IMG/VR virus record: IMGVR_UViG_3300024301_000093
Coordinates: 1-24,298 of that record
Source of the DNA: a virus
Direction: 5' to 3' (one strand)
DNA: 24,298 bases
Shown here piece by piece: positions 1 to 24,298 of the stretch. The notes under the pieces are model-generated. The model ran no database searches. It worked only from the letters and a program-made list of their open reading frames with translations, and was not told the origin of the DNA. How positions within the stretch are numbered: position 1 is the first letter of the stretch; every line of letters begins with the position of its first letter. Both the position numbers and the translations under genes were made by a program.

Positions 1-46
1 TTTCCAAGCTGTAGCTGTTTACTTTAAATGTGTATTCAATATACAT
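1..46 (-). CDS. 5' end of next tail-region gene (partial, runs off window)
   Basis: An ATG at 46 opens a frame that stays open to the window edge; the 15 visible residues begin MYIEYTFKVNSYSLE. An AGGAG ribosome-binding site lies about 7 bases upstream and overlaps the end of the preceding gene (stop at 55-57). It continues the minus-strand tail operon. Too little is visible to name a product. Confidence 0.6.
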   Translation of the reverse strand, partial: MYIEYTFKVNSYSLE

Positions 47-54
47 AATCTCTC

Positions 55-639
55 CTAAACAAAAGTTGCTGTTCTTGTACCTGACCCATTCCACCCAGAA
101 GGAATTGATGTATACCAAACCCATACCGTAGAGCCACTTATTTGCGCAAAATTTGCTGACGCGGTATTTAATGTAGTACCTCCTTGCGGAAGAACAGAAG
201 TAAAAAAGGTTTGAGCACGAGTCCCTGAAACCACAACACAAAACCTTTCTGTGGTCGTTTTACTTGCTTCTGATGCTACAATGCATTGAATGGTTGCGCC
301 ATACAACGTAGTAGGTGATCTTGCTCCAAAAGCTGAATGGCTAATAAATCCGGTTGGTGTGGTAGCATAGTTAGGGACTTTATTGCTTTGCGACCACCCA
401 AAATGATCCCCACTAGGAGGATCAAGAGCAAGGGTACCCTCAGTAACAGTCACAACTGTTGCAGCAGACGCACCATAGAAGTCACTAAGCGATATAGTCC
501 CAGATGTAGGGACTCCTGTATTATTGCTTCCAACGTACACCCCATTACGATAATACTCGCTCAATGAATGTGGGGCAATGCCGCCAAACTCATCAGCAAT
601 GTCTTGAATTGTAATTGTCCCAGATGATTGCAGAGCCAT
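55..639 (-). CDS. Putative phage tail/fibre-associated structural protein, 194 aa
   Basis: The N-terminal ~60 residues contain two related stretches, SGTITIQDIADEFGG and SGTISLSDFYGAS. This signature recurs at the start of many marine phage tail proteins. The rest is rich in Thr, Ser and Gly with few charges, as expected for a beta-rich virion protein. No signal peptide or catalytic motif is seen. The start codon overlaps the stop of the upstream S74 fibre gene by one base (TAATG), so it is probably translated by reinitiation from that gene. The position right after the fibre gene supports a role in the tail tip or host adsorption. The exact function is not recognisable. Confidence 0.75.
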   Translation of the reverse strand: MALQSSGTITIQDIADEFGGIAPHSLSEYYRNGVYVGSNNTGVPTSGTISLSDFYGASAATVVTVTEGTLALDPPSGDHFGWSQSNKVPNYATTPTGFISHSAFGARSPTTLYGATIQCIVASEASKTTTERFCVVVSGTRAQTFFTSVLPQGGTTLNTASANFAQISGSTVWVWYTSIPSGWNGSGTRTATFV

Positions 640-2693
640 TATTTAACCTCCAACTCTTTAATTCGTGCCTCAAGCTCTACTACCTTTTTAGCCAACTCAA
701 TAGCAGAAGCAAGAGCAGCGTTGCCATAACTAACCGTTAAAGTATCGTTAGTTTCTATTACCGCATCGGGTAAGACAGTCTGCAACGACTGTGCTGAAAC
801 ACCAACTTGTTGTTTTCCATTAAGGTCAATACGATTGTAAGTACCAGACTTAACACCAGCAAGATTGGCAACAAAGTTTTCTGGTAAGTCTTTCCAGTTT
901 TCTTTTAGTCGTTCATCTGAGTAAGCTGTTACGTCACCTGTGGCTGTAAAGCTGCCATTATCATTAAAAGTGTATATGACTGTAGTTCCATCGCGGATAT
1001 AGAAGTTGGCTATACCTGAATTGAGATCCATGTACATACTGCTGCCATTACAAAAAAGCTCACAGTCATCACCTGTGCCAAAACGCAAGATGTCGTTGTC
1101 TTCTAAGTCAATGGCGGTTCGAACGTTTAATGTCCCTGTGACAGTAACATCTCCATCAACTTCTAATTTTGTGCTTGGGGATGCTGTACCAATACCAACA
1201 TTGCCACTGGAGCCTTCCAAGAAAAACGCATTGGCATCTGTATCAGACTCAATACGAAAATCTACATCAGCACCAGACTCATTAATTACTACTGCGCCAT
1301 CTAATGAAGCACCATCAGCCGTGACTGTGCCAGTGACATCAACGCCTGTGCTGGTGGTGGAGAGTTTGGCGTTGTTGTTATGGTAAACAATGGTAGATCC
1401 ACCATCACTTGCGAAAATGTAGTTTTTAGTTCCATCGCCATTCTGTGCGACAAAATTAGTTCCCAAGAGGCGCAGATTCCCCGTGCCAGTATCTTGCACA
1501 AAACTATTCGACCCATCGTGATAAATCTGCAAATCACTGCCAACACCAAAGACGGCTTTGTCGTTGTCGCCAAAAGACAAATCACCTGTCATGGTGCCGC
1601 CGGTTGATACTATAGCTGACGTGAACGTTGCACCGCCGTCCTTCAATAACACGCCGTCGACAGTAACTCCGCCACCAGCGGTTATCTCGGATACTGTATC
1701 TACGTTAACACCACCAGTAGCAGTAGTTGCGCCAGTAACCCCAAGGGTGCCAGCAACAGTCGTATTACCTGTGGCAGCGGCAACTTCAAACTTATCGGTG
1801 TTGACCGTAAAGCCCCCAGTAACTGAAAGATCAGCACCGGCAGAGGTATTACCGCTAAACGTAGCGGTTCCTCCGGCTACTAAATTCTGCGCTATATACA
1901 CATGGCGAGGGCGTGTAGCAGCGTCTTTACCGATGTCATACAAATTATCGGTAAAAATCAAGTCGGAGGTAACCGTCGCAGTAACGGTAAGCGTATCAGC
2001 CGCGCTATCCCCGATTGTGGTATCGCCCGATATATCCAAATCTGTGGCAGAGATGCTACCCGTAAGTGTGGGGGATGTAATCGTAGGGGCAGTAAGTGTT
2101 TTGTTTGTTAGGGTTTCGGTACCGTCTAGTGTAGCCAGCGTCCCAGTAGTTGGTAACGTTACATCAGTTGTACCCGTTGTTGTAAGAGTCAACGAATACG
2201 CGCCAGAAGTAGTAAAAGCTCCAGCAGTTGTTACTGCACCGCCAAACGTAATTGTGTAACCGCCGTAGGACAGTGTGTTTATGTTTGTGACAACTTCTTC
2301 AACATTTGTTGTATCACAAAACACAATCATTGTCGTGCCGTCAGGGATAGCTACCCCCGTACCAGCCGATGTCTTAATAGTGACTTGTTGCCCAGCGTCG
2401 TTCTTGCATATGTACAGTTTTGTAGCATCGGGGCATACAACAGTTGCTGCGCCAGTAAGCGCCACACCAGTGTCGGTGAACTCAAGTAGCGCGCATCGGG
2501 ATTCAGAAGTGGTGCCATCCGCAGTTGTAAGGGTATGCGAGTTGGTGGTCCACGAGTTAATAACCGCGCGGCCCGCAATCGCTTCTTCGACCATTGACGT
2601 AATGTTGTCGTTTACTACGTCACCCCATGTACCGCTTAATTCCCCCTGAACAGGGAGAGCTAATTTAAGTATTGAAGTGTACTGTGTCGTCAT
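639..2693 (-). CDS. Tail fibre/spike with C-terminal S74 intramolecular chaperone, 684 aa
   Basis: The N-terminal part is Gly/Thr/Ser-rich and repetitive, including the segment TGTLATLDGTETLTNKTLT that is typical of phage fibre shafts. The C-terminal 93 residues match the peptidase S74 intramolecular chaperone domain: SDERLKENW begins at Ser592, followed by QQVGVSAQSLQTVLPDAV, and the protein ends in a heptad-like helix (LAKKVVELEARIKELEVK). In this family the domain drives trimerisation of the beta-helical fibre and then cleaves itself off at the conserved Ser of the Ser-Asp pair, so the mature fibre would be about 591 residues. It probably acts at the tail tip in receptor binding. It lies between the 22-residue-repeat protein and the 194-aa tail protein, and its stop codon overlaps the next start by 1 nt. 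Confidence 0.9.
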   Translation of the reverse strand: MTTQYTSILKLALPVQGELSGTWGDVVNDNITSMVEEAIAGRAVINSWTTNSHTLTTADGTTSESRCALLEFTDTGVALTGAATVVCPDATKLYICKNDAGQQVTIKTSAGTGVAIPDGTTMIVFCDTTNVEEVVTNINTLSYGGYTITFGGAVTTAGAFTTSGAYSLTLTTTGTTDVTLPTTGTLATLDGTETLTNKTLTAPTITSPTLTGSISATDLDISGDTTIGDSAADTLTVTATVTSDLIFTDNLYDIGKDAATRPRHVYIAQNLVAGGTATFSGNTSAGADLSVTGGFTVNTDKFEVAAATGNTTVAGTLGVTGATTATGGVNVDTVSEITAGGGVTVDGVLLKDGGATFTSAIVSTGGTMTGDLSFGDNDKAVFGVGSDLQIYHDGSNSFVQDTGTGNLRLLGTNFVAQNGDGTKNYIFASDGGSTIVYHNNNAKLSTTSTGVDVTGTVTADGASLDGAVVINESGADVDFRIESDTDANAFFLEGSSGNVGIGTASPSTKLEVDGDVTVTGTLNVRTAIDLEDNDILRFGTGDDCELFCNGSSMYMDLNSGIANFYIRDGTTVIYTFNDNGSFTATGDVTAYSDERLKENWKDLPENFVANLAGVKSGTYNRIDLNGKQQVGVSAQSLQTVLPDAVIETNDTLTVSYGNAALASAIELAKKVVELEARIKELEVK

Positions 2694-2703
2694 GTTTTAT
2701 TCC

Positions 2704-3600
2704 TCACGCGGCTATATCTTGCCAATCTGCGTCTTGTATTAATGTAACATTACCCCAAGTTGGTGTCTGGTTGCTACTAACGTCTCCCCAACCGGGAACT
2801 TGGTCAGTATTAATATCCCCCCAAAGGAATACAGTACCGACAGCACCGGTGCAGGGTACTCCCGTAACTTCTACAGTAGTGTCTATTGCAACAGTCGCAC
2901 TAGAAACCACCCCAGTGCCAACTACTCCAGTTGGGCGTACAGTCATCCCTAGCGCTATATAAGGGGTCCCAACAACGCCAGTAGCCGCGAGCCCAGAAGT
3001 GCTTACATTCGCGTCAGCAGTAGTTTGTACGGTCCCTACAGAAGCTGAGGCGGCAATTCCAACTACAACTATATTTGCGTCGGCGGATACAACTACAGAG
3101 CCTAGTCCGGCACTAGCAGCTAGTCCAGACGTTGCTACATTTGCATCCGCGGTTATGGATACGGCACCTTCTGATACCGTGGCTTGGACCCCGACGGGGT
3201 ATACATTCGCATCGGCGGATACAACTACATCGCCTAGCTGGGCTGTACTCTGCACGCCATCCGCATAAATATTGGCTTCAGCAATTACGCCTACTGTGCC
3301 AAGTCCGCCGGTTGCTTCAAGCCCTGATGTAGCCACGGTGGCATCGGTTGTTATATCTACCGTGCCCGTTTGTCCTGCGGCTGATACGCCCGTAGGGTAT
3401 ATGTTTGCTTCAGCTACTACTAATACAGAGCCAAGCCCTGCACTGGCGGATAGCCCCGCTGGGTAAACATTTGCATTTGCTACTACAGATACAGTACCAA
3501 CCGTACCAGTAGCGTATGGCAACTGGACGTCTTGCCCCCACGCGGTCTCACCCCACCCTCCGGCGGAGTACCCACGATAAGTAACAACGACGTCAGCCAT
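2704..3600 (-). CDS. Repetitive structural protein with ten 22-residue repeats, 298 aa
   Basis: Residues 1-34 form a unique head with Trp/Gly-rich text (GYSAGGWGETAWGQDVQLPY). Residues 35-254 are ten consecutive 22-residue repeats. The consensus is G-x-V-x-[VI]-x-A-[DE]-A-N-[VI]-x-x-x-G-[VL]-x-A-[ST]-x-x-x. From residue 260 the pattern changes to an 11-residue Trp repeat with three units starting WGDINTDQVPG, WGDVSSNQTPT and WGNVTLIQDAD, ending WQDIAA. Eleven is half of 22, so the two repeat types may stack on the same beta scaffold. No family is recognised with certainty. The place just upstream of the S74 fibre gene suggests a fibre shaft or a linker between tail and fibre. Confidence 0.8.
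   Translation of the reverse strand: MADVVVTYRGYSAGGWGETAWGQDVQLPYATGTVGTVSVVANANVYPAGLSASAGLGSVLVVAEANIYPTGVSAAGQTGTVDITTDATVATSGLEATGGLGTVGVIAEANIYADGVQSTAQLGDVVVSADANVYPVGVQATVSEGAVSITADANVATSGLAASAGLGSVVVSADANIVVVGIAASASVGTVQTTADANVSTSGLAATGVVGTPYIALGMTVRPTGVVGTGVVSSATVAIDTTVEVTGVPCTGAVGTVFLWGDINTDQVPGWGDVSSNQTPTWGNVTLIQDADWQDIAA
2839..3498 (-). repeat. Ten in-frame 66-bp tandem repeats inside the 298-aa gene
   Basis: This stretch encodes ten consecutive 22-residue units with no indels. The units differ at many codons but keep the G-V-A-[DE]-A-N-G core. The constant unit length points to structural constraint rather than free slippage. Confidence 0.8.
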
Positions 3601-3608
3601 AGCTCAAT

Positions 3609-4037
3609 CTACGCAATGCGAACGATAGCGTTTGATGCGTCTGCTGTAGGGAACTGGATAGTAAAGTCACCGGCAGTAGACGTTTTATCAGCCCCAAAAT
3701 CAAGGACCGCAACGGCTGGATTAGAGCCGCCAGACTGGTAAATCAACGCCCCACGAGCAGTGATCGTTGCAGTAGACCACGTTGTGTCATTGAAATCTAA
3801 GTAAGCTGTAGTTCCAGAAGTTGTTGGGGCAACAACTGTCAACGTATTGCCTCCAGCTGTATATCCAGTACCTACTACCTCATTCGTAGCAGAGTACGCG
3901 GTTGTAGTCGCGTCTAGGCTAGCAGATGAAGTGTATAGTGCTATTTTAAATGTCTGTACAGTGTCTGAACTAAAGTCCATCTCTCCATCGAGAAGAGCTT
4001 TTTTGAACGACGTGCACATCGCTTGTGTGATTGCCAT
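3609..4037 (-). CDS. Small virion-type protein, 142 aa
   Basis: The sequence starts MAITQAMCTSFKKALLDGEMDF and continues FKIALYTSSASLDATTTAYSATNEVVGTGYTAGGNTL. I associate this pattern with a small protein found in many marine phage structural operons, but I know no assigned function. It is rich in Thr, Ala and Gly and predicted to be mostly beta strand. There is no transmembrane segment or catalytic motif. A GGAGATTTAC ribosome-binding region precedes the ATG at 4037. It lies between a connector-type protein and the repeat protein, so a role as a tail or neck component is likely by context only. Confidence 0.7.
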   Translation of the reverse strand: MAITQAMCTSFKKALLDGEMDFSSDTVQTFKIALYTSSASLDATTTAYSATNEVVGTGYTAGGNTLTVVAPTTSGTTAYLDFNDTTWSTATITARGALIYQSGGSNPAVAVLDFGADKTSTAGDFTIQFPTADASNAIVRIA

Positions 4038-4047
4038 GTAAATCTCC

Positions 4048-4677
4048 TTAACTTACCGCGGTACGGAATTGCCCAGAACGGTAAGCATCTTCACGAAGTT
4101 TACCATCCCCCAAGTTTTTAAGTAGTCCAATCGCCTGCAGATACAACTTTTCGTACATTTGTACTACGTCAGCTTCACCCTTCAAGAATCGAACCGCTTG
4201 TATTAGCGAGCCGTTAAGGAGGGCCGAGTCAAACTCGTCACCAAGCCATGTCGTACCTGCAGTAACTATAGATTCTGGGTAGTATCCATAGTGCAGCTCG
4301 GTAGTATAAGCATCGTCAGGAGCTGGTCCTAGAATAAACGCCCTATCATCAAAATACGCATAATGCTTAGGCAACCCTGTGCTAGATGCGTTAGGGTAGG
4401 CTTCCCTAATAAAGTTCACGTCTTTGTTTAGTAGGAACTGCGTATTCCCAGCACTATCGGTAACTGCTAATGAATATGTCCAAAGAAAATCAGTTGGAGT
4501 GCTCAAATACTTATTTCCAGCGGTCAACGTACCTTGTACGTTCCTACGCAAAGCGGGTATCTGCACGGTGTTGTAAATAGTCTGCTCAGCTTGCTGAACG
4601 AAAGTCGCGAGCTGATCTGCTGTGAATGAGGACTCACAGGTATCTTCGATTGTTTGGGTCAGCTCAGTATAGTTCAT
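4048..4677 (-). CDS. Phage adaptor/head-tail connector-like protein, 209 aa
   Basis: The protein begins with an amphipathic helix (YTELTQTIEDTCE) and then FTADQLATFVQQAEQTIYNTVQIPALRRN. A beta-rich middle follows (GNKYLSTPTDFLWTYSLAV, the LLNKDVNFIREAYPN region, KHYAYFDDRAFILGPAPDD), then a helical C-terminus. This layout matches phage adaptor proteins that sit under the portal and join head to tail (SU10-type adaptor family, recalled and not searched). It is preceded by the 48-aa basic protein with a 3-base gap. Together with the 228-aa protein upstream it would supply two connector components. Confidence is good for an adaptor-type virion protein and lower for the precise ring. Confidence 0.75.
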   Translation of the reverse strand: MNYTELTQTIEDTCESSFTADQLATFVQQAEQTIYNTVQIPALRRNVQGTLTAGNKYLSTPTDFLWTYSLAVTDSAGNTQFLLNKDVNFIREAYPNASSTGLPKHYAYFDDRAFILGPAPDDAYTTELHYGYYPESIVTAGTTWLGDEFDSALLNGSLIQAVRFLKGEADVVQMYEKLYLQAIGLLKNLGDGKLREDAYRSGQFRTAVS

Positions 4678-4680
4678 AAG

Positions 4681-4827
4681 TTACGCCATCGGCCCCCGGG
4701 CCATAGTACCCTTAGTTGCTGCACCACAGCCGCGCACTTTAACTCCGCCGCCTTTGGCCATTTTATGTACCTTACCGCCACATCCCATAGCTTTCTTCTT
4801 GCTAGGTTTTGCCATCTTCTTACGCAT
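4681..4827 (-). CDS. Tiny Lys/Gly/Cys-rich basic protein, 48 aa
   Basis: The sequence begins MRKKMAKPSKKKAMGCGGKV, then HKMAKGGGVKVRGCGAATKG, then TMARGPMA. The ATG at 4827 follows an AGGAG site at good spacing, and the stop is 3 bases before the next gene. It shares the KPSKKK and MAKGGxVRGCG modules with the 151-aa protein at 6276-6731, and an 18-bp tract coding for part of the first module is identical in the two genes (4792-4809 and 6606-6623). The charge and Cys/Gly content suggest binding to nucleic acid or a metal, but no function is known to me. It is real by ribosome-binding site, tight spacing and similarity to a neighbour. Confidence 0.75.
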   Translation of the reverse strand: MRKKMAKPSKKKAMGCGGKVHKMAKGGGVKVRGCGAATKGTMARGPMA

Positions 4828-4837
4828 TTTTCTGCTC

Positions 4838-5149
4838 CTAAATAACAGTTACCGTTACAGTACCTATAAATCCGCTCCCAACAGCGGGGCGGACCGGTTC
4901 AATAAGTGCGCGACTAGACGCGTACTGGTTATTATCTGGACGGGGATCACGCAGGGCTTGCGGATCGTCAACTGGGTACCGTCCGAGTTCGTTCTGCGGG
5001 TTGTCAGGGTTCCAACATTCTGGACACGCCTTAACATTAGTATCACGGTTCTTGACAATCAGATTACGTAGCTCGCGTAATTTGTAGGTAAACCCACAAA
5101 CATCGCAAACGCCGTTAGCTTTTTGCCCTGATGCAAACCGTGCTCCCAT
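4838..5149 (-). CDS. Putative zinc-ribbon phage protein, 103 aa
   Basis: Two Cys pairs (CDVCGFTYKLRELRNL and KACPECWNPDNPQ), 27 residues apart, make a plausible four-Cys zinc knuckle in the N-terminal half. A conserved-looking segment NELGRYPVDDPQALRDPRPD follows, and the chain ends in an alternating strand GTVTVTVI. No enzyme motif is present. It starts one base after the stop of the 228-aa connector gene and precedes the 48-aa basic protein. I recall similar proteins in marine phage structural operons without assigned function. Zinc binding is inferred from the CxxC pairs only. Confidence 0.7.
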   Translation of the reverse strand: MGARFASGQKANGVCDVCGFTYKLRELRNLIVKNRDTNVKACPECWNPDNPQNELGRYPVDDPQALRDPRPDNNQYASSRALIEPVRPAVGSGFIGTVTVTVI

Positions 5150-5150
5150 A

Positions 5151-5837
5151 TCAAATCCTCATACCGCGGGGGACAAACCGTGCTGGAGTTTTTTCCCGGT
5201 CTTCTCCAGCGGCCAACATAAACTGCTCTTCGTATTCTTGCTTTAACATAGGAATTCGCCCTGCCAATGCTGGGTCTTTCATCGCAATATAATACGCAAG
5301 TCCAGCCACTAGACATGGGAAAAAACGGAAATTCATATCAGCAGTTTCAACCCCACTACCGGCATCTTGGACGCGCCTCATACGCCAGTAGCGAAATACG
5401 TAATCATTAGAGTCAGGTACAGGCCAAACATTAATCTTTGGGTTATCGCGTAAACGTTCAATCCAAACTTGAATGGGCCTACCTTGAGATAACTTGTTAG
5501 GGATAGACGCGTAGGTACTTACACTAATACGACTTATAGTAAGGTCAGATTGGGTCGCGGCATTACCCGCGCCAGTACGTATAGCTTGTTCTAGTAAATC
5601 AATAGTATCTGCTGGTAAATCATATTCAGACGTACCTTGCACTAAGTTTACTGAGCCTTCGTCAATAGTCCAAAGGTTGATACCGCGGTTTTGCCATTCG
5701 ATCGTAAGTAAGTTCATAGAACGACGGGCGGTGCGTAGGTCATACCCAGACCGCATCTCCCGACCAGCGCGTTCCCACGCTTCTTCGGCGATCTCGGTAA
5801 AATCCATGTTAAACGCTGTAGTACCTGATGTCGTCAT
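5151..5837 (-). CDS. Head-tail connector/neck-type structural protein, 228 aa
   Basis: Residues 10-60 read DMDFTEIAEEAWERAGREM without the first Asp, then SGYDLRTARRSMNLLTIEWQ and NRGINLWTIDEG. A segment VQGTSEYDLPADTIDLLEQA follows, then PIQVWIERLRDNPKINVWPV and a helical C-terminus. The arrangement (helical start, [ST]xYDLPxD turn, pole-binding beta part, helical end) resembles proteins of the gp4/tail-tubular-A/adaptor class that bind under the portal. Its ATG overlaps the stop of the 94-aa gene by 4 nt (ATGA). Two adaptor-like proteins in one operon (this and 4048-4677) would fit a short-tailed virion, but the morphotype cannot be proven from this window. Confidence 0.7.
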   Translation of the reverse strand: MTTSGTTAFNMDFTEIAEEAWERAGREMRSGYDLRTARRSMNLLTIEWQNRGINLWTIDEGSVNLVQGTSEYDLPADTIDLLEQAIRTGAGNAATQSDLTISRISVSTYASIPNKLSQGRPIQVWIERLRDNPKINVWPVPDSNDYVFRYWRMRRVQDAGSGVETADMNFRFFPCLVAGLAYYIAMKDPALAGRIPMLKQEYEEQFMLAAGEDREKTPARFVPRGMRI

Positions 5838-6118
5838 TTTTTAGCCTTCTTGCGTGTAGCAGGGCTAACGCGCTTTGGTTTTCCCGCGGGCTGACCCAAT
5901 CGTTTCTTCTCAGCAATCTTTTTACGTTTCTCGGTAGCAGTCATCTCCCCACTTGTTTTTGGGGTTTTGCTCGATACCTTCTTCGTAGGGCGGCAATAAG
6001 GAGTACCTCGTTTTTCGCCCTCTTTCCGACCACAAGACTTGCCAGTACGCACATCTTTCCAGTCCTCTTTGAACCAGCGTTTTAGTGCGGTACCTTTTGC
6101 AGTCTTACGTACGGCCAT
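5834..6118 (-). CDS. Small highly basic protein with KRWFKEDWKDV...CGR...YCRP motif, 94 aa
   Basis: The N-terminal half contains KRWFKEDWKDVRTGKSCGRK and EGEKRGTPYCRPTKKVSSKT, a conserved block that I associate with small proteins of marine phages and some large algal viruses (possibly DUF5872; name from memory). The second half is a Lys/Arg/Ala tail (EKRKKIAEKKRLGQPAGKPK and onward). Two Cys flank the basic loop. It starts in a TAATG overlap with the upstream 52-aa gene and ends overlapping the connector gene, so it is translated in line with virion genes. Possible roles are DNA condensation or packaging into the virion; this is inference from charge and context. Confidence 0.75.
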   Translation of the reverse strand: MAVRKTAKGTALKRWFKEDWKDVRTGKSCGRKEGEKRGTPYCRPTKKVSSKTPKTSGEMTATEKRKKIAEKKRLGQPAGKPKRVSPATRKKAKK

Positions 6119-6276
6119 TACTTCTTACCTTTGTTGCCCCAGTTTTTCGCCCCAACCTTACGGCACTTGGCGATTGCCCCAGATGCGTAGGCAGACGGAA
6201 AGACTTTGTAGCGAGATTTAACCTTGCTGTAACAAGCGTCTTTCACCGTCCCCCCTTTTTTGTAATACCGGCGCAT
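6118..6276 (-). CDS. Tiny basic protein with KVKSRYKVFPSAYASGAIAKC motif, 52 aa
   Basis: Translation begins MRRYYKKGGTVKDACYSKVK, then SRYKVFPSAYASGAIAKCRK and VGAKNWGNKGKK. The block KxRYxVFPSAYASGxxxKCRKVGxxNWG recurs in many marine phages and in some algal viruses (recalled). Its ATG overlaps the upstream stop by one base (TAATG), and its own stop overlaps the next ATG by one base. This makes it part of a chain of translationally coupled small genes. The MRRYYKKGG start resembles MRTYYKSGG of the 97-aa protein at 6731-7024. The function is unknown. Confidence 0.8.
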   Translation of the reverse strand: MRRYYKKGGTVKDACYSKVKSRYKVFPSAYASGAIAKCRKVGAKNWGNKGKK

Positions 6277-6731
6277 TAGTACATCTTACAAGGACGGACG
6301 CCCTGTTTAGCTACACCGCAACCGCGTACTTTACCGCCTTTAGCCATCTTCTTGGTGCCGCAGCTGCTACCGACTCTACCACCCTTAGCCATTTTAGACT
6401 TTACGGAATCATCGTTCATCAAACGAAATTCCTTCTTAGGCTTCTTAGGCGTCTCTTCGTTGTCACCTTTGCCATAGCGGGTTTTTTCGTATCTCTCCAT
6501 GGCTTTTCGCATATTCCGATCCATTTCTTCATCTCTAGCCTGTCTACGCATTTCCGCCTGTTTTTCCTTTGGCACGTCGTATTCTGCCATGCCACCATCC
6601 ATGTATTTCTTCTTGCTAGGTTTCATAAATTCTTCTCCTACACGTTGGGGTACCCCAACTTTCTTAGCAAATTTAGGGTTGTTTGCTACTGCTGCCATAA
6701 ACTTACGCTGTTTTTTAGACTTAGCGGGCAT
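6276..6731 (-). CDS. Composite small basic protein with a GroES-derived segment, 151 aa
   Basis: The start chosen is the ATG at 6731. It overlaps the upstream stop as TGATG and lies 8 bases after GGAG; the ATG at 6737 is only 2 bases from that site. The segments in order are a block MPAKSKKQRKFMAAVANNPK then FAKKVGVPQRVGEEFMKPSK (seen in many marine phages), a charged helix (residues ~45-95), the 11-residue KEFRLMNDDSV, and the C-terminal MAKGGRVGSSCGTKKMAKGG and KVRGCGVAKQGVRPCKMY. The KEFRLMNDDSV codons match the phage GroES-like gene at 32 of 33 bases, so this gene seems to have picked up a piece of it. The C-terminus is related to the 48-aa protein at 4681-4827. Function unknown. Confidence 0.75.
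   Translation of the reverse strand: MPAKSKKQRKFMAAVANNPKFAKKVGVPQRVGEEFMKPSKKKYMDGGMAEYDVPKEKQAEMRRQARDEEMDRNMRKAMERYEKTRYGKGDNEETPKKPKKEFRLMNDDSVKSKMAKGGRVGSSCGTKKMAKGGKVRGCGVAKQGVRPCKMY
6402..6434 (-). repeat. 33-bp tract duplicated from the GroES-like gene (copy in 151-aa gene)
   Basis: Bases 6402-6434 equal 10902-10934 except for one synonymous change (t at 6429, c at 10929). Both copies are read in the same frame and strand as KEFRLMNDDSV. Confidence 0.95.
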
Positions 6732-7024
6732 CACCATTTCTCCCTATCAGCCCAAAATGCAGCGGACATCTTACCTTTCTTGATGTTTTTAGCGTGGCGA
6801 GCTTTGAAACTTGCGCGTTTCTTTTTCATCCGCGCAGACTCACCAGCTTTAGGTTTACCAGCAGTCTTAGCGCCCTGCTCTCCAAAACGAATAACTTTCT
6901 CTTTGCCCCCCTCACACGCCTTTACGACATGGGATTTTTTGGGGTGGCTTGGAGTTCGCCGCGGTTTATTGCAGGACATCTTAGATTTCTCTACACGACC
7001 CCCTGACTTGTAATAGGTGCGCAT
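6731..7024 (-). CDS. Small basic protein, C-terminal SFKARHAKNIKKGKMSAAFW motif, 97 aa
   Basis: The protein begins MRTYYKSGGRVEKSKMSCNK. From residue ~30 it contains SHVVKACEGGKEKVIRFGEQ and GAKTAGKPKAGESARMKKKR, then the strongly patterned end SFKARHAKNIKKGKMSAAFW. I recall this C-terminal block as a recurrent marine phage domain of unknown function (possibly DUF6321; name from memory, unchecked). It is Lys/Arg/Gly-rich with no membrane segment. Its TGA overlaps the next ATG as TGATG. It belongs to the run of small basic genes between the capsid and connector genes; a DNA-binding or internal virion role is possible but unproven. Confidence 0.75.
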   Translation of the reverse strand: MRTYYKSGGRVEKSKMSCNKPRRTPSHPKKSHVVKACEGGKEKVIRFGEQGAKTAGKPKAGESARMKKKRASFKARHAKNIKKGKMSAAFWADREKW

Positions 7025-7032
7025 AAATGCCC

Positions 7033-7311
7033 CTAACTATAAAACACGGTTATAGCGTCGATGTTAGTAGCCGCAGATATAAATACGTCACTAGTGAACC
7101 GAAGCCCATTATCCGGAATGTTGATGGAGTGCGAGTCAGACGCAAGAAAATCAATGTCTAGCACTGTGCTACCGCCATCACCATCGGTTACAGTCAGTCG
7201 CCCTGCGCCAGTAGCGTTAGTCAACACCTGAACCTGTCTTACCCTTGCTGGGCCAACTGCTAAAGAGCCAGTAGCGGTAACGCGTTTGGATTGTACGTCA
7301 GATAATGACAT
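7033..7311 (-). CDS. Small beta-rich virion-type protein, 92 aa
   Basis: The chain (MSLSDVQSKRVTATGSLAVG, then PARVRQVQVLTNATGAGRLT, then the LDIDFLASDSHSINIPDNGL region and the end AATNIDAITVFYS) looks like a single compact beta sandwich. It has alternating hydrophobic strands, Gly/Asp turns and an [IV]P[ED].G[IL]RF turn near residue 70. I associate similar proteins of 85-100 aa with marine phage structural operons. There is no catalytic motif and no signal peptide. It is preceded by the 46-aa protein with a 3-base gap. A minor capsid or decoration function is possible by context. Confidence 0.7.
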   Translation of the reverse strand: MSLSDVQSKRVTATGSLAVGPARVRQVQVLTNATGAGRLTVTDGDGGSTVLDIDFLASDSHSINIPDNGLRFTSDVFISAATNIDAITVFYS

Positions 7312-7314
7312 AAC

Positions 7315-7455
7315 TTATCCCTCCTTCTTAGCAGAAGTCTTTTTGGCAGCTGCTTTTTTAGGCGCGGGCTTTGCTGGAGCTTTTTTCGTGCCGTCGGCAT
7401 TTAGCCCACGGCGTGCCAGCTCATCAGCGGTAGGGGGTTGGAATCGATTACTCAT
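7315..7455 (-). CDS. Tiny Ala/Lys/Pro-rich protein, 46 aa
   Basis: Translation gives MSNRFQPPTADELARRGLNA, then DGTKKAPAKPAPKKAAAKKT and SAKKEG. The first 20 residues look like a short folded or docking helix. The rest is a histone-H1-like Ala/Lys/Pro tail. The ATG at 7455 is preceded by GGGGGTGATCT, a usable ribosome-binding site, and the frame fits exactly between the 74-aa and 92-aa genes. Such tails usually bind DNA or are flexible linkers. Function unknown; reality is supported by position and composition. Confidence 0.65.
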   Translation of the reverse strand: MSNRFQPPTADELARRGLNADGTKKAPAKPAPKKAAAKKTSAKKEG

Positions 7456-7468
7456 AGATCACCCCCAA

Positions 7469-7693
7469 TTACGCTGCCGCAATAGCTGCACCAGTATCAG
7501 AACGCAGCCAATCAGTGCCATCAGAAAACGCGAGAATCGCTGAGCCTGCTGCACCATTGGAAACGTAGATAAGAGTACCAGCACCGGCGGAAGCCGCGGA
7601 AGGAGCGGATGCTACAGTGTAAGTAGGAACTTTAATATCGCCAACGAAGCCGTTGGTTGAGGTCACAGGACCAGAAAAAGTAGTAGAAGCCAT
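7469..7693 (-). CDS. Small phage structural-type protein, 74 aa
   Basis: The first half (MASTTFSGPVTSTNGFVGDI) and the second half (TLIYVSNGAAGSAILAFSDG then TDWLRSDTGAAIAAA) match a short protein type that often accompanies phage capsid genes. It is low in charge, rich in Ala/Ser/Thr/Gly and predicted to be beta. It is the first gene after the major capsid terminator, so it may be transcribed from its own promoter (candidate at 7782-7811) or by read-through. No function is assigned. Confidence 0.7.
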   Translation of the reverse strand: MASTTFSGPVTSTNGFVGDIKVPTYTVASAPSAASAGAGTLIYVSNGAAGSAILAFSDGTDWLRSDTGAAIAAA

Positions 7694-7717
7694 TAAATTG
7701 TCCTCACATGCGAGTTA

Positions 7718-7762
7718 GGTACTACTGTCTGCATGTCGTCAGTCGGGTCTGTCAGTAGTACC
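7718..7762. repeat. Perfect 10-bp inverted repeat, 25-nt loop
   Basis: GGTACTACTG at 7718-7727 pairs exactly with CAGTAGTACC at 7753-7762. It lies in the gap between the capsid terminator and the 74-aa gene, so on the minus-strand transcript it would form a hairpin about 25 nt before the ATG at 7693. No T-run follows, so it does not look like a terminator. It may be an mRNA-stabilising or processing hairpin, or a protein-binding site. Confidence 0.6.
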
Positions 7763-7781
7763 GGTTATCCCGATAGTTAAC

Positions 7782-7811
7782 TTTTTAGCACTATTTGTGA
7801 TAACAAGTCAA
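7782..7811 (-). promoter_or_regulatory. Candidate sigma-70 promoter for the second minus-strand gene group
   Basis: On the minus strand TTGACT (7806-7811) is followed after 18 bases by TAAAAA (7782-7787). The -35 matches 5 of 6 and the -10 matches 4 of 6 consensus positions. It sits directly after the capsid terminator and before the 74-aa gene, where restart of transcription would make sense. Evidence is sequence only. Confidence 0.35.
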
Positions 7812-7837
7812 CAAAAGAAAAGGGGCCCGAAGGCCCC
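7811..7837 (-). terminator. Intrinsic terminator after the major capsid gene
   Basis: Read on the minus strand: GGGGCC, loop TTCG, GGCCCC (7822-7837), then a T-rich tract TTTTCTTTTG. The stem starts 8 bases after the capsid stop codon at 7845. The same hairpin core, GGGGGCC-TTCG-GGCCCC, recurs on the plus strand at 17157-17180. It would separate high-level capsid mRNA from the tail genes. Confidence 0.9.
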
Positions 7838-7844
7838 CAATCTG

Positions 7845-8753
7845 TTAAGCACCCGGAGAGCCGTAGATTCCCAGTGGGTCAGAGACCCCGAAGGAGTAAC
7901 GCTCACGAGCTTTATAGCGGCTGTTGCCAGTATCAAAATCAGCATCCATAGAGGTGCTCATCGGAGTACGGACAAAGTGCTTCAAGCCATTGGGTACGTC
8001 AGTCAACAAAAACCAAGCGTTAGTATCTGTCAGATAATGGTTAACGCCGTAACCCTCGGGGATAGACCCCATAGAGCGCAGGGCGTTCAGATCATTATCG
8101 GCAGTTGCTACACGACCTTCAGTCTCAAGCAAACGAGTTGCAACAAACTGGAGGTTCGGTGGAACGATCAACTTACGCGGTTTGGCAGCGATCAACAGAC
8201 CACGTTCGTCTGTCCACTGGCTGATACCAATAACGGCGGCTTCCAAAGAAGTCTCATTAAGGTCAGCAGCGACAGCAGGACGGTTGGAGTTGGTACCGCC
8301 AGACACCAAGGGGTGGTCAGTAGCACACAAGGTTTTACCGTCACCGTAAGTGGTACCAGAAGCAAATGCGTTGTTCAACACAGAAGCTGCTTTAACCTGC
8401 TTGGTGTAAGCCATGGCACGAGCCAATGCTTTGGTATAACGAGCAGACAGAGAGTCATACAGGTTATCTTCGATAGCTTCTTCAGTGATGGAGAAGCCCA
8501 TAGCAATGGTTTCGTGAGTGTAACGAGCAGTCCATGCCTCTTGAGCATTATCATACTCAATGGCAGCGCCTTCACCTTTAACAGGAGCGGCTGAAAAGCC
8601 CGACAGCTTAGTTTCTTCTTCAAAAGAGCGATCAGAACTTTCGGTATCGAAAATCTCTGCGTGCTCTTCACCATACTTCGCGTACTCCATACCGAACAAA
8701 GCGTTCAGTCCGGGGAGGAGTTCTTTAAGTAACTGGGCGCGTGAAATAGCCAT
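7845..8753 (-). CDS. Major capsid protein, 302 aa
   Basis: The chain starts MAISRAQLLKELLPGLNALF. The middle has YDNAQEAWTARYTHETIAMG, FSITEEAIEDNLYDSLSARY and TKALARAMAYTKQVKAASVL, the layout of HK97-fold capsid proteins (N-arm, E-loop, spine helix). The C-terminal part holds GISQWTDERGLLIAAKPRKL and the end ARERYSFGVSDPLGIYGSPG, typical of the family I recall from marine phages. About 300 aa is a usual length. It has the strongest ribosome-binding site in the window (AAGGAGGAG, 7 bases before ATG) and is directly followed by a terminator, both fitting very high expression. Scaffold and decoration-like genes lie just upstream. Confidence 0.9.
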   Translation of the reverse strand: MAISRAQLLKELLPGLNALFGMEYAKYGEEHAEIFDTESSDRSFEEETKLSGFSAAPVKGEGAAIEYDNAQEAWTARYTHETIAMGFSITEEAIEDNLYDSLSARYTKALARAMAYTKQVKAASVLNNAFASGTTYGDGKTLCATDHPLVSGGTNSNRPAVAADLNETSLEAAVIGISQWTDERGLLIAAKPRKLIVPPNLQFVATRLLETEGRVATADNDLNALRSMGSIPEGYGVNHYLTDTNAWFLLTDVPNGLKHFVRTPMSTSMDADFDTGNSRYKARERYSFGVSDPLGIYGSPGA

Positions 8754-8766
8754 TGTCTACTCCTCC

Positions 8767-9360
8767 TTATACGCCAGTCGTGTTGTCATACTGATGGCCT
8801 GCGTTCCATTTAACGTAGGCTTCGGTATAACCACCCGAGCTGTTTTTAGTTTCCTCAACCATACCAACAATACGGAAAGGCAGAGTGTTAGTGGTGGCAG
8901 ACGTGTCAGAAATCGCACAACGAGAATTACCCGAAGTGGAATCACCAGTATTGTCTACACCTGCGACGTTTGCACCTATATCAGTCAGGGCAAGATCACC
9001 AATGGTAGTTCCAGAAGAAACAACCGCTACTTTGAACAGCAGGTCAGTGCCGTCCGCAACGAATGCTTCAATATCACTTGCCACGGTGCTTGCAGGGTAC
9101 GATTGACGCCATACCTTGTAACCAAGGTTAGGATCAGTGTACGTGCAACCAAGGAAAACACCAACGGGTGTCATAGCAGCGTCATACGCATCGCGTTCGA
9201 CAGTGCCTCCGGTAACCAGCTTCACAGCATCTCCATAGAAGATTGATGTATCGTAACCACTTGCAATTTTAAAGTGGCGAGTTACACCAACGAAAGGAGA
9301 GCCGCTGAGCAGTTTTACCGGAACTAGGCCGTATGGCCCACTTACAGTAGGATAAGCCAT
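8767..9360 (-). CDS. Capsid decoration-like structural protein, 197 aa
   Basis: The protein begins MAYPTVSGPYGLVPVKLLSG, followed by TRHFKIASGYDTSIFYGDAV, TGGTVERDAYDAAMTPVGVF and LGCTYTDPNLGYKVWRQSYP. It is Gly/Thr/Val-rich, low in Lys and predicted beta, with no enzymatic motif. It ends 13 bases before the major capsid ATG and follows the 150-aa gene. By position and composition it is probably a head decoration or minor capsid protein bound to the capsid lattice. This function is inferred from context; I recall similar unnamed proteins beside marine phage capsid genes. Confidence 0.7.
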   Translation of the reverse strand: MAYPTVSGPYGLVPVKLLSGSPFVGVTRHFKIASGYDTSIFYGDAVKLVTGGTVERDAYDAAMTPVGVFLGCTYTDPNLGYKVWRQSYPASTVASDIEAFVADGTDLLFKVAVVSSGTTIGDLALTDIGANVAGVDNTGDSTSGNSRCAISDTSATTNTLPFRIVGMVEETKNSSGGYTEAYVKWNAGHQYDNTTGV

Positions 9361-9371
9361 GATTAGCTCCT

Positions 9372-9824
9372 CTAATTAGTTCCGTTACCAAAAGTAACCT
9401 TCGTCTTCCGCTCGTTAAACAAGGGCATACGAGGGTCATTTTCACGCATAAGGTTGTTATCTACGGACTGCATCTGAGCTTTAGACTGTTGAGTGTAGTA
9501 GTCATTCCGCTCGTCAACCATCTCCGATGGAGCTTTACAAAGCATCAATCCACCAATCACGATGTTATCTTTGAACCTGTCGTTCTCGATAGTAACCATG
9601 GTGATCTCTGGGTGGTCTGTAGCTTTTACCGGCTCCCAACCTTCACGTAGTTTGGAAGATACATTAGTAGCGTCAACTTGACCTTGAGTGCTCACACGGA
9701 CCCAATGGAATTCATAGCCCGGCTCGGGATTCGGTGAGGGCAATACCTCTGGGCGCTGCCAAGCCTTGTTACGGACCGTTTTTTCACGGGTGGTGTGTTC
9801 TCTATTGATTCGGTTATCAGCCAT
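9372..9824 (-). CDS. Unknown head-operon protein, 150 aa
   Basis: The N-terminal ~30 residues are charged and probably disordered (MADNRINREHTTREKTVRNK). A folded-looking middle has PGYEFHWVRVSTQGQVDATN and VSSKLREGWEPVKATDHPEI, then DNIVIGGLMLCKAPSEMVDE. The C-terminal 50 residues are helical and polar. The phrase RVSxxGxxDxxNVxxKLxEGWEPV recurs, as I recall, in proteins placed between scaffold and capsid genes of marine phages, but no role is established. It overlaps the scaffold gene end by 8 nt. A role in head assembly is likely from context only. Confidence 0.7.
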   Translation of the reverse strand: MADNRINREHTTREKTVRNKAWQRPEVLPSPNPEPGYEFHWVRVSTQGQVDATNVSSKLREGWEPVKATDHPEITMVTIENDRFKDNIVIGGLMLCKAPSEMVDERNDYYTQQSKAQMQSVDNNLMRENDPRMPLFNERKTKVTFGNGTN

Positions 9825-10848
9825 TGTTCTTCCTCATATCTAATGCAACCTGTTTGGCGTACTGTTCTGGAGATAATCCTAAACGTTTTGCAAGCGCGAT
9901 CTGGGTCGTTGTAAGCCTAATTTTGTTAGGCGCTGTGCTCCGCGTTGCGGGGGCGACCACATTCGACTTCCGCTTGGGTTTAGTTTCTACCTCCACGTCT
10001 TCTCCGAATCGCTCCGGAAACACTTGTCGCATACGGGCATCTATACGCTCGTAGTAAGTGTCACTTTGAGGGTTAATTCCCTCTTGGACTAGTTTGTTGT
10101 GCAACCCCAATGCAAAACTAGTCATTTCGACGTCTTTGTTAAACCAAGTGTTTTCTTGCTGCCAAGAAACCGCTCGTTCATCGGGTTTGACCTGTGATGT
10201 ATCGGGTTGTACGTCAACATTAGCAGGACTATCCTCTTCCTGTAAAGACGGTAACTTAAAATTATTTAACTTATCAGCTTTAAGTTTAACATTTGTTAGC
10301 TGATCTTGTGCTTCAAGAACTTTATCTGAGTCTCCAGCCTCATAAGCATCTTTATATGCTTTCCTAGCAACCTCTATTTCAGCTGCAGCATTTTTCTTAG
10401 CTTGCTCAAGCAATGCTGCCTGACTCTTACTACTGCTAGTCTTTAGCTGTTTGTTTTCTTCGATGAGTTGTTGAGACAGTCGCTCGAGCTCTTCACGCTC
10501 TCTAACTGCTTGCTCTTTTGCACGGCGTTCGTCGTGATAGCCTTTGCTAAAGTGCTGGATGCGTTTACGAACTTTCTCAGAATAGTCTTCAAGTTCTTCG
10601 TCAGTGACGTCTGCGGGTGGTTCTGATGGTTTACGGCCGCGGTCCGCTTTCGGCGTATCGTCAACCACTTCAACCTCAAAGTCGTCGTCATCAGAATCCA
10701 CTGTATCTGTATCCACAGTATCATCTGGTGCGCTCTCTTGTTCTTTATCACGCGTGTCTACCTCCTGTGCGCTAGAGGACTCAACGTCAATTTCGGTGTT
10801 ATCTTCTTGCTCGTTTGGAAATTCAAACTCTACTTTTTGAAAGGGCAT
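9817..10848 (-). CDS. Capsid scaffolding-like protein, 343 aa
   Basis: Residues 1-80 are extremely acidic (runs of Glu/Asp such as DTVDTDTVDSDDDDFEVEVV). A long Lys/Glu/Gln coiled coil runs from about residue 85 to 190 (KVRKRIQHFSKGYHDERRAK through QQLIEENKQLKTSSSKSQAA). A less charged part follows, and a basic C-terminus (TTQIALAKRLGLSPEQYAKQ then VALDMRKNNG) could bind the capsid protein. Acidic disorder plus coiled coil plus basic C-terminal helix is the usual scaffold layout. Its place between portal/GroES-like and capsid genes agrees. Scaffold proteins shape the procapsid and then leave. No protease domain is visible. Confidence 0.8.
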   Translation of the reverse strand: MPFQKVEFEFPNEQEDNTEIDVESSSAQEVDTRDKEQESAPDDTVDTDTVDSDDDDFEVEVVDDTPKADRGRKPSEPPADVTDEELEDYSEKVRKRIQHFSKGYHDERRAKEQAVREREELERLSQQLIEENKQLKTSSSKSQAALLEQAKKNAAAEIEVARKAYKDAYEAGDSDKVLEAQDQLTNVKLKADKLNNFKLPSLQEEDSPANVDVQPDTSQVKPDERAVSWQQENTWFNKDVEMTSFALGLHNKLVQEGINPQSDTYYERIDARMRQVFPERFGEDVEVETKPKRKSNVVAPATRSTAPNKIRLTTTQIALAKRLGLSPEQYAKQVALDMRKNNG

Positions 10849-10859
10849 GGGGTTACCTC

Positions 10860-11309
10860 CTACACAGCCATAATTCCACGGGGATCAGGGATAACAGCTT
10901 CTACGGAATCATCGTTCATCAAACGAAACTCCTTACCGTTAACCTTAAACCTCGTGCCAGTGTTCATCCTGAACATTACGTAATCGCCTTCTTTACACCA
11001 CGGACCTTCTGGGAAACGTTCTTTGTCAGTGTATGCGCCTTTGCCCATATCAATAACAACTCCCATGATCGACAGGATGTACTCCTTGTGCATCGCGTCT
11101 GAGGTTTTAAGTAGTGTACTGTTTTGGTAATACTGCTCCACATCTGGGAGAGCGATTAACAGGCGGTACCCTGTAGGTTTGGGGAGTTGGGCCTCCCAAT
11201 CCGCATCAGGAATTGTGCGTTCCTCCTGTACAGGCTCAGTCGTAGCGTTTGCAGCATCGATTTCAGCTTGCACTCCAGTAGGTAACACAAGTTTGTGAGC
11301 TTTAGTCAT
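10860..11309 (-). CDS. GroES-like co-chaperonin (phage capsid-folding partner), 149 aa
   Basis: The core from residue ~43 (LPKPTGYRLLIALPDVEQYY) through KEYILSIMGVVIDMGKGAYT, DKERFPEGPWCKEGDYVMFR, TGTRFKVNGKEFRLMNDDSV and EAVIPDPRGI follows the GroES fold. It starts with an initial strand near a KPxGxRxLI motif, has a mobile-loop region in the middle and a GDxVxFxxxxGxxFKxxGxExxxLxDxxxxAVI ending. Co-chaperonins of this type cap host GroEL while it folds the capsid protein. No GroEL gene is in this window. I chose the ATG at 11309 (MTKAHKLVLPTG). The ATG at 11315 adds two residues, and neither has a clear ribosome-binding site, so translation is probably coupled to the 65-aa gene, which it overlaps. 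Confidence 0.85.
   Translation of the reverse strand: MTKAHKLVLPTGVQAEIDAANATTEPVQEERTIPDADWEAQLPKPTGYRLLIALPDVEQYYQNSTLLKTSDAMHKEYILSIMGVVIDMGKGAYTDKERFPEGPWCKEGDYVMFRMNTGTRFKVNGKEFRLMNDDSVEAVIPDPRGIMAV
10902..10934 (-). repeat. 33-bp tract shared with the 151-aa gene (native copy in GroES-like gene)
   Basis: It encodes KEFRLMNDDSV at the conserved C-terminal beta hairpin of the GroES fold. The copy at 6402-6434 differs at one synonymous base. Because the segment fits the fold here, this is probably the donor. Confidence 0.95.
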
Positions 11310-11499
11310 CGTCATTGTCCATATAGTTTTTCGCGAGGTCTGTAATGGTTTGCTTGCTGATCTCCAGACCACGGATAAGACCAACAACTTCCCTAAACTC
11401 TGCGTAGTCCTTGGGACTACCAGTAGTTAAGAAACTTTCTGCAGATGAGATTTCCTCACCGATACGTTGTTCAAGCACGTCAAAGACGGTTTTAGCCAT
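11302..11499 (-). CDS. Small helical protein between portal and GroES-like genes, 65 aa
   Basis: The sequence MAKTVFDVLEQRIGEEISSA, then ESFLTTGSPKDYAEFREVVG, LIRGLEISKQTITDLAKNYM and an acidic end DNDDD predicts two or three amphipathic helices. I recall a similar small protein with a G-x-x-x-D-[YF]-x-E-[YF]-x-x-x-x-G motif just after portal genes in other phages, without known function. It starts 3 bases after the portal stop. The acidic tail DNDDD is encoded by the bases that overlap the next gene's start. Confidence 0.75.
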   Translation of the reverse strand: MAKTVFDVLEQRIGEEISSAESFLTTGSPKDYAEFREVVGLIRGLEISKQTITDLAKNYMDNDDD

Positions 11500-11502
11500 G
11501 TT

Positions 11503-13959
11503 TTAGCCTTTCTGCTTATCAGATAATAGTTTTGCCAACTCTAGATCAAGTTTCGTGCTATCTCGTCGACGGTCTGCTGCGAGTTTTACGCCTTCTTTTT
11601 GCGCCTGCAAGGACAACTCTTGTTGGTCCATCTGGAGTTTCTGCGCTTCTAAGATAGCGTCTGCCTGATCTTTCTGAGACTTGCGCTCCAATTCACGCTG
11701 TTTAAGCTGCTGATCTGATTGATCTTTCTGCTGTTTGCGTTGGACTTCCTGAGCTTTAATCTGCAACTCGGCTTGCTGCATCTGTACTACTGGGTCTTGC
11801 GCTTGCTCCTGTGCTTGCGCCTGCGCTGCCTGCTGCTGTTTCGCTTGCGTCAGCTGCGCCCCTGCATCTGCGACCAACCTAGACAGCTCAACTTCAATCT
11901 GCTCTGGCAGCTCCGCATTAGGCGCGGGTAGCGAGGCTCCAAGTTTCTCCTCAATTTGCTGCCTGTACTGATACCCAAGGTGTTCAGCAATATGCGCCTG
12001 TAGTGACGCCATAATCTGCTGTGCTTGCGGGTTTTGCCCGATCATCTGCGCAACTTGTGGGTCCTGCATAAACGACATATGTACGGCTATGTGTGCTTCG
12101 TGGTCTTGGTAAATAAATGCCTTCATGGGTTTACCAACCAACGCGTCCATATTCTCACTGACTGGATCAGCCGGTTTCGCGTCGTCCGAAATGGGTACGA
12201 GCTTATCGGCGTTTTTAACCCCCAAAACCTCGATCATCTGCCTATGCAACTGTGGCAAATCGTAAATTTGCGGGGCTGACTGTGCCATCTGCAACACCGC
12301 TTGGTATTGCACGACACGCTGGGCCATGGTGGAACTGTTAGGATCACTAACAGGGATGACATCCACCATCATATAGTCGCTATTCCGGGCAGACATCTCC
12401 CCCCGGACAGGCACATACTCATACTCTACAGGGGCAAACTCCGCCATGATGTCTTTGAGCATCTTAAACTCTTGCTTCATCGCGTAGTGGACCCGGGCTT
12501 GTACTGCTGCCATGGGTTTCAGCGTACGTTCCAGCAACGCAAGAGTGGTACCAACTGGCGCATTTGCGGACATATCAGAGATATTCATGTCGCTAATTGC
12601 ACCCAGACGACGCCCTTCCTGTGTGATCTGGTTTAGAAGTTGTAACAGGGTCTGCGACGGTTCCTTGTACGGAAGAGGCATGATGTTGTCACGGATACTA
12701 CCTGATGGCACATCGACGTCTTTCCATTCCCCCGGCTCAATCGGCGTATCGTCGCCTTTTATGCGCAGCCCACGGGATTTCAAGCCACCCGGCAGGTTAG
12801 ACAGCGTACCAGCGTCCACCAACTGCCGTATAAGCGACGTTCCCGCTCTGGCGTACCCACCTATAATGTGGATGAGTCCAAGCCCGTAGAAGCCAAATCC
12901 CGGCACGTACACGTAATGTACGAAGTGCTGGCGCTTCAACATCAAGGGGTCGTCTTCATTCCAGTTACGTCGAATACCTAAAACCTCGCCAGTACCCCGC
13001 TCAATCGTTACGATGTAGGGTTTGGCTATATCGTCGTCTGAGTCGTCGACACCATCGATAACCATATCGACATGCACTTCATACAGTGCGTAACGATCGT
13101 CATCAGTTAGGGAGAACCCGCCTTCTTCAGCCTTACGCTCCTCAATATCTGAGTGGTACGGCATCGGATCGCCAAGTTCTACGTCACGGTAGAAGCCGCC
13201 CGCCTGCAGTTTACGCAGCTCATTCTTCGTCTTACGCATAACGTGGGTTACACGTTCAGCAGTCTCGATATGAGACGCGCCGTAGGGCACAATAACGTCT
13301 TCTGCGGGGATGTAGATGGCAATCTGACGTCCCATATTGGGATCGTAGTACACCTTCTTAAACGCGGAGCCTGACAACCCTAGGCTATACAGCAAACGCT
13401 CATGCTCTGGTCGGTACTCAACCATATGCTCAGTAAGCTGATAGTTCATATCAGCTTTGACACGTTGTGAGGCTTCTACCTTCTCTTTTGTCTCTTCCCC
13501 GAGAATTTTAACCTTTACGGGACCTGCTGCAGGGAATGTCTCTGACATTGTCTCCGCTTGGAAGCGAATAGCCGCCTCAGCAAGGATCGTGGAGTATACG
13601 CCACTAGCGCCTTCCCACGGCTGGGTGCGCTCTTCGTACTTGAATCCAAGCACTTCCAACCCTTTAACGAACGTATCAGCCCACTCTTTCCGAGCGTCTA
13701 TATCAGCTGTTACCAACCCAACAACGTCGTTTGAGATTTCACGTAAGTGACTGTCGTCAAGGACCTCAGCTAAGTTAATATCAAACTCTAGAACGTCAGA
13801 TACTTCTGCATCAGGGATTAGGGTAATCTCCATGGAGCCGTCATCTAGGACAACCGCTTCAGGGTCAATGATTTCAATGTTTAGCTCCCCTACCTCTTCA
13901 CCCTGCATCTCTTCGTCAATGCTTTCTGGTGCGGAGTAGAGCCCTTTTTCAATAGCCAT
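11503..13959 (-). CDS. Portal protein, 818 aa
   Basis: This is the dodecameric ring at one capsid vertex through which DNA is packaged. The position just after large terminase and the length of 700-850 aa fit large portals of short-tailed-type phages. Recognisable stretches are EERTQPWEGASGVYSTILAE near residue 110, RLLYSLGLSGSAFKKVYYDP (stem/crown entry), FVHYVYVPGFGFYGLGLIHI, and the GISDMNISDMSANAPVGTTL-type loop with Ala in place of the first Gly. The last ~118 residues are a Gln/Ala/Lys-rich coiled coil (QAKQQQAAQAQAQEQAQDPV and onward), as in portals with a barrel or long C-terminal helix. It is 11 bases from terL and 3 bases from the next gene, in the same operon. Confidence 0.92.
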   Translation of the reverse strand: MAIEKGLYSAPESIDEEMQGEEVGELNIEIIDPEAVVLDDGSMEITLIPDAEVSDVLEFDINLAEVLDDSHLREISNDVVGLVTADIDARKEWADTFVKGLEVLGFKYEERTQPWEGASGVYSTILAEAAIRFQAETMSETFPAAGPVKVKILGEETKEKVEASQRVKADMNYQLTEHMVEYRPEHERLLYSLGLSGSAFKKVYYDPNMGRQIAIYIPAEDVIVPYGASHIETAERVTHVMRKTKNELRKLQAGGFYRDVELGDPMPYHSDIEERKAEEGGFSLTDDDRYALYEVHVDMVIDGVDDSDDDIAKPYIVTIERGTGEVLGIRRNWNEDDPLMLKRQHFVHYVYVPGFGFYGLGLIHIIGGYARAGTSLIRQLVDAGTLSNLPGGLKSRGLRIKGDDTPIEPGEWKDVDVPSGSIRDNIMPLPYKEPSQTLLQLLNQITQEGRRLGAISDMNISDMSANAPVGTTLALLERTLKPMAAVQARVHYAMKQEFKMLKDIMAEFAPVEYEYVPVRGEMSARNSDYMMVDVIPVSDPNSSTMAQRVVQYQAVLQMAQSAPQIYDLPQLHRQMIEVLGVKNADKLVPISDDAKPADPVSENMDALVGKPMKAFIYQDHEAHIAVHMSFMQDPQVAQMIGQNPQAQQIMASLQAHIAEHLGYQYRQQIEEKLGASLPAPNAELPEQIEVELSRLVADAGAQLTQAKQQQAAQAQAQEQAQDPVVQMQQAELQIKAQEVQRKQQKDQSDQQLKQRELERKSQKDQADAILEAQKLQMDQQELSLQAQKEGVKLAADRRRDSTKLDLELAKLLSDKQKG

Positions 13960-13970
13960 ACTTTAACCTC

Positions 13971-15524
13971 TTAATAATATCCACCTCTACGCTGTCGAAA
14001 ATAGACAACGTCTTCTGGTTCATCCGAGGGTAGACGAATAAACCCTCCCTGACGGAATCGCATAAGCGCCATCACTGTTGAGTCAACTAAGTCATCATGA
14101 CTCATAAAAGGGAATCCAGCAATCTCTTCTATTACTTCTTCCGCCCATCTGGTAGGCGGTATCCACACTAAACCCGAGGCGACAATATCTGCTACGGAGT
14201 TAAGTCGCGCTAATTTATCACCAGACCCCCTATGGGGAGTATACTCCGATACGGGTAACCCCATACGTCGCATCTCTTGATACAGCGCGGTTCCCGCGGA
14301 CTTCTTTTCCACGATAAACGCATCTGGGTCCCAGTCACTGTACTCGGCCATTGCTAGCTCTTTAAGCTCAGGAAACTCCAAACGCTTCTTAATACTGTTG
14401 AGCAGTATGATGTTGTAGGCACCCGTCTCCTCGTTGAAGAACACTCCCCACGTCGTTAGTGCCGTAAAGTCAGCACGGTTGTGGGTTTCTGCCGCAGCAT
14501 CAAGAGACATGATGATATATTCACATGTGGGCGGGTTATCCTGCTCCCACGTGTTCCACCACTCCCGCTTGATGATAGACGCCTCTTCGGCGGTTGGTTG
14601 CTGCTGATACTGCGCATTCCACTGGAATGCTGGCATAGATGCCTTTGTACGCAGGAGGGCTTCCAGATCGAAAAACTCAGGCCACAACGGCTTCTGTACC
14701 CACGTGGCCGTTTCTTCGTCCTGAATATCCAGTAGGGCGGGGAACTCAACAACCTCGTACTGGTCAGCACGGTTGTTTTTTACCATGTCAGTTGTCACTC
14801 TGCCTGTGAGGTCATCCATGTGCCAACGGGTTTGAATGATAGCCACCCGTCCCCCCGGCATGAGACGAGTACGCGCACCGAACGTAAACCACTCGTACGC
14901 CTTCTCGAAAACTTCAAAATTACCATTAATGACATCTTGCTCTGAGTGCGGGTCATCGACCAAGAGAAGATCGGCACCACGACCAGCAAGTGCCGACCCA
15001 ATACCACACGCATAATATTCACCGCCTACATTCGTGTTCCAACGTCCTGCTGACTTGCTATCCTGCGCTAGACATGTTGTAGGAAATACCTGTTTGTACG
15101 TATCTGTAGCAATTAAGTTACGTACCTTACGTCCAAAATCCACCGCCAAGTCTGTGGTGTGGGACACCATCATAACTTTCTTGGTCGGATTCCTACCTAA
15201 AAACCAAGCTGGGAACATTATTGACACGAGCTGGGACTTGCCATGACGAGGGGGTATATTTACGCATATCCGGTCCTTGTCGCCCGTCTCGATAGCCATG
15301 AGCATATTTGCCAGCTTGCGGTGATGGGCACCGACTATGTAGTCAGGCTGCATCCGCTGGCAAAACGCTATGAGGTCGTCAAACGCTGCTTGGTTCTCTT
15401 TACGTGACGATAGTTCACCGGCCATCTCGGCGATCTCGGCCAACTCATCGTCGCTAAACGCATCGAGGTTGGCGAGCATAGTCTCTATCTCGCTTTCGGT
15501 GAAATCGTGAGTTACCTCAGTCAT
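13971..15524 (-). CDS. terL: Terminase large subunit (ATPase/nuclease), 517 aa
   Basis: This is the packaging motor and nuclease. Walker A is PPRHGKS (residues 91-97), Walker B is LLLVDD (186-191) and the coupling motif is IQTRWH (230-235). The RNase-H-like nuclease half has MSLDAAAETHNRADFTAL (Asp342), VEKKSAGTAL (Glu406) and SHDDLVDS (Asp477/478). The start used is the ATG at 15524 (MTEVTHDF). A TTG one codon earlier is possible but unnecessary. It overlaps the terS end by 8 nt, suggesting coupled translation. The length is normal and no motif is missing. It docks on the portal encoded next. Confidence 0.95.
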   Translation of the reverse strand: MTEVTHDFTESEIETMLANLDAFSDDELAEIAEMAGELSSRKENQAAFDDLIAFCQRMQPDYIVGAHHRKLANMLMAIETGDKDRICVNIPPRHGKSQLVSIMFPAWFLGRNPTKKVMMVSHTTDLAVDFGRKVRNLIATDTYKQVFPTTCLAQDSKSAGRWNTNVGGEYYACGIGSALAGRGADLLLVDDPHSEQDVINGNFEVFEKAYEWFTFGARTRLMPGGRVAIIQTRWHMDDLTGRVTTDMVKNNRADQYEVVEFPALLDIQDEETATWVQKPLWPEFFDLEALLRTKASMPAFQWNAQYQQQPTAEEASIIKREWWNTWEQDNPPTCEYIIMSLDAAAETHNRADFTALTTWGVFFNEETGAYNIILLNSIKKRLEFPELKELAMAEYSDWDPDAFIVEKKSAGTALYQEMRRMGLPVSEYTPHRGSGDKLARLNSVADIVASGLVWIPPTRWAEEVIEEIAGFPFMSHDDLVDSTVMALMRFRQGGFIRLPSDEPEDVVYFRQRRGGYY

Positions 15525-16119
15525 CAAACGACCCGGTAGTGCCTAGTTCTGCGTCTACATCGAGGGTATCCCCATCGATAATTACTGCGTCTTCTGCATC
15601 TTCGGGGGGATTTACTAGTTTTACGAGCTTGGCACGGAGCCGATCTTTCAACTCATCCGTTGTCTGGTGGGTTAAGGTAACTTCGGTCTTCTCAGAGAAG
15701 AGTCCAACGTCTGAAATCTTGCCCAGAAGCTCTAATGCGCGTATCCGCACCCGAGGATCAGGGTTGTCCGTCTCTTGAATGAGCTTATTTGTCACCAGAT
15801 GCCGTACTTGCACCGCATTTTGCACCACTGAGTGCCCAAACTGACTGAGTATAGTGTGGGTCACCATCAAAGTGGCCGGGGGTAGGGACGATGCACGCTT
15901 GTTGTTTACTTTCTTAGAGGTACCTTCGGGGTCATCGGCGTAAGCTAACGTCAATTTAGCCGCCGCTTCCTCGTCTTCACGGGTCTGAGTGACGTCCAAA
16001 CCATGTTCAGCCAGCATAGAAGCAGTATTACATGCCGCTTCTGCACGGGCACGGAGGTCTATGTACGGAACTTTGTCCGAATAGGGCACGCCTATTTCTG
16101 GTTCTATCGTAAATTCCAT
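15517..16119 (-). CDS. Putative terminase small subunit, 200 aa
   Basis: This is the first gene of the late operon and overlaps terL, the usual place of the small terminase that recognises the packaging site. The chain is helical from about residue 20 to 130 (RARAEAACNTASMLAEHGLD, TLMVTHTILSQFGHSVVQNA, VRIRALELLGKISDVGLFSE), has KTEVTLTHQTTDELKDRLRA and ends acidic (DAEDAVIIDGDTLDVDAELG). RALELLGK.SDVGLFxEK resembles the small-terminase text seen in other marine phages. A clear N-terminal helix-turn-helix cannot be shown by eye, so the call rests mainly on position. Promoter candidates lie at 16154-16182 and 16325-16354. Confidence 0.7.
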   Translation of the reverse strand: MEFTIEPEIGVPYSDKVPYIDLRARAEAACNTASMLAEHGLDVTQTREDEEAAAKLTLAYADDPEGTSKKVNNKRASSLPPATLMVTHTILSQFGHSVVQNAVQVRHLVTNKLIQETDNPDPRVRIRALELLGKISDVGLFSEKTEVTLTHQTTDELKDRLRAKLVKLVNPPEDAEDAVIIDGDTLDVDAELGTTGSFDD

Positions 16120-16153
16120 GGTACATCCGCAGGTTTAACACCGATACTGCCGG

Positions 16154-16182
16154 TTTATACACAATAATTTATTTTTATGCAA
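16154..16182 (-). promoter_or_regulatory. Candidate promoter immediately upstream of terS
   Basis: On the minus strand TTGCAT (16177-16182), a 17-base A/T-rich spacer and TATAAA (16154-16159) precede the terS ATG by about 35 bases. The -10 matches 5 of 6 positions and the -35 matches 3 of 6. Confidence 0.45.
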
Positions 16183-16244
16183 GGAGGTTGGGACTCCTAC
16201 CGGGGGGTGTTCCTATATATGAGGGGGGTGGGGGTCCGACCCAG

Positions 16245-16275
16245 AAAAAAAGACCCCCTCGAAATACAAGGGGGT
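16245..16275 (-). terminator. Intrinsic terminator in the late leader, minus strand
   Basis: On the minus strand ACCCCCT (from 16275 to 16269), a 9-nt loop and AGGGGGT (16259 to 16253) are followed by C and seven T (16251-16245). The middle arm could instead pair with GGGGGTC at about 16230-16236, an alternative structure that would disrupt the terminator. It lies between two minus-strand promoter candidates. Confidence 0.75.
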
Positions 16276-16324
16276 AAATTGCACTAAGTGCTATGGGAGG
16301 GTATTACGAGGATATAGAACGTGC

Positions 16325-16354
16325 ATTATAACAACTGTTTGTATCTATACGCAA
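16325..16354 (-). promoter_or_regulatory. Extended -10 promoter upstream of the leader terminator
   Basis: On the minus strand TGT precedes a perfect TATAAT (16325-16330), giving the TGnTATAAT extended -10 form. A weak -35, TTGCGT (16349-16354), lies 18 bases upstream. A transcript starting near 16318 would reach the terminator hairpin after about 43 nt. Confidence 0.55.
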
Positions 16355-16483
16355 TTATATATGCAAGGTCGATTTCAAAAAATGCGTAGTTATTCGTGTA
16401 AATTAGTAATATATAAGTAATGCTGGAGTCCCAACTGGTAAACGGGGTGTACGGGGGCGGTGGGGGTCGACTTAGCGTGATTT

Positions 16484-16500
16484 GTTAGTGCGCCACTAAC
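16484..16500. promoter_or_regulatory. GTTAG element copy 1 (perfect dyad)
   Basis: GTTAGTG-CGC-CACTAAC, extended by TT and AA on the two sides. It lies about 50 bases upstream of the -35 of the plus-strand promoter and upstream of the minus-strand promoters, a place where one protein could affect both directions. Confidence 0.8.
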
Positions 16501-16549
16501 AAGGCGAAATTATAAACTGTCGAGATATGTCGAGATGTGTGTTTATCTA

Positions 16550-16578
16550 TTGATTTGTTACATTATATTTAGTTTAAT
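16550..16578 (+). promoter_or_regulatory. Sigma-70 promoter for the plus-strand arm
   Basis: TTGATT (16550-16555), 17 bases, TTTAAT (16573-16578). The -35 matches 4 of 6 and the -10 matches 5 of 6 positions. Transcription would start near 16585, about 60 nt before the first plus-strand gene. Confidence 0.6.
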
Positions 16579-16585
16579 GGGAACC

Positions 16586-16607
16586 ACTGGCGGCGAGAAC
16601 CACCAGT
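16586..16607 (+). other. 5' leader hairpin of the first plus-strand gene
   Basis: ACTGGCGG (16586-16593), loop CGAGAA, CCACCAGT (16600-16607) with one C-A mismatch. It starts at about the predicted transcript start. The 11 bases at 16592-16602 (GGCGAGAACCA) are the exact reverse complement of 18149-18159 in the leader of the operon starting at 18250. Confidence 0.5.
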
Positions 16608-16644
16608 AATTAAATTAACCTTAATAACTTATGGAGCATATATC

Positions 16645-17151
16645 ATGCGTACATTATCTAATGACACTATCAAGAAAGTAGCAAAGGCAATTGAAACCAC
16701 AGTTCGCGCCGACGTTGCGCGAGGCGCGGCCCTTGATCTACTTGTTGCCGATGGATTCGACAAGGTATCAGACTACGTTAGTCCCAAGTCCAACGGCTCC
16801 ACATGTGAGCCCGACGAATGGGAAGCGCTGAAGGGCGCCGTCATTATGGGATTCAGTAAAACGGTTCAGTCCATACTCGATACGCCAACTAAGGCCCTTG
16901 ACGACGTTAAGAAATCCGATAAGCGATACTGGCAGCAACAAGTAAACGCCCGCATCGCGGACTTCAAACGACAACTTGCCAAACGTGAGGCGGCCGAGGA
17001 ACGCGGCGCATCGCGTACTAGGACACTGGCAGAATGGTTCACGGACTTTGCGAACGATGGCGAGAAAAAACTGCGCAATGCGGAGGAATGCACGTTCGAT
17101 ATCTTGCCGGTGCTCAAGATGGTTCAGGAAATAAAACGACTTGTTAAGTAA
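16645..17151 (+). CDS. Unknown plus-strand protein, 168 aa
   Basis: This is the first gene of the rightward arm, closed by its own terminator, so it is expressed as a single-gene unit from the promoter at 16550-16578. The start has GGAG about 9 bases upstream. The chain is helical and charged (MRTLSNDTIKKVAKAIETTV, RADVARGAALDLLVADGFDK), with an aromatic/basic helix KSDKRYWQQQVNARIADFKR then QLAKREAAEERGASRTRTLA and an end IKRLVK. There is no known domain, signal peptide or membrane helix. Position, separate control and basic helices would allow a regulator or DNA-binding role, perhaps for the GTTAG elements. That is speculation. Confidence 0.75.
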   Translation: MRTLSNDTIKKVAKAIETTVRADVARGAALDLLVADGFDKVSDYVSPKSNGSTCEPDEWEALKGAVIMGFSKTVQSILDTPTKALDDVKKSDKRYWQQQVNARIADFKRQLAKREAAEERGASRTRTLAEWFTDFANDGEKKLRNAEECTFDILPVLKMVQEIKRLVK

Positions 17152-17156
17152 TTATC

Positions 17157-17180
17157 GGGGGCCTTCGGGCCCCCCTTTTT
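17157..17180 (+). terminator. Intrinsic terminator after the 168-aa gene
   Basis: GGGGGCC (17157-17163), loop TTCG, GGCCCCC (17168-17174), one C, then five T. The hairpin core is the same as the terminator of the capsid gene at 7811-7837. Confidence 0.92.
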
Positions 17181-17195
17181 ATAGGATATATCAAT

Positions 17196-17381
17196 ATGAA
17201 ATTTGCACTGTTTATATTTGCCCTATCACTCACGGCATTCTTAATAGTTGGTACTGCCGACTTTCGCGAACAAATTGTTCAATACAATCACTACACTGAC
17301 ATGGTGTGCTCCGGCGCATGGCCGGACTACCGCGACATGAAACCCACATGCGACCGCCCCCAATACGGTCAAGCACAATAA
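17196..17381 (+). CDS. Small membrane-anchored or secreted protein, 61 aa
   Basis: Residues 1-20 (MKFALFIFALSLTAFLIVGT) form a hydrophobic segment with one N-terminal Lys, either a signal peptide or a single membrane anchor. The rest (ADFREQIVQYNHYTDMVCSG then AWPDYRDMKPTCDRPQYGQA) is polar with two Cys 14 residues apart that could form a disulfide outside the membrane. I recall similar VQYxHYxxMVCxGxWPDY proteins in marine phages without known function. An AGGA site lies about 11 bases before the ATG. It lies between two terminators, so it is expressed by read-through or from an unseen promoter. Confidence 0.75.
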   Translation: MKFALFIFALSLTAFLIVGTADFREQIVQYNHYTDMVCSGAWPDYRDMKPTCDRPQYGQAQ

Positions 17382-17392
17382 CACCTCATTAG

Positions 17393-17416
17393 CCCCGCTC
17401 CGGCGGGGTTTTTTTT
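17393..17416 (+). terminator. Intrinsic terminator after the 61-aa gene
   Basis: CCCCGC (17393-17398), loop TCCG, GCGGGG (17403-17408) and eight T (17409-17416). It starts 11 bases after the stop codon. Confidence 0.95.
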
Positions 17417-17486
17417 CGCCTAAAATTTGGCGATGCCAGTTACTGATATAGCGCGGAGCCACGCGGCACGCGTGAACAAGTAATAT

Positions 17487-17503
17487 GTTAGGTACACACT
17501 AAC
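17487..17503. promoter_or_regulatory. GTTAG element copy 2
   Basis: GTTAG-GTACA-CACTAAC in tandem unit 1. The left arm departs from the dyad at positions 6-7 while the right arm keeps CACTAAC. Confidence 0.75.
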
Positions 17504-17560
17504 AAGTTGATGCCAGTTATACGTATAGCGATGAGCCATGCGGCGCACATGGCTCATAAT

Positions 17561-17577
17561 GTTAGTGTTACACTAAC
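17561..17577. promoter_or_regulatory. GTTAG element copy 3 (perfect dyad)
   Basis: GTTAGTG-TTA-CACTAAC in tandem unit 2, three bases after that unit's own 10-bp stem-loop. Confidence 0.8.
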
Positions 17578-17639
17578 AAGTTGATACCAGTTATATGGAT
17601 AGCGATGAGCCACACGTGCGCTGTGTTAACAAATAATAT

Positions 17640-17656
17640 GTTAGGTACGCACTAAC
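17640..17656. promoter_or_regulatory. GTTAG element copy 4
   Basis: GTTAG-GTACG-CACTAAC in tandem unit 3. It differs from copy 2 at one base. Confidence 0.75.
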
Positions 17657-17709
17657 ACGTCGATACCAGTTATATGGGTAGCGCGGAGCTGCATGGCGCA
17701 TTATCTGGG

Positions 17710-18065
17710 TAATGTTCGTAATGTTCGCTTTAATGTTCGTAATGTTCGCTTGTTTTTAGCAAGTTGCGTACATTATGTTTTTGTGGCATTCAATTAAGGT
17801 ATTTGCAGGAGCGCGACTAAACGTGCCTATCGAGAAATGTAGTATCTTATCTAATAATAATAATAATAATAAAGTTCGTTTTATATATATATAGAGCGAT
17901 TCTGGAAAATATAAGTAAATCATTTTGTATTTTATTTGTTCGTTCTTCCTTTCCCGCGGTTTTCAGATGCTCTCTCCTCACAAAAGCGAACATTAGAACT
18001 TTACTTACATTTCAATAACTTACTTGCGAACATTAGCCGAACATTACCCCCTAAAAACGAACATT
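17710..18065. other. Candidate replication origin or operator array: inverted iterons around an A/T-rich core
   Basis: AATGTTCG occurs at 17711, 17720, 17732 and 17741, the last two being part of a perfect 21-bp tandem duplication (17710-17730 and 17731-17751). Its reverse complement CGAACATT occurs at 17987, 18027, 18038 and 18058. Most copies carry an outer T/A, giving TAATGTTCG. Between them lie seven TAA triplets (17852-17872), a TATATATATA run (about 17882-17892) and generally A/T-rich DNA. Repeated binding words bracketing a low-melting core is a layout of iteron origins. The right set also lies directly upstream of the promoter at 18093, so an activator or repressor site is the alternative. 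No gene is supported on either strand here. Confidence 0.6.
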
Positions 18066-18092
18066 ACATTCCCTACCACGTTTTACCATCAA

Positions 18093-18121
18093 TTGACATA
18101 GTTCACTACATTTGCTATAAT
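18093..18121 (+). promoter_or_regulatory. Perfect-consensus sigma-70 promoter of the AAA+/VWA operon
   Basis: TTGACA (18093-18098), 17 bases, TATAAT (18116-18121). Both hexamers and the spacing equal the bacterial consensus. Transcription would start near 18128, inside a GTTAGTG half-site (18129-18135). It drives the operon from 18250. Confidence 0.9.
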
Positions 18122-18130
18122 ATTACAAGT

Positions 18131-18188
18131 TAGTGGGGATTCGTCTGTTGGTTCTCGCCTTATCCATAAGTTGCAGCGGTCCCCACTA
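18131..18188 (+). other. 5' leader stem-loop of the AAA+/VWA operon
   Basis: TAGTGGGGA (18131-18139) pairs perfectly with TCCCCACTA (18180-18188), closing a 40-nt loop at the very 5' end of the predicted transcript. The loop carries TGGTTCTCGCC (18149-18159), complementary to the leader of the 168-aa gene. Confidence 0.6.
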
Positions 18189-18199
18189 GCTAACACTTT

Positions 18200-18216
18200 G
18201 TTAGTGACACACTAAC
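18200..18216. promoter_or_regulatory. GTTAG element copy 5 (perfect dyad)
   Basis: GTTAGTG-ACA-CACTAAC in the leader, between the promoter and the ATG at 18250, 33 bases before the start codon. Confidence 0.8.
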
Positions 18217-18249
18217 TTTTTACAACCTAACAACGTTCTGGAGAACGAT

Positions 18250-19146
18250 ATGGAAACTTTAAACGCACCATCACACGTATCTACACCCTCCATTGCCTCA
18301 AGTGCAATGTTAGTAGAGTTAAGTATCTCAACATGGACTGGCCGCAAGTTAGACAAGCGTGCATCGTCACAAGTTACCGCAACCCACGGTGCAGCGTCCG
18401 GTGTTGCCAATGTCAACAAGAAACTACTTGGTGACTGTGATGAGCTCACAGCCGTACAAAAGTTCACCGCTAACGTGCGCAACCTACACTACGGCATGAC
18501 GATGCCTTGGTCAGATACCGGCCTCCGACTACTGCCGACCGCACAATACTTCAAATACAACGAGGCAATGACCGCCGTGCAGGATGAGTATCGCCGCATG
18601 GTAGATAACTTTCTCCGTGCATATGACTGGGAAATTAGCCAAGCGCAGGCCAAGCTGGGTGAGTTATTCAACCATGCCGACTACCCGACTGCCGAATCTA
18701 TCAGACGTAAGTTTAGTTTTCGGTTCTCATATATACCGCTGCCTGAAGCAGGTGATTTCCGTGTTGACGTAGGCAACGAGGCTACGGCACAAATAACGCA
18801 GCATTACAAGTCATATTATACGTCGCAGCTGGAATCTGCCATGCGTGACGTGTGGCAACGGACATATACCGCGCTATCTAAAATGTCAGAGCGGCTCGAC
18901 TATGCCGACGACACACACAAAAAAGTGTTTCGCGATTCATTAGTATCTAACGTGCTCGACATGGTAGAACTGTTGGACGTGTGCAACGTGACGGGTGACT
19001 CGCAGATGGCGGCACTACGCGCCAAGCTCGACGATACCTTGCGGGGCGTTACACCCGACGCGCTACGTGACGACGTGTACTTGCGTGCACAGACTAAACG
19101 TGCAGTTGATGCCGTCATCGCGCAACTTCCCTCGCTTGACGTGTAA
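18250..19146 (+). CDS. DUF3150-like protein, partner of the AAA+/VWA pair, 298 aa
   Basis: The N-terminus has LVELSISTWTGRKLDKRASS (residues ~21-40). This resembles the [LV]SIW[ST]G[RK]K opening of DUF3150 proteins, which are often encoded beside CobS-type ATPases and VWA proteins on plasmids and phages (recalled; not searched). The middle has RNLHYGMTMPWSDTGLRLLP and YDWEISQAQAKLGELFNHAD, then FSFRFSYIPLPEAGDFRVDV; the C-terminal third is helical. No catalytic motif is seen. The ribosome-binding site is GGAGAACGAT. Being the first gene of the operon with the ATPase and VWA gene following suggests a shared complex, with this protein as substrate or adaptor. The family call is moderate. Confidence 0.6.
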   Translation: METLNAPSHVSTPSIASSAMLVELSISTWTGRKLDKRASSQVTATHGAASGVANVNKKLLGDCDELTAVQKFTANVRNLHYGMTMPWSDTGLRLLPTAQYFKYNEAMTAVQDEYRRMVDNFLRAYDWEISQAQAKLGELFNHADYPTAESIRRKFSFRFSYIPLPEAGDFRVDVGNEATAQITQHYKSYYTSQLESAMRDVWQRTYTALSKMSERLDYADDTHKKVFRDSLVSNVLDMVELLDVCNVTGDSQMAALRAKLDDTLRGVTPDALRDDVYLRAQTKRAVDAVIAQLPSLDV

Positions 19147-19149
19147 CAA

Positions 19150-19166
19150 GTTAGTGTGACACTAAC
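19150..19166. promoter_or_regulatory. GTTAG element copy 6 (perfect dyad)
   Basis: GTTAGTG-TGA-CACTAAC, three bases after the stop of the DUF3150-like gene and 21 bases before the ATPase start. On mRNA it would be a 7-bp hairpin. Confidence 0.85.
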
Positions 19167-19187
19167 AACTAAAACTGGAGAACGACA

Positions 19188-20288
19188 ATGACTACCACAA
19201 ATACCGCAACAACTATGTATGCACTCAACCTTGACCAGATCGCCACCGCCATACGTGTGGGTGGACATAACCGCACGGTGCTCGTGCAGGGCCACATGGG
19301 TACGGGCAAGTCGTCACTGCTACGCACACTTGCTGACGAATTACCGCAACATACCCCGTGTTACTTCGACTGTACGACTAAGGACCTCGGTGACATATCC
19401 ATACCCAAGCTGGCGACACTGGACGATGCCGATTACGTTTCATATGCGACTAACGAGGAGCTCGGTGCTCACCTCGACAAGCCCATCATCCTCATGGTCG
19501 ATGAGTACGGCAAGGCTAACCCCGCCGTGAAGAACTCACTGTTACGACTCATGCTAGAGCGTAAGATCGGTAGTTACACACTGCACCCTGACTCATTAGT
19601 ATTTGCGACAACTAACCTCGGGGCCGAGGGTGTAGGCGACCTGTTGCCACCACATGCACGCAACCGCATAACAGTGCTAACAGCGCGCAAACCTGACAAT
19701 ATGGAGTGGATAGAGTGGGGCATAAACAACGGCATCGACCACACACTGCTCGGTTGGTGTAAGGACAACCCGCACTTGTTCCACGGATTCGAGAGTGTTC
19801 CACGGCCCGATGACAACCCGTATATATACCACCCGCAGCAGCAGCGGACGGCGTTTGTCACACCACGATCACTCGAAGCTGCCTCCGACTGGCTCAAGCA
19901 GCGTGAGAACTTCGACGACCAGACCCTGACAAGTTTACTTATGGGTACTATCGGCGACCGTGGGGCCATGGACCTGATGGCGTTCGTGAAGCTGGCTGAC
20001 CAGCTGCCGTCACTACAGTCTATCAAGGACTCACCAGCGACGGCTAAGGTGCCTGACTCCTCCGCTGCCGTGTGTATGGTGGTGTACCGGACACTTGCGA
20101 CAATCGGTGCCGACTGGGTAGACGCGTGGATGGAGTATATGAACCGGCTCGACAAGGAAGCGCAGGGTATGTTCGCTAACGGGGTACGCGCACCCAAGTA
20201 CGCCCACCAGAAACTTGTTATGACAAACCGCAAGTTTACCGAGTGGGCCATGCAGAATAACTATATGTTCGCCGCTGATAAGACGTAA
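19188..20288 (+). CDS. CobS/MoxR-type AAA+ ATPase, 366 aa
   Basis: Walker A is GHMGTGKSS (residues 35-43), Walker B is IILMVDEYG (100-108), sensor 1 is FATTN (139-143) and the arginine-finger region is HARNRI (156-161). The rest of the AAA+ lid is followed by a helical C-terminal part. The segment YFDCTTKDLGDISIPKLATL after the first helix is where CobS/MoxR proteins place their pre-Walker-B inserts. Members work with VWA proteins to remodel or insert cofactors into partners (CobS-CobT, NorQ-NorD, RavA-ViaA). The VWA partner is the next gene. All ATPase residues are present, so it should be active. The ribosome-binding site is GGAGAACGACA. Substrate unknown. Confidence 0.85.
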   Translation: MTTTNTATTMYALNLDQIATAIRVGGHNRTVLVQGHMGTGKSSLLRTLADELPQHTPCYFDCTTKDLGDISIPKLATLDDADYVSYATNEELGAHLDKPIILMVDEYGKANPAVKNSLLRLMLERKIGSYTLHPDSLVFATTNLGAEGVGDLLPPHARNRITVLTARKPDNMEWIEWGINNGIDHTLLGWCKDNPHLFHGFESVPRPDDNPYIYHPQQQRTAFVTPRSLEAASDWLKQRENFDDQTLTSLLMGTIGDRGAMDLMAFVKLADQLPSLQSIKDSPATAKVPDSSAAVCMVVYRTLATIGADWVDAWMEYMNRLDKEAQGMFANGVRAPKYAHQKLVMTNRKFTEWAMQNNYMFAADKT

Positions 20289-20305
20289 GTTAGGGCGGCA
20301 CTAAC
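20289..20305. promoter_or_regulatory. GTTAG element copy 7
   Basis: GTTAGGG-CGG-CACTAAC begins on the base after the ATPase stop codon, 11 bases before the next ATG. One left-arm base breaks the dyad. Confidence 0.8.
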
Positions 20306-20316
20306 AGGAGAACGAC

Positions 20317-21495
20317 ATGTTATCTATAGGTAAACAACTCACACCAGAACAACGCCTGTCTAAAGCTGTTGTCGACATCATGGGTAATCCGCAGTACGTA
20401 GCACTCGCAGGCATACTCATGCTGGGTGACCGCAGGGTAGACGACACCGTACCTACCGCATGTACTAACGGACGTGATGAGTTATATGGCCGAGCGTTTA
20501 TCGACAGTCTTAACGACGCAGAGTTACGGTTCCTTGTACTGCACGAGAGTTATCACAAGTTATACCGTCACCTCGTTACATGGCGACACTTGCACGATGA
20601 GAATGCGCAGTTAGCAAACATGGCGTGCGACTACGTTATCAACTGTAAGATATCAGACGATAACTCTAACGGGTGGGCTAAGATGCCAGACGGCGGCTGT
20701 TTAGATTTTAAGTACCGTGGCTGGGATAGCGCGCAGGTATTCAACGATCTCAAGGAATATAACAACTCACCAGATGGTGGGGGTGGTGGCACACTCGACG
20801 ACCACGACTGGGATGGTGCCGAAGAACTTACCGAGGCAGAACAGCGTGAGCTTGCACGGGATATCGACGAGGCCATACGTCAAGGTGCGTTGATCGCAGG
20901 TAAGCTGGGCAACGGTGCAGACCGTGACATAGTCGCACTACTCGAGCCGCAGGTAGACTGGCGTGAGGTGTTGCGAGAGTTTATCCAGAATACTTGTGCG
21001 GGTAGTGACTACTCCACGTGGAAACGACCGAACCGCAGGTTTATATCAGGTGGTTACTACTTACCCTCCGGTATATCAGAGCAGGTAGGAGAACTTGTTA
21101 TAGCCGTTGATACGTCCGGTTCGATTGGGCAGGTAGAGCTGTCGTCATTCCTTACCGAGGTCAAAGCGATATGCGATACCGTGCACCCCGATGCCGTACG
21201 GTTACTCTACTGGGATACTAGTGTGCGCCAAGACGAGAAGTATGACATGCACCAGCTGGATAGCCTTGTCACGTCGACCAAGCCCAAGGGTGGCGGTGGT
21301 ACGTCCGTTACATGTGTACCCACTTATCTTGCCGAGCACGGCGTCAAACCCCAAGCGGTTCTCGTACTCACCGATGGCTACTTAGGTGGTGAGTGGGGCC
21401 GGTGGGCGTCCCCCGTCCTCTGGTGCATATTGGATAACAAGTCAGCACAGCCGACTGTTGGTAAACACGTACACATTAAATCAGGAGATATGTAA
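20317..21495 (+). CDS. VWA protein with N-terminal metallopeptidase-like domain, 392 aa
   Basis: The N-terminal domain carries LRFLVLHESYHKLYRHL, an HExxH zinc site (His76, Glu77, His80), followed by ANMACDYVIN (Asp105 a candidate third ligand), as in the DUF2201 putative metallopeptidase family. A Gly/Asp-rich linker (residues ~150-165, with GGGGG) follows. The C-terminal VWA-like domain has a full MIDAS: DTSGS (265-269), GGTSV (Thr329) and LTDGY (Asp353). In bacteria such VWA-metallopeptidases pair with MoxR-type ATPases; here the ATPase gene is directly upstream. Peptidase activity is inferred from motif only. The stop overlaps the next ATG by one base. Confidence 0.85.
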   Translation: MLSIGKQLTPEQRLSKAVVDIMGNPQYVALAGILMLGDRRVDDTVPTACTNGRDELYGRAFIDSLNDAELRFLVLHESYHKLYRHLVTWRHLHDENAQLANMACDYVINCKISDDNSNGWAKMPDGGCLDFKYRGWDSAQVFNDLKEYNNSPDGGGGGTLDDHDWDGAEELTEAEQRELARDIDEAIRQGALIAGKLGNGADRDIVALLEPQVDWREVLREFIQNTCAGSDYSTWKRPNRRFISGGYYLPSGISEQVGELVIAVDTSGSIGQVELSSFLTEVKAICDTVHPDAVRLLYWDTSVRQDEKYDMHQLDSLVTSTKPKGGGGTSVTCVPTYLAEHGVKPQAVLVLTDGYLGGEWGRWASPVLWCILDNKSAQPTVGKHVHIKSGDM

Positions 21496-21638
21496 TGACT
21501 TATTCAGAAGCAAACGAAACAATCGAAGCGTGGTTAGCGTTTATTCATGGCTACATGAATGACTGCCCAGAGGACTACACCATTGAAGATCACGAGAATT
21601 TAGAACTCGCCTTCAAGATCATCAGAGACGGCCACTAA
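21495..21638 (+). CDS. Small acidic protein, 47 aa
   Basis: Translation gives MTYSEANETIEAWLAFIHGY, then MNDCPEDYTIEDHENLELAF and KIIRDGH. The ATG overlaps the VWA gene stop by one base (TAATG), with AGGAG about 10 bases upstream, and the stop is directly followed by a GTTAG element. It is acidic and predicted helical with no known domain. Tight coupling to the VWA gene suggests that it works with, or is made in proportion to, that protein. Confidence 0.7.
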   Translation: MTYSEANETIEAWLAFIHGYMNDCPEDYTIEDHENLELAFKIIRDGH

Positions 21639-21655
21639 GTTAGGGTGGCACTAAC
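21639..21655. promoter_or_regulatory. GTTAG element copy 8
   Basis: GTTAGGG-TGG-CACTAAC starts on the base after the 47-aa gene's stop, 20 bases before the next ATG. It differs from copy 7 by one base. Confidence 0.8.
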
Positions 21656-21675
21656 AAGATAACAGGAGAACGACA

Positions 21676-22704
21676 ATGACTTTACACTACTACGACATCG
21701 ATAGTTTCAAGTGGGTAGAAACTAGATACAACAACACACCCCCCGTGCGAGAACATGAGCACGGCACCAAACGTGACATACGACCTATCGGCGACCGCGC
21801 CTATAAGTGGGAGCACATACACAAGTTTTCAGATGCTTGCTACGGGTTGTTTGATGGGGCCGATGGGGACCCCGTGCAGATACAGATGTGGCGGTTCGAC
21901 AAACCCACTACCGCCGAGAGTAAGAAGTTATGCCCGATATTATGGGAACGACACCGCGATGGCACCGAGACTGTTACCATACGTAACGGCTCCGGCACCA
22001 ACGCTCACAATGCACGATATTCGTTTCTACAACGATATCTGCCAAGGGCTCTACGGTTTGAGAACAGAAACGGCAAGCACTTCATATATAACAGTGACGC
22101 CGGTAGCATGTATTATCTCGCAAAGTCCCGCACTATAACCGCCGCACGTAAACAACATATAGATCGTGGTACTAAAAATTGGTGGCTGAAAAAAGAAAGG
22201 TTTATATCCCGCGATGATGGAGCAGCGTTGACCTTTGAGCGCCGTGTAGATACTGAGATCGCTAGGTTTGCGTTTGTGGGTGGCGGGCTCGCTGTGCCGA
22301 AACCACCGCGTACCGTAGTTAGGAAGTCAGAGAAAGCTAAGCATAAACAAGCTATTGCAGATTTCTGGGAGTTTGCTTGCGCAATGGGTCCGATGCTGCC
22401 GATAGATTCGTACCAGTACCGGTATGATCTGCGGAAGGAGTTAATAGAACACACCGACAAATCCAACAACAACAACAACAACAATACTACTTTCTATAAC
22501 GGGCGAGAGTTTTTTAACCTCCCCCATAAGTTTGCACGAGAGGTATTGAAAGATACTAATCACCCTATGCGGTTAAACCTACTAGTAGAGTTCGTGAAGG
22601 ACTCCGACATACAGTACGTTGAAACCGACGCCGATGCACAGCGCGTGCGGGAGCAATATAACCGGTGGATAAACAAGGTGTGTGGATTTACCAAACAAAT
22701 ATAA
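21676..22704 (+). CDS. Unknown plus-strand protein, 342 aa
   Basis: No family is recognised. The N-terminal ~140 residues are aromatic and polar (HYYDIDSFKWVETRYNNTPP; ERHRDGTETVTIRNGSGTNA). A basic middle has SRTITAARKQHIDRGTKNWW and RFAFVGGGLAVPKPPRTVVR, then KSEKAKHKQAIADFWEFACA. Residues 264-270 are seven Asn encoded by a (AAC)6AAT tract at 22465-22485, a likely flexible linker and slippage-prone site. The C-terminus (REFFNLPHKFAREVLKDTNH and on) is helical. The ribosome-binding cassette is AGGAGAACGACA, as for its neighbours. Basic helices suggest nucleic-acid contact, but this is only a guess. Confidence 0.75.
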   Translation: MTLHYYDIDSFKWVETRYNNTPPVREHEHGTKRDIRPIGDRAYKWEHIHKFSDACYGLFDGADGDPVQIQMWRFDKPTTAESKKLCPILWERHRDGTETVTIRNGSGTNAHNARYSFLQRYLPRALRFENRNGKHFIYNSDAGSMYYLAKSRTITAARKQHIDRGTKNWWLKKERFISRDDGAALTFERRVDTEIARFAFVGGGLAVPKPPRTVVRKSEKAKHKQAIADFWEFACAMGPMLPIDSYQYRYDLRKELIEHTDKSNNNNNNNTTFYNGREFFNLPHKFAREVLKDTNHPMRLNLLVEFVKDSDIQYVETDADAQRVREQYNRWINKVCGFTKQI

Positions 22705-22722
22705 GGTAACAGGAGAACGACG

Positions 22723-23577
22723 ATGAGATACCCACATAAACTAGTTAGTGCGGCACTAACACAGTATAACCTCAAGGAGCCCTATGACGAGCTTGAAAAG
22801 TTCAGAGACGCAGTGTTGCAAGGTATTCACGGGCTACGTGCTACCAATGCAATACATAGTAGTTGGATTATCAACTTATACTACGACAGCTGCCCATTCA
22901 CCGTTGGGGCTATATGGATAGATACAGACAAACAAGGGAACCGTACCTATACCGTTGAATCGCGGGGTATACAGAACAGAAAGTTTAGCGACTATAACGA
23001 CCTTAGGTATACCAAAACGAGTAAGGACCTCGATAAAGCTGTTAGAGTCGCGAAAAAGTATTGCCGCCCGTATACTCCGCACGAGCTGTTGCACTGCACG
23101 GCACGTGATGCTAACAGTTGTATAAGTTCGTTCTCGAAAGAACTACACAGTAAGCTACAAGAAAAAAGCATTAATACGCTGAATCAACCACGACTGCTTC
23201 GAGAGCTTGAACATCTAGTACAGTCTAACCACTCATGGGTCGACCCCGAATTTGGGGAAGATTTAGTTGCTATGCTTGACCTACAAAAACAAGCCGATGC
23301 CGCTGCCGCCGCTGCGCGTGGTAAGGCATGGTTCGTACGGGTTTACCAGCGGGCAGGACAACAGATGTTTGACGTCATACCGATAAGTGATATAGGGCGG
23401 CCAATTCTTGTTAGCTTGGAAAATGACCATGTCGGAGAATCAACGCCGTACACTGACGCCGGCGTACCAGACTGGCTCATGGGTAAACTCGCAGTGCTTA
23501 GTATGATTGGTAGCGGTACGTACGTCGAAGGGGTTGGGTACAGCGTTGGGGAGGGTATGTTCTATGTCACAGAATAA
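22723..23577 (+). CDS. Unknown plus-strand protein with C-terminal EGVG domain, 284 aa
   Basis: The N-terminal domain contains SSWIINLYYDSCPFTVGAIW and IDTDKQGNRTYTVESRGIQN, a beta-rich part, then a helical middle (HELLHCTARDANSCISSFSK, ELHSKLQEKSINTLNQPRLL) and an Ala-rich linker (ADAAAAAARGKAW). The final 38 residues (247-284), GVPDWLMGKLAVLSMIGSGT and YVEGVGYSVGEGMFYVTE, match the end of the next protein (pattern [VL]P[DE]W...K[VL]AVL.M...[VI]EGVG). A GTTAG element lies inside the coding part (codons 8-13). No enzyme motif is found. Confidence 0.75.
   Translation: MRYPHKLVSAALTQYNLKEPYDELEKFRDAVLQGIHGLRATNAIHSSWIINLYYDSCPFTVGAIWIDTDKQGNRTYTVESRGIQNRKFSDYNDLRYTKTSKDLDKAVRVAKKYCRPYTPHELLHCTARDANSCISSFSKELHSKLQEKSINTLNQPRLLRELEHLVQSNHSWVDPEFGEDLVAMLDLQKQADAAAAAARGKAWFVRVYQRAGQQMFDVIPISDIGRPILVSLENDHVGESTPYTDAGVPDWLMGKLAVLSMIGSGTYVEGVGYSVGEGMFYVTE
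22744..22760. promoter_or_regulatory. GTTAG element copy 9, inside a coding region
   Basis: GTTAGTG-CGG-CACTAAC, a perfect dyad, lies at codons 8-13 of the 284-aa gene and is translated as part of LVSAALT. This gap between genes (22705-22722) has no copy, so the element appears to have been kept by embedding it in the gene. Confidence 0.8.
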
Positions 23578-23830
23578 CTACTCACTATGTGATGATAAGA
23601 TATACCGCGTATACATAGACCCTACAACAAAACACGTATATACAGTATGTATTGATATTGACAGTGACAAAAGGGAGTACTATGATTCTCCTGATGACTT
23701 GCCTGAGTGGGTGCAAGCGAAGGTCGCTGTCTTAATGATGACGTCATTGACGAAGCCGACTGAAGTTATCGAGGGTGTAGGCCGTCGCATTGATGCGAAT
23801 ACTTATTGGGTAGTAGAGCCACTGGCCTGA
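23564..23830 (+). CDS. Small protein related to the C-terminus of the preceding gene, 88 aa
   Basis: The start chosen is the ATG at 23564 (MSQNNYSLCDDKIYRVYIDP), which has GGGGAGGG about 8 bases upstream. It overlaps the preceding gene by 14 nt. Residues 45-88 (DLPEWVQAKVAVLMMTSLTK, PTEVIEGVGRRIDANTYWVV, EPLA) parallel residues 247-284 of the upstream protein. The N-terminal half is a beta-type segment with IYRVYIDPTTKHVYTVCIDI. I recall similar LPEWVQ.K.AVLMM...IEGVGRR proteins in marine phages. The family and role are unknown; the pair looks like a tandem duplication. Confidence 0.75.
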   Translation: MSQNNYSLCDDKIYRVYIDPTTKHVYTVCIDIDSDKREYYDSPDDLPEWVQAKVAVLMMTSLTKPTEVIEGVGRRIDANTYWVVEPLA

Positions 23831-23860
23831 CTACAAACACCAAAAGCCGGAGTGCAACAG

Positions 23861-24235
23861 ATGAGTAAAGGCAGCAAACTACATGGCAACCACTGTCCAG
23901 CGTGTGAATCTTTTGCCGCGTCACCTATAGGGAAAGCCTTTAAGAGAGACTACATAAGAGAATTGCTTTCAAACAGCGAATTTTTATGGGCAGCCATTGG
24001 GCAAGACGCTGTTAAGACTCCAGCATGGATTCCACTGGGTATGCTGGAAGGAGAAGAGCTAGAAGCTGCTGCTGCTGAGAGGAGAAAATTCTGGGATGCA
24101 GAAGCCGATAAGATTGCTACTATGATTTTCCACAAGGATGATGCTGAACTGGGTAAGTATATTAGGAGCCTAGCAGAAGGCTACACAAAGCTGGAAGCAG
24201 ACTGTTGGCTTGAAGAAAACTTGGAGCTTGCTTGA
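23861..24235 (+). CDS. Unknown small protein with CxxC, 124 aa
   Basis: The start at 23861 (MSKGSKLHGNHCPACESFAA) is 8 bases after GGAG. A GTG at 23852 would lie inside that site. HCPACESF gives one CxxC pair, too little for a complete zinc site without further Cys. The rest is helical with EGEELEAAAAERRKFWDAEA and a Glu/Leu-rich end. All five Arg codons are AGA or AGG, unlike the CGN-rich genes at 18250-21495. It is not preceded by the GTTAG element or the GGAGAACGA cassette. It may therefore come from a different source than the rest of the arm. Function unknown. Confidence 0.65.
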   Translation: MSKGSKLHGNHCPACESFAASPIGKAFKRDYIRELLSNSEFLWAAIGQDAVKTPAWIPLGMLEGEELEAAAAERRKFWDAEADKIATMIFHKDDAELGKYIRSLAEGYTKLEADCWLEENLELA

Positions 24236-24298
24236 CTTTTTTTGTGGAGTGGTTGTAAGATGAAAGAAAGTGCCGGACGGTGATTAGCAGTCACCTAG

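Follow-up and report, generated by a model that had tools for sequence, protein, structure and literature searches.

An opposed iteron array next to an early promoter as a probable replication origin of PICI type in a marine lineage of tailed phages

Results

The locus and its early genes

The stretch of DNA analyzed here, which we refer to as the window, comprises 24,298 bases. This 24.3-kb piece comes from a tailed phage. Its genes for terminase, portal and capsid point to the left, and an early operon reads rightward from a promoter at 18093. This promoter, TTGACA-17-TATAAT (18093..18121, plus strand), is a 12/12 match with an extended -10, and it recurs in the consensus of the relatives described below. 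The operon that it serves begins with a DUF3150 gene (18250..19146, plus strand), followed by genes for a MoxR-type ATPase (19188-20288) and a DUF2201 VWA protein (20317-21495). On the other side of the noncoding region that concerns us stands a gene for a 168-aa protein of no known family (16645..17151, plus strand), which most relatives also have upstream, at identities as low as about 25%. A nucleotide search of cultured phages returned no match, and an Rfam search returned none. Relatives of the terminase, at 46-49% identity, occur in Pelagibacter phages and in phage DSL-LC04.

Several smaller features accompany these genes. Palindromes of the form TTAGTG-N3-CACTAA stand at nearly every early-gene start, nine of them with at most two mismatches as compared with 1.2 expected; they are exact at 16485, 17562, 18201, 19151 and 22745, and carry one or two mismatches at 17488, 17641, 20290 and 21640. 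Their letters differ in other phages (GTAGTCCGTGGACTAC, GTAGTGACTCACTAC, TTAGGTAATTACCTAA, TTATACGCCGTATAA) and their palindromy and position stay the same, so that they are possibly phage-specific operators or RNA hairpins. At 17432-17704, four copies of a tandem unit of about 75 bp, GATACCAGTT...TAGCGCYGAGCC, alternate with palindromes, and this unit is kept in the same place in relatives. Finally, a hairpin in the DUF3150 leader carries in its loop (18145-18159) the complement of a second hairpin (16592-16606), which stands shortly before the 168-aa gene. In about eleven relatives, 10-14 nt can base-pair at this same place, in at least five other letter combinations, and some others lack the match; this pattern of complementarity suggests that two early mRNAs make an RNA-RNA kissing contact and that this contact is conserved.

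Two opposed sets of one word

Immediately to the right of the tandem units, and directly to the left of the early promoter, lies an array of short repeated words. The word AATGTTCG occurs eight times in the whole 24,298-base window, and all eight copies fall inside 17711-18065, four in forward orientation and then four in reverse. Only 0.69 copies are expected, and none of 100 shuffled sequences reached eight. The left iteron set (17711..17748, plus strand) has its words at 17711, 17720, 17732 and 17741, that is, at spacings of 9, 12 and 9, within a perfect 21-bp tandem duplication at 17710-17751. The right set (17987..18065, minus strand) has its words at 17987, 18027, 18038 and 18058. Between the two sets is an A/T-rich core (17852..17900) made up of a (TAA)7 run at 17852-17872 and alternating TA at about 17882-17894, which we consider a candidate duplex-unwinding element. 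The initial annotation, made by reading the letters alone, had listed these eight words, the tandem duplication and the (TAA)7 run, and all of them proved exact; its description of the interval as free of genes also holds, in that the open reading frames listed there are short and none is a conserved gene.

Two degenerate copies also lie inside the array. A reverse word, CGTACATT (17767..17774, minus strand), lies just to the right of the left set, and its counterpart in some relatives is an exact reverse word (CGAACATTA / AGAACATTA). A forward word, AAAGTTCG (17871..17878, plus strand), lies beside the A/T-rich core and reads TATATAATGTTCGTTTT in relatives. In relatives, moreover, AGAACATTAC words extend the right set toward the promoter, stopping about 45 bp short of the -35 element.

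Conservation of the array in relatives

Genes related to DUF3150 number in the hundreds in the IMG/VR database; our search found 341 stretches, of which 80 were kept, and the array statistics reported here refer to 61 non-redundant loci. The word is found upstream of DUF3150 in most relatives, at fixed internal distances. Plus-strand words again lie on the left in these 61 relatives and the right set is likewise conserved, such that a forward word lies to the left of a reverse word in 1135 of 1194 pairs. In many relatives the distance from the last left word to the core word beside TATATA is 130-131 bp, and one subgroup shows fixed right-side distances of 115 and 50 bp. The words cluster almost only at the array in nearly complete relatives (9/10 in G002, 9/9 in G003). 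Some loci carry few words close to DUF3150, or none. In two of these, L057 and L254, the array was located 2.0 and 2.9 kb upstream, and no array was recognized in L153 and L154 (DUF3150 identity 42-46%) or in some truncated contigs. The initial annotation had made its reading depend on whether relatives of the same gene order keep the word. Dozens of them do, and they share its opposed orientation and an A/T-rich core as well. Judged by this sequence comparison, the array in the window is one member of a conserved family of arrays that extends beyond a single phage.

The spacing of the words is regular as well. Across the 61 loci, spacings between words of the same orientation cluster at 8-12, 19-22, 30-33, 40-44, 50-53 and 60-63 bp, the commonest being 11 bp. 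The vector strength for a period of 10.5 bp is 0.66, as compared with a null maximum of 0.14, and it is 0.65 after identical spacing sets are collapsed. Since the spacings fall at multiples of 10.5 bp, the sites lie on one face of the helix. The duplex is also weakest between the two sets: when ±1.5 kb was scanned for the 60 bp of lowest stability, this minimum fell inside the array in 52 of 61 loci, usually near its middle, although the array makes up 12% of the stretch searched. For L009, the twin of the window, the melting minimum lies at 0.44 of the array span.

Although the layout is constant, the word itself is not. Depending on the phage, the array is written in AATGTTCG, AATGTTCT, AATGTTCC, AATGTTAC, AAAGTTCK, ATTGTTCC or AATATTCG, and about six natural word classes can be recognized across the marine lineage. 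The word can differ even between close relatives such as the loci L078 and L079, whose DUF3150 proteins are 96% identical: the nine words scored in L078 have CC at their end without exception, and L079 has CG or CT there. Because the word switches across the whole array while the layout stays constant, the sites look like the targets of a co-evolving trans-acting protein, and concerted switching of this kind is the mark of what we predict to be its binding sites.

The replication cassette

In relatives, a replication cassette lies about 9-15 kb into the early operon. It encodes PolA, a PD-(D/E)XK nuclease, an SNF2 helicase, a small protein that we call HTH105, an SSB-like protein and a replicase of about 950 aa, in which an AEP primase domain is fused ahead of a DUF927 helicase. 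This PrimPol-DUF927 protein was found in 33 contigs, and every searched contig that lacks it ends at most 15.2 kb downstream of DUF3150. The array lies about 13 kb upstream of the PrimPol gene in relatives, and the window ends before the replicase gene would be reached; we infer that the window's own phage encodes the replicase too.

Searched against the PDB, the PrimPol profile matches SaPIBov1 Rep (8tch, E=4.2e-16) and SCCmec Cch (5dgk, E=1e-12). In an AlphaFold2 model of the replicase (mean pLDDT 67), residues 392-959 match Cch 5dgk at Z 21.0 and SaPIBov1 Rep 8tch at Z 19.5, with an rmsd of about 11 Å over the multi-domain part that makes the placement of domains unreliable, and the N-terminal residues 23-227 match the PrimPol of phage S-2L at Z 18.5. 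The helicase part of the replicase is thus homologous to SaPIBov1 Rep and SCCmec Cch, themselves related to self-loading initiators whose C-terminal domain contacts iterons, and an initiator helicase of this type is present in relatives with the same gene order. Distant PrimPol-DUF927 homologues also occur in Rhizobium and Pseudomonas phages (MN988463 42227-45310 and OR577172 32945-35917), annotated as 'putative integrase' or 'hypothetical'.

One of the relatives (G001, loci L089 and L092) is a contig of 62,372 bp whose first bases recur from 61810, at least 100 bp exactly and up to 562 bp, and by this terminal repetition it may be a complete genome.

Candidate readers of the word

Two proteins are candidates for reading the words, namely the C-terminus of the replicase and HTH105, and both may act together. 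Within PrimPol, residues 881-960 show the strongest association with word class after correction for overall divergence (r 0.35), and the primase domain shows none. Windows of the MoxR protein, however, reach 0.45, above the PrimPol C-terminus, and clade structure is a possible confounder. As the sole reader, therefore, the C-terminus of PrimPol is suggestive only.

HTH105 is a winged helix-turn-helix protein of excisionase/MerR-type topology (HTH_17, E=1.4e-7). Its structural matches, 6ama (Z 5.7), 6amk (Z 5.6) and 4j2n (Z 6.1), all have Z <8 and indicate the fold only; as a sequence-profile query, HTH105 had no significant hit in the PDB. Most copies (L157:286-603 and homologues) have an acidic C-terminal tail, D-x-D, usually with a hydrophobic residue added; D102 and D104 are invariant in an alignment of 18 sequences, and the tail is reminiscent of the SSB-type tails that recruit replication proteins.

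One pair of close relatives, the cleanest case available, appears to have undergone a natural swap. Between L283 (G042) and L284 (G043) the origin region, HTH105 and the protein p307 seem to have been replaced jointly, in a background of early proteins that are otherwise about 95% identical; p307 evolves fast everywhere. Between G042, which uses AATGTTCC, and G043 and G047, which use AATGTTAC, the HTH105 domain is 64-68% identical, as compared with 89-90% for PrimPol and about 95% for backbone proteins. The G042 origin region between the words is 56% identical to L132 (G043), and most early proteins are 92-99% identical. Across 22 genomes, on the other hand, HTH105 distance is unrelated to word class (r 0.04-0.06, not significant in a Mantel-type test), and although a single HTH105 column separates the AC class (AATGTTAC) perfectly, the total of such columns matches that in odd-one-out controls. 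HTH105 as the sole reader is therefore favored by one natural swap and fails to gain support from either test.

Discussion

Comparison with known origins

The array matches the layout of the origins of phage-inducible chromosomal islands (PICIs), which always have two iteron sets with an AT-rich region between them (PMC6092414). The initiator helicase is likewise homologous to SaPIBov1 Rep, and primase and helicase are sometimes fused in PICIs. The differences are that here we are dealing with tailed phages of about 60 kb, with a different word, with an array next to an early promoter, and with a replicase that has the AEP primase fused in front of its DUF927 helicase; furthermore, a PICI origin lies immediately 3' of rep, whereas the phage array is far upstream of PrimPol. 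Because layout and helicase agree but the position of the gene differs, we file the array as a variant of the PICI origin: by analogy, it probably works like one without itself belonging to a satellite.

The staphylococcal SCCmec systems offer a similar comparison (PMC7581432). Cch contains DUF927, SaPI Rep recognizes iterons through its C-terminal domain, and Cch2 binds direct-repeat iterons, of which three are reported, by the same means. In our structural comparison, Cch superposes on the phage replicase over the helicase and the C-terminal part; the staphylococcal systems are, however, integrated elements with far fewer iterons and a separate primase. On the side of HTH105, BldC binds 9-bp direct repeats head-to-tail in filaments (PMC5859096), close to the 9-bp unit of the array, and the BldC/Xis family shares the HTH105 fold (PMC5859096, PMC11963761). 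Those proteins are transcription or excision factors, whereas HTH105 is a putative DNA binder encoded in a replication cassette.

Among the cultured phages searched that carry a distant PrimPol relative, none showed a comparable exact-word array (48.9 of 60.9 kb of RHph_TM29; in Rollin, only a repeat of mixed orientation), and a de novo search of Rollin and parts of RHph_TM29, DSL-LC04, HTVC023P and Pag-Yong1 turned up nothing similar with opposed sets on either side of an A/T core. Phage P4 has short iterons in two clusters, ori and crr, and its alpha protein, the initiator, combines primase and helicase and binds the origin through a C-terminal domain. The two clusters and the type of initiator make P4 a plausible analogue, although alpha is not of the DUF927 type.

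Origin, operator or other site

The array thus combines conservation, an orientation rule, helical phasing, a melting minimum and concerted change of its word, and in our judgment it is probably a PICI-type replication origin of a marine tailed-phage lineage, abutting the early promoter. The initial annotation had proposed either a replication origin or a symmetric operator acting on the 18093 promoter. The origin is favored by the conserved array together with a replicase, in relatives, homologous to iteron-binding initiator helicases; a regulatory role could coexist with it. As a full account, a cooperative operator or activator array, most plausibly of HTH105 (77-105 aa) polymerizing head-to-tail, bending the DNA and tuning its own operon, seems to us rather unlikely. 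The right set does abut a conserved sigma70 promoter, HTH105 resembles excisionases and BldC (Z 5-7), the 9-bp repeats bound by BldC come close to the unit of the array, and origin region and HTH105 changed together in G042. But a purely regulatory array leaves unexplained why the left set stands about 390 bp before the promoter, why the melting minimum falls between the sets and why the orientation is convergent, and HTH105 divergence does not follow word class.

Host SOS control of the early promoter is far less credible still. The alphaproteobacterial LexA consensus is GTTC-N7-GTTC, which the commonest same-orientation spacing of 11 bp does yield. The word, however, reaches AAT on the 5' side, spacings of 8, 9, 10, 12 and 20-21 bp are also common, and whole lineages use AATGTTAC, without GTTC, in the same layout, so that the LexA pattern is not common to all members and we reject these boxes. 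Clustered noncoding repeats can also serve as parS-type sites, and the array is such a cluster. A partition, or centromere-like, site of a phage-plasmid is nevertheless very improbable, given a cassette of replication enzymes, no ParA/ParB-like protein among the early proteins scanned, and an A/T-rich melting core that is no feature of centromeres.

GC skew, suggested by the initial annotation as a check, is consistent with an origin here. In four relatives of about 60 kb (G001-G004) the cumulative skew does have a local minimum near the array, but it lies 2.1-3.2 kb away, inside the early genes, and is confounded by the switch in coding strand there. A cluster of DnaA boxes as the basis of the origin is rejected: the TTWTNCACA boxes of a DnaA-dependent origin are not enriched, occurring twice in 64.7 kb of upstream regions as compared with about 3.9 expected.

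Proposed mechanism and implications

In the origin that we propose, two facing sets of short iterons would flank an A/T-rich unwinding element, and replication would start there. The protein most likely to bind these iterons is the PrimPol-DUF927 replicase that the phage itself encodes, acting through its C-terminal domain. Helicase assemblies, one loaded from each set, would melt the core between the sets and start forks, which the fused AEP primase would prime and the phage PolA would extend.

An origin plan with two facing sets, so far described only for small satellites of viruses, would thus be present in a marine phage. Its occurrence, together with a helicase homologous to SaPI Rep and Cch, across a large lineage of free phages is relevant to the origins of satellite replicons and to the relations between satellites and phages. 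More tentatively, and with doubt outweighing belief, a widespread lineage of marine phages might use PICI-type origins and exchange the iteron word throughout the array at once. Replicon types specific to each phage would be the outcome, and conflict with satellites, competing phages or origin-targeting nucleases might be the driving force. On this reading two readers that co-evolve with the word, the C-terminus of the replicase and a filament-forming protein like BldC, may be involved and would link initiation to the early promoter. The marine group, for which the phage collection searched contained no closely related cultured phage, gains a concrete candidate origin and initiator candidates, and its natural word classes make the specificity of initiator for iteron testable by exchange.

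Follow-up and report, generated by a model that had tools for sequence, protein, structure and literature searches.

What would a phage do with a MoxR-type AAA+ ATPase, a VWA protein and a DUF3150 protein encoded side by side, and what reads the short palindromes spread among their genes? The window analyzed here, a stretch of 24,298 nucleotides (the whole of positions 1 to 24,298 of IMG/VR virus record IMGVR_UViG_3300024301_000093), raises both questions. Genes for a DUF3150 protein, a MoxR/AAA_5-type ATPase and an HExxH-VWA protein occupy positions 18250-21495 behind a sigma-70 promoter (Table 1). With a probability of roughly 0.6, we suggest that this early operon combines a conserved remodelling trio with palindromes that are read by the product of an upstream gene, here called the slot gene. 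The trio would open the early operon in a phage lineage that has genomes of ~60 kb and is probably virulent.

Transcription of the trio runs away from the terminase, and a DNA_pol_A gene lies downstream of it in one relative (L010). The order DUF3150-ATPase-VWA is kept in all 51 IMG/VR relatives that have at least 3.5 kb downstream. All four ORFs of the original prediction were found at their positions, and the consensus promoter that it had proposed matches at every position, and its reading as a strong promoter of early type is supported; a site with at least 10 of 12 matches is present in 64 of the 77 relatives whose upstream stretch reaches 250 nt or more. A leader stem-loop of at least eight contiguous pairs, starting within 7 nt, occurs in 30 of 44 distinct leaders. 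The operon runs beyond 21638, with further ORFs at 21676-22704 and 22723-23577. The 47-aa protein had also been counted as an operon member; among 80 relatives only L005, a near-copy of this virus, has it, and we rejected it as a component. Searches for a tyrosine integrase (0 of 18 records) and a serine recombinase (0 of 6) gave nothing in these records, which have no certified completeness. Positions 17900-22900 have no DNA similarity to cultured phages, a tRNA search of the window found none, and Rfam returned a single match for the whole window, below threshold.

Table 1. Features of the early region, in window coordinates.
Feature	Position	Strand	Details
Palindrome upstream of slot gene	16484..16500		
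Slot gene, proposed palindrome recogniser	16645..17151	+	168 aa
Palindrome in 74-79-bp tandem repeat	17487..17503		non-coding
Palindrome in 74-79-bp tandem repeat	17561..17577		non-coding
Palindrome in 74-79-bp tandem repeat	17640..17656		non-coding
Sigma-70 consensus promoter of trio	18093..18121	+	TTGACA-N17-TATAAT, 12/12 positions, TG ahead of -10
5' leader stem-loop of transcript	18128..18191	+	18125-18249 fold -39.4 kcal/mol, z -3.9
Palindrome in leader, before DUF3150	18200..18216		centre -42 from start codon
DUF3150 protein, predicted helical partner of AAA+ ATPase	18250..19146	+	298 aa
Palindrome before ATPase gene	19150..19166		centre -30
MoxR/AAA_5-type AAA+ ATPase	19188..20288	+	366 aa, phrog_1297, N4 gp24-like
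Palindrome before VWA gene	20289..20305		centre -20
HExxH putative metallopeptidase + VWA with MIDAS	20317..21495	+	392 aa, phrog_1314, N4 gp25-like
47-aa ORF	21495..21638	+	membership of conserved system not supported
Palindrome before 342-aa gene	21639..21655		centre -29
Palindrome inside start of 284-aa gene	22744..22760		centre +29

The ATPase matches AAA_5 (PF07728) at 22.6 bits, over a cut-off of 22.0, and PF20030 (bpMoxR) stayed below cut-off in the Pfam search. Eight of its residues are invariant in 31 aligned ATPases, in agreement with the motifs that had been read in it: G35/G38/G40/K41 taken as Walker A, D105 E106 as Walker B, N143 as sensor 1 and R158 as the arginine finger; the MIDAS and other residue labels used below are assigned in the same way. 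Adjacent ATPase and VWA genes match phrog_1297 and phrog_1314 over nearly their full length (E 4.4e-47 and 5.1e-83); the proposed MoxR/VWA-type remodelling pair is supported. PHROGs labels phrog_1314 'HNH endonuclease', which is misleading. The 392-aa protein matches DUF2201_N (84.6 bits) and the VWA-like DUF2201 (59 bits). As claimed, it has an intact MIDAS and an HExxH domain, with H76 E77 H80 and D265 S267 S269 T329 D353 invariant in 33 VWA proteins and unchanged across 10 rows of plasmid, phage and N4-like sequences; H85 and D105 are invariant as well. The first protein meets PF11348 (DUF3150) at 27.1 bits against a curated cut-off of 24.9, as had been anticipated, and its presence in 80 of 80 related loci follows from the design of the query.

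The nearest PDB sequence relative of the ATPase profile is midasin/Rea1 (E 2.5e-4). In the moderate model of the VWA protein (pLDDT 76.3, pTM 0.48), the structure search paired residues 254-392 with VWA domains (best Z 12.9, rmsd 2.5, 138 aligned), among them the MDN1 MIDAS domain, and the HExxH domain found no fold match of its own in structure searches. DUF3150 (pLDDT 82.5, pTM 0.70) gave no usable match: nothing in the PDB reached E<=0.001 (best Foldseek E 0.25), and the best VIA-align Z of 9.6 covers 97 residues of a helical bundle, possibly just a common arrangement.

The trio is a conserved module common to this phage lineage and to megaplasmids, and the ATPase/VWA pair is also present in N4-like phages. 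The module is not new: earlier work describes the pair in N4-like and jumbo phages, and Burkholderiales megaplasmids carry all three genes together. In N4-like phages (Schitoviridae), gp24 (AAA+) and gp25 (vWFA) are adjacent or nearly so, as in the window, and sit near helicase and DNA polymerase genes. The window proteins match hundreds of N4-like records by tblastn, at ~25-30% protein identity. Unlike the window, N4-like phages have no detected DUF3150, and the window DUF3150 matches only 3 of 50,697 phage records, none of them N4-like. The literature seen in part describes gp24/gp25 as core genes of N4-like phages, and the sections available of one account list gp24 as unknown and gp25 just as a vWFA domain (PMC4193335). 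Jumbo phages of group 2.2 have a MoxR / metallopeptidase-vWA pair whose two-protein architecture is, by description, the same as here; unlike here, DUF3150 goes unmentioned in the available sections and a role in virion assembly was proposed (PMC7824862).

Among plasmids, the trio was complete in 4 of 4 loci examined, and in GTDB it was complete in 58 of 78 loci. All 20 plasmid DUF3150 places among the matches listed (of 43 records) adjoin a VWA place. In the megaplasmid cassettes of Burkholderiales and others, the three proteins are encoded close together on one strand, as in the window, but in the order ATPase-DUF3150-VWA, and 16 of the 44 loci with long flanks have ThiF/PRTRC genes nearby. 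Scanning GTDB with the phage DUF3150 alignment turned up no relatives, and scanning it with the plasmid-type alignment did; the bacterial sample is therefore biased to Burkholderiales. No trio is annotated in the parts covered of the nearest terminase relatives examined, DSL-LC04 (48,000 of 61,547 bases) and HTVC027P (47,596 of 57,595). NorQD, CbbQO, RavA-ViaA and midasin resemble the window in joining a MoxR-type AAA+ protein to a VWA/MIDAS partner; to our knowledge, they have neither DUF3150 nor an HExxH domain. The suggested kinship with VWA-MoxR conflict systems gained no support. In the available sections of PMC7159879, the ternary MoxR-vWA systems have VMAP, iSTAND and others as third component and variable VWA effector domains, and neither DUF3150 nor DUF2201 is mentioned.

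We suspect that the trio is a remodelling machine, a prediction made from sequence. In this scenario, the ATPase would assemble into a ring in which the VWA partner docks in the manner of NorQD or midasin, and ATP hydrolysis would be coupled through the VWA protein to pulling or twisting of a target. The HExxH domain may contribute a metal site that serves either cutting or the handling of metal, and the adaptor that selects the target could be DUF3150. The trio would act early, during takeover or replication, instead of when virions are assembled. An assembly role is nonetheless the published proposal for the same architecture in jumbo phages, where, by analogy with the Acidianus two-tailed virus, the MoxR/HExxH-VWA pair would be a chaperone with peptidolytic processing of structural proteins (PMC7824862, in part), and homologues of gp24/gp25 have as near neighbours four RPP1 virion proteins that belong to a 'second structural module' (PMC4193335, in part). 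We consider it unlikely here. With a host-type promoter ahead of it, the trio reads away from the terminase and, in a relative, is followed by a DNA polymerase; N4 gp24/25 are middle transcripts according to the part of PMC4193335 available. The same trio occurs on plasmids, which have no virion; this and the third conserved partner argue against a job in virion assembly alone. A role like that of CobST or NorQD, inserting metal or carrying out chelatase-like cofactor chemistry, is less probable again, even though metal insertion is among the known jobs of MoxR/VWA pairs (PMC13036017, in part) and the HExxH domain could hold a metal. The original prediction had called a chelatase role unlikely, and we set it aside because a CobN-family protein was found in 0 of 13 records searched; moreover, the trio is not confined to chelatase neighbourhoods, and the annotated phage and plasmid stretches have, with two exceptions, no cofactor enzyme beside it. 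These exceptions are a MinM2 ORF that bears the label MoaE and, on one plasmid, an ORF with a MOSC domain.

The second question concerns nine 17-bp palindromes, GTTAG-N7-CTAAC, in the early region, five of them beside gene starts; 1.1 would be expected with the one mismatch allowed. Relatives have palindromes of different sequence at equivalent places, and the palindrome family exceeds the best of five shuffles in 81 of 82 loci. In a 62-kb relative, all eight perfect sites fall inside 32.0-42.6 kb.

In near-identical phages whose slot gene has been replaced by a hardly alignable one, the palindromes have been exchanged at their positions, with flanks conserved. For phages with a DUF3150 similarity of at least 0.9, slot similarity has a median of 0.74 (minimum 0.56, n=99 pairs) within a palindrome class and 0.07 (maximum 0.08, n=9 pairs) between classes, the nine pairs coming from three phage groups only (L043/46/48 versus L047/49; L044 versus L050; L072/74/77 with L076 and L075). 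A fourth contrast, L059 versus L071, has a DUF3150 similarity of 0.89. L050 has a GTAGTC-type slot gene, yet retains one GTTAGTG site and two hybrid sites. Because a single class is dominant, slot similarity (50 of 54) did only slightly better than DUF3150 (47 of 54) in leave-one-out prediction of class. A slot ORF was identified in 54 of 80 loci, the pick in L053 looks wrong, and L042 and L081 have fewer than two perfect sites by the class rule. Given the swapping of palindromes where the slot gene is replaced, we infer that this gene encodes the factor that recognises them, and its product is probably a DNA-binding regulator. The slot protein has no convincing family in Pfam, PHROG or PDB, and we did not accept as relatives the scattered hits of single slot proteins, of which the best in PHROG (E 2.3e-4) was to a tail fiber family and concerned 2 of 21 members.

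The palindromes could instead be RNA hairpins with a 7-bp stem and a 3-4-nt loop, close to ribosome-binding sites and serving processing, translation control or N/nut-like antitermination with switching specificity. Consistent with this, 168 of 356 sites lie at -70 to +50 of an SD-ATG start, compared with 13.9% of places chosen at random, and a terminator-like scan picked two palindromes. However, across 396 sites, 95 cells with a pairing-breaking change in one arm stand against only 7 with paired changes in both arms, in a tally that leaves out two small classes (TTATAA and GTACGG) and with a site search that itself disfavours double changes. Furthermore, a terminator on one side and the promoter on the other bound the three tandem-repeat copies, a stretch in which one would expect little transcription. 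We therefore regard hairpins as a rather doubtful explanation. The clustering of copies next to separate iteron-like repeats (17711-18065) is what partition or replication sites of a ParB/parS-like or iteron-like kind might show, but copies stand at successive gene starts across 6 kb of the window and the slot family has no ParB-like or other known domain, making such sites quite improbable in place of operators. N4-type hairpin promoters for a phage RNA polymerase were considered for the 3-nt loops and set aside because loops differ among copies, and sites among near-identical phages; a PF00940 profile matched 0 of 6 records, but the control was likewise without any match.

Two known dispersed-site systems, each described here from partly available sources, come closest to palindromes read by a slot protein. 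Cluster A mycobacteriophage stoperators are also numerous through the genome and of a class tied to one regulator; co-variation with one gene is found here too, with the slot gene, whose regulator role is inferred. Stoperators are, however, 13-bp asymmetric sites to which a monomeric HTH repressor binds in temperate phages, whereas the sites here are dyad-symmetric 17-18-bp palindromes rather than asymmetric 13-bp sites in one orientation, there is no known HTH, and the tyrosine integrase search noted above was negative. The SAS/ESAS repeats of cluster K mycobacteriophages are tied to gene starts, partly with inverted repeats. SAS is nevertheless 13 bp, asymmetric and at the start, whereas no palindrome centre here lies between -15 and +25 of a start, and here the class swaps with one gene. 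We found no report of a dispersed palindrome class and one gene switching together, nor any mention of DUF3150, in literature searches that had subscription papers and preprints outside their scope and that saw some sources in part.

If the slot protein is the recogniser, it would do so as a dimer, with DNA as the likeliest target, and may repress or block early-gene transcription as an early shut-off or exclusion switch. A bolder and more tentative proposal, to which we give somewhat less than even odds, is that slot proteins form a new regulator family without a recognised DNA-binding domain. At least eight specificities would have been swapped as single-gene cassettes, with all early-operon palindromes rewritten to follow and L050-like hybrids as intermediates, and the governed operon would open with a mobile-element trio in which DUF3150 is the target-choosing adaptor.

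The ATPase/VWA pair belongs to the core of a whole phage family, the N4-like phages, and we found no job for it there in the literature covered; DUF3150-ATPase-VWA is now a defined three-protein set to test. The joint change of palindromes and slot gene appears to point to an undescribed kind of phage gene switch. It provides a natural panel of regulator/site pairs in otherwise almost identical phages, with which a new recognition family could be defined and the joint change of a regulator with its many sites could be followed.

All four open reading frames claimed in the original prediction are present within 18250-21638, and the domain calls for the trio hold: the 298-aa protein is DUF3150-like (Pfam DUF3150, 27.1 bits against a cut-off of 24.9), its neighbour is a CobS/MoxR-type AAA+ protein (AAA_5, 22.6 bits against 22.0), and the third protein, predicted to combine VWA and HExxH domains, is a Pfam fusion of DUF2201_N (84.6 bits) and DUF2201 (59 bits). 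In PHROGs the ATPase matches phrog_1297, "ATPase" (4.4e-47), and the HExxH-VWA protein matches phrog_1314 (5.1e-83). The name "HNH endonuclease" given to 20317-21495 by a PHROG and many phage records finds no support in its Pfam domain content. The 47-aa frame exists, but among 80 relatives it recurs only in L005, nearly the same virus. The predicted consensus promoter was recovered at 18093-18121 as the sole 12-of-12 match within 15500-24298, and a site matching at least 10 of 12 positions lies 5' of DUF3150 in 64 of 77 relatives. The window corresponds to a complete IMG/VR virus record (24,298 bases) and, judging by relatives of 58-68 kb, is a fragment of a genome.

The leader of the trio transcript carries a stem-loop at its 5' end (18128-18191). 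A stem of at least 8 contiguous pairs starting within 7 nt is found in 30 of 44 distinct leaders from the window and its relatives, with arms that vary in sequence. A strong hairpin also lies 5' of the slot gene (16645-17151), and one of its arms could pair with a stretch of the trio leader at 93% complementarity. Iteron-like 8-mers at 17711-17749 and 17987-18065, 5' of the trio promoter (four copies of AATGTTCG, then four of CGAACATT, inverted), are a possible origin or regulator site.

A scan of viral_contigs with the 298-aa protein gave 341 places; the analysis covered the 80 best (L005-L084). Of these, 77 have the ATPase, 67 the VWA protein, and 54 a terminase upstream on the opposite strand. 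All 51 loci that extend 3,500 nt or more beyond DUF3150 have the gene order DUF3150-ATPase-VWA. Among the residues that do not vary are the Walker A glycines, K41, D105-E106, N143 and R158 in 31 aligned ATPases, and H76-E77-H80, H85 and D105, together with D265/S267/S269/T329/D353, in 33 VWA proteins. The HExxH and five MIDAS residues are likewise invariant in a plasmid, phage and N4-like alignment of 10 VWA proteins.

By tblastn, 669 of 50,697 phage records match the VWA protein and 443 the ATPase; from their names and sizes, many are N4-like. Two Schitoviridae inspected carry the ATPase, a small ORF and the VWA gene, then a helicase and DNA polymerase. N4 gp24 and gp25 appear in published lists of core genes, gp24 as "unknown" and gp25 as "vWFA domain" (PMC4193335, PMC7650795), and PMC7824862 describes the same two-protein architecture in jumbo phages, with a proposed role in virion assembly. 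In contrast to the ATPase and VWA protein, DUF3150 matches only 3 phage records, with identical scores; the one inspected has MoxR, DUF3150 and VWA genes inside 4.5 kb. Among plasmids 43 records matched DUF3150, and the VWA place adjoins it in all 20 matches listed. Four plasmid stretches inspected have the three genes on one strand, with the ATPase about 3.6 kb off in one (L088) and the trio at most 8 kb from PRTRC/ThiF genes in two (L087, L089); of the 44 long-flanked trio loci, 16 give ThiF matches. In GTDB, 58 of 78 loci have the full trio and 60 the VWA gene. L093, which starts at a contig end, and L150 give no ATPase match, and L149 has the ATPase and a truncated DUF3150 with no VWA. Seventeen loci (L151-L167; Planctomycetota, Deltaproteobacteria and others) have neither partner, and in place of MoxR/VWA carry another AAA protein (14/17) and a DUF1257-like protein (12/17). 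The trio belongs to a known kind of module; its DUF3150 third partner and plasmid distribution have been little noticed.

The nearest solved sequence to the ATPase profile is midasin (Rea1; E 2.5e-4). In the predicted VWA protein model (pLDDT 76.3, pTM 0.48), residues 254-392 match VWA domains (best Z 12.9), and the MDN1 MIDAS is among the Foldseek matches. In NorQD, a finger of the VWA partner enters the ring of AAA+ subunits, and a linker twists as ATP is hydrolysed (PMC13036017). By analogy, the ATPase would form a ring, the VWA protein would be a lever bearing the metal-site domain, and DUF3150 would be their third partner, a candidate adaptor because it accompanies two kinds of AAA ATPase. 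We favour early over late action, given the promoter, the strand opposite to terminase, the DNA_pol_A downstream in L010, the presence of the trio on plasmids, and the status of N4 gp24/25 as middle genes (PMC4193335).

The early region carries nine copies of the palindrome GTTAG-N7-CTAAC between 16484 and 22760 (1.1 expected with one mismatch allowed) and none in 1-16483. Five adjoin start codons, with centres at -42, -30, -20, -29 and +29; one lies 153 nt 5' of the slot gene, and three are inside tandem repeats. The commonest palindrome with 5-bp arms surpassed all 5 dinucleotide-shuffled versions in 81 of the 82 loci made up of the window region and L005-L085, the exception being L064. Several families are represented, with L042 and L081 placed in none. 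A 62-kb relative has 8 perfect GTTAGTG sites, all inside 32,006-42,635. MinM2 and its relative L085 have a different family, GGTTCA-N3-TGAACC, the GTTCA-N3 core occurring 16 times in 24.8 kb of MinM2.

Paired and repeated elements of the window, and palindrome families among the loci
Feature	Position	Loci	Remark
Complementary stretches	16592-16606 and 18145-18159		slot-gene upstream hairpin and trio leader
Tandem 74-79-bp repeats	17432-17704		three of them hold one palindrome each; between terminator and trio promoter
GTTAGTG-N3		54	
GTTAGGG-N4		6	
GTAGTC-N4		4	
TGTAGTG-N3		4	
TTTACGG-N4		2	
GTTAGTC-N3		2	
ATTAGGT-N4		2	
TTATAA-N4		2	
GTTATAC-N3		1	
GTACGG-N3		1	

The palindromes could act as RNA, a less likely reading kept in view by their association with gene starts: 168 of 356 sites (at most one mismatch) lie at -70 to +50 of an SD-ATG start, compared with 13.9% for random placement. 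None of the 356 is centred between -15 and +25. Over 396 sites, one-armed changes that break pairing account for 95 cells and paired two-armed changes for 7, a comparison in which the search rule itself favours one-armed changes. Given this predominance and the non-coding tandem copies, the sequences favour a putative DNA dyad.

The slot gene (16645-17151) appears to switch together with the palindromes. Its equivalent ORF was picked in 54 of 80 loci, that of L053 resembling a different protein. With DUF3150 similarity expressed as BLAST bits over self bits, pairs at 0.9 or above have slot similarities of at least 0.56 within a palindrome class (n=99) and at most 0.08 between classes (n=9); at 0.8-0.9 the within-class minimum is 0.30 (n=96) and the between-class maximum 0.15 (n=18). 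In looser bins the distributions overlap (at 0.65-0.7, same-class minimum 0.09, different-class maximum 0.28). The nearest contrasts are L043/L046/L048 versus L047/L049, L044 versus L050, L072/L077 versus L074, and L059 versus L071. In one nucleotide alignment from each, segments of 77.1-98.7% identity cover most of the locus and leave the greater part of the slot gene unaligned; there are some further gaps, chiefly 5784-7230 in L072. Counting only sites whose two flanks align well, the partner carries its own class at 4/5 sites in L046/L049 (the fifth not placeable), 3/3 in L071/L059, 3/5 in L072/L074, 3/4 in L048/L047 (the fourth with one mismatch) and 3/7 in L044/L050, whose other four sites comprise one still of the old class, two hybrids and one that could not be located. 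Alignment of the slot proteins extends over a common core, at 15-49% identity to that of the window, and we therefore read them as one fast-diverging family.

Dispersed sites of mycobacteriophages offer a likeness: cluster A stoperators are also numerous, with a class tied to the repressor, and cluster K SAS/ESAS are also linked to gene starts. The palindromes differ from both in symmetry, and in that the slot gene is without a known DNA-binding domain. A further apparent difference lies in integrases, of which none turned up in the 18 records of one search and the 6 of another. By analogy, the palindromes and slot gene may work like a dispersed-operator switch, which we liken to the cluster A and K systems and do not place among them. 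We regard this pairing, rather than the trio, as the more interesting part of the region.
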